Notes under the pieces: generated by a model
Told to the model about the DNA's origin: nothing
Database searches by the model: none
Seen by the model: only the letters and a program-made list of their open reading frames with translations
NCBI GenBank assembly: GCA_944388495.1
Contig: CALXIZ010000083.1
Coordinates: forward strand, 1-39,095
Direction of reading: 5' to 3'
DNA length: 39,095 bases
Source of the DNA: an uncultured Clostridia bacterium
GTDB taxonomy: Bacteria; Bacillota; Clostridia; Peptostreptococcales; Anaerovoracaceae
Program-made: the position numbers and the translations under genes
Shown: piece by piece, positions 1 through 39,095 of the stretch
Numbering within the stretch: position 1 is the first letter of the stretch
How the letters are laid out: each line of letters begins with the position of its first letter

Positions 1-266
1 CAATCAGACTTTCAGACTGAAAAAACAGAAGAACAGATGACGAATAGAAATCAGGGAATAAAATCTCAAAGACAGTAAAATTTCAGGAAAAATCCGATCT
101 TTTCCGCGGCGCCGGTCAGGACATCCCCTGTGCCGCTGCCGGAAAGGATTTTTCCGGTGTATATCTGGTTTGACAGTGGTTTACACAGAACGGGACGGAA
201 AACATCCGCCCCGTCTGTTTTTTCTCAGTATTTTTTCAGAACGGCCGCTTTTTTCAGCGGTCTTTT
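1..266. other. Left-edge stretch without a confident gene
   Basis: No convincing gene is visible here. Plus frame 1 is open from the window edge to a TAA at 76-78 (25 codons). That could be the 3' end of a plus-strand gene lying to the left, but so short an open frame is also expected by chance. A perfect 7-bp stem (139-145 with 151-157, 5-nt loop) and a stronger hairpin at 190-214 lie downstream. In Bacillus the yabO gene is followed by yabP and yabQ; neither is visible after rqcP here. Confidence 0.4.
190..224 (+). terminator. Probable Rho-independent terminator, plus strand
   Basis: A 10-bp stem with one mismatch (190-199 with 205-214, 5-nt loop) is followed on the plus strand by a T-rich run at 218-223. 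It would end a plus-strand transcript entering from left of the window. On the minus strand, where rqcP is transcribed, no T-run follows the stem. Confidence 0.5.
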
Positions 267-515
267 TCAGCTGATCACTTCATACATGGAAGCCGCCAGT
301 TCTTTATTCGTATGATCCGACAGCATCAGAACCCGTACTTTCAGCTCTCCGTTTCCGAACTGCAGTAGAATGATATCTCCCTCTTTCACATCGCTGCCCG
401 GCTTTGCCGGTCTGTCGTTGATCCAGACTCTTTCCTGCTCGCACGCTTCCTTTGCCAGCGTCCGCCTCTTGATCAGGCGGGAATTCTTCAGAAATTTATC
501 GATTCTCATGCCCAT
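267..515 (-). CDS. rqcP: RqcP/YabO-type S4-domain RNA-binding protein
   Basis: This 82-residue protein is essentially one S4 RNA-binding domain: it starts MGMRIDKFLKNSRLIKRR and carries a short basic helix pair followed by WINDRPAKPGSDVKEGD. RqcP (YabO) binds the 50S subunit and helps RqcH add alanine tails during ribosome quality control. An in-frame ATG 11 codons upstream (548) exists, but the ATG at 513-515 follows a good AGGAG at 524-528, so I use that. In Bacillus yabO sits downstream of spoVT, spoVB-like yabM and yabN. Here hup, the spoVB-like gene and spoVT are all close by, which supports the call. A terminator lies between hup and rqcP, so rqcP may be reached by read-through or by its own weak promoter. 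Confidence 0.85.
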   Translation of the reverse strand: MGMRIDKFLKNSRLIKRRTLAKEACEQERVWINDRPAKPGSDVKEGDIILLQFGNGELKVRVLMLSDHTNKELAASMYEVIS

Positions 516-548
516 TGCGACATTTCTCCTTTCCGTTTTTTTACACAC

Positions 549-577
549 AAAAAGCGGCTCGAAAAAGCCGCTTTTTT
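549..577. terminator. Bidirectional-looking terminator between hup and rqcP
   Basis: A perfect 11-bp stem (549-559 with 566-576, 6-nt loop) consists of a GCGGCT core flanked by an A-tract on one side and a T-tract on the other, so it reads as a terminator in both directions. On the minus strand it would end the hup transcript about 75 nt past the stop codon, just upstream of the rqcP ribosome site. Confidence 0.75.
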
Positions 578-648
578 CTGTATCTTATCTGCTCTGCAGA
601 AAGCTGTCTGTCAGACCGGACGCCCCGTAACCGACCGGTCCGGCATGA

Positions 649-927
649 CTATCTGTTCACAGAATCCTTCAGTGCCTTTCCGGCCTTGAATACCGGAGCC
701 TTGGAAGCTGCAATCTCAATCGTCTCGCCCGGCTTTCTCGGATTTCTTCCCTGACGTGCCTTGCGTTCTCTTGTCTCAAAAGTTCCAAAGCCGATTAACT
801 GCACTTTATCTCCTGCCACGAGAGCTTCCTCAACACATGCGACGAACGCGTTGACGGCTGCCTCGGAATCTTTCTTTGTAAAGCCAGTCTTTTCCGATAC
901 ACTGGCGATTAATTCTGCTTTATTCAC
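649..927 (-). CDS. hup: HU-family DNA-binding protein
   Basis: The protein is 92 residues, the standard HU length. It begins [19 protein letters not shown] and has the typical beta-arm segment [13 protein letters not shown] followed by a C-terminal [11 protein letters not shown] helix. HU is the abundant nucleoid protein that bends and compacts DNA. The start is a GTG at 925-927 with a perfect AGGAGG at 935-940 and a 7-nt spacer; an upstream in-frame ATG at 988-990 lacks this support and would add a non-HU leader. It has its own likely promoter (1025-1053) and terminator (549-577), so it is probably monocistronic. In many Firmicutes hup sits next to the yabO homologue, as here. Confidence 0.93.
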
Positions 928-1024
928 GAAATAACCTCCTTGATAAACCTTTTCTTCCTGAAGCCCTGCGGACAACAGGCGGTAAAGCATTCAGATATAC
1001 AGATGTCCTGCATATTGTATAGAT

Positions 1025-1053
1025 ATTTTTACACGTAACATTGTGTTTGTCAA
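1025..1053 (-). promoter_or_regulatory. Candidate sigma-A promoter of hup
   Basis: On the minus strand there is a perfect TTGACA (1048-1053), a 17-nt spacer ending in TGT, and AAAAAT (1025-1030). This is a consensus -35 with an extended but poor -10. Transcription would start near 1018, giving a leader of about 90 nt before the GTG. Confidence 0.5.
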
Positions 1054-1058
1054 TGTCT

Positions 1059-2657
1059 TCATCTTTTTAACCGCAAAATTTCCACGATCTTCGAGCCTTT
1101 CGGCAGTCTTTCGATTTCTTCCGCCGTAATTCCCTTCAGCTTCAGAATCAGTGCCGCATATATGAATACGCCGCACAGAATGGAAACCAACGTCGAAATC
1201 GTATTGCCCGCCGCCAAAGACATGAGATGATACACTCCCCACACGACAATTCCCATGGCCACGGCCGATACGACCGGTTTTCCGTAAGTCATGGCAAACG
1301 CCGCTCTGCAGCCTGTATACTTTCTCACCGCAATGAGGTTAAGAATCGTCGCTGTCAGATAAGCCGCAGCCGTACCTGCCGCAGCACCTTTTACATTGAC
1401 TGACGGTATTCCCGTCAGCGCATAAGTCACACCGACTTTTACGACAGCTCCCAGCGCCAGATTGACTACCGGAATGACCTGTTTTCCGATTCCCTGCAGA
1501 ATGCCGGTCAGCGTCTGAACGAGGGAAAGGAAAATCGATCCGAGCGCCAGAATCATGAGACTTTCGGCCGCATTGACCGCACTTTCCTGCTGCGCCGGAT
1601 ACAGCAGCAGCATGATCGGCTGTGCCAGGACCATCAGGCCGACGGCACACGGCATGCCCACCAGCATGGCGGTGCGTATTCCGAATGTCGCGTTATACTG
1701 CAGAAATTCCGTATCCTTCGAACGGTGAGCCGCCGCTACGGCCGGAACGAGACTCATGGCGATAGACTGTGTCAGCACCTGAGGCAGATTGATCAGCGGC
1801 GTCGCAAAGCCTGACAGCTGACCGTACAGACTGTTGGCTTCGGCGCCGGTATATCCGGTCTCCACCAGACGGCGCACCACGATAAGAAGGTCGATATTGC
1901 TCATGATCGGCATGATGGCCGCTCCGATCGTCACCGGTACTGCGATGATGATAATACGTGACAGAATCCTGCCCGCCGGTTCTTTTTCATCGGAGACAGA
2001 ATTTCTGCAGTTCTCCAGGATACCTCTTCTCCTCTTCAGAAACAGAATAAAAATCCCGATCAGACCGCATACCGCTCCGATCGCCGCTCCGGAAGAAGCG
2101 CCCGCCGCAGCGAATTTCAGACCATACGGCAGGAGCAGCAAAGCGAGAGACAGGCCGCATACCACGCGGAACAGCTGCTCGATGACCTGTGAGGAAGCTG
2201 TCGGCGTCATATCCTGAAGTCCCTGGAAATATCCCCGGAATGCCGCCATCATCGGAACAAAGAGAAGAGCCGGAGCGATCGCCCGCATGGAATAGACGGC
2301 TTCCGTCTCTCCTTTCATAATCTGTACGATATAGGGAGCCCCGAAAAACAGCAGCATGCTTGTGACGATTCCCAGCCCGAGCAGCAGCTGAAAGGACAGC
2401 CGGAATACGCGGTACGCCTCCGAATGATTCCCGATGGCTGTCCGCTCCGAAACCAGTCTGGCGATCGCCGTCGGAATACCCGATGTGGAGAGCGTCAGAA
2501 GCAGGACATAAATAGGATAGGCAGTCTGGTAATATCCCATACCTGTATCGCCTATGATATTGGCCAGAGGAATACGGAAAAAAGCGCCGAAAACCTTGAC
2601 GATGAGCCCTGCAATTCCGAGAATGACCGCTCCCTTGAAAAACGATTTTTTTGTCAT
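1059..2657 (-). CDS. SpoVB-like polysaccharide/lipid flippase (MOP superfamily)
   Basis: This 532-residue polytopic membrane protein belongs to the MOP superfamily, close to SpoVB/YabM. It starts TKKSFFKGAVILGIAGLIVKVFGAFFRIPLANIIGDTGMGYYQTAYPIY, the characteristic first helix of SpoVB-type proteins, and has about 14 hydrophobic segments. SpoVB and its relatives translocate lipid-linked cell-wall or cortex precursors during sporulation or growth. Its place beside spoVT and rqcP matches yabM of Bacillus. Only a weak purine-rich site precedes the ATG. It lies 113 nt downstream of mtaD, with an inverted repeat between them. Which of the several SpoVB paralogues it is cannot be told from sequence alone. 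Confidence 0.85.
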   Translation of the reverse strand: MTKKSFFKGAVILGIAGLIVKVFGAFFRIPLANIIGDTGMGYYQTAYPIYVLLLTLSTSGIPTAIARLVSERTAIGNHSEAYRVFRLSFQLLLGLGIVTSMLLFFGAPYIVQIMKGETEAVYSMRAIAPALLFVPMMAAFRGYFQGLQDMTPTASSQVIEQLFRVVCGLSLALLLLPYGLKFAAAGASSGAAIGAVCGLIGIFILFLKRRRGILENCRNSVSDEKEPAGRILSRIIIIAVPVTIGAAIMPIMSNIDLLIVVRRLVETGYTGAEANSLYGQLSGFATPLINLPQVLTQSIAMSLVPAVAAAHRSKDTEFLQYNATFGIRTAMLVGMPCAVGLMVLAQPIMLLLYPAQQESAVNAAESLMILALGSIFLSLVQTLTGILQGIGKQVIPVVNLALGAVVKVGVTYALTGIPSVNVKGAAAGTAAAYLTATILNLIAVRKYTGCRAAFAMTYGKPVVSAVAMGIVVWGVYHLMSLAAGNTISTLVSILCGVFIYAALILKLKGITAEEIERLPKGSKIVEILRLKR

Positions 2658-2689
2658 TTTCTTTTCCGCTTTCTTTTTCTTCTTTTTTT

Positions 2690-2731
2690 CCGGAAAACCG
2701 GCAGCAGAAAATCCGTTTCCGGTTTTTCCGG
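2690..2731. repeat. Inverted repeat between mtaD and the flippase gene
   Basis: A 12-nt arm (2690-2701) and a 13-nt arm (2719-2731) form a CCGG-rich stem with a one-base bulge and a 17-nt loop. No T-run follows on the minus strand (an A-rich stretch follows instead), so it is not a standard terminator. It may be an RNA-processing or regulatory hairpin within the mtaD-flippase transcript. Confidence 0.5.
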
Positions 2732-2770
2732 ATCTCAGAACAGAATCATATGATCCCGTGCCGCATCGTC

Positions 2771-4057
2771 TTACAGCGCGGCAAGAATTTTCGCACAGGC
2801 GTTTTCCGTCTCCGCCATCGTCTTTTCAATATCGATCGTCAGGAATTCACCGTCGCGGTAGAGCACTCTGCCGTCCGCCATCGTCAGCACTACATCACTG
2901 CCTGACGCAGAATAGACGATGTTATTGACCAGATCATGAACCGGCCTCATATGCGGACGGCTGATATCGAGCACTGTCAGATCCGCTTTTTTTCCGACAG
3001 CGAGAATACCACAGTCTTCTCTTCCCTGAGAGAGCGCGCCTGCGCGCGAAGCCGCATAAAGTGTCTGTGCCGGCGTGATTACAGTCGGATCACTCTGTCT
3101 TTCTTTATTGAGAAGAGCAAAAAATTTCATCTCTTCGATAAAGTTCAGACTGTTGTTGCTGGCGACACTGTCTGTTCCCACAGCGACGCGCACGCCTCCG
3201 GCGAGAAGAGCCGGTACATTACAGATTCCGCTGGCCAGCTTGAGATTGCTGACAGGACAGGAGGCCACTGTCACGCCTTTCTCACGGAAAATCTCCACGT
3301 CCTCTTCCTCGACCCACACACAGTGTGCCGCCGTAGCCGGTACATCAAAGGCTCCCACATCGCAAAGCAGACGTGCCGGCGTCTTTGCGTACTTCTTTTT
3401 GCAGTTTTCATGTTCGTCCTTCGTCTCTGATACGTGAACGTGCATATTGACTCCGTATTTTTTTGCGAGATCCGCGACGTCCTGCATGCTCTGAAGTGTA
3501 TTAGTATACTCCGCATGGATGCTGGCATCGATGCGAATTCTTCCGTCTGCCGCTTTGTGGCAGTTTCTGATCAGAGCCTCCGCTTCTCTGTAGCTGTCGC
3601 TGTTCTTTACACTGCCCTCCGTAAAAGAAGTGATGCTTCTGGAGATATTCGCCTTGGCGCCGCTCTCCTCCACCGCGCGCACCATCGCATCGCAGAAATA
3701 ATACATATCGCTCGACGATACGATTCCGAACTGAAGCGACTCGGCCATCGCCAGAAGCGTGGCATAATAGACGGCGTCATCGTACAGCCTGTCCTCAAAG
3801 GGAAAAATCCGGGTGTTCAGCCAGTCCTGCAGAGAGAGATTTTCTCCGTAGCCTCTCATGAGTCCCATGGGACTGTGAGCATGCGCATTATAAAACGCCG
3901 GCATGAGAAGTTTTCCGCTGCCGTCATAAATTTCCCCGAAGTTTTTTTCCGGCATTTCTTTTCCGATATAGGAAATTATTTTCTTCTCTACGCCGACGTT
4001 GACGTCTCTTTCGATTTCAAAATTTTCGTTCAGAATTGAAATATTTTTAAATAACAT
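2771..4057 (-). CDS. mtaD: 5-methylthioadenosine/S-adenosylhomocysteine deaminase (amidohydrolase)
   Basis: The 428-residue protein belongs to the TrzN/MtaD branch of the amidohydrolase superfamily. Visible metal-site elements are NAHAHSPMGLMRGY (the HxH pair, residues 59 and 61), HVHVSET, AAHCVW and VGTDSVASNNSLN with the catalytic aspartate. Such enzymes hydrolytically deaminate methylthioadenosine or S-adenosylhomocysteine, and sometimes adenosine, in methyl-group and purine salvage in the cytoplasm. The ATG at 4055-4057 is preferred over one seven codons upstream because it has AGGAG with a 9-nt spacing. It is divergent from spoVT. Other deaminases of the same family are possible; the MLFKN/MRGY signature favours MtaD. 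Confidence 0.87.
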   Translation of the reverse strand: MLFKNISILNENFEIERDVNVGVEKKIISYIGKEMPEKNFGEIYDGSGKLLMPAFYNAHAHSPMGLMRGYGENLSLQDWLNTRIFPFEDRLYDDAVYYATLLAMAESLQFGIVSSSDMYYFCDAMVRAVEESGAKANISRSITSFTEGSVKNSDSYREAEALIRNCHKAADGRIRIDASIHAEYTNTLQSMQDVADLAKKYGVNMHVHVSETKDEHENCKKKYAKTPARLLCDVGAFDVPATAAHCVWVEEEDVEIFREKGVTVASCPVSNLKLASGICNVPALLAGGVRVAVGTDSVASNNSLNFIEEMKFFALLNKERQSDPTVITPAQTLYAASRAGALSQGREDCGILAVGKKADLTVLDISRPHMRPVHDLVNNIVYSASGSDVVLTMADGRVLYRDGEFLTIDIEKTMAETENACAKILAAL

Positions 4058-4079
4058 ATCACCTGCTCCTTTTCGCATA

Positions 4080-4107
4080 ATTTTACCACACGAAGATCAA
4101 ATTGCAA
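4080..4107 (-). promoter_or_regulatory. Candidate sigma-A promoter of mtaD
   Basis: The minus strand carries TTGCAA (4102-4107), a 16-nt spacer and TAAAAT (4080-4085). The start point would be near 4073, leaving a short leader of about 16 nt that just contains the ribosome site. Confidence 0.55.
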
Positions 4108-4221
4108 GAAAATAGATTTTTACACAGCCCGGTGTATATTTTTCCTCAAACGGCAGACAATATCAGAACATACAGAATAATATCAACGTCAGCAGCAGCC
4201 GCTGCCAGGAGGAAACAGACT

Positions 4222-4773
4222 ATGAAAGCAACCGGAATTGTCAGGAGAATCGATGACCTCGGACGCGTCGTCATCCCGAAGGAAATCCGCCGTACGCTCC
4301 GTCTCAGAGACGGAGATCCCATGGAAATATACACAGATCGCGGGGGAACCGTAATCCTGAAAAAATATTCTCCCATCGGAGACATGACGGAATTCGCTGC
4401 GGAATTCGCCGAATCCGCGCGCAGTGTGCTCGGAAGTACGGCGCTCGTCACGGATACCGATCAGATCATCGCCGTATCGGGCAATTCCCCCTTCCGAGAT
4501 CTGAAAGACAGAAAGATCAGCCGTGAACTCTCGGGGCTCCTCGACAAGAAAAACAGCGTTCTCATCAGAGACGGCCGGCAGACGTACCATATTGCGGAGG
4601 ACGACCGCTGCAGCGAAAGCTGCCGTTCACAGATCGTCGTTCCGATCATATCACAGGGCGACATGATCGGTTCCGTCATTCTTCTGTCCACGGAAAATAC
4701 GCTCGGCGATACCGAGCTGAAAGCCGCAGAGGTGGGAGCCGCCTTTCTCGCCAGACAGATGGAACTGAACTGA
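4222..4773 (+). CDS. spoVT: Stage V sporulation regulator SpoVT (AbrB family)
   Basis: The protein has 183 residues, close to the usual 178. Residues 1-50 are the swapped-hairpin AbrB domain (MKATGIVRRIDDLGRVVIPK, then LRLRDGDPMEIY). The rest (about 55-180) is the GAF-like effector domain typical of SpoVT. SpoVT is the forespore transcription factor acting with sigma-G to tune late spore genes. The ATG at 4222 has a perfect AGGAGG at 4207-4212; the open frame continues 40 codons upstream but without SpoVT-like sequence. It is followed directly by a terminator, so it is a single-gene unit. I could not assign a convincing sigma-G promoter upstream. Confidence 0.92.
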   Translation: MKATGIVRRIDDLGRVVIPKEIRRTLRLRDGDPMEIYTDRGGTVILKKYSPIGDMTEFAAEFAESARSVLGSTALVTDTDQIIAVSGNSPFRDLKDRKISRELSGLLDKKNSVLIRDGRQTYHIAEDDRCSESCRSQIVVPIISQGDMIGSVILLSTENTLGDTELKAAEVGAAFLARQMELN

Positions 4774-4776
4774 TAC

Positions 4777-4809
4777 AAAAACCGCGCCGGAACAGAGCGC
4801 GGTTTTTTT
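4777..4809. terminator. Bidirectional terminator between spoVT and trkH
   Basis: A stem of CCGCGC (4782-4787) with GCGCGG (4797-4802) is extended by A5 on the left and T7 on the right, giving a terminator in both directions. It separates two convergent genes, and its right end touches the trkH stop codon. Confidence 0.85.
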
Positions 4810-6251
4810 CAGTATTTTTTCCAGGTTGCCGGCATCAGAAGCAGGAGGACAGGAAAAATTTCGAGTCTTCCGGCCAGCATATTAAAACAGAGAACATATT
4901 TCGAGAACGGAGAGAAGAATGAAACATCCCCCGTCGTGCCCACGCTGCCGAATCCGATTCCCACATTGCTCAGCGCCGCGATGGCTGCCGAAATGGCCGT
5001 CGACAGGCTGTCGCTGTCCAGCGACAGCAGGACAGCCGATACGATCAGAACCATCATATAAATTGTAACGAAGGCGTGAACATCGGATATCGTCTCTTTG
5101 CTGATATTTTTTCCGTCCATTTTGATGCTTTTGACGCTTCTCGGGCTGGACAGACGTCTCAGATTTGCAAAAGCTGTCTTCGCGAGTATGACGATTCGGG
5201 ATATTTTCAGGCTCCCGCAGGTGGAACCCGCGCAGGATCCCACGATGGCCAGAAGCAGCAGCATGATCTTCGGATACAGAGGCCATATCGTATAGTCTGT
5301 GACAGAGAACCCCGTGGACGTCATAAACGCTGCCGTCATGAAGGCCGAATAGATGATGCTTTCCTCCGCAGAACCGTAGATATGATATACCGACAGAGCG
5401 ATCGTCGCCGCCGCCAGGAAAAACAGCAGAAAATAAATGCGGACCTCAGTCTTGCGGAAGACCTCCTTCGGTTTTCTCATCAGCAGCAGAAAATAGACAT
5501 TGAAGTTGAGTCCGAAAAGAACCATGAAAACGGTGATCACCGCATAGATATAGCTGCTTCCGTAAACCGCCACGCCTTCGGTGTGGGTGCTGAAGCCTCC
5601 GGTGCCAGCTGTGGACATCGCATACAGAAGGCTGTCAAATACCGACATCCCTCCCAGTTTCAGCAGAACCGCCTCGATCAGTGTCAGCGAAATATAGATG
5701 AGATAGAGAACGGAAGCGGAAGACTGCATCCGCGGCATGATTTTCGATACAGAAGGCCCGGAGCTTTCCGCCCGCAGCAGGTGTATGGTATTTCCCGCTC
5801 TCAGCGGCAGCACCGCCAGCATGAAGACGAGTATTCCCATCCCTCCGAGCCAGTGAGACAGACTCCTCCAGATCAGAATACAGCGGCTCAGTTTCTCTAC
5901 GTTTGAAACGACAGTAACGCCGGTGGTCGTAAAACCGGAGACGCTTTCAAACAGAGCATTCGTAAAAGACGGAATTTCTCCGGACAGATAAAAGGGAAAC
6001 GCGCCCGCCAGACTGATGAGAATCCAGGAAAGTCCTACGATAACGAATCCCTCTCTGGCTCTCAGCCTGTCCGGATTGGCGTTGAGACGCACCAGAAGCA
6101 TTCCGGCCGCAAAGGTAAACGCCGCTGTCACCGCAAAGGAAAATCCCGTCTTTTCTCTGTAAACAGCCGCCGTCAGAAGAGGAAGCAGCATAAACAGGCT
6201 TTCGATCATCAGTATATTTCCGAGATTGTGAAAAACTGTGCGATAATTCAT
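4809..6251 (-). CDS. trkH: TrkH/KtrB-family potassium transporter, membrane subunit
   Basis: This 480-residue polytopic protein has the four pore loops of the SKT family. The filter segments are SGFTTTGVTV, STAGTGGFSTHT, MTSTGFSVTD and LSNVGIGFGSVG, each with the conserved glycine. It is the ion-conducting subunit in the cytoplasmic membrane that pairs with the TrkA ring encoded just upstream. The ATG at 6249-6251 follows a GAGGTGA site that contains the trkA stop codon, so the two are translationally coupled. It is the last gene of the telA-trkA-trkH operon and ends at a terminator shared with spoVT. Confidence 0.93.
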   Translation of the reverse strand: MNYRTVFHNLGNILMIESLFMLLPLLTAAVYREKTGFSFAVTAAFTFAAGMLLVRLNANPDRLRAREGFVIVGLSWILISLAGAFPFYLSGEIPSFTNALFESVSGFTTTGVTVVSNVEKLSRCILIWRSLSHWLGGMGILVFMLAVLPLRAGNTIHLLRAESSGPSVSKIMPRMQSSASVLYLIYISLTLIEAVLLKLGGMSVFDSLLYAMSTAGTGGFSTHTEGVAVYGSSYIYAVITVFMVLFGLNFNVYFLLLMRKPKEVFRKTEVRIYFLLFFLAAATIALSVYHIYGSAEESIIYSAFMTAAFMTSTGFSVTDYTIWPLYPKIMLLLLAIVGSCAGSTCGSLKISRIVILAKTAFANLRRLSSPRSVKSIKMDGKNISKETISDVHAFVTIYMMVLIVSAVLLSLDSDSLSTAISAAIAALSNVGIGFGSVGTTGDVSFFSPFSKYVLCFNMLAGRLEIFPVLLLLMPATWKKY

Positions 6252-6258
6252 TCCGTGA

Positions 6259-7614
6259 TCACCTCAATATATCCTCCAGTGCGTTCAGGCCCCTGTTCGT
6301 CGTAACGACGATAACAGTATCTCCGGATTCGATGGTATCGGATCCTCCCGGAATGATGATTTCACCGCCGCGGTTGATCGTTCCGATCAGCGTATTGCTC
6401 TGCAGAGACAGCTCCGCCAGAGGAATTCCGATCAGAGGAGAACTCGGTTTTACAGAAAACTCCAGTGCTTCCGCCTTGTTGTTCACAATCCTGCAGAGCG
6501 TCTCCACATTGGAGCCATAGGAGTTCTGCATCGCTCTCACATAACGGATGATATTTTCCGCCGCGATCAGCACGGGAAAAAAGACGCTTCCCACCTTCAG
6601 CTGAGATACCACATTGGTAAACGGAATCCTCGTGACTTTTGTCAGCAGTTTCGCATCCGATACACTCCCCGCGTAAAGACTCATCATGATATTTTCCTCG
6701 TCGAGACCTGTGAGCGCGGCAAAGGCATCCGCTCTTTCTATTCCGATTTCGATCAGAAGCTGCTGATCGGTACCGTCACCGAAAAGAACATCTGCTTTCG
6801 GCAGCAGATCCGCGAGCTGCCGGCACCGGTCCATATTATTTTCGACGATCCGGACCGCAACATCTGATGCGATCAGCTGTTTGGCCAGATAATAACCGAT
6901 TCTTCCGCCTCCGACGATAATGATGTCACGTACGGTATTTTTTCTCATCCCGATCTGAGAGAGAAACTTCGGAATCTGAGAGGCGTCGCCCACAATGCTG
7001 ATCTTGTCTCCCGCATGGATTTTAAAGTTTCCGGAAGGAATATAGACTTCTCCGTCATCGCGCTCCACCGCGCAGACCAGGATGCGCTTCCGGAACTTCG
7101 AGACGTCTCTGAGTTTCATGCCCGCCAGAGGAGAGCCCTCTTCGATTTCAAACTGAAGAATTTCGACTCTTCCCTTGGCGAAGGTGTCGACCGTGATCAT
7201 CGACGGAAATTTGAGAATTCTCGACATCTCCAGCGCGCAGGCGAGTTCCGGATTTATCGAAAGACTCAGGCCGAGATCGTCTTTTACCAGTGACATAACG
7301 TCGATATATTCGGGATTTCTCACCCGGGCGATCGTGTTGCGGGCGCCTACCCGCTTGGCAATCAGACAGGCAAGCAGATTCAGCTCGTCCTCCGCCGTGG
7401 CGGCGATCACGAGATCGGCATCGTCGACTCCTGCCTCCTCCAGCACGGGGACAGTCGCTCCGTTGCCGTGAATTCCCATGATATCCAGACGGTCGACTAC
7501 ATTCTGAACCCGGGATTCATTTTTATCGATGATCGTGATCTCGTGATTCTCCCTCGTCAGCTGTTCGGCGAGTGTCCTGCCCAGCTTGCCGCTCCCGATA
7601 ATAATAATTTTCAT
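6259..7614 (-). CDS. trkA: TrkA potassium uptake regulatory subunit (two RCK domains)
   Basis: The 451-residue cytoplasmic protein is a tandem repeat of RCK_N plus RCK_C. The first Rossmann motif is MKIIIIGSGKLGRTLAEQL with an acidic residue in TIIDKNE, and the second is DIIIVGGGRIGYYLAKQL with RIVENN, both suited to NAD(H) or other nucleotides. The ring gates the TrkH pore. Its ATG overlaps the telA stop by four bases, and its own stop lies in the trkH ribosome site. The double-length form is the classic TrkA rather than single-domain KtrA. Confidence 0.93.
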   Translation of the reverse strand: MKIIIIGSGKLGRTLAEQLTRENHEITIIDKNESRVQNVVDRLDIMGIHGNGATVPVLEEAGVDDADLVIAATAEDELNLLACLIAKRVGARNTIARVRNPEYIDVMSLVKDDLGLSLSINPELACALEMSRILKFPSMITVDTFAKGRVEILQFEIEEGSPLAGMKLRDVSKFRKRILVCAVERDDGEVYIPSGNFKIHAGDKISIVGDASQIPKFLSQIGMRKNTVRDIIIVGGGRIGYYLAKQLIASDVAVRIVENNMDRCRQLADLLPKADVLFGDGTDQQLLIEIGIERADAFAALTGLDEENIMMSLYAGSVSDAKLLTKVTRIPFTNVVSQLKVGSVFFPVLIAAENIIRYVRAMQNSYGSNVETLCRIVNNKAEALEFSVKPSSPLIGIPLAELSLQSNTLIGTINRGGEIIIPGGSDTIESGDTVIVVTTNRGLNALEDILR

Positions 7615-8807
7615 CTTCCCGGCCTCAGTTCCAGCAGTTTCTGTTTCAGTTCCTCCTCCAGTCTGACCAGCTCCGCTTCCGCGGCACGTCTTCTGTCCGC
7701 ACCCTCTGCCTGGATTTTCCGCACCTCGTCCAGCGTTTCGATCAGAGAGCGGTTTGTCTCCTGCAGCGTCTCGATATCCACGATGCCCCGCTCCGATTCT
7801 TTTGCCGTTCCGATCGTACTCATTTTCAGTTTTTCCGCGTTCCTGCGCAGAAGCTCATTCGTCGTATCGGTGACGGCACGCTGAGCGCGAATCGCCTGTT
7901 CGGAGTGGATCAGTCCCAGAGTGAGCACCATCTGACTCTTCCACAGAGGTATCGTATTCACAAGCGTCGTCTGAATACGCTCCGCCATCGTCACGTCATT
8001 ATTCTGAACCAGGCGTATCTGCGGCGCCATCTGCAGAGCTACCGCCCTCGTCAGTTCGAGGTCATGCAGTTTTTTTTCAAACCGGCTGCAGGCCTCAGCG
8101 AGATCATTTGCCTTCTGTGAGTCCTCCGGCAGTCCCGTGTTCTTCGCCTTCTCCACCAGGAGAGGAAGGTCTTCTCCCTGAACTTCCGCCAGTTTCTGCT
8201 TTCCTGCAGCGATATACATGGAAAGCTGACGGAAATTCGCCAGATTTACGCCGTACATCTGATCCAGCATGGCCGCATCCTTCGTCAGTGTGATCTGATG
8301 ACCCTCCAGTATTTCCGCGATCCTGTCCACATTCACTTCCGCTCTGTCATATCTGCTCCGCAGAACGGCAATTCGGTCTTTTCCCCGGCGGAACAGACCG
8401 AACAGGCCCTTTTTTTCTTCTTCGGCATCGAAGCCCTTCAGTTCCATGACGAGATCGCCGATCATATCGCCCACCTCGCCCAGATCTTTCGTTCTGACCT
8501 TAGACAGCGCCATTTCGGAAAAGGAAGCGATTTTCTGCTGTGCATCCGCCCCGTAATTCAGAATCTGTCCCGTATTTGTGATATCGATCTTTTTTTTGAA
8601 TTCATCGATCGCTTTCTGTTCCTCAGGAGAAAAGCGCACTTCCGGCGCCTCTTTTTTCTCTTCCGCTTCTTTCTTTTCCCCTTCGGCCGGGAGCTGCTCT
8701 TCAAACGGGTCCAGTGTGAGCGTCGGAACTGTCCCGCCCGCAGAATCCGCGCTGTACATATCCGCCCCGCTTTCCGTATTTTTTCTGATATCCGTCAGAT
8801 CGCTCAT
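7611..8807 (-). CDS. telA: TelA/KlaA-family toxic anion resistance protein
   Basis: The 398-residue, mostly helical, charged protein matches the TelA family through PSMITV-free core segments such as NTIPLWKSQMVLTLGLIHSEQAIRAQ and TNELLRRNAEKLKMSTIGTAKESERGIVDIETL, which are highly characteristic. The N-terminal 90 residues are acidic and low in complexity. Family members are linked to tellurite and other toxic-anion tolerance, and often to cell-envelope stress; the biochemical function is unknown. It is the first gene of the operon with trkA and trkH, starting at an ATG behind GGGAGG (8815-8820 region). Coupling with potassium uptake is unusual and may point to osmotic or envelope stress. Confidence 0.9.
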   Translation of the reverse strand: MSDLTDIRKNTESGADMYSADSAGGTVPTLTLDPFEEQLPAEGEKKEAEEKKEAPEVRFSPEEQKAIDEFKKKIDITNTGQILNYGADAQQKIASFSEMALSKVRTKDLGEVGDMIGDLVMELKGFDAEEEKKGLFGLFRRGKDRIAVLRSRYDRAEVNVDRIAEILEGHQITLTKDAAMLDQMYGVNLANFRQLSMYIAAGKQKLAEVQGEDLPLLVEKAKNTGLPEDSQKANDLAEACSRFEKKLHDLELTRAVALQMAPQIRLVQNNDVTMAERIQTTLVNTIPLWKSQMVLTLGLIHSEQAIRAQRAVTDTTNELLRRNAEKLKMSTIGTAKESERGIVDIETLQETNRSLIETLDEVRKIQAEGADRRRAAEAELVRLEEELKQKLLELRPGR

Positions 8808-8866
8808 GAAATTCCTCCCTGTAACTGTCTGTTCTCTTACAGTATTCTTTCATATTTTATTATTTT

Positions 8867-8895
8867 ATCATACCGTTTCCGCTCCTTAAAGACAA
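8867..8895 (-). promoter_or_regulatory. Sigma-A promoter of telA-trkA-trkH
   Basis: The minus strand shows TTGTCT (8890-8895), a 17-nt spacer and TATGAT (8867-8872). Transcription would start near 8860, about 50 nt before the telA ATG. Confidence 0.65.
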
Positions 8896-8989
8896 AATCC
8901 GCCCTGACGCGCGGCGTCCGGACTGCCGAAGACAGAGAAAATTCTCCCCCGCCGTACACACATTTTTCCGTCCTGCCGGTTTGCAGTCC

Positions 8990-9019
8990 GTCACAGAATC
9001 CGGCGGTACGTCATATAAT
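8990..9019 (+). promoter_or_regulatory. Candidate sigma-E (mother cell) promoter of cwlJ-gerQ
   Basis: CATATAAT at 9012-9019 matches seven of eight bases of the sigma-E -10 consensus CATACAAT. With a 14-nt spacer upstream, GTCACAGA (8990-8997) partly matches GTCATATT. Bacillus cwlJ is a sigma-E gene, which fits. The TATAAT core could also be read by sigma-A, but no -35 sits at 16-18 nt. Confidence 0.5.
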
Positions 9020-9049
9020 GATTGCGATAGCAGAGAAAGGAGCTGACCT

Positions 9050-9493
9050 ATGCCTTACGATACCCGCGAGCTTTTCGCCAGGCTCATACAGTGCGAAGCA
9101 GGCGGAGAAGGAGTCACCGGGATGATGGCGGTCGCCACGGTGATCATGAACCGGGCGGACGCCACCGTCGGAGAATTCGCCCGGGTCAGTCAGGGAGGCA
9201 ATGTGCGCAATATCATACTGCAGGAAAATCAGTTCACCTGCCTGAAAGAAATCGTCGGCGGCGTATATAACAGTCAGAACATCTATAATATGTCGCCCAC
9301 CGATGTGCATTTTGAAATTGCCGACTGGGCGCTCAACGGCGGACGGCTTTCCGACGTCGGAGAATCTCTTTTTTTCTACAGCCCGAAGGGAGGAGACTGT
9401 CTCGCATTTTTTCCGACGCAGGTCGGCGTCATCTATAACAGAATCGGCGATCACTGTTTTTATATCCCGACAGTTCTTTATGCAGAGACATGA
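9050..9493 (+). CDS. cwlJ: CwlJ-type spore cortex-lytic cell wall hydrolase
   Basis: The 147-residue protein is a bare SleB/CwlJ catalytic domain (Hydrolase_2 family). It begins TRELFARLIQCEAGGEGVTGMMAVATVIMNR, with the conserved glutamate in the CEAGGEG segment, and continues with QENQFTC. There is no signal peptide or peptidoglycan-binding domain, as in CwlJ and unlike SleB. CwlJ is made in the mother cell, sits in the coat and degrades cortex during germination. The neighbour 25 nt downstream is a GerQ homologue, the protein that holds CwlJ in the coat, which makes CwlJ the best reading. The ATG at 9050 has AGGAG about 9 nt upstream. Confidence 0.88.
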   Translation: MPYDTRELFARLIQCEAGGEGVTGMMAVATVIMNRADATVGEFARVSQGGNVRNIILQENQFTCLKEIVGGVYNSQNIYNMSPTDVHFEIADWALNGGRLSDVGESLFFYSPKGGDCLAFFPTQVGVIYNRIGDHCFYIPTVLYAET

Positions 9494-9517
9494 CAGCAGA
9501 AGAAAGGATGGTATTTT

Positions 9518-9973
9518 ATGGCTGAAAATCAGACAGACGCGACAAAATCCGCGAATACTGCTCAGACTCCGCTCAACAGCACGATGCCCAACTTTACCGA
9601 ATCGGAATCTTTCACATCTTCCACTCCGCCCGGTACCGGTCCGGATATCAACACGCTGGGACCCAGTGCCGGCCAGTTTCAGAATTCCAATCCCGGTACC
9701 TGGATCGTGCAGGTTCCGCGCAACCGCCTGCTGCCGGACGGTTATACGGAAATTCTCGATGTCTACAATATTCAGTATCTGAACGGTTATCTGCGCACAC
9801 AGATCGGCAATTACGCCGCCGTGCACACTCTCGTGGGAAACAATATCACCGAGACGAGAGAGGGAATTCTGATCGCCGTCGGCGTCAATTACGTCATTCT
9901 CAAGACGCCCGATACGGAAGACACGGTCATCATCGATTATTACACTATAAAATCCGTCGATATCTATGCATGA
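9518..9973 (+). CDS. gerQ: GerQ-like spore coat protein
   Basis: The 151-residue protein has a low-complexity Ser/Thr/Asn/Pro N-terminus (1-60). Its compact C-terminal domain (about 85-150) contains YLRTQIGNYAAVHTL, REGILIAVGVNYVILKTP and DYYTIKSVDIYA. By eye this follows the GerQ/YwdL C-terminus: NRGK..TVYMTFEG, RGTIEAAGRDHIIISDP, then IYLDYVTF. GerQ is a coat protein cross-linked by transglutaminase and needed to place CwlJ. Co-transcription with cwlJ, 25 nt apart, matches Bacillus. The ATG follows AAAGGATGG. No clear plus-strand terminator follows. Confidence 0.82.
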   Translation: MAENQTDATKSANTAQTPLNSTMPNFTESESFTSSTPPGTGPDINTLGPSAGQFQNSNPGTWIVQVPRNRLLPDGYTEILDVYNIQYLNGYLRTQIGNYAAVHTLVGNNITETREGILIAVGVNYVILKTPDTEDTVIIDYYTIKSVDIYA

Positions 9974-10052
9974 TCCGACGGATTTCTCACCCTGTATTAT
10001 TCTGTTCCGGCCGCAGCCTCCGGCATTCCGTTCACACGTATCGGATCATCCG

Positions 10053-10106
10053 AAAAAAGGACGGCTGCGGTTCTGTGTGATTTCACACGGTTTCCGCGGT
10101 CCGTCC
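10053..10106 (-). terminator. Terminator of the GntR-ABC operon
   Basis: On the minus strand GGACGG (10101-10106) pairs with CCGTCC (10059-10064), with an inner GTGTGA/TCACAC stem (10075-10088). The hairpin is followed by six T residues (10058-10053). It closes the minus-strand ABC operon, about 110 nt beyond the small membrane-protein gene. Confidence 0.7.
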
Positions 10107-10202
10107 CTCTGACTTTCCGGCTTTTTTATCTCTTCTCTGAAATTTCCCCTCTGAAATAATATTTTTCGCTCTTCTGTTTTGCTCCTCTGTACGATCTTTT
10201 AC

Positions 10203-10259
10203 AGTATCGTCCTGCGCTATCCCGCCATTGCCCCTGTCAGAATCAGTGCGGACGATACT
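10203..10259. repeat. 10-bp perfect inverted repeat over the 3' end of the small ORF
   Basis: AGTATCGTCC at 10203-10212 is exactly complementary to 10250-10259, with a 37-nt loop that contains the stop codon of the 59-codon gene. It could protect the mRNA end or mark a processing site. It is not followed by T residues. Confidence 0.45.
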
Positions 10260-10396
10260 ATCGACAGAATTCCCAAAACCCCCATGATAACGGAAAAATA
10301 GGCCGGAACTTTTTTTCTCACAGCAGCTGAAAATATCAGAACGGCTGCTCCCAAAAAGATCCCCACAATACAGACCGGTATGATTACAGACGGCAT
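10217..10396 (-). CDS. Small two-helix membrane protein (59 residues)
   Basis: Reading the minus strand from the ATG at 10394-10396 gives a 59-residue protein beginning MPSVIIPVCIVGIFLGAAVL and ending SSALILTGAMAG. It has two hydrophobic helices (about 3-25 and 33-57) separated by the basic turn VRKKV. A good GAGGAAAGGA ribosome site precedes the ATG, and the gene lies 53 nt after the ABC permease and before the operon terminator, so it should be transcribed with the transporter. I recognise no family. It may be an accessory subunit or regulator of the ABC pair. A longer overlapping minus frame (10083-10430) is hydrophilic and lacks a ribosome site. Confidence 0.65.
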   Translation of the reverse strand: MPSVIIPVCIVGIFLGAAVLIFSAAVRKKVPAYFSVIMGVLGILSIVSSALILTGAMAG

Positions 10397-10449
10397 ATCT
10401 CTGTCCTTTCCTCATTTTGCGCTGAATCATCCTCGGCCTTTTGCGGCTC

Positions 10450-11274
10450 TTACTCGAGATTCAGCTTATTCTTCAGGCAATAGTTTGTGATAAAGAATAA
10501 TATAGCACACTTTGCCAGATAATAGACAGCTATTATCGTCGTTCCCGCATAAATAGCCGTGTTTACCGATGTGCTGAACAGCGTCATCAGCACGCCGTCC
10601 GGAATGAACGTTCCCGTCGACCACGTCAGAAGAGATACGATCAGCTGGAAAATGATGCTGAGAACGATGTAGGCTGCAAAGCTGCACAGGATTTTATACC
10701 TGTTCTGCGTCTGCCCGACCGACATGGCCGCATAAAGCTGAAGAATTTCGGAAGCGGTCATCAGGAGCAGAATCACAATGCTCATGATGATAAGATACGC
10801 CCCGTCAAAACCTATGTGCGGCAGGACTTCCATAAGATCCGTCCAGAACTCTCTGAAAAAATCCATTGAAATTTCTTTCATCGCCAGCGTCGATAAGATG
10901 AGAATCGAAAGGAAGACGACGATGACGCTGGCGAAGGTCCACACGACAGACACCAGAAGCTTCGATGCGATATGCTGCCAGCTTCTGACCGGCAGCATGT
11001 TCATGAGATAGCCTTCGTTCTGAAGAAGATTTTTCCAGAATCGCTGTATGATCATCAGGAACGTCACCACTAAAACGGCACAGATCAGCATTCCGTACAG
11101 AAAGATGAGAATGAGGCTCGATATTCCCGTAGCAAAATTCACATCCGGTGCGTTAAAAGAATTCAGGCCGAAGATCAGTCTGCAGACACATGACAGGATA
11201 ATCAGCGCCAGATAAAGAATTCCAAGCGTCCTGCCCGTCGCTTTAAATTCGTACTTTGTGAGTTTCTTTAGCAT
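10450..11274 (-). CDS. ABC-2-type transporter permease
   Basis: The 274-residue membrane protein has six likely transmembrane helices, starting after a short cytoplasmic MLKKLTKYEFKATGRTLG segment typical of ABC-2 permeases. It forms the membrane part of an exporter with the ATPase encoded immediately upstream, with which it overlaps by seven bases. The YtrA-type regulator at the head of the operon is usual for transporters induced by cell-wall antibiotics or used in envelope homeostasis; the substrate is unknown. Confidence 0.8.
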   Translation of the reverse strand: MLKKLTKYEFKATGRTLGILYLALIILSCVCRLIFGLNSFNAPDVNFATGISSLILIFLYGMLICAVLVVTFLMIIQRFWKNLLQNEGYLMNMLPVRSWQHIASKLLVSVVWTFASVIVVFLSILILSTLAMKEISMDFFREFWTDLMEVLPHIGFDGAYLIIMSIVILLLMTASEILQLYAAMSVGQTQNRYKILCSFAAYIVLSIIFQLIVSLLTWSTGTFIPDGVLMTLFSTSVNTAIYAGTTIIAVYYLAKCAILFFITNYCLKNKLNLE

Positions 11275-11972
11275 CTGAAAACCTCCCTGAAATATGCATC
11301 CACCGATTTGCCTTCCTGCTCGCGGATTTCGTCCACCGGTCTGCAGAGCTGAATCTGTCCGTTCTGTATGAAAATCACATCGTCGAGCACCTTTTCCACA
11401 TCTGCGATCAGATGGGTGGAAATGATGACGGATGCGTCTTCATTATAGTTTGTAATGATCGTATTGAGGATATAGTCTCTCGCCGCCGGATCGACTCCTC
11501 CGATCGGCTCATCCAGAAGATAAAGCTGTGCCTCTCTGCTCATCGCAAGGATCAGCTGAACCTTCTCTTTCGTCCCCTTGGAAAGCGTCTTCAGACGCGC
11601 TCTTGTGTCGATATCGAGCCGCTTCAGCATTCCGTCCGCCTTTTCCGCGTTAAAATCCCCGAAAAAGTCGGAAAAGAAACGGACGAGATTTTCCACACTC
11701 ATCCATGACGGAAGATAATCTGTCGCCGGCAGAAAAGAGACGATCTTTTTCGTCTCCGGTCCCGGCCGGTGACCTCCGATAAGAAGTTCCCCCTCCGACG
11801 GTACGATCAGTCCGTTCGCTATTTTCATGAAAGTCGTCTTTCCGCTTCCGTTCGGTCCGAGCAGACCGATAATCCGCCCGCGCGGAATATTCATGTTGAT
11901 TCCGGAAAGCGCGGAAAGGTGAGCATAATTTTTGCTCAGATTCCGGCAAGTCAGAATATTTTCATTCATCAT
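11268..11972 (-). CDS. ABC transporter ATP-binding protein (YtrB-like)
   Basis: This nucleotide-binding subunit of about 234 residues has Walker A GPNGSGKTT, a Q-loop region FLPATDYLPSWMSVENL, a signature segment LSKGTKEKVQL in place of LSGGQ, Walker B LYLLDEPIGGVD and H-loop STH. The LSKG variant is common in the exporter subfamily that travels with GntR/YtrA regulators. Three ATGs lie close together. The first (11978) abuts the AGGAG at 11979-11983 and is impossible, so the start is 11972 (6-nt spacer) or 11969 (9-nt spacer). It pairs with the downstream permease. Confidence 0.85.
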   Translation of the reverse strand: MMNENILTCRNLSKNYAHLSALSGINMNIPRGRIIGLLGPNGSGKTTFMKIANGLIVPSEGELLIGGHRPGPETKKIVSFLPATDYLPSWMSVENLVRFFSDFFGDFNAEKADGMLKRLDIDTRARLKTLSKGTKEKVQLILAMSREAQLYLLDEPIGGVDPAARDYILNTIITNYNEDASVIISTHLIADVEKVLDDVIFIQNGQIQLCRPVDEIREQEGKSVDAYFREVFRC

Positions 11973-12023
11973 AAACATCTCCTGTCCCCGCTTAAAAAGC
12001 TTCCTTTTTCATTTTTTCTCTCA

Positions 12024-12449
12024 TCAGGCCGTCTCCTGTGTTCCGTCAGAAACGGACACATCGGATGTCCTGACCGTTTCTTCTTTTCCACCCGTTTCGG
12101 ATCTGCGGATCAGTTCGATGACTTCATCTCTTCCGATTCCCAGATCCTTCATCTTCCGCAGAAATTTCTCCACTTCGCCTTCTGCCAGACTTCTGCGCGC
12201 GGAAGCTATTTTTTCCTCATCTTCCGTCACAAAACGTCCGCTGGTGCGCACGGCGTAGATCAGCCCTGTCCTTTCCAGTTCAGCCAGCGCCTTCTGCATC
12301 GTGTTCGGATTGACAGATGCTTCATTTGCCAGTTCCCTGACGGACGGGAGTCTGCTCCCCGGCTGATAGATACCGGAAATGATACACATTCTTATCATCT
12401 CAGCCAGCTGTGTGTAGATCGGTCTCTGGTTATCAAAATTCCATTCCAA
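12024..12449 (-). CDS. GntR-family regulator, YtrA subfamily
   Basis: The 141-residue protein has an N-terminal winged helix: IYTQLAEMIRMCIISGIYQPGSRLPSVRELANEASVNPNTMQKALAELERTGLIY. It has only a short C-terminal helical tail, which defines the YtrA subfamily. Such proteins repress their own ABC-transporter operon and are released by envelope stress. It is first in the operon and 52 nt ahead of the ATPase gene. Its promoter overlaps a highly symmetric palindrome (12468-12511), the probable operator. The ribosome site is unusual: a run of eight G about 7-14 nt before the ATG rather than AGGAGG. Confidence 0.88.
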   Translation of the reverse strand: MEWNFDNQRPIYTQLAEMIRMCIISGIYQPGSRLPSVRELANEASVNPNTMQKALAELERTGLIYAVRTSGRFVTEDEEKIASARRSLAEGEVEKFLRKMKDLGIGRDEVIELIRRSETGGKEETVRTSDVSVSDGTQETA

Positions 12450-12455
12450 ATTCTA

Positions 12456-12463
12456 CCCCCCCC
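12456..12463 (-). other. G8 homopolymer in the ribosome-site position of the GntR gene
   Basis: Eight consecutive G residues on the transcribed strand occupy the place where the Shine-Dalgarno sequence should be, six nt from the ATG. Slippage here would change spacing and perhaps translation of the repressor. Confidence 0.5.
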
Positions 12464-12467
12464 GCTT

Positions 12468-12511
12468 TGTATTACTGTATTATTGTTCTGCGTGTCTAAT
12501 ACAATAATACA
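12468..12511. promoter_or_regulatory. Four-half-site operator of the GntR-ABC operon
   Basis: TGTATTA occurs at 12468-12474 and 12476-12482, and its complement TAATACA at 12497-12503 and 12505-12511. All four are arranged symmetrically around 12489.5, forming two nested palindromes. The outer right half-site overlaps the -10 box and the rest lies over the start point, an ideal arrangement for autorepression by the YtrA-type regulator. Confidence 0.75.
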
Positions 12512-12532
12512 TATAGTCTCATATCCTGTCAA
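12504..12532 (-). promoter_or_regulatory. Sigma-A promoter of the GntR-ABC operon
   Basis: The minus strand has consensus TTGACA (12527-12532), a 17-nt spacer and TATTAT (12504-12509). The predicted start near 12497 falls inside the operator palindrome. Confidence 0.85.
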
Positions 12533-12565
12533 GCAGAAAATAAAAAATCACCGGATTCCCGCACA

Positions 12566-12635
12566 ATAAAAAAGAGACGCTCTGAAAACCGCCCGTACGG
12601 CTGCAGGCCGCAGAAGGGCAATTTCAGAACGTCTC
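12566..12635 (-). terminator. Terminator of the cca-thiN-PHP-GHL10 operon
   Basis: Arms 12574-12587 and 12622-12635 form a 14-bp stem with one mismatch, with a GC-rich secondary hairpin in the loop. On the minus strand a T6 run (12573-12568) follows. It lies about 90 nt past the GHL10-SLH stop codon. Confidence 0.8.
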
Positions 12636-12727
12636 GCCCGACTTCCGTCATCCGCTGAGATGATTTTCCGTCAGATTGCCATATTTATATTTTCCGTCCG
12701 TTTTTTCCGCATCACCGGACTTTATGT

Positions 12728-14695
12728 CTAAGCCGCTTCCGCGATATTCTCACAGAAGTTCATCAGAATCTGAGCCACTTCCGCTCTCGTCGCCGTGCCT
12801 GCCGGATCGAGAATGCCGTCGCCTCTGCCGCTGATCAGACCGCTTCCTACGGCCCATTCCACAGCTTTTTCCGCATACGCGCTGACAGAGGACGCATCGG
12901 CAAAGCCGGCAAGACCGCCGGATGCAGCGAGGGAATATCCTTCACAGGCCGCATAGCGGTACAGCACAGCCGCCATCTGTTCCCGGGTAATATCATCGTC
13001 CGGCCCGAAGGTTCCGTCTCCGTATCCGTTGACGATACCGTTTTCGTCAGCCCAGTTTACCGCGTCTTCATACCAGGAGCCGCTCTCCACATCGGAAAAG
13101 TCTCCGTCAGCCGCTTCCGGAGAGCCGTCGAGACGGTAGAGAATCGTGACCAGCATCGCCCGGCTGAGCTTATCCGCCGGCGAGAACAGCGTTTCCGACG
13201 TGCCGTTCATCAGGCCGTTTTCCACGGCATACTGCACCGCACCGGAAAACCAGTCATCCGAAGAGACATCCGCAAAATAACCTGTCTCCGGTTCGCCGGA
13301 AGGCTCCTCTGCAGGAGGCTCCTGTTCAGGCGGATTTTCTTCCGGAGTCTGATTATCATCCGGCTCTTCTCCTCCGGCAGGATCATTTCCCGTGCCTTCC
13401 GGAGGATTCACTCCCGGATCGGACTGATCCGGATCATCCGCCTGTGCGCCGTAATATTCCGCCAGGAAGGACGGAATCTGATCATCCTCCTGCATCAGAC
13501 GGTAGCGGAAATGGATTTCCCCGTCGATACCGTCCGTCGACCGGTTGAGATCGAGCTGTCTTTCGAGTTCTGCCGTTCCGTACCATACATCGCCGGCGCT
13601 TGTGGCCTGTGCCGAGCGGTAATCGGCCATGCCGATATAAAGATCCACATCGGTATCCGCCAGAATATCACTCCACCATTCTGCCAGAACGCGGTAGTCG
13701 GCGGCTGAATATCCGATATTCCAGTAAATCTGAGGAGCCAGATAGTCCACGATTCCCGCCCTCGCCCAGTAGACGGAATCGGCGTAATACATGCTGTAAT
13801 GCTCCGCTCCTCTGGTGGCGCTGCCTTCCGGCAGCGTCGTATTGTTCGCCCAGATTCCCGAAGGACTGACTCCGAAGGAGAGATCCGGATCGGCCGCATG
13901 CAGCTGTGTATCGAGCATGCGGATCAGCTGATTGACATTGTCGCGTCTGAAGTCCCCGATGTCGTCAAAAGCCGCGCCGTACAGAGCATAAGAATCCGCA
14001 TCGTCAAAATTCTGTCCCGGATAAAAATAATCGTCCAGATGAATGCCGTCCACGTCATAGTTCCGGACGATTTCCAGCGCTCCTTTTACGACCAGCTCTC
14101 TGACCTCAGGCAGAGCCGGATCGTAATAGTAGTTTCCTTCGTACTTCACGAGCCAGTCCGGATGCTGTTTTGCCGGATTGTCCGCCGCAAGAGAAGCATA
14201 TTCCGTCTCTCCGCTGCGCGTCACTCTGTACGGATTGATCCATGCGTGAAGCTGCATTCCTCTCTGATGAGCTGCGCTTACCCAGTATTGCAGAGGGTCA
14301 AATCCGTTCGCCGGAGCGACGCCCTGTGTTCCCGTCAGATAGCGGCTCCACGGATAGTAATCCGAATCATACAGTGCATCCGATGACGGACGTACCTGCA
14401 GGAATACTGCGTTCATTCCCATGGCTTTCGCATCGTCGAGAATTTCATCCGCCTGCTGCATCAGAGCTTCTGCATCTGTCGTACAGCTTTCCGGATAGTC
14501 CAGAGCGTAGACGGTGGATACCCAGATTCCTCTCATCTTGTCCTTCGCCGGAGCGGATTCCCCTGCGTAGACCGATGACAGCAGCGTCATCATGACAGTC
14601 GAGGCGATGAAAACCACGAGAATAACGACAGCCGTCACCGTGATCAGTCTCTTTCTTTTCTCCTGATAAGCTTTTTTCTGTTCTTTTTCTCCCAT
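12728..14695 (-). CDS. Secreted GHL10-type glycoside hydrolase-like protein with three SLH repeats
   Basis: The 655-residue protein has a basic N-terminus and a hydrophobic helix (about 17-43; signal peptide or anchor). A GHL10/DUF187 TIM-barrel domain (about 53-400) follows, with RGIWVSTVYALDYP, VFLQVRPSSDALY, HAWINPYR and DGIHLDDYFYP. Next come an acidic Pro/Glu linker (417-472) and three SLH repeats (about 473-522, 532-582, 597-647) ending in the SRAM/TREQ/TRAE motifs. The family is related to YddW/YngK and is thought to act on envelope polysaccharides or peptidoglycan. SLH repeats bind pyruvylated wall polymers, so it should sit on the cell surface. It is the last gene of the operon. The exact substrate is unknown. 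Confidence 0.87.
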   Translation of the reverse strand: MGEKEQKKAYQEKRKRLITVTAVVILVVFIASTVMMTLLSSVYAGESAPAKDKMRGIWVSTVYALDYPESCTTDAEALMQQADEILDDAKAMGMNAVFLQVRPSSDALYDSDYYPWSRYLTGTQGVAPANGFDPLQYWVSAAHQRGMQLHAWINPYRVTRSGETEYASLAADNPAKQHPDWLVKYEGNYYYDPALPEVRELVVKGALEIVRNYDVDGIHLDDYFYPGQNFDDADSYALYGAAFDDIGDFRRDNVNQLIRMLDTQLHAADPDLSFGVSPSGIWANNTTLPEGSATRGAEHYSMYYADSVYWARAGIVDYLAPQIYWNIGYSAADYRVLAEWWSDILADTDVDLYIGMADYRSAQATSAGDVWYGTAELERQLDLNRSTDGIDGEIHFRYRLMQEDDQIPSFLAEYYGAQADDPDQSDPGVNPPEGTGNDPAGGEEPDDNQTPEENPPEQEPPAEEPSGEPETGYFADVSSDDWFSGAVQYAVENGLMNGTSETLFSPADKLSRAMLVTILYRLDGSPEAADGDFSDVESGSWYEDAVNWADENGIVNGYGDGTFGPDDDITREQMAAVLYRYAACEGYSLAASGGLAGFADASSVSAYAEKAVEWAVGSGLISGRGDGILDPAGTATRAEVAQILMNFCENIAEAA

Positions 14696-14722
14696 TTCTT
14701 CCTTCCTTTATCTGATCCGCCG

Positions 14723-15448
14723 TCACATTTCTTCTATGACGGCTCCCTTCAGCATTTCCCGGCCGTTCTGTTCTATGAAGTCCAGCGCTTCCCGGCCGCA
14801 TACATCCACGAGTGTCTTTACCGCTGTTCCCAGATCAGGCGGTCTCCACTCACAACCGTGGCAGTCGGAGCCCAGCACGTGAATCCTGTGTTCCTCAAAC
14901 AGAGGTCTGTAGAACCGGATATTCTTCGGACTATTCAGATAGATCGCATTCATCTGTATTTTTACCGGCATTTCGTAATAGTGACGGATATAGTCTTCTT
15001 TTGTAAAAGTGTGAAAATACCTGTCGATATGCGGCAGAACAGGTGTCAGGCCGGAATGGAGCGCGATATCATCTATCGTCTTGACGACCGATTCCGACCA
15101 GGGGATAAAGGGCATCTCCGTCATGATATACTTTGTCCCGGTGATACAGAGTTCCGGAAGATAGTCCCAGTGATTCATTCCCGGAATATATTCGATCTCC
15201 GCCCCGAGAATCACCTTCGGAATCTCTTTTCTGTCCTCGTCCGTCAGGGCTTCGCGGATTTCGTCCAGCCGGTCCCGCCGCTCCTGCAGAAATGTCCGGA
15301 TGTTATGCTCTCCGAGACGGAAGTGAGGGGTAAAGACCATCGTGTCGATCCCCTGACGGTAACTCATTTTCATCATTTTGATGGATTCTTCCACACCGTG
15401 CGATCCGTCATCGATATCATGAAGTACATGCGAATGAAAATCGATCAT
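14723..15448 (-). CDS. PHP-domain tyrosine-protein phosphatase, CpsB/YwqE type
   Basis: The 241-residue protein has the PHP metal motifs: IDFHSHVLHDIDDGS (residues 2-16), TPHF, GAEIEY, LPHIDRY and LGSDCHG. This is the signature of CpsB/CapC/YwqE manganese-dependent phosphatases that dephosphorylate bacterial tyrosine kinases controlling exopolysaccharide synthesis. The ATG at 15446-15448 has AGAGG upstream. No BY-kinase or capsule genes are visible nearby; the gene lies between thiN and a surface glycosidase, so it may act on envelope control or be a generic PHP phosphoesterase. Confidence 0.8.
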   Translation of the reverse strand: MIDFHSHVLHDIDDGSHGVEESIKMMKMSYRQGIDTMVFTPHFRLGEHNIRTFLQERRDRLDEIREALTDEDRKEIPKVILGAEIEYIPGMNHWDYLPELCITGTKYIMTEMPFIPWSESVVKTIDDIALHSGLTPVLPHIDRYFHTFTKEDYIRHYYEMPVKIQMNAIYLNSPKNIRFYRPLFEEHRIHVLGSDCHGCEWRPPDLGTAVKTLVDVCGREALDFIEQNGREMLKGAVIEEM

Positions 15449-15475
15449 AAAAATGCCTCTTTCACATTTCTTTCC

Positions 15476-15500
15476 GGCGTCCCGCCCGGTGCGGGACGCC
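15476..15500. other. Strong hairpin between thiN and the PHP phosphatase gene
   Basis: A perfect 10-bp GC-rich stem (15476-15485 with 15491-15500) has a 5-nt loop. No T-run follows on either strand, so it may stabilise or segment the mRNA rather than terminate it. It lies just upstream of the phosphatase ribosome site. Confidence 0.5.
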
Positions 15501-15533
15501 CTGTCTGCAGCCCCGCCGCTTTTTTCGTCCCGG

Positions 15534-16157
15534 CTATTCGATATCCGACAGGACGATCAGCATAGTGCCGCGCTCCGCGGTGATGATCGCCGCGGATTCT
15601 GTAAATTCATTGCTCACGCCGATCGGATAGGTATTCGTGAGCACCGCATCTTTCAGCGGATATTTGACGCCTCTGAGTGTCACACCGTGCACCTCGCTGT
15701 CCATGGCAAAGACAGACAGCCAGCGCCAGTATCCCTTTTTTACCATAATCGAATCATCTTTGATAGCGAAAATCTGATGATGTTCATCTATCAGATGGCA
15801 GATCGCCCCGTTTTTCGCCGCAAAGGCGGTGAGAGAGATATTCGCAAGCGTGTGATCCATTCTTCCTCCCAGTCCGCCGACGATCATGATATCGCTGTAG
15901 CCCCGGTGCATGGCTTCTTTGAGAGCCAGCAGCGTGTCCGTATCGTCCTTTTCCGGAACGGCACGGACGATTTCCATGGACGGATTCAGAATCCCGTCAA
16001 AGGAATCAAAATCGCTCACCAAAAGATCCGGAACGATTCCGGCCTTGACCGCATGCAGATAACCGCTGTCACAGGCAATGATAAAATCCGCGTTTTTAAA
16101 ATTCGACGGAAAAAAACAGTTCGGTGCTCCCGATATAATCAGACATCTGTTTGTCAT
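15534..16157 (-). CDS. thiN: Thiamine diphosphokinase
   Basis: The 207-residue protein shows the TPK motifs: IIACDSGYLHA, LLVSDFDSFDG, EKDDTDTLLALKEA, GGLGGRMDHTLANI near the middle, and GVSNEFTE near the C-terminus. It transfers pyrophosphate from ATP to thiamine to make thiamine diphosphate in the cytoplasm. Its ATG overlaps the cca stop codon by four bases, so the two genes are translationally coupled. Confidence 0.93.
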   Translation of the reverse strand: MTNRCLIISGAPNCFFPSNFKNADFIIACDSGYLHAVKAGIVPDLLVSDFDSFDGILNPSMEIVRAVPEKDDTDTLLALKEAMHRGYSDIMIVGGLGGRMDHTLANISLTAFAAKNGAICHLIDEHHQIFAIKDDSIMVKKGYWRWLSVFAMDSEVHGVTLRGVKYPLKDAVLTNTYPIGVSNEFTESAAIITAERGTMLIVLSDIE

Positions 16158-17524
16158 CCCATCCTCGCTTTCACAGCGCCGATCAGCGCCGTTTTTTCAT
16201 TTTTCAGAGTATCATCCATGACGCCGTCCAGAAGTTCCTGCAGAATCCTGCCGATTTCAGGTCCTTCGGGAACTCCGGCCCGGATCAGATCCTCTCCGTC
16301 CACGGCCAGCTGTCCGACGGAGAGACAGTCACCGTCTCTGAGAATCTCCTGCGCACATTTCCGCAGCGCTTCGTTCTTCGCCTCCGCTTCCCCGATATAT
16401 TTTTCATACTTTCCGCAGGCGTCAGCATGCTTTACCGCCAGCAGATCCTCAAAGCCTTCTTCTCCGAGAAGAGACAGCATGCGCCGGACCTCCGGCCGCC
16501 GCGGCTTCAGTTTGACGTCGTGAAAGCGGATCAGACGGACGATCTGACGGACGATCTGATTCGGAAAACGCATCCTTCTGAGAATCTGCTCCGCCATTTC
16601 AGCCCCCCTCTGCGGATGTCCCACAAAACGGCCTCTTCCGTTGTCATCGAGAATAAAGACGACAGGCTTGGCGATATCGTGAAGCAGCATCGTCATGCGC
16701 AGGACAGGCACCGGCGGAATATCCTCCACCGCGGCCAGCGTGTGATGCCAGACATCTCTGTTGTGGTAAGGACTGTACTGCTCAAACCCGAACATCGGAA
16801 CGAGCTCCGGGATCAGGCAGCCGAAGACATCGCGGTATTCGTCCAGCACGGCGGCCGTATACCTGCCGCACATCAGCTTTTGCATCTCCGCCGTGATGCG
16901 TTCCTGAGAAACCTCCTTAAGACTCTCATACCGCTGCCGCAGAGCCCGCTCCGTTTTTTCCTCCGGACGAAATCCCCGCACCGCCCGGAAACGGAGAGCG
17001 CGCAGGATACGCAGAGGATCCTCTTCAAACCGCCTTCCGGCCTCTCCCACACATCTGAGAATCCCCGCCTCCAGATCGCCGCGCCCTCCGAAAGGATCGC
17101 AGAGACCTCTTTTCGGAGAATATGCCATCGCATTGACGGTAAAATCACGCCGGGCGAGATCCTCCTCTACATTCCGGACAAAAAAAACCTGATCCGGATG
17201 CCTTCTGTCGGAGTAACCCGATTCCCTGCGGAATGTGGTCACCTCCACCGAATCTGTTCCGCCGTCATCTCTGCCCGCGCCCTTTTTTTCTCCTGTCACG
17301 ACCGTCACCGTACCGTGCTTCAGACCTGTGGGAACGACCCGCTCTCCTGAAAAAAGCCGCTGCACTTCCTCCGGGCGTGCGGACGTGCAGACATCCCAGT
17401 CGCCGGGCGTTTCCCCCTGCAGACTGTCCCGTACGGCTCCTCCGGCCACATAAGCGGCAAATCCGGCGTCCTCCAGCCGTTTCAGGATATCTCTCACATT
17501 TTCAGGTATTTTTATTTCTGCCAT
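16154..17524 (-). CDS. cca: CCA tRNA nucleotidyltransferase / polyA polymerase family
   Basis: The 456-residue class II nucleotidyltransferase shows FAAYVAGGAVRDSLQG (GG and RD, residues 22-37), the catalytic GDWDVCTSA (D42, D44), ARRDFTVNAMAYSP and EDPLRILRALRFRA. An HD-type segment, LLHDIAKP, follows. The enzyme adds CCA to tRNA 3' ends. The ATG at 17522-17524 has GGGGTGAG upstream and is preferred over one 11 codons earlier. It is the first gene of the four-gene operon with thiN, the PHP phosphatase and GHL10-SLH. Confidence 0.92.
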   Translation of the reverse strand: MAEIKIPENVRDILKRLEDAGFAAYVAGGAVRDSLQGETPGDWDVCTSARPEEVQRLFSGERVVPTGLKHGTVTVVTGEKKGAGRDDGGTDSVEVTTFRRESGYSDRRHPDQVFFVRNVEEDLARRDFTVNAMAYSPKRGLCDPFGGRGDLEAGILRCVGEAGRRFEEDPLRILRALRFRAVRGFRPEEKTERALRQRYESLKEVSQERITAEMQKLMCGRYTAAVLDEYRDVFGCLIPELVPMFGFEQYSPYHNRDVWHHTLAAVEDIPPVPVLRMTMLLHDIAKPVVFILDDNGRGRFVGHPQRGAEMAEQILRRMRFPNQIVRQIVRLIRFHDVKLKPRRPEVRRMLSLLGEEGFEDLLAVKHADACGKYEKYIGEAEAKNEALRKCAQEILRDGDCLSVGQLAVDGEDLIRAGVPEGPEIGRILQELLDGVMDDTLKNEKTALIGAVKARMG

Positions 17525-17657
17525 ATACTCACCCCATAGACTGCCATGATTCTGCACTTATATATTAACACTTCCCGGTCGGGTAGGAAATGATATTTCG
17601 AAACAGCTTCATCTCCGCAGGCTCCTTCATCCCGTACGTGTCTTATACCGGCATATG

Positions 17658-17666
17658 TGCTATAAT
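17658..17666 (+). promoter_or_regulatory. Candidate extended -10 promoter of mod-res
   Basis: TGCTATAAT (17658-17666) is a perfect extended -10 element (TG-N-TATAAT). No good -35 is present, as expected for this class. The leader to the mod ATG would be about 105 nt. Confidence 0.55.
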
Positions 17667-17778
17667 TGCCATATTACGGCGAAAAAAGCCGCCTGCCTCC
17701 GGAAACTTCGGATTTTCATCCGCAGACCGGCGGAAAAAGAGCGGCTGCACGCATATCCGGAAGGAGGAAAGGACACCG

Positions 17779-19737
17779 ATGCTCGACAGGCAGCAGAAAG
17801 AATATCTCATAAATCTGATTCAGAACGACCGGCCGATACCGGAGGACATGAAATACGACCTGTTTCCTGTCCTTCAGGAGGAGTATGAGCTGACTTACGC
17901 CGGAAAGATGCGCAGAGAAGACCTTCTGGCCAATCAGGACGGAACATTTCCCGTTCCCCTGCAGGTGGAGCGCATCTTCGAACGGAGCGGAGCAGAGACA
18001 GGAAGCGGTACACATCAGAGCTCATCCTCTCAGACCGGCGGCCGCACAGACGGCTGGAAAAATCTGATCATATTCGGCGATAACCTGCAGTTTCTGAAGA
18101 CAGTCTATGAAGATAAAGATCCCGTCATACGCGGAAAAGTAAAAGGAAAAGTAAAGCTGATCTACATCGATCCCCCGTTTGCTACACAGGATGAATTCCA
18201 GAACCGCGAGGGCGCCAAGGCTTACAGCGATAAAAAACAGGGAGCCCGTTTTCTCGAATTTCTCCGGCGCCGTCTGATCCTGGCAAGAGAAATTCTGGCC
18301 GACGACGGCAGCATTTACGTCCATCTGGATCCGAAAATGAGTCACTATGTCAAAGCGATTCTGGACGAGATATTCGGCAAAAACGCTTTTGTCAACGAGA
18401 TCATCTGGAGCTACAAGTCCGGCGGAGCCAGCAGACGCTACTTCTCCAGAAAGCACGACAATATTCTCTTTTACGCGAAGACGCCGCGCTACATTTTTCA
18501 TCCGCAGGAGGAAAAATCCTACAACAGAAACTACAAGCCCTACAATTTCAAGGGTGTTCCGGAATATCAGGATGAGCACGGTCTCTGGTATACCATGGTC
18601 AACATGAAAGATGTATGGAATATCGATATGGTGGGCAGAAGCTCCGGCGAAAGGATGGATTACCCGACGCAGAAGCCGGAGGCGCTTTTAGCCCGCATTA
18701 TCGAAGCCTCCACGAATCCGGGAGACCTGGTCATGGACTTTTTCGGAGGCTCCGGCACCACGATGGCTGCCGCCGAAAAGCTCGGCCGCCGCTGGATCAC
18801 CTGTGATCTCGGCAAGCTCTCCTATCTGACCATGCAGAAGCGGATTCTTTCGATCGGCGATTCCAGAATACCGGGGCTCGCGGAAAAGTACGCCAAAACG
18901 GCCTCTCCGTTTCAGACCTGCACTCTGGGGATCTATGACCTGGAAAAAACGCTGGAGATGGACTGGGAAAAATACCAGGATTTCGTATCCGGACTTTTCG
19001 AGTTCCGCCGCACACATCTGTCTGTCGGCGGTCTCACCTTCGAAGGAGAAAAGCGCGGTTTTCCCGTAAAGATTTTCAACTATCTGAAATATTCCGACTC
19101 CGGTGTCGACGAAAACTATCTGCGAAACATGACGGAAAGTCTCGGGGCGGGCAGCCCTTCCCGGATCTATATCGTAAGCCCGGCCACGCGCGTCAGCTTT
19201 ATCGCCGATTATGAGGAGACCGGCGGTACGCGGTACTATTTTCTCAAGGTTCCTTATGAAATGATCGAGGAGCTTCACCGCGCGCCGTTTATCCGCCTGC
19301 GCCAGCCGAGAAGCCGCGGTGATATAAATGAAATCGAAGAGATGAAAGGTTTTCAGTTTAATTACAATCCTGAGGTAAGCTGCCGCCTCCTCGATCTCGG
19401 AGACAGAGCCGCTCTGCGTGTCGACAGCTTTACGAGCTGTATAATCCGGGAGGATGAAGAGGAAAACTTTTCCGCGCTCTCCGGAATCTATGCCGATTTC
19501 AGCTTCGGCGGAGACGTTTTCGTCATGGACGACGTCCGATTCTGGAACGAAATGGAAAGCGAAAAAAAAGAACACTCCGACACGAGAATCGAAAGAGACG
19601 GAGAAGAGATCAGAGCCGTCGTCTGGGAATTTCCGAAAGAACGGCTCGGCAGCTGCTCCATGTTCATCTTTTCGGATATCTACGGAAATGATATCAAAGT
19701 AAAGCTTTCATTAAATACGGGAGGAAAGAATGGCTGA
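17779..19737 (+). CDS. Type III-like adenine-specific DNA methyltransferase (Mod)
   Basis: The 652-residue protein has the beta-class order: motif IV IYIDPPFATQDEF (DPPF 131-134) comes before the SAM-binding motif I VMDFFGGSGTTMAAA (320-328), with the YPTQKPEALLARII helix just before. The FGDNL segment (about 99-104) is also typical. It would methylate adenine N6 at the recognition site. The segment between the two motifs is short (about 185 residues). The C-terminal 300 residues after the catalytic domain are not recognised and may hold target recognition or contacts to Res. The ATG at 17779 follows AGGAGG; 63 upstream codons are open but have no start support. Mod overlaps res by eight bases. 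Confidence 0.85.
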   Translation: MLDRQQKEYLINLIQNDRPIPEDMKYDLFPVLQEEYELTYAGKMRREDLLANQDGTFPVPLQVERIFERSGAETGSGTHQSSSSQTGGRTDGWKNLIIFGDNLQFLKTVYEDKDPVIRGKVKGKVKLIYIDPPFATQDEFQNREGAKAYSDKKQGARFLEFLRRRLILAREILADDGSIYVHLDPKMSHYVKAILDEIFGKNAFVNEIIWSYKSGGASRRYFSRKHDNILFYAKTPRYIFHPQEEKSYNRNYKPYNFKGVPEYQDEHGLWYTMVNMKDVWNIDMVGRSSGERMDYPTQKPEALLARIIEASTNPGDLVMDFFGGSGTTMAAAEKLGRRWITCDLGKLSYLTMQKRILSIGDSRIPGLAEKYAKTASPFQTCTLGIYDLEKTLEMDWEKYQDFVSGLFEFRRTHLSVGGLTFEGEKRGFPVKIFNYLKYSDSGVDENYLRNMTESLGAGSPSRIYIVSPATRVSFIADYEETGGTRYYFLKVPYEMIEELHRAPFIRLRQPRSRGDINEIEEMKGFQFNYNPEVSCRLLDLGDRAALRVDSFTSCIIREDEEENFSALSGIYADFSFGGDVFVMDDVRFWNEMESEKKEHSDTRIERDGEEIRAVVWEFPKERLGSCSMFIFSDIYGNDIKVKLSLNTGGKNG

Positions 19738-22381
19738 CAGAATAATCTTCCGCCAGAGCGACCTCGTACTGAAGGTCAGCCGGCACTACGACCCTCAGAT
19801 TCTGGATCTTTCCGCCTGGGAGTCTTATCTCGATATTCTCTGCGGCAGCAGAGAATATCAGAAAGAAGCGATACGGACCGCTGTCATTTTTCTCGCATCA
19901 CAGAGATACCGGACGACGCAGGATCTCGTGACGGAAAATTATGAAAAAAATCCCGAGCTTCAGAAAAAATACGCTTCTCTGCGCGAATATACAGATCACC
20001 TTCAGATCCGCGACAAACTCTTCGCCAATATCGATCTGGCCACAGGAACCGGGAAGTCCTACGTCATATACGGCATCGCGCAGATCATGCTCGGACTGGG
20101 ACTCGTACGCCGCGTCCTCGTTCTCTGTCCTTCGCTGACGATCGAAAAAGGGCTTACCGAAAAATTTCTGCATCTGGCTTCCGACGCGGAGCTTCGCAGC
20201 GCTGTCCCAGATACAGCGGCGATACGCAATCCTTCTGTCATCGACGCGAACCGGACGATCCGGGAAGGCGATATCTGCGTGGAAAACATTCACGCCGTCT
20301 ACGAGACCACCGGCTCCTCCATACAGGACAGCTTCCGCCGGGGCGGCGAGGATACACTCGTCCTCAACGATGAATCACACCATATCTTCAACACTCTGCA
20401 GGGCATCAGCTCCCGTTCCGTCGAGGGCCGCAGCATCAGAAAGTGGAAGGAATTTCTCATCAGTCCGGATTTTCGTTTCCGTTACATTCTCGGATTCACG
20501 GGCACCGCATATCTGGAAAACGAATACTTCAACGACGTGATCTACCGTTACTCCCTGCGCCGTGCTATCGACGACAGAATCGTCAAGAGTGTGGAATACG
20601 TTCAGAAGGATGACAGCGGCAGCCGGCGCTACGAGAAATTTCAGAAGATCTTTCAGAATCACGAAAGAAACAGAGTCCGCTATGCGCGCATCAAACCTCT
20701 GACAATCCTCGTCACACGCGATATCCGCAGAGCCGTGGAGCTTCGTGAGGAGCTCATCGATTTTCTCGCGGAATATGCGGGTGCGGATGCGGAGCGCAGT
20801 GAAATCGAAAAAATCGAAAAAAAGGTTCTCATCGTCACGTCCGCCGCCGAACACAGAAACAATGTCGCCATGCTGGATTATGTTGACAGCCGCGAAAATC
20901 CCGTAGAATGGATCGTATCTGTGAGCATGCTGACGGAAGGCTGGGACGTCAAAAACGTATTTCAGATCGTTCCGGCCCAGGACCGGGCCTTCAATTCAAA
21001 GCTGCTGATCGCCCAGGTTCTCGGGCGCGGGCTGCGTCTTCCCGCGGAATATGAAAATCCTCAGCCCTCTGTCACCGTATTCAATCACGACAGCTGGAGC
21101 CGGAATATCCGCAATCTGGTGGATGAGGTCCTGGAGATAGAAACGAAGATCGTCAGTTCCGTAAAATTCGACGGAGAGAGAAACCGTTTTCACTTTTCTC
21201 TCCACAACCTCTCCTTCGAAAGAGAAGAGGTCGAAGAAGTCTATGACGAGCAGAATAAGCAGAAGGATTATTCACGCACCTGGAGCGAGGGAATCCGCCT
21301 GGTCAGCCAGACAGACAGCGTACAGCGCCGCACTTTCTATGAAAATCTGACAGATGACGGAGGACGTCAGGAAGAGTATCACATCTCCTGCCGCATGGTG
21401 CGCGTGACAGATGTGGTGAACAAAATCCGCCGCGAGTTCCGGATGCGCGACTGGGAGGGCGGAATTCTCGGTCTGGGCGACGACGAGGTCTATTCCAGAA
21501 AGAATCTTCCTCCGGGAAGAAAAATCGAGGAGATCATCCGCCGCTCTATGGAAAAAGTCGGCATCGAAGGAGACGAACTGACAGAGGAAAACGCCCACCG
21601 TATCTATCAGGCGTTCTCCACGCTCTTCCGGAAAAAAGCGAAAACCGTCGTTCAGAAGCAGAAAAACAGAGAGCCTTTTTCCGTCAGCACGCAAAATATG
21701 CCCGATGCGAGCGTCAGTCTCTCCTCCTTCCGCAGCGACGCCACGCTCTTTTACACGGACGACTTTGAAAACACTGCAGCCGGAGACGATCAGAGAAAGG
21801 TTGTCAGAGATTTTCTCGAAGACGAAAACTTTCCGAAAAAATCTCTGAAGGAAATCAACCCCTACCTGTTCCGGACACCGCAGAATTTCGTGATCACCTC
21901 ACGCACACCGGAGCGGGCCTTTACCGAAGCCCTGTGCCGGAAAGAAAACGCCGCCTGCATCGATGCCTGGATCAAGTCGAGAGATACGGGATTTTACGCC
22001 GTGACCTATACATTCAAGGTCGGCTCCCACCAGAAACAGAAGGAATTCAATCCCGATTTTTTCCTCCGCGTCGAACGCGAAGAGGAGACTGTCTTTCTCG
22101 TGGTGGAAATCAAGGAGGACCGCGATGATTCCGCCGAAAACAGAGCGAAATACCGCTATGCCTGCCTTCACTTTGAAAAGCTGAACGAAGAGCTGAAAAA
22201 AAGAGACATCCGCGAGAGATACCTCTTTCACTTTCTCAGCCCGAAGGACTATCACGCTTTCTTCCTCTATCTCCGTGACGGCCGCCTGTTCGTCAGTCAG
22301 GAAAACTTCCGCTGTGAACTCGAAAACATGCTGGAAGAGACGGAGAGCGGCGAAAGCGCTCATTCCGCTCCGAAGCAGTGA
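19730..22381 (+). CDS. Type III-like restriction subunit (Res), SF2 helicase with C-terminal nuclease
   Basis: The 883-residue protein has helicase motif I IDLATGTGKSYV (104-110), motif II LNDESHH (DESH, 214-217), motif III ILGFTGTAYL, and the late motifs SMLTEGWDVKNVF and QVLGRGLRLP. Near the C-terminus (about 774-796) NPDFFL is followed, after some 16 residues, by VVEIKED, a PD-(D/E)XK nuclease core. This is the layout of type III Res proteins, which hydrolyse ATP and cut with Mod. The gene starts inside mod, so the pair is coupled. It ends at a terminator shared with the converging ygiQ gene. Confidence 0.87.
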   Translation: MADRIIFRQSDLVLKVSRHYDPQILDLSAWESYLDILCGSREYQKEAIRTAVIFLASQRYRTTQDLVTENYEKNPELQKKYASLREYTDHLQIRDKLFANIDLATGTGKSYVIYGIAQIMLGLGLVRRVLVLCPSLTIEKGLTEKFLHLASDAELRSAVPDTAAIRNPSVIDANRTIREGDICVENIHAVYETTGSSIQDSFRRGGEDTLVLNDESHHIFNTLQGISSRSVEGRSIRKWKEFLISPDFRFRYILGFTGTAYLENEYFNDVIYRYSLRRAIDDRIVKSVEYVQKDDSGSRRYEKFQKIFQNHERNRVRYARIKPLTILVTRDIRRAVELREELIDFLAEYAGADAERSEIEKIEKKVLIVTSAAEHRNNVAMLDYVDSRENPVEWIVSVSMLTEGWDVKNVFQIVPAQDRAFNSKLLIAQVLGRGLRLPAEYENPQPSVTVFNHDSWSRNIRNLVDEVLEIETKIVSSVKFDGERNRFHFSLHNLSFEREEVEEVYDEQNKQKDYSRTWSEGIRLVSQTDSVQRRTFYENLTDDGGRQEEYHISCRMVRVTDVVNKIRREFRMRDWEGGILGLGDDEVYSRKNLPPGRKIEEIIRRSMEKVGIEGDELTEENAHRIYQAFSTLFRKKAKTVVQKQKNREPFSVSTQNMPDASVSLSSFRSDATLFYTDDFENTAAGDDQRKVVRDFLEDENFPKKSLKEINPYLFRTPQNFVITSRTPERAFTEALCRKENAACIDAWIKSRDTGFYAVTYTFKVGSHQKQKEFNPDFFLRVEREEETVFLVVEIKEDRDDSAENRAKYRYACLHFEKLNEELKKRDIRERYLFHFLSPKDYHAFFLYLRDGRLFVSQENFRCELENMLEETESGESAHSAPKQ

Positions 22382-22399
22382 TCTTCCGGATTTCATCCC

Positions 22400-22434
22400 G
22401 CAGCCGCGCAGCAGCCGGCTGCTTTTACTTTTTT
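22400..22434 (+). terminator. Terminator of mod-res
   Basis: GCAGCCG (22400-22406) pairs with CGGCTGC (22416-22422), followed by TTTTACTTTTTT. It lies 18 nt past the res stop codon and runs into the 3' end of ygiQ on the other strand. Confidence 0.75.
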
Positions 22435-24383
22435 CTTCTGTCTTTTTCCGACCGCCGCTCTCTTTCCCGCGTCCCGCGGCCGGAGCCGTATCTTTGGGAG
22501 CGTCCGTTTTTTTCGGAGCGTCCGTTTTTTCCCGGCCTTTTCCTGTTATCCGGATTTCCGGATTTCGCGTATTCCTCCGGAGGCACCAGCGACTCCGGTC
22601 CTCTGCCGATCAGATCCTCTCTGCCGATCATGCGCAGCGCCTTTCTCACCAGAGCAGCGTTTTCCGGTTTGTTGAAGTGAAGCATCGCGCGCTGCAGGCG
22701 TTTTTCCTCCGGATCCGAAGGAACGTAGACACGCTCCCCCGCCACCGGATCGATGCCTGTATAAAACATACAGGTGGACAGTGTCCCCGGCGTCGGGTAA
22801 AAATCCTGAACCTGATCCGGTACAAAACCGTTTTTTTTCAGAAAAAGAGCGAGTTCACAGGCGTCCTCCAGCGTGCAGCCCGGATGAGATGAGATAAAAT
22901 AGGGGATCAGGTACTGTTTTTTGCCGATCCTTCTGTTTTCCGCCTCGTATTTTCTGCAGAATGTTTCAAAGACGCGGCGTGACGGCTTGTGCATGTGACG
23001 CAGCACACGATCCGAGATATGCTCCGGCGCCACCTTGAGCGTTCCGCTGACGTGATGCGCGCAAAGTTCTCTTAGAAACTCGTCGCTTTTGTCCGCCAGC
23101 AGATAATCGAAGCGGATTCCGGAACGGATGAATACTTTTTTGACTCCCGGCAGCGACCGCAGCGACCTGAGAATACCGATATATTCTTCGTGATCCACGT
23201 CCATGTTTTCACATACGCGGGGATACAGACACTCCCGGTGTATACATACGCCGTGCTTCATCTGTTTTTTGCAGGCCGGACGGCGGAAGTTGGCCGTCGG
23301 TCCGCCCACGTCGTGAATATATCCTTTAAATTCCGGATCCTCTGTCAGAATACGCGCTTCCCGCAGAAGCGACTCTCCGCTTCTCGCCTGTATTCTGCGC
23401 CCCTGATGAAATGTCAGCGCACAGAAGCTGCAGCCTCCGAAGCAGCCCCGTACGGAGACCAGACTGAACTTCACCTCGCGCAGAGCGGGCACACCGCCTT
23501 CTTTTTCATAGGACGGATGATACGTTCTCTCATAAGGCAGTTCATAGACGTCATCCAGATCCGTCTCAGACAGAGGCTCCGCCGGAGGATTCTGCACCAT
23601 GTACACGCCGTTTCCGCAGTCCTCCGCCAGCCGCTTCGCCGTCAGCGGATCGGTATTCCGGTATTGTATGAGAAAACTTTCCGCATATTTTTCCTTTGAG
23701 GAGACGATCTGCGGAAAGGAGGGAAGCAGTATCAGATCCTCATCCCGCGCGGCATCCTCCCGGAATTTCCGCTCTGCCATCCGGCAGACAGTCCCGCGGA
23801 TCCAGGTGATATCTCCGACGCTGATGCCCGCGTCCAGCGCCTCCGCAATCTCCACGACCGGTCTCTCGCCCATGCCGTAGATTAGAAGATCGGCCTGTGA
23901 ATCGAGCAGGATCGGATTCCGTACGCGGTCATCCCAGTAATCGTAATGTCCCAGCCGCCTCAGACTCGCCTCGATGCCGCCGATGATCACCGGCACGTCC
24001 TTTCCGAACGCCTCCCGGATCTTATTGCAGTATACGATGACCGCCCGGTCCGGACGTCCGCCGGCAGCGCCGCCCGGCGAATAAGCGTCCTGTTTTCTCC
24101 TGTGCTTAAAGACGGAATAATGATTGACCATGGAATCCACATTGCCGGAATTGACGAGAAATCCCAGCCGAGGCCGTCCGAAGCGCATGAAATCCTCTGC
24201 CGATCTCCAGTCCGGCTGCGCCAGGACCGCCACGCGATATCCCCTGCTCTCGAGCACCCGGCTGATGACGGCATGGCCGAAAGACGGATGATCCACATAG
24301 GCATCGCCTGTCACCAGTACAAAATCAGGCTCGTCCCAGCCTCTCTCCTTACATTCTTCTGCTGTCACCGGTAAAAAAGCCAT
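22425..24383 (-). CDS. YgiQ-family radical SAM protein
   Basis: The 652-residue protein contains the YgiQ core: a cobalamin-like N-terminal Rossmann part (VLVTGDAYVDHPSFGHAVI), a conserved GGIEASLRRLGHYDYW, and the radical SAM cluster CFGGCSFCALTFHQGR (CxxxCxxC). The reaction is not known. The ATG at 24381-24383 is preferred because AGGAG lies 8 nt upstream; a GTG two codons earlier lies inside the ribosome site. The last 50 residues are a very basic, disordered tail rich in Arg, Lys, Ser and Gly, with an 18-bp tandem repeat, and may bind nucleic acid. Confidence 0.9.
   Translation of the reverse strand: MAFLPVTAEECKERGWDEPDFVLVTGDAYVDHPSFGHAVISRVLESRGYRVAVLAQPDWRSAEDFMRFGRPRLGFLVNSGNVDSMVNHYSVFKHRRKQDAYSPGGAAGGRPDRAVIVYCNKIREAFGKDVPVIIGGIEASLRRLGHYDYWDDRVRNPILLDSQADLLIYGMGERPVVEIAEALDAGISVGDITWIRGTVCRMAERKFREDAARDEDLILLPSFPQIVSSKEKYAESFLIQYRNTDPLTAKRLAEDCGNGVYMVQNPPAEPLSETDLDDVYELPYERTYHPSYEKEGGVPALREVKFSLVSVRGCFGGCSFCALTFHQGRRIQARSGESLLREARILTEDPEFKGYIHDVGGPTANFRRPACKKQMKHGVCIHRECLYPRVCENMDVDHEEYIGILRSLRSLPGVKKVFIRSGIRFDYLLADKSDEFLRELCAHHVSGTLKVAPEHISDRVLRHMHKPSRRVFETFCRKYEAENRRIGKKQYLIPYFISSHPGCTLEDACELALFLKKNGFVPDQVQDFYPTPGTLSTCMFYTGIDPVAGERVYVPSDPEEKRLQRAMLHFNKPENAALVRKALRMIGREDLIGRGPESLVPPEEYAKSGNPDNRKRPGKNGRSEKNGRSQRYGSGRGTRERERRSEKDRRKK
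22497..22532. repeat. 18-bp tandem repeat in the ygiQ C-terminal tail
   Basis: The units 22497-22514 and 22515-22532 differ by one base and encode two copies of a KNGRS(E/Q)-type hexapeptide on the minus strand. Each ends in a T6-T7 tract that could slip. Confidence 0.65.
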
Positions 24384-24415
24384 GTCCACCTCTCCTCTGC
24401 TGTCTTTCTGTACCT

Positions 24416-24443
24416 ATTATACCGGTTCCGGACGCTTCTGCAA
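24416..24443 (-). promoter_or_regulatory. Candidate sigma-A promoter of ygiQ
   Basis: A perfect TATAAT (24416-24421) lies 16 nt downstream of a weak TTGCAG (24438-24443) on the minus strand. The leader would be about 25 nt. Confidence 0.55.
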
Positions 24444-24458
24444 CAGAATAAGAGCACA

Positions 24459-24518
24459 TAAAAATTCTCACCGGACTTCCCCCTATGCATCACGCGCAGA
24501 GGATCCGATGAGAATTTT
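24459..24518 (-). terminator. Terminator of the heme-uptake operon
   Basis: Arms 24461-24475 and 24504-24518 form a 15-bp stem with one mismatch. The minus-strand copy ends in TTTTT (24464-24460). It begins five bases past the CydC-like stop codon and closes the nine-gene operon that starts at 34017. Confidence 0.7.
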
Positions 24519-24522
24519 CCGC

Positions 24523-26169
24523 TTACGACAGTCTCCCGCTGTCGATAGTATAAGAGCTGTCGGCTATAGACAGTGTGGATTTCCGGTGAGAGACGAGGAT
24601 GACCGTACGTCCCTGCCGCGACTCGCTCAGCGCTTTCAGAACCGAGCCTTCGTTGAGACTGTCCAGATTGCTGGTCGGCTCATCCAGCAGCAGCAGAGGC
24701 GCGTCGTGCAGAAAGGCGCGCGCCAGACCGATGCGCTGCCGCTCGCCTCCGGACAGAGTGCCGCCCAGTTCGCCCACCGGCGTATCATATCCCTGAGGAA
24801 GCGTCATGATAAAATCATGAAGCGACGCTTTCTCCGCCGCCCTTTCCACCTCCTCCTGTGCCGCATCCGGCTTTCCGATACGGATATTGTCTCCTATGCT
24901 GTCGTGGAAGAGATCCGTCTCCTGAATCATGTAGCTCTCCAGGCTCCGCAGATGATCTGTCTGTATCCGCCCCACGTCGAGGCCGGAGATCCGGACCGTT
25001 CCCTCCGGAGCTTTCCAGAAGCGCATGAGGAGCTTCAGAAGCGTCGATTTTCCGGATCCGCTCCGTCCCGTTACGGCGATGATCTTTCCTTCCGGAAACT
25101 TCACCGAAAGATCGCGCAGTATCTCTTCGCTTCCGTAGGAAAAAGAGAGATGCCTTGCTTCCGCGCCCTCAAAATCAGGTTTTTCGCCCTGCAGGATATC
25201 CTCCGTCTCCGGCGCTTCCTCCATCAGAGTGAGCACACGCTCTCCGGCTGCCAGCGTCTGATCCATCGTCGCCGAAAGACCGGCGAGAGCCAGAACAGGC
25301 CCGAAGGAAGCGGAAAGCATGACTGTCGTCAGCAGCAGGTCAGGAAAAGGAACAGAAAGCAGCAGACCCGCGCCCAGCATCAGCAGAGTCAGCGCTGTAA
25401 CGGCAGCGCCGGACCAGGAGGATGCCGCCGCTTCATGTTTTTTCAGCTGTCCCTGAAGACGGTTTATCTCTTCCGTGCGTTGTGCAATCTCCAGCGCCCG
25501 TTCGTCATCGCGACTGTACTGCAGAGTCTCACGGATTCCGCGGAGGCTTTCGAGAAAATAACTGTTCAGTTCCCCTAACCTGTCTCTGACCTCCACACCC
25601 TGTCTGCGGCCCAGCCCTGAGGATACCAGCGGAATTACACAGCCCACGATCAGATAAGAAACACAGGCTGCCGCTCCCAGCAGCGGATGAAAAACTCCGA
25701 TGGCGCAGACCATTCCGGCAGATACCAGAACAGCGATGCATACCGGAGCTACAGTGTGAGCGTAAAATACTTCCAGAAGTTCGATATCTCCCGTGATCAG
25801 AGAGATCAGGTCTCCTCTTCCTCTCTGCTCAAGCTTTGCCGGCGCCAGACGGCGCAGCGCTCCGAACAGTCTGTCGCGCAGAACCGCCAGCAGCTTAAAG
25901 GCGATAAAATGACCGCAGATCTGCTCTCCGTACCGCAGAGCCGCCCGTGCCGCCGCGCATACGGCCATGACCGCCGCCCCGGCGGAAAAAGAAAATGCCC
26001 ACGGCGACAGATCCGCTGCCGTAAGGAGGAGATTTACCCCCAGCACCGTGATAGCGATGGCACAGAAGAATCCGGCCGTTCCCATCAGAATGCAGAGAAC
26101 CATTACAGGAGACAGAGGTCTCAGGAGCCCGAGAAGCCCCCACATGATCCTTATACCGCTCCTTCGCAT
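24523..26169 (-). CDS. ABC exporter half-transporter, CydC-like
   Basis: The 548-residue protein joins a six-helix type IV membrane domain (about 8-300) to an ATPase domain. The ATPase has Walker A GRSGSGKST (368-376), signature LSGGERQR, Walker B LLLLDEP and a SHR H-loop. The ATG at 26167-26169 has AGGAG 8 nt upstream, inside the end of the preceding gene (19-nt overlap), so the two halves are coupled and likely form a heterodimer. CydDC exports cysteine and glutathione, is needed for cytochrome bd assembly and binds heme. No cydAB is visible here; co-location with heme import suggests a heme- or thiol-linked role, but a siderophore-type exporter is also possible. Confidence 0.78.
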   Translation of the reverse strand: MRRSGIRIMWGLLGLLRPLSPVMVLCILMGTAGFFCAIAITVLGVNLLLTAADLSPWAFSFSAGAAVMAVCAAARAALRYGEQICGHFIAFKLLAVLRDRLFGALRRLAPAKLEQRGRGDLISLITGDIELLEVFYAHTVAPVCIAVLVSAGMVCAIGVFHPLLGAAACVSYLIVGCVIPLVSSGLGRRQGVEVRDRLGELNSYFLESLRGIRETLQYSRDDERALEIAQRTEEINRLQGQLKKHEAAASSWSGAAVTALTLLMLGAGLLLSVPFPDLLLTTVMLSASFGPVLALAGLSATMDQTLAAGERVLTLMEEAPETEDILQGEKPDFEGAEARHLSFSYGSEEILRDLSVKFPEGKIIAVTGRSGSGKSTLLKLLMRFWKAPEGTVRISGLDVGRIQTDHLRSLESYMIQETDLFHDSIGDNIRIGKPDAAQEEVERAAEKASLHDFIMTLPQGYDTPVGELGGTLSGGERQRIGLARAFLHDAPLLLLDEPTSNLDSLNEGSVLKALSESRQGRTVILVSHRKSTLSIADSSYTIDSGRLS

Positions 26170-27899
26170 GCCGCCGTCTCCTTTCCATAGTTTTCCAGTT
26201 TTTGCTGTTTCAGGTACAGCGCGGCATAGCCGCCCTCTCTGTTTTCCATGAGCTGTCTGTGCGTTCCCTTTTCCAGAATTTTTCCTTTCTGCAGAAAAAG
26301 GATCTCATCCGAATCCGTCACATTGGCCAGGCGGTGTGAGATGAGAATTACAGTATGAGTTCCCCGCAGAGAACGGATCGCCCGCATGATATGTTCCTCA
26401 CTCTCGGCATCGATGTTGCTGGTAGCTTCGTCAAAAATGTATACCGGGCTGTCTTTCAGCAGAGCTCTCGCCAGAGCCAGCCGCTGGCGCTGTCCCCCGG
26501 ACAGATTCGATGCTCTTTCCGAAAGCGGCATGTCCAGCCCGCCTCGGGACATCACAAAATCCAGGAGACTGACACGCCGCAGCGCTTCTTTCATTTCCTC
26601 TTCCGAAGCATGTTTTCCGCCTTCCTGAAGCGCCGCGCGGACAGATCCTCCGAAAAGGTAACTGTCCGGGGATACCACCGTCACGTTTCTTCTCAGGCTT
26701 TCCGCCGAAATGAGCTCCAGAGGCACGTCTCCGAAAAGTATTTCTCCCTGCCAGTCCTGCCGCTCTCCGCAGAGCAGCGAAGCCAGAGTGGATTTTCCGC
26801 AGCCGCTCCTGCCGGCCACAGATACGAGCGTTCCCTTCCTGATGACAAAATTCAGATCAGACAGAGCGGCTCTGTTTCCGTCATAGGAAAATCCGAGATT
26901 TCTGACTTCGATATCTCCGTTCGGGCATTCTTCTGTGCCACTTTTGCGTTCCGGCAGACCGAGCAGACGGAACATCCGCTCGCCGGCGGCAACGCCGTTC
27001 ATAGCGACATGAAAAAAGCTGCCGAGCGTCCGCATGGCGAGAAAAAACTCACTCGCCAGAAGAATCATGGCCAGCGCGACTGTAAAATCCATTCCCCCCG
27101 ATGCGAATTCCCGGGCACAGAGAATACTCCCCAGAGCCGTACCGCCGTAAGCGACAAAGTCCATTACGGTTATGGAATTCAGCTGCATCCGCAGAACTTT
27201 CATCGTAATGACTCTGAAATTTTCTGATTCCTCATTCATCTTTTTATGTCTCTGCCCGTCCGCATTATAGACTTTAAGCGTCGTCAGCCCCTGAAGATTT
27301 TCCAGGAAGCTGTCGCCCAGGCTGGCATAAGCATCCCAGTATCTTCCCAGAAGGCGCTTTGCGATCCGCTGTACCGCCGCGATGGCAGCCGGAATCAGCG
27401 GTACGCATATGAAAAGAGCCGCGGCAGCGGCCGGCGCTTCCGGAAAAAAGACAAGGAAGAGCGTCAGAGGTGCGAGAAACGCATAAAAGAGCTGCGGAAG
27501 ATAATTGCAGAAATAGGATTCCAGCTGTTCCACACCGTCCCCCGCCAGCTGAACCACTTCGGATGTCGGGAAAGAGTCAGCGTAATCTCCGCCAAGCCTG
27601 CGCAGCTTGCCATATATCGTCTGTCTCAGACTGCGCTTGACCGCCGAAGAGATCCGGTGTGTCAGAAGAGAAGCGGCGCGGGTCAGGATAAATCGCACGG
27701 CAATGCAGCAGATACAGACGAAAGCGCAGACGGCAGACGTCCGCTTCATCTGTCCGTCAAAGGCTTCTCCGAGAATACCGTTTGCTCTGAACCAGAAAAA
27801 AACACCTGTCAGCAGAGACAGCCAGCTGACCAGCGTCTTCATCGGAATCAGCCGCCTTGTCTCCGGAACCGCTGCGATCAGGCGTTTATCTATCATCAT
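26151..27899 (-). CDS. ABC exporter half-transporter, CydD-like
   Basis: This protein of about 582 residues has a CydD-type membrane domain with FPTSEVVQLAGDGVEQLESYF and YLPQLFYAFLAPLTLFLVFF. Its ATPase domain has GRSGCGKST, LSGGQRQR, VYIFDEATSN and SHRLANV. A longer open frame runs 43 codons upstream through the DUF454 gene. I start at the ATG at 27897-27899 because GGAGG lies 8 nt before it and the DUF454 stop codon overlaps it. It is the partner of the CydC-like protein and part of the heme-uptake operon. Confidence 0.8.
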   Translation of the reverse strand: MMIDKRLIAAVPETRRLIPMKTLVSWLSLLTGVFFWFRANGILGEAFDGQMKRTSAVCAFVCICCIAVRFILTRAASLLTHRISSAVKRSLRQTIYGKLRRLGGDYADSFPTSEVVQLAGDGVEQLESYFCNYLPQLFYAFLAPLTLFLVFFPEAPAAAAALFICVPLIPAAIAAVQRIAKRLLGRYWDAYASLGDSFLENLQGLTTLKVYNADGQRHKKMNEESENFRVITMKVLRMQLNSITVMDFVAYGGTALGSILCAREFASGGMDFTVALAMILLASEFFLAMRTLGSFFHVAMNGVAAGERMFRLLGLPERKSGTEECPNGDIEVRNLGFSYDGNRAALSDLNFVIRKGTLVSVAGRSGCGKSTLASLLCGERQDWQGEILFGDVPLELISAESLRRNVTVVSPDSYLFGGSVRAALQEGGKHASEEEMKEALRRVSLLDFVMSRGGLDMPLSERASNLSGGQRQRLALARALLKDSPVYIFDEATSNIDAESEEHIMRAIRSLRGTHTVILISHRLANVTDSDEILFLQKGKILEKGTHRQLMENREGGYAALYLKQQKLENYGKETAACEGAV

Positions 27900-28339
27900 C
27901 TCCGCATCCTCCCTTTCTTCTCCGTCTCCGTCATTGCCGCCGTATCCGTCCCGTTTTCTGTCTCCGGCGCCGTTTCCGGACGGTACGTCTTCACGAAGAA
28001 ACAGAACGCGGCGACATGAGCCAGCCATACGACGGCGAGACAGATGCGGCCTGCCGCCGAATCTTTCATTAAGATAAATGCAACGGCCATGATGGCCGTC
28101 ACCGTTCCCATGATCCGCAGCTTTGCGCCCCGCGTCATTCCCCGTCCCTGCACGAAGGACTCCAGATTGCTGCGGTAAAGCTTCGTTTTCCTGAACCAGT
28201 TATTCAGACGGTCCGAACTCCGGGCAAAGCAGAATGCCGCGAGAAGCAGAAACGGCGTCGAAGGCAGAACCGGAAGGATTGCGCCTGCAGCTCCCAGAGC
28301 GAGAGTAAAAAAGCCCAGGATAACAAACAGAATTTTCAT
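27896..28339 (-). CDS. DUF454 (YbaN-like) inner-membrane protein
   Basis: The 147-residue protein starts MKILFVILGFFTLALGAAGAILPVLPSTPFLLLAAFCFARSS, the characteristic DUF454 segment. Three to four membrane helices follow and then a hydrophilic tail (about 120-147). DUF454 has no settled function. In several bacteria it neighbours heme or iron transport genes, as here. It overlaps cydD-like and follows the importer ATPase by 19 nt. Confidence 0.85.
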   Translation of the reverse strand: MKILFVILGFFTLALGAAGAILPVLPSTPFLLLAAFCFARSSDRLNNWFRKTKLYRSNLESFVQGRGMTRGAKLRIMGTVTAIMAVAFILMKDSAAGRICLAVVWLAHVAAFCFFVKTYRPETAPETENGTDTAAMTETEKKGRMRR

Positions 28340-28358
28340 GATACTCCCCCCTCTTTTC

Positions 28359-29123
28359 TCAGACAGCCATCACACAGAGTCTGCCTTCTGCGCGAAAGAC
28401 GGGCAGACGGATACCGTACAGAGTCTGCAGACTCTCAGAATCGATCACATCCTCCGGCGCGCCCTGTACCGCCACGCGCCCGTCTTTCAGTCCGATGATT
28501 TCATCGGAGTAAGCCAGCGCCTGATTTATATCGTGCAGAACCATGACGATCGTCATACCCTGCTCCCGGTTCAGCCGCTCCACCAGACGCAGAATCTCCA
28601 CCTGATACCGCACGTCCAGCGAAGTGGTAGGCTCGTCCAGAAACAGCAGCTTCGTATTCTGAGCCAGCGCCATGGCGATGAAAGCCCGCTGACGCTGGCC
28701 GCCGGAAAGCGTGCCGATTCTCCTGTCCCGGAGTTCCGTCAGACCGGTAAGATGCATGGCGCGTTCCACCTGTTTCTGATTCTTTTCATCGAGACTCACT
28801 CTGAAGATCGAATGATACGGCAGACGACCGTAGCTGACCAGTTTTTCTACCGTCAGATCATCCGGCGCCGCGTTTTTCTGATGGACGATAGCCGCTCTTT
28901 TGGCAAAATCCTTCAGCGGGATTTTCCCGAGATCTTCTCCGTCCAGAGAAATCGATCCCCCGTCGGGCTTCAGATTTTTCGTCAGAAGAGAAAGCAGTGT
29001 CGTCTTGCCGCATCCGTTCGCCCCCATCAGAGTCGTCACCGCTCCGCTGCGGATCTCGGCGGACAGTCCGCGCAGAACCTCATGTTCTCCGTAGGAGAAT
29101 GTCAGATTCTCAATACTCAGCAT
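28359..29123 (-). CDS. Heme/iron ABC importer ATP-binding protein (FepC/FhuC type)
   Basis: The 254-residue ATPase has Walker A GANGCGKTT, a Q-loop (IVHQKN), signature LSGGQRQRAFIAMAL, Walker B LLFLDEPTTSLD and VLHDINQALAYSD, all typical of the FecE/FhuC type II importer class. The ATG at 29121-29123 has GAGG 8 nt upstream; a GTG three codons earlier overlaps that site. It overlaps the permease gene by 14 nt and powers heme import with it. Confidence 0.9.
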   Translation of the reverse strand: MLSIENLTFSYGEHEVLRGLSAEIRSGAVTTLMGANGCGKTTLLSLLTKNLKPDGGSISLDGEDLGKIPLKDFAKRAAIVHQKNAAPDDLTVEKLVSYGRLPYHSIFRVSLDEKNQKQVERAMHLTGLTELRDRRIGTLSGGQRQRAFIAMALAQNTKLLFLDEPTTSLDVRYQVEILRLVERLNREQGMTIVMVLHDINQALAYSDEIIGLKDGRVAVQGAPEDVIDSESLQTLYGIRLPVFRAEGRLCVMAV

Positions 29124-30123
29124 GACGGTCACCTCGTTTCAGCAGAATGATAAAGAACGGCCCGCCCGCAATGCTCATAATGACCGAAGCCGCAATCTCA
29201 TTGGGCGGCGCGATACACCGGCCCAGCGTATCGGCAAGAAGCAGAACAAAGCCTCCCAGCAGAACACAGAACGGTACGAGAATCCGGTGATCGGACCCCG
29301 TGATGCGTCTCGCCATATGGGGTACGATGAGAGCGAGAAAGCTGATGACGCCCACCACCGCCGTAACGCCGGATACCAGCAGAACCGCCGCCACTGAAAT
29401 GAGAAATCTCAGCCGGTCCGCATTGACGCCCAGCCCCCGTACCGTCCTGTCCTCCAGGGCGATGAGATTACAGGCGGGAGACAGAACGAGAGCCGCCGCT
29501 ATGCCGACGGCGGAATAGACCGCCATCATGCGCACGTCCGACCATACCAGCTGCGACAGCCCGCTGACGCTGACTGATACGCCCGTACGATCCGTCATGC
29601 CGCTGATCACCTCGCCGACGCCGGTAAATACGGCTGCCACCGCGATGCCGATCAGGATAATCCGCACCGGATCCAGGCCTCCCTTCCAGGCCAGAGAATA
29701 GATCAGCAGAAAGGCCAGCATTCCGCCCAGAAACGCGAAGACGGGAACGGAAAAATAGAGAGCGGGAAACAGCGCTGTGACGACGGAGGCCGCCAGCGAA
29801 GCACCTCCGGAAATACCGATGATTCCCGGATCCGCCAGAGGATTTTTCAGAACGGCCTGAAACAGCAGACCGCTGCAGCTGAGCGCCGCACCGCCTAAAA
29901 GAGCGACGATGATGCGGGGAAAACGCAGATCGTAGATCGTGGCCACCCGCTCGTCGTATTCCAGAAACAGACCGGAAAACAGCTCCCGGTAAGTGAGGGA
30001 AATGCTCCCCAGTTTCATGGAGACGAGAATCAGGACAAAAATCATCGCCGCAAGGACCGCACATCCGACGGCGCCGCGGAAAATATCCCTGTGATCCGCT
30101 TTCTCCCTATGAATCGCTCTCAA
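29110..30123 (-). CDS. isdF: FecCD-family heme importer permease
   Basis: The permease of about 337 residues is of the BtuC/FecCD family, with GAALSCSGLLFQAVLKNPLADPGIIGISGGAS, SFLALIVPHMAR and GRCIAPPNEIAASVIMSIAGGPFF. The open frame starts at 30165, but that ATG has no ribosome site and lies well inside isdE. A TTG at 30121-30123 sits six bases after a perfect AGGAGG (30130-30135), so I take the TTG start. It overlaps isdE by 17 nt and forms the membrane channel of the heme importer. Confidence 0.85.
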   Translation of the reverse strand: MRAIHREKADHRDIFRGAVGCAVLAAMIFVLILVSMKLGSISLTYRELFSGLFLEYDERVATIYDLRFPRIIVALLGGAALSCSGLLFQAVLKNPLADPGIIGISGGASLAASVVTALFPALYFSVPVFAFLGGMLAFLLIYSLAWKGGLDPVRIILIGIAVAAVFTGVGEVISGMTDRTGVSVSVSGLSQLVWSDVRMMAVYSAVGIAAALVLSPACNLIALEDRTVRGLGVNADRLRFLISVAAVLLVSGVTAVVGVISFLALIVPHMARRITGSDHRILVPFCVLLGGFVLLLADTLGRCIAPPNEIAASVIMSIAGGPFFIILLKRGDRHAEY

Positions 30124-31060
30124 TGTAAGCCTCCTCCGCATCATACGCTTCATAGGTATTGTCATAGAGAATCTCTCTCAACACCTCGAGCGCATCCGGC
30201 CATTCAAATGTGCAGCTCATGCCGAAGAGCTGATAATCCAGCTGATAGACCTGATTTTCCTGAACCGCGCGGAAATGCTTCCAGATATCATTCGTGGCAA
30301 ATTCCTCCGCAAACATTTCCATCGCCTGATCCGGCAGACCGTGAGCGGTCAGCAGAATCACATCCGGATCGAGATCCAGAAGTTCCTCTGTGTTCCAGGC
30401 GACGAAATTTTCGATCGTGTCCACCTGAACCACATTCTCCGCGCCGGCCAGTTCGATGAGAGAACCTGCATAGGAATTCGGCGTACACTCTATGTAGGAT
30501 CCCGGAAGTCCCATGAGCATCAGCACACGCGGCGTCTCCTTTCCCTCCGCAGAGGACCGGAACCGCTCCATCGTCGCCTCATATTCCGCGGTCAGCTCCG
30601 CGGCTGCTTCCTCCGCTCCGTATTTTTCTCCCAGCATCTCTATGCTGTCATACATGCCCTCCACGCTCTGAAGGTCGATGAAAGTATACGGCACGCCGGC
30701 CGCCTCATACGTCGGCTCGATGGTCTCCGCCAGCGTATCCGGCCCGATGACGTCGTCCGGATCGAGAAGCGCGATAGCCTCCGCATCCGGCGACATGGCC
30801 GTTCCGATCTCCGGAAGACCTTCATACCGTTCCGGAATTTCTCCGCCGGTGGTCGGAATGGCGATCAGATCCAGACCAAGCCGGTCACAGATCATCATCG
30901 TCGCATGAGATGTGGCGATGAGCTTCGGACTGCCGCCGGCGGAGGTACCCTCCGCCGACGCTGCGTTCTGATGCTGATCGACACAGGCTGAGAAAGAGAG
31001 AAGCATTCCCGCGGAGAGGATGAAAACCGCCGCTCTTTTCAGAAAAACGTTCTTTTTCAC
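30107..31060 (-). CDS. isdE: IsdE-like heme-binding lipoprotein
   Basis: The 317-residue protein has a signal peptide with a lipobox-like FSAC (Cys26), then a helical-backbone class III binding protein closely resembling staphylococcal IsdE. Segments include IPERYEGLPEIGTAMSPDAEA, LMLMGLPGSYIE, LTAHGLPDQAMEMF and NDIWKHFRAVQ. The IsdE heme ligands Met78 and His229 correspond to Met89 and His240, with the same separation of 151 residues. It should take heme from the Shp-type surface proteins and deliver it to the permease. The start is a GTG at 31058-31060, eight nt after AGGAGG and overlapping the preceding stop codon. Confidence 0.9.
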   Translation of the reverse strand: MKKNVFLKRAAVFILSAGMLLSFSACVDQHQNAASAEGTSAGGSPKLIATSHATMMICDRLGLDLIAIPTTGGEIPERYEGLPEIGTAMSPDAEAIALLDPDDVIGPDTLAETIEPTYEAAGVPYTFIDLQSVEGMYDSIEMLGEKYGAEEAAAELTAEYEATMERFRSSAEGKETPRVLMLMGLPGSYIECTPNSYAGSLIELAGAENVVQVDTIENFVAWNTEELLDLDPDVILLTAHGLPDQAMEMFAEEFATNDIWKHFRAVQENQVYQLDYQLFGMSCTFEWPDALEVLREILYDNTYEAYDAEEAYIESDS

Positions 31061-32019
31061 CGTCTTTTCCTCCTGATCAGGACGGCCGCTCCGCCGCCCG
31101 CCGCGGCTACGACGGCGATGACGAGAACGGTTACGGCCGCTCCGCTGATTCCGCCGTCATCGCCCGAATTCCGGGCTGAAGCCGACGTCCGGCGGCTGTG
31201 ATCCGCACTGCGGTCATCTGCCGCGCTCTCTTCTTCCGCTGCCGCCGGATCTTCCTGCTCCGTCAGTCCGTTTTCTTCTCCGTTTTCCTCATCCGTAATA
31301 CCGTCTGCGTCCTCACTGTCCACATCGTCTGTATCGCCGCTGTCCGCTTCACTGCCTGCCGCGGACGCCTTTCCGTCCGCCGGAGAGACATTCGCAGACG
31401 CCGCCGGCGCCGCTGCCGTACGGCCTCCTGAAGAGGAATGGGAAGCGGCCGGAGAGCCGGAAGAACTTCCGGATGAAGATGACGCCGGCGCACTCGTATC
31501 GACACTGACTACAAAATCGCCGCTCCCTTTCGCGAGCGTGCCGGTGTCCACATACAGGTACCAGACAACATCCCGGCCCATCGGCGTCACGTACATCGTT
31601 CCTTTCATCATCACTCCGGCATCCGAAACCTTAAAGCGATAATCGATGGAATCTTCGCCCGCGTTCTCCTGCATGACCGTATAGTTTACTTTTGAATAGC
31701 TGTTGTAGCCGTTTCTCGTATAAAGAGCTACATTTTTGCAGTTGCTCTGAAGAAGAAGGCGGACGGTCACCCAGGTATTCGTCCCGTCCGACTCCACCAG
31801 AGCCGTCTTTGCGGTGGCCGAGCGGCACATTCCCTCTCCGAGAGCTGCGTTGGCAGTACCGCCGTCATCGACTTCCCCGGTATCCGGGTTATAGTAACTG
31901 GTGACTACACCGGCTGTGTAAACGCCTTCAGACAACGCTGAAGCCGACAGCGGAAGCATCGTCCCCAGAATGACGGCGCACACCAGCGCCGCGCATATTC
32001 TTTTCATGATCATTTTCAT
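31057..32019 (-). CDS. Membrane-anchored Shp-type heme-binding protein
   Basis: The 320-residue protein has a signal peptide ending ASA, one Shp-type beta-sandwich (about 29-165) and a long Ser/Ala/acidic spacer (172-285). A C-terminal transmembrane helix followed by RRKRR (about 294-320) is the likely membrane anchor. The domain shows EGVYTAG, YYNPDTGEVDDGG, LGEGMCRSA and YVTPMGRDVVWYLYV. Streptococcal Shp holds heme between two methionines; Met64 (GEGM) and Met147 (PMGR) are the likely equivalents. It probably relays heme from the wall layer to IsdE, whose gene it overlaps by four bases. Confidence 0.8.
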   Translation of the reverse strand: MKMIMKRICAALVCAVILGTMLPLSASALSEGVYTAGVVTSYYNPDTGEVDDGGTANAALGEGMCRSATAKTALVESDGTNTWVTVRLLLQSNCKNVALYTRNGYNSYSKVNYTVMQENAGEDSIDYRFKVSDAGVMMKGTMYVTPMGRDVVWYLYVDTGTLAKGSGDFVVSVDTSAPASSSSGSSSGSPAASHSSSGGRTAAAPAASANVSPADGKASAAGSEADSGDTDDVDSEDADGITDEENGEENGLTEQEDPAAAEEESAADDRSADHSRRTSASARNSGDDGGISGAAVTVLVIAVVAAAGGGAAVLIRRKRR

Positions 32020-32050
32020 GTTTCAGTTCTCCCCGCCAGAATATTACTGT

Positions 32051-33178
32051 CTACTGTTCGTACAGATCCATAAATCTCGCCAGCACGGCTGCCACCTGCG
32101 CCCTCGAAGCAGGCTGTGCAGGAATGAAGGCTCCTCCGTCGCTGTCGGTGATCAGGCCGGCATCCGCCAGAGTTTTCACCGCATCCGACGCCCAGGAAGC
32201 CGCTTCGCTCTCATTTGCAAGAGGCGCTCCCGTACCTGCGGCGGACAGATCCTCTCCCAGGAAAGAAGCATACCGGAGAAGCAGAACGGCCAGCTCCTGC
32301 TGAGTAATAGCCCGGTCAGGATCAAACAGCCCTCCGCCGACGCCGTTTACGAGATTGTTAGAGGAAGCCCACGCCACATAAGGTCCGTACCAGGAGGAGA
32401 TATTCACATCGGAAAATCCGCCGGATGTGTAAGCGGACGTATCTATGCCGGAAATCCGTCCCACTGCGGTGACAAACATCGCGCGTGTCATGGATGCCTC
32501 AGGGCTGAATGTCGTCTCGCCTGTTCCGTTGAACAGACCCCTGTCCACGACGGCCGCCACATAATCCTTCGCCCAGTGTCCGGCAAGATCGGTGAATCTG
32601 TCAGCAGAGCTGCCTGCGGAAGGAGTCTGAGACGGATCGGCTGACGTTACAAAATCCCCGCTTCCCGCCTGCGCCTCGTCATCGGAAACATTGATGTAAT
32701 AGACGACGTCACGTCCCATCGGGATAACATACATATCACAGCGGATATAGGAATCCGCTTCCGGTACCCGGAAACGCAGATCCGCCGTATCAGCCGCGGC
32801 ATCCTCCTGCATCGTGTCAAAACTTACGCTCTCATAGCTGTCCGGATCTCCCGGCGTACGCTGCACGGAAAACTCTATATCGCGGATATTACTCATCAGC
32901 TGCATGCGGACAGTGAGACAGGTTTCGCCCTCATCCCGTTCGATCAGCGCATCCTCATATACGGCGGAGCGGCACATGCCTTCGCCCAGCTCCGGATCTC
33001 TGCTTCCTCCGTCATCGGTGACACCCGTATCGGGATTCAGATAATAAGTATTACATGGCGCGGTATACACGCCGTCCTCCAGCGCTGACGCCGTCAGAGG
33101 CATCACCGGCAGGCTCACCGCTGCCGCGGCGCACAGCAGCGCCGCGCAGAAGCGTTTCCAGCTCTTTTTTACAGTCAT
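32051..33178 (-). CDS. SLH-anchored Shp-type heme-binding protein
   Basis: The 375-residue protein has a signal peptide ending ASA, one Shp-type domain (about 33-165) with EDGVYTAP, YYLNPDTGVTDDGG, LGEGMCRSA and YVIPMGRDVVYYINV, and three SLH repeats (about 194-243, 255-306, 317-371). The putative heme methionines Met68 and Met154 are 86 residues apart, close to the spacing of Met66/Met153 in streptococcal Shp. The SLH repeats should fix it in the wall/S-layer, further out than the membrane-anchored paralogue. The ATG follows GGAGG and overlaps the regulator stop codon. Confidence 0.83.
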   Translation of the reverse strand: MTVKKSWKRFCAALLCAAAAVSLPVMPLTASALEDGVYTAPCNTYYLNPDTGVTDDGGSRDPELGEGMCRSAVYEDALIERDEGETCLTVRMQLMSNIRDIEFSVQRTPGDPDSYESVSFDTMQEDAAADTADLRFRVPEADSYIRCDMYVIPMGRDVVYYINVSDDEAQAGSGDFVTSADPSQTPSAGSSADRFTDLAGHWAKDYVAAVVDRGLFNGTGETTFSPEASMTRAMFVTAVGRISGIDTSAYTSGGFSDVNISSWYGPYVAWASSNNLVNGVGGGLFDPDRAITQQELAVLLLRYASFLGEDLSAAGTGAPLANESEAASWASDAVKTLADAGLITDSDGGAFIPAQPASRAQVAAVLARFMDLYEQ

Positions 33179-34017
33179 ATTTTTTCCTCCGTTTCTTTTT
33201 CCGGTTCAAGCCGGTCCAGAAAAAAGACGATCATCGCTTCGCTTTCCGGCATGCCCAGCATGCCCACCGAAGCTCTGGCACGTATATGAACCGTGCCCGT
33301 CATTCCCTCTTCTGTCTGTCCGCACCGTACCGCCGTTCCCGGAATATTCAGGGAGCCGTCTTTCTGTGCTGCGGCTTCCCTCCAGCCTCCGGAAGTACGG
33401 TACCACATTTTTTCGAGAATACCGCGCAGATGAAATCTCTTCTGCGGCCGGTACTTTATATTCTGCGGACAGAGCACAAAAAAGCTTTCCTCCGCTCTTT
33501 TCACCAGAATCGCAGGCTTGCGGAATCCGAGATCTCCCATGGAAAGCTCCCGGCTATCAGGCTTGCACACCTGAAAAAAGACGCGATACATTCCCGGATC
33601 CAGCTCCGACAGCACAGCGTCCTCCTGTTCCGCTTCCCCGCTGCGCTCCGTCCGTCTCCGTTTCCAGCTTTCCGTCATGGCATTCACCGTTTCCGGGAGA
33701 AGACTGACTACCATACGCCGCGCCTCCTGCTCCGCCAGCACCGGTGTCAGACCCAGATCCGACCCGAGCCACTCGGTCAATGTACTCAGAGACGGCAGCT
33801 TCGGCTCGATATATCTCCAGCCATCCTCTGTCAGCCGTATCTCCCCGCAGTTTCCTTTCTCAATCATCCCGCGCTTTTCCAGCGCCTCGCTGATGCTGAA
33901 AGCCGTCGGCTTGCTCACCTGAAACTGCTCCGCCGCCTCCGAAACGCCCTTGCCTCTTCCGTCCCGATCGGCAAACAGCAGCAGATATTCCTCCTGCCTC
34001 GATGTGAGTTTTTTCAT
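33175..34017 (-). CDS. DtxR-like regulator with an unknown C-terminal domain
   Basis: The 280-residue protein has a winged helix at 1-70 (VSEAAEQFQVSKPTAFSISEALEKRGMIEKGNCGEIRLTEDG) and a DtxR-like dimerisation helix pair at 76-115 (TEWLGSDLGLTPVLAEQEARRM). By eye, the usual metal ligands are missing: the C/E-x-x-E-H helix reads EARRMVVSLL, and the KHR histidine is replaced by serine or leucine. Residues 140-270 form a predicted mixed alpha/beta domain that I do not recognise, with Cys151, 183 and 232 and His196 and 244. It is first in the heme operon, with a 36-bp palindrome in its leader. It probably senses a signal linked to heme or iron by a non-standard route. Confidence 0.72.
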   Translation of the reverse strand: MKKLTSRQEEYLLLFADRDGRGKGVSEAAEQFQVSKPTAFSISEALEKRGMIEKGNCGEIRLTEDGWRYIEPKLPSLSTLTEWLGSDLGLTPVLAEQEARRMVVSLLPETVNAMTESWKRRRTERSGEAEQEDAVLSELDPGMYRVFFQVCKPDSRELSMGDLGFRKPAILVKRAEESFFVLCPQNIKYRPQKRFHLRGILEKMWYRTSGGWREAAAQKDGSLNIPGTAVRCGQTEEGMTGTVHIRARASVGMLGMPESEAMIVFFLDRLEPEKETEEKI

Positions 34018-34074
34018 CGGAATCCGTTCCTTTCTCTGCTCTGTCCGAAAAAACGATACAGATGGAAATCGCTC

Positions 34075-34110
34075 TTCATACCAGGTTAGTTTTTACTAAC
34101 CAAGTATGAA
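34075..34110. promoter_or_regulatory. 36-bp palindrome, probable operator of the heme operon
   Basis: Arms of 16 bp (34075-34090 and 34095-34110) match at 14 positions around a TTTT centre; the core is GGTTAGT-TTTT-ACTAACC. The GGTTAG/CTAACC half-sites recall the DtxR-box half-sites, but with wider spacing. It lies in the leader about 58 nt before the regulator start. No T-run follows on the transcribed strand, so it is not a terminator. Confidence 0.7.
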
Positions 34111-34169
34111 AAAAACAGGCAGAGATCTGCACTCTGTCTTTCTTTCACCTTCTGCCGTTTTCTGTTTTT

Positions 34170-34198
34170 ACTATACCCGCACTATCATTACATGTCAA
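34170..34198 (-). promoter_or_regulatory. Sigma-A promoter of the heme operon
   Basis: The minus strand has perfect TTGACA (34193-34198), a 17-nt spacer and TATAGT (34170-34175). The start point would be near 34163, with the palindrome 50-90 nt downstream. Confidence 0.82.
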
Positions 34199-34229
34199 TA
34201 TTAATGCATATTTTCATATTTTATATAGT

Positions 34230-34244
34230 TGATAAAAATTATCT
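34230..34244. promoter_or_regulatory. Possible Fur-like box
   Basis: TGATAAAAATTATCT matches the 7-1-7 Fur/PerR-type consensus TGATAAT-N-ATTATCA at 12 of 14 positions. It is 32 bp upstream of the -35 box, inside an AT-rich tract where chance matches are common. Confidence 0.3.
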
Positions 34245-34312
34245 ATTATTTTTAATTATATGTAGTATTTTCATTTTTCTGTTTTTCGTGCCTTATCTCC
34301 TATCCTGCCGGA

Positions 34313-34349
34313 TTAAAAAAACTGCCGGAGAAACAGATCTCCGGCAGTT
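34313..34349 (-). terminator. Terminator of the giant NEAT-SLH gene
   Basis: A 12-bp GC-rich stem (34319-34330 with 34338-34349) is followed on the minus strand by a run of seven or more T. It lies 21 nt beyond the stop codon and separates the receptor from the regulator-led operon. Confidence 0.88.
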
Positions 34350-34369
34350 TCTGCCTCAGAAATATCGGC

Positions 34370-37300
34370 CTACAGGGAATACCCCTGCATGAAGCGTGCG
34401 AGCAGTGTCGCCACTTCCGCTCTCGTCGCCGTCTCCTTCGGAGCGAATGTGCCGTCTCCCATGCCTTCAATCAGACCGACGGACGCCATAGCTGCCACCG
34501 CTTCCTTCGCGTAGCCGCTGATCTCATCGCTGTCCGTGAAAGTGACGGCTTCCCCTTCCGTCAGCTCAATCTCCGCAAACTCCGCGTAACGGCTGAGAAG
34601 CGCCGCCATCTCCTGTCGGGTGATGGCACGGTCAGGATCGAAGGTCGTCTCACTCGTACCTGTCACGATGCCGTTTTCCGCAGCCCATGCCACATACGGC
34701 GCATACCAGGAATCCGCCGCTACGTCTTCAAAGCGAGTGACGCCGTCCGATGCACTGACACCTGCCAGACGGCCGATCGCTGTGACAAACATGCTTCTCG
34801 TCATGGACGTATCCGGACTGAATTCCGTGTCGCTGACACCGTTGAACAGTCCTCGCTCCACGACGAAATCCACGTATTCCTCTGCCCAGTGATCCTTCAT
34901 GTCAGTGAAATCCCCGCCGGCTTCCTCTGCAGGAGGTACTTCCTGTCCGTCCGCGCCGACGACGGCGAAGAGTCCCAGGCTGCTGGTATTGATTACATAG
35001 TATCCGTCTTTTGCCTCGCCCTTAAGCAGCGTCTTTGAACCGCTGTCGCTGATGCGGTAAACCGTCACCGCATCTTTTCCGCTGTAAGGGAAAGAAAGTG
35101 TCACGGAGCCCTGCGGCGCCGTTACGGTACTGCCGACTTTCGTCTCGATTTTATACAGAGACCACTCGCCTTCGATGCCCTCCATCGCTTTGGCCGCTGT
35201 ATCGTAATCCTTTCCTGAGCTCAGCACAGAAACGTTCAGCTTCGCCGTATTGCTGAGACGTTCCGTGTTCGTCTCAAGCCGGATACCCGTCTGTTTGTCA
35301 ACCAGGGCGATATCTTCGATTTTTTCGCCCGTGATACTGCTGGTGCCCGCGCCTGTCTCATCATTGGAATCCAGCGCCGATTCCCCCGTCTTCGAAGCGG
35401 TATTCCAGGTAAATCTCAGGCGCGCACTGAGCGTCTCGCCTACCGCGCTGTCCATCGGTGTATCAGGAACCTTAAATGTCACATCGACATAGGTCACGGA
35501 ACCTGACGAGGAAGGCTGTCCTTCCCGCGGCATATCAAACTGTATCCGTTTGATATATTCATACTCATTGCCCGCCGGCTCTGTCGTCACTGTTCCTTTT
35601 TCCAGGATCCGGATATTGGAAGCATCCGGTATATCAAATTCGACGATCGCGCTGTGATACTGATCCACATCGACAGGATTCGTCGCGATCTGCACTGCGG
35701 TGATTTCTCCGTCTTCCACTCTGACCAGAGCGCGGTCGTTGTTCGAAAATGCCACGTTGCCCATGGAGGCTTCATTGGCTGCCGTCTTCCAGAGATCCAC
35801 ATCGACATAATAATATCCGTCGCTCAGGAAAAATTCCTCTTCTTCCTGAGGAGTATCCTGTTCTGTTCCGCCTCCCTGGGAACCTCCTCCGGATCCTCCG
35901 CTTCCGCCGCCGGAGCCTCCTCCCGGATTTTCCTCTGAGCTCTCTGTCTTAAAGGAAACAGAGACGTCGATGTCGCCGTCGACCAGAACTGCTGCGGTAT
36001 CTGAAGATCCGGAAGCATCTCCGCTCCAGGAATCGATGATGTGGCCGTCCGAAGGCTCTGCTGTAAAGAGAACCGTCTTTCCTCCTTCTATGGAGTCGCC
36101 GGAACGTATCTCTTCTCCGTCAACGGAAGCTTTTATCGTACCGCCGCCTCCGGAAACGGCAAAGGTGACTTTTCCGTCCGCTTCTTCACCGGTAGCCTTT
36201 TTCATAAAGTGAACAGAGACATTCAGATCACCGGAAATTACTGTCCTTACCGGATTTCCGGAGCCGGAAATTCCGCTCCAGCTGCTGATCTCATGTGCTG
36301 CATCAGGTGTCGCGGTGAAAACGACTTCTTTTCCGTATTCGACTTCATCTCCGCTTTCGATAGCAACACCGTCTACCATCGCCGTCAGTGTACCGCCATC
36401 TCCGGCCGAGAAGGTTACTGTCCCGGTCTGATATCCGCTTCCTGTGCTCTGTCCCATTTCGGCGAGAGCAAAATATCCGAAGGAATCCGTCTCGAAGACG
36501 AAAAATCCGTCTTTATCCATCGCGCCGCCGGAAATCTCCTGAGGACGCGAATTCGAAAGATTTTCAAGATAGTATACTGTCAGTCTGTCACGGTTCCATC
36601 CTTCCGGAACGTAAATCTTAACCGTGACGCTGCCGTCAGTCTGTACAGAGGATCCGTTTTCATCAATCACAGAAACAGTATACGGAATAAAATCCTCAAT
36701 ATCATAAGCTCCGAGCTTGTTTGCCATCGCGACATAATTTATCGTCGTCGTCATTCCAGCCTTCAGAGCGGCATTTGCAGGCACTGTTCCGGAAGCCGCC
36801 TCCGCAAAAACGCCGGCATTGAGAGTATCGGTCAGATAATCCGGGCTGATTCCCACATATCCGCTGCCGCTCACAAGACCGTCCGCCGCATTCTGCAGAG
36901 CTTTCTCCGCCGCATCCAGCTCATCCTGTTCCGCATTTTCCTGATAGCGCGCCGCATACGCCGCTGTCAGCGCGACACGCAGATCATTCAGGCTTGCTGC
37001 TGTGTAATGGTCTGCCTTTTTTAGCAGAGTTTCCGCATCCGCGATCGCTTCTGCAACACCCGCGCGGTTCACGCCGCTGTCGACGACATTGCCCTCGTCA
37101 TCCAGCTTCTGAATCTGACTGTAGTCGATCTTAAGCAGAGCATTCTGAGCTCCGGAGTCTCCTCCCATGGCATCGACGGACACGCGGATATAGATCGTCT
37201 CATATCCGTCCTGCGTCGAAACATACGGCATGGTAAATGTCACCGTGCCGGGATACTGAGAGCGGTCGTCCGGATTTTCCGGATCGGAATCCATCGGGAT

Positions 37301-39095
37301 CTGTTCTCCCGGATTCTCTTCGTTTACGGTATAATAGCCGCTCAGATTCATCAGTGTCATTCCTGTGACATTATATGCATTGTCAGCTGCAGTTTCAGGA
37401 TCCGCTCCCTGATACAGCCATGCGCGCAGGAGATGTCCCCACTGATCGAAGGACTCCAGATATTTCGGTTTAAAGGTCAGCTGCATCGCCGCTGTGCCGT
37501 CATCTCCGACTGTGATCAGCGCATCCGGCTCCACCGCGTCGTTTGCCATGGAATCCTGAGACGGAGTCGCCGCATTCTTTATGCTGATCGGCACGGTATA
37601 CTTTCCTGCCTCGAGATTGTCGACATCGATGCCTTCATCTTCCGGCGTCACACGCACCAGCGATGCAAAAGCTTCTCTCAGTACAGAGGATGCCATCTCT
37701 ATCGTGTCTGCCGCAGGATCTCCGTCGGCAAAATCCAGATAAGTCTGTGCCGCGGCAATCGCTTCCGAAAGTCCTTCTACCGACTGATAGGTACCGTCAT
37801 TTGTCGCTACGATCTCCTCTGCTACTTTCATCAGAGCATCCAGAGCCGTCCGGTCAGCCGTCACCGGTCCTTCAGAAGACGCTTCCAGCGAACAGAGTAC
37901 GGAGACCATGGCTCCCACACCGTCGGAGCTGATTTCCTTCTCCTCCAGAGCAGACTCCGCAGCCTGAAGGATGACATTTTCACCGGCGGAAGCTCCGAGT
38001 TTCGCCTTTGCTGCCTCGACTGCAGCCCGCAGAGCAGCAAATTCCGCCTCCGACGCCGGTTCGAAAACTACCGCATCCCCGCCGGAGCCCGATCCGAGAG
38101 GGACGAGAGATGCGATACGCGCCTCCAGTTCGGCTGCCAGCTCATCGATTTCCTCCTGAGAAGGCAGCGGCGGCGTATCCGGAAGAGCCCTCATTTCACG
38201 AGCCTCTGCCAGTTTATCGTACATATACCGGTAACTGGACGCAGTATACTGACTCTTTCTGACAGCTTCCGCAGCTTCGATCTGCGCATCGAGCGCTGAC
38301 CAGTCCATATCAACGACCAAAGCATCGTGCGCTGCCTCTAACGCGCTGATCTGCTCCAGAATTTCCGCCAGTGTGGACTCCTGATTGTCCGCTACGGCAG
38401 ATGCCGTCTCGATAGCTTCTGTCAGCGCCGCAAAGGAAGTTTCCGTATAGCTGTCGCTGTTCACATTCTGCGCTTTCTGAATCGCATCCTTCAGCTCCTC
38501 AAGCTTTGTTTCCTTCTGATCGGAAAGGGCCTCTTCCATCGCATTCAGAGCGGCTGTCAGTTCTTCCTGCGTCGCCACGGGATCATCATAGACAGCCTTC
38601 TGCTCCGCATATGTCGTATCCGCTTTCTCACCTGCCAGCGTCAGCAGTTCACCCAGCTCGGCGCGGCCGGTGACCGGAGTCATAGGATAATCCGGAATCT
38701 GATTCCAGGCCAGAGAAAAATATGACCCTTCCGCTCCGGTTCGAATTGTAACCGTTTGGGAAGATGTAACATAGTTATGAGCTGTAAGTCCGATTGACGT
38801 CAATCCTGTAGTTGTTTTCGGATTCGATAGTTTTATTATAGTAGCACATGTTACCGTTCCACTATCCGCTCCCTGTATATTACCTGGTAATTCTTTCGTC
38901 TCAATAACAACTACATCCTCTGTAGCATCTTTTGTTATATCATCACTAAACAGATTGCCCGCAGGTGAATATTTTAAACTATACTCCGTTGAACCCGATT
39001 TTCCTTCTGCTGTAAAGGCAATCGGAAGAACCTTAGTCGCTGAATCCTTAACTGTCAAATACAGTGCTGTAACATCCCCGTCTTCTATTACGGCT
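34370..39095 (-). CDS. Giant NEAT/FIVAR/SLH surface heme receptor (5' part beyond window)
   Basis: At least 1574 residues are visible; the frame is still open at the right edge, so the N-terminus is outside. Approximate nucleotide order: possible partial NEAT or Ig-like domain (39095-38680); FIVAR-like helical repeats (38670-37650); NEAT1 (37620-37110) with SMAN and YETIY; another helical repeat (37075-36865); a beta domain ending SFGYFALAE (36740-36455); two InlB-like repeats (36425-36200, 36175-35950); Gly-rich linker; NEAT2 (35835-35400) with SMGN but no YxxxY; a second beta domain ending SLGLFAVVG; three SLH repeats (34910-34390). It should capture heme or hemoproteins at the S-layer. NEAT1 looks heme-binding; NEAT2 may bind the protein ligand. 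Its own terminator follows. Confidence 0.82.
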   Translation of the reverse strand, partial: AVIEDGDVTALYLTVKDSATKVLPIAFTAEGKSGSTEYSLKYSPAGNLFSDDITKDATEDVVVIETKELPGNIQGADSGTVTCATIIKLSNPKTTTGLTSIGLTAHNYVTSSQTVTIRTGAEGSYFSLAWNQIPDYPMTPVTGRAELGELLTLAGEKADTTYAEQKAVYDDPVATQEELTAALNAMEEALSDQKETKLEELKDAIQKAQNVNSDSYTETSFAALTEAIETASAVADNQESTLAEILEQISALEAAHDALVVDMDWSALDAQIEAAEAVRKSQYTASSYRYMYDKLAEAREMRALPDTPPLPSQEEIDELAAELEARIASLVPLGSGSGGDAVVFEPASEAEFAALRAAVEAAKAKLGASAGENVILQAAESALEEKEISSDGVGAMVSVLCSLEASSEGPVTADRTALDALMKVAEEIVATNDGTYQSVEGLSEAIAAAQTYLDFADGDPAADTIEMASSVLREAFASLVRVTPEDEGIDVDNLEAGKYTVPISIKNAATPSQDSMANDAVEPDALITVGDDGTAAMQLTFKPKYLESFDQWGHLLRAWLYQGADPETAADNAYNVTGMTLMNLSGYYTVNEENPGEQIPMDSDPENPDDRSQYPGTVTFTMPYVSTQDGYETIYIRVSVDAMGGDSGAQNALLKIDYSQIQKLDDEGNVVDSGVNRAGVAEAIADAETLLKKADHYTAASLNDLRVALTAAYAARYQENAEQDELDAAEKALQNAADGLVSGSGYVGISPDYLTDTLNAGVFAEAASGTVPANAALKAGMTTTINYVAMANKLGAYDIEDFIPYTVSVIDENGSSVQTDGSVTVKIYVPEGWNRDRLTVYYLENLSNSRPQEISGGAMDKDGFFVFETDSFGYFALAEMGQSTGSGYQTGTVTFSAGDGGTLTAMVDGVAIESGDEVEYGKEVVFTATPDAAHEISSWSGISGSGNPVRTVISGDLNVSVHFMKKATGEEADGKVTFAVSGGGGTIKASVDGEEIRSGDSIEGGKTVLFTAEPSDGHIIDSWSGDASGSSDTAAVLVDGDIDVSVSFKTESSEENPGGGSGGGSGGSGGGSQGGGTEQDTPQEEEEFFLSDGYYYVDVDLWKTAANEASMGNVAFSNNDRALVRVEDGEITAVQIATNPVDVDQYHSAIVEFDIPDASNIRILEKGTVTTEPAGNEYEYIKRIQFDMPREGQPSSSGSVTYVDVTFKVPDTPMDSAVGETLSARLRFTWNTASKTGESALDSNDETGAGTSSITGEKIEDIALVDKQTGIRLETNTERLSNTAKLNVSVLSSGKDYDTAAKAMEGIEGEWSLYKIETKVGSTVTAPQGSVTLSFPYSGKDAVTVYRISDSGSKTLLKGEAKDGYYVINTSSLGLFAVVGADGQEVPPAEEAGGDFTDMKDHWAEEYVDFVVERGLFNGVSDTEFSPDTSMTRSMFVTAIGRLAGVSASDGVTRFEDVAADSWYAPYVAWAAENGIVTGTSETTFDPDRAITRQEMAALLSRYAEFAEIELTEGEAVTFTDSDEISGYAKEAVAAMASVGLIEGMGDGTFAPKETATRAEVATLLARFMQGYSL

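Follow-up and report, generated by a model that had tools for sequence, protein, structure and literature searches.

A Sia-like heme acquisition locus with S-layer anchors and a putative cytoplasmic NEAT-DtxR heme sensor in an uncultured Clostridia bacterium

Introduction

The sia operon of Streptococcus pyogenes starts with shr, shp and siaABC, continues with two more ABC genes and ends with an ECF transporter, all under the control of MtsR (PMC6593403). Its receptor Shr is held by a C-terminal membrane anchor and carries no sortase signal (PMC2266757). The first NEAT domain of Shr shows a pattern of Ser389-Met390 together with Met475 (PMC12796733), and the heme ligands of the partner protein Shp are numbered Met66 and Met153 (PMC2266757). 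NEAT proteins can also be attached through SLH domains, as is the case for BslK of Bacillus anthracis (PMC4143258). According to a 2014 survey (PMC4143258) and a 2021 review (PMC7815599), the known NEAT domains are all located outside the cell. PefR, HrtR, HatR, FhtR, Irr and HbrL are one-component heme regulators (PMC11442138), and a role as heme-reading transcription factor is proposed here for a new regulator. In contrast to this regulator, these proteins use MarR, TetR, Fur or LysR folds, and a NEAT domain has been described in none of them.

In this study, a heme locus of an uncultured Clostridia bacterium is described. The window that was analysed is the whole of contig C83 (39,095 bp), which is part of a draft genome of 2.06 Mb in 152 contigs that is 92.9% complete and in which the giant receptor gene is broken. 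As a heme locus it is a variation on a known type, Sia-like in its working and largely in its build. Its most unusual part is a gene between the giant receptor gene and the Shp genes (33175-34017), which was absent from the initial annotation. No description of a NEAT domain in a regulator was found in the literature searched, and to our knowledge the NEAT-DtxR regulator encoded by this gene is undescribed; its architecture is new, whereas one-component heme regulators are already known.

Gene content of the heme locus

All genes of the locus are located on the minus strand. In the direction of transcription they encode the giant NEAT receptor and, after a gap of 352 bp, the regulator, an SLH-anchored Shp, a membrane-anchored Shp, an IsdE-type lipoprotein, a FecCD permease, an ATPase, a DUF454 protein and CydD-like and CydC-like subunits. 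The components that had been named in the initial annotation were all recovered by profile searches, and one NEAT domain of the giant also by its predicted fold. The system had been called complete as well, which does not hold, since the window is the whole contig and the 5' end of the giant gene is missing from it.

The regulator gene (33175-34017) is the first gene of the operon and overlaps by 4 bases with the gene for the SLH-anchored Shp (32051-33178), a protein of 375 aa with an Shp domain and three SLH repeats. The second Shp (31057-32019) combines an Shp domain with a C-terminal membrane anchor. The HemeBinding_Shp profile gives 153.5 and 171.6 bits in the two proteins (cut-off 26.4), and in an alignment both keep Met66 and Met153 of S. 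pyogenes Shp (2q7a). The IsdE-type heme lipoprotein (30107-31060) is matched by TIGR03659 with 330 bits (cut-off 299). Alignment with Staphylococcus aureus IsdE places Met and His at both ligand positions, which we take to be the heme ligands of the S. aureus protein. The FecCD permease (29110-30165; 269 bits), the ABC importer ATPase (28359-29132) and the small DUF454 protein of the YbaN type (27896-28339; 120 bits) follow, likewise identified by profile searches.

The last two genes encode ABC exporter subunits, the CydD-like one (26151-27899) with an internal ATG at aa 44 of the open reading frame taken as start, and the CydC-like one (24523-26169). The latter is just above the cut-off of its model (TIGR02868, 332.6 bits vs 329.05), and the former is under that of the CydD model (382 bits vs 435). 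A role of this pair in cytochrome bd maturation was rejected, as no bd oxidase was found in the genome. Because cytochrome bd subunit I was not found in the 92.9% complete genome, the pair probably serves the heme locus, perhaps through the export of heme or a thiol.

The locus resembles the sia operon (Shr-Shp-SiaABC/HtsABC-SiaDE-SiaFGH) in the order of receptor, Shp, lipoprotein, permease, ATPase and ABC pair, and both share the Shp family and the bis-methionine NEAT pockets. It differs in its SLH anchors, its two Shp proteins, its IsdE-type lipoprotein and its DUF454 gene. In addition, its linked regulator lacks a metal site and contains a NEAT domain, and the gene after cydC encodes a radical SAM protein instead of the ECF components SiaFGH. 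As siaFGH are lacking at the operon end, the locus is therefore Sia-like rather than a sia operon.

The giant NEAT receptor and contig C49

The giant receptor gene (34370-39094) is truncated at its 5' side by the contig end, and 1574 aa are present. Two NEAT domains were identified: domain A (aa 490-666; 37097-37627) and domain B (aa 1088-1256; 35327-35833). Both carry the SM motif, and the second methionine is aligned and is present in domain B. Three SLH repeats (34409-34909) are located at the end of the protein. In the profile searches that the initial annotation had put forward as a check, Shp, SLH and DUF454 matched, whereas the NEAT domains of the giant remained under the Pfam cut-off (29.3 bits vs 32.8); with an iterated profile of Clostridial NEATs, domains A and B reached 90 and 160 bits. 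Modelled alone (pLDDT 81.8), domain B matches the NEAT structures of IsdX1, IsdX2 and Hbp2 (Z 11.2, rmsd 3.3, 119 residues), and Shp to a lower extent (Z 8.0). In related loci, some 180 NEAT domains widely keep the Ser-Met of the 3-10 helix (Ser 99%, Met 83%), often together with a second methionine.

Contig C49 of the same genome encodes, in matching direction, an iron-responsive DtxR (Fe-DtxR) and an SLH-NEAT protein. It also encodes a small secreted protein and the N-terminal part of a large secreted one, the gene of which is cut by the contig end. In two related loci, L069 and L088, relatives of the small secreted protein are encoded directly upstream of the giant. Therefore, the junction between C49 and C83 most likely lies inside the giant gene, and a likely N-terminus of the giant is on C49. 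This placement rests on the gene order of L069 and L088, the N-terminal piece on C49 having given no alignment. The SLH-NEAT protein of C49 (L010, 1776-3314), a second protein of this kind beside the giant, reaches 127 bits with the Clostridial NEAT profile. The small secreted protein (L010, 691-1194; 167 aa) shows weak NEAT similarity (11.9 bits) and is a possible small hemophore.

S-layer anchoring and distribution of the gene set

Profile searches identified three SLH repeats both in the giant and in the 375-aa Shp, and 84 SLH matches in the genome as a whole, in which a gene for a CsaB-type pyruvyl transferase is also present. Two sortases are encoded elsewhere in the genome. No sortase signals were found on the receptors, the C-termini of which are SLH domains or a membrane segment. 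The proposal of a heme acquisition relay in which SLH anchors are used at two levels, on the giant and on one of the Shp proteins, is well supported. The contrast that had been drawn from it holds only in part. The SLH anchors are real, but Shr, with its C-terminal transmembrane segment and charged tail (PMC2266757), contradicts the statement that known Gram-positive systems use sortase, and BslK was already known as an SLH-anchored NEAT protein (PMC4143258). As in the giant, the NEAT part of BslK is held by three SLH domains; BslK differs in its single NEAT domain and Isd background, and neither an SLH-Shp nor a NEAT regulator has been described there.

The distribution of Shp proteins was studied in 63 proteins from named Clostridial genomes and further family members, leaving out repeats and two sortase-type three-repeat proteins. 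The genome scan was performed with an alignment of four Shp domains, as an alignment of seven was too diverse. SLH anchors are present in 10 of the 63, including that of the window, and almost all of the rest have a C-terminal membrane segment. No description of an Shp with SLH domains was found in the literature searched. Among the 63, an SLH-Shp in tandem with a membrane Shp is found in the window only. In a tree, the membrane Shp groups with membrane Shps of the Oscillospiraceae type and shares 73% identity with that of L071. The placement of the SLH-Shp is not firm, and the SLH-Shps have one or two origins, a single origin being recovered in 34% of the bootstrap trees.

A cassette of one or more NEAT receptors, Shp, IsdE, FecCD and ATPase recurs in variable order in most of 52 named Clostridial loci, and the DUF454 gene and the CydDC-like pair are often part of it. 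The initial annotation had stated that no described system has this set of genes and had suggested a survey of Clostridial gene neighbourhoods. The statement turned out to be weak, as the sia operon provides a parallel in gene order (PMC6593403) and the version of the set that includes DUF454 and CydDC is found repeatedly in Clostridia. In Clostridium cadaveris and a relative (L094 and L096, 8714-10414), a protein in which three weak Shp-like repeats are combined with a sortase-type signal (LPQTG) adjoins IsdE-FecCD-ATPase and could have the same role with a sortase anchor.

The NEAT-DtxR regulator

The profiles made for the surface NEATs unexpectedly matched the linked regulator. This protein of 280 aa combines a winged helix and dimerisation unit (aa 1-125; 33643-34017) with a NEAT domain (aa 138-272; 33202-33606). 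A profile of 24 homologs matches MntR, DtxR and IdeR (6e-13) and, C-terminally, the NEATs of IsdX1 and IsdX2 (6e-7). Against solved structures, the full profile aligns with 6o5c, MntR, ScaR, IdeR and DtxR at positions 7-123 and with the IsdX1 and IsdX2 NEATs from position 141. The C-terminal profile alone matches IsdX1/IsdX2 (4e-7; IsdX1 3.7e-7), Hbp2 of Listeria (2e-4) and Shr of S. pyogenes (3e-3). Searched singly, 14 of the 24 regulators are matched by Pfam NEAT (best 6.6e-6) and 17 by NCBIfam MntR; Pfam NEAT does not reach the window copy alone and does reach its family profile. A C-terminal HMM built from regulators only matched 51 of 1608 non-regulator ORFs, with surface NEAT receptors at the top (best 2.4e-21), and no reversed sequences.

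The AF2 model of the regulator (pLDDT 88.3) has an MntR-like N-terminus and a NEAT C-terminus. It was made on one chain without heme, and with a pTM of 0.63 the relative placement of the domains is uncertain. The closest structures to the NEAT part are heme-binding NEATs, with a Z of 14.6 to the IsdX2 NEAT5-heme structure (rmsd 2.0, 112 residues). No membrane segment is apparent in the 34 regulators examined. From profiles and model, the architecture of a DtxR-type unit with a cytoplasmic NEAT is well supported. The domain resembles the surface NEATs of Isd, Hbp, IsdX1/X2, Shr and Shp in its beta-sandwich, the serine of the 3-10 helix and a second ligand near the beta7/beta8 hairpin; in contrast to this cytoplasmic domain, the described ones are all extracellular (PMC4143258, PMC7815599).

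The predicted heme contacts are strictly conserved. Ser159-Met160 (33538-33543), the predicted propionate contact and first axial ligand by comparison with Ser389-Met390 of Shr, and Met256 of Met256-Pro257 (33247-33252), the predicted second axial ligand, are present in 34/34 regulators, with 90-100 residues between the methionines. The YXXXY motif of the Isd type is absent from the regulator NEATs, as it is from Shr and Shp. With hhalign, the two methionines pair with those of the surface NEATs (Prob 97.9, E 4e-13), which in turn pair with Met66 and Met153 of Shp (Prob 94). When the profiles of the regulator NEAT and of Shp were compared directly, no match was obtained with small or larger alignments, and the link to Shp runs only via the surface NEAT profile.

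The regulator shares the winged helix and dimerisation fold of the DtxR, MntR and IdeR metalloregulators. It differs from them in the loss of the metal ligands and in having a NEAT domain where DtxR has a C-terminal SH3-like domain. Of the DtxR ligands, H79 and C102 are kept in 0/28 regulators, E105 in 1/28 and H106 in 2/28, whereas they are intact in nine DtxR-type controls from the same genomes, including the Fe-DtxR on C49. By its sequence, the regulator is a descendant of the DtxR family without the status of a metalloregulator. In a tree, the regulator NEATs are on one side of a branch opposite 48 surface NEATs (SH-aLRT 99), which is consistent with a single recruitment of NEAT onto the regulator.

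One such regulator is encoded in this genome. In a phylum-wide sample, the regulator was found in 5 of 398 genomes, from five genera, and adjoins heme-uptake genes wherever the short flanks are readable. Among cultured relatives, Thomasclavelia cocleata, Hespellia stercorisuis and Konateibacter massiliensis have the regulator. In some Lachnospiraceae (L084 424-1302, L086 1023-1901 and L090 296-1162), a second, diverged regulator of similar length is located upstream of the NEAT regulator. It matches the NEAT-regulator profile at 130-140 bits, has no clear second methionine and possibly forms a paralog pair with the NEAT regulator.

The control region

The 352-bp gap upstream of the regulator contains a likely terminator of the giant gene, consisting of a perfect 13-bp inverted repeat and a T-rich stretch (34319-34350, minus strand), and a near-consensus promoter, TTGACA-17-TATAGT (11/12; 34170-34198, minus strand). 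Between this promoter and the regulator gene, a near-perfect palindrome of 36 nt is located, TTCATACCAGGTTAGT-TTTT-ACTAACCAAGTATGAA (34075-34110), which is a candidate operator of the NEAT regulator. Just before the palindrome, the operon leader contains a terminator-like hairpin with a T run (34110-34136), a possible case of attenuation.

The core of the palindrome, TTAG-N6-CTAA, occurs upstream of 7 of 27 regulators (0.3 expected) and 20 of 65 NEAT receptors (0.5 expected), and upstream of none of 64 Shp genes. The consensus of 33 sites is G-TTAG-Y-N4-R-CTAA-C. On C49, an exact copy of the palindrome precedes the gene for the small secreted protein, and the gene for the second SLH-NEAT protein is preceded by a close form. 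Looser palindromes are present in the same genome near feoAB-like/feoB, flavodoxin-like and Fur-type genes, which were named by reading their sequences. As an operator search with three mismatches gave 17 matches, similar to the 15 in a reversed control, only closer matches were used. Because the palindrome is also located near feoAB-like and flavodoxin-like genes, the Fe-DtxR on C49, recognized by Pfam Fe_dep_repr_C, may share this operator and bind it instead of, or alongside, the NEAT regulator. Looser palindromes were also observed near genes for leucine-rich-repeat-like surface proteins, an ABC exporter pair and a Fur-like gene (L014, L015 and L016 on contigs C33, C82 and C81), which are candidates for an iron/heme regulon.

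Proposed mechanism and alternative explanations

We consider it probable, at roughly 70%, that this heme acquisition operon is of the Sia type (Shr-Shp-Hts-like) and has its own cytoplasmic NEAT-DtxR heme sensor. Heme would be captured by the giant SLH-anchored receptor and passed via the SLH-anchored Shp and the membrane-anchored Shp to IsdE and the FecCD importer. In the regulator, the DtxR-type DNA-binding and dimerisation unit is devoid of metal sites and is joined to a NEAT in which two methionines are invariant. After import, heme or a different porphyrin would most likely bind this NEAT and alter DNA binding, by which the operon would answer to intracellular heme, with feedback repression as the direction. 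The domain content, fold, conservation, metal-ligand loss and linkage to the heme locus were computed; we infer heme as the ligand, bis-methionine ligation, the role of the TTAG-N6-CTAA palindrome as operator of the regulator, and feedback repression. A one-component heme sensor for the operon is the best inference for the function of the regulator. It is also fairly probable that a DtxR scaffold blind to metals acquired NEAT in a single event, and that the outcome is a new family of heme-sensing transcription factors in the cytoplasm, with a bis-methionine pocket as in the surface relay that they control.

The regulator NEAT could instead have lost heme binding and kept a structural or protein-contact role, such as partner binding or dimer stabilisation, while the operon would respond to iron alone, by way of the Fe-DtxR on C49. 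This Fe-DtxR is intact, and the presence of the palindrome near feoAB-like and flavodoxin-like genes fits such a control. We nevertheless regard this as unlikely, as Ser-Met and the second methionine are invariant in 34/34 regulators even though identity with the window copy, taken over the whole protein, drops to about 20-45%, and as the same residues are heme ligands in Shr and Shp. A different ligand, another tetrapyrrole or a degradation product imported by the transporter, is less probable still. Substrate specificity is not readable from sequence and the two-methionine pocket is neutral, so that other porphyrins could be taken; the conservation of both heme-ligand positions in the IsdE-type lipoprotein and of Met66/Met153 in the Shps points to heme.

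The initial annotation had seen the novelty in the S-layer relay itself, with non-covalent anchoring through SLH as the mark of a new kind of heme acquisition. SLH domains on the giant and on one Shp speak for this view, as do the ten loci with an SLH-Shp, including the window, in which alone it stands in tandem with a membrane Shp. Against it, about 50 Clostridial loci combine the same core genes with membrane anchors, BslK is a precedent and the sia operon shares the gene order. Anchoring varies inside one system and defines no new kind, and we regard this view as improbable.

If the NEAT-DtxR regulator binds heme, it would be a new heme-sensor architecture, in which a domain thought to be strictly extracellular has moved into the cytoplasm with its ligands kept, and one domain family would handle heme from the cell surface to the gene. 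It would also give a direct handle on heme sensing and uptake in largely uncultured Clostridia and provide a natural heme-responsive domain already fused to a DNA-binding unit. With two differently anchored Shps in the SLH relay, heme hopping between S-layer-held and membrane-held carriers becomes testable.

Other genes on the contig

A further SLH protein is encoded at 12728-14695, with a GHL10 glycoside hydrolase-like domain and three SLH repeats, adjoining a CpsB/CapC gene. Neighbouring genes for an N6/N4 DNA methylase and a ResIII helicase on the plus strand (17590-22381) look like a type III restriction-modification system.
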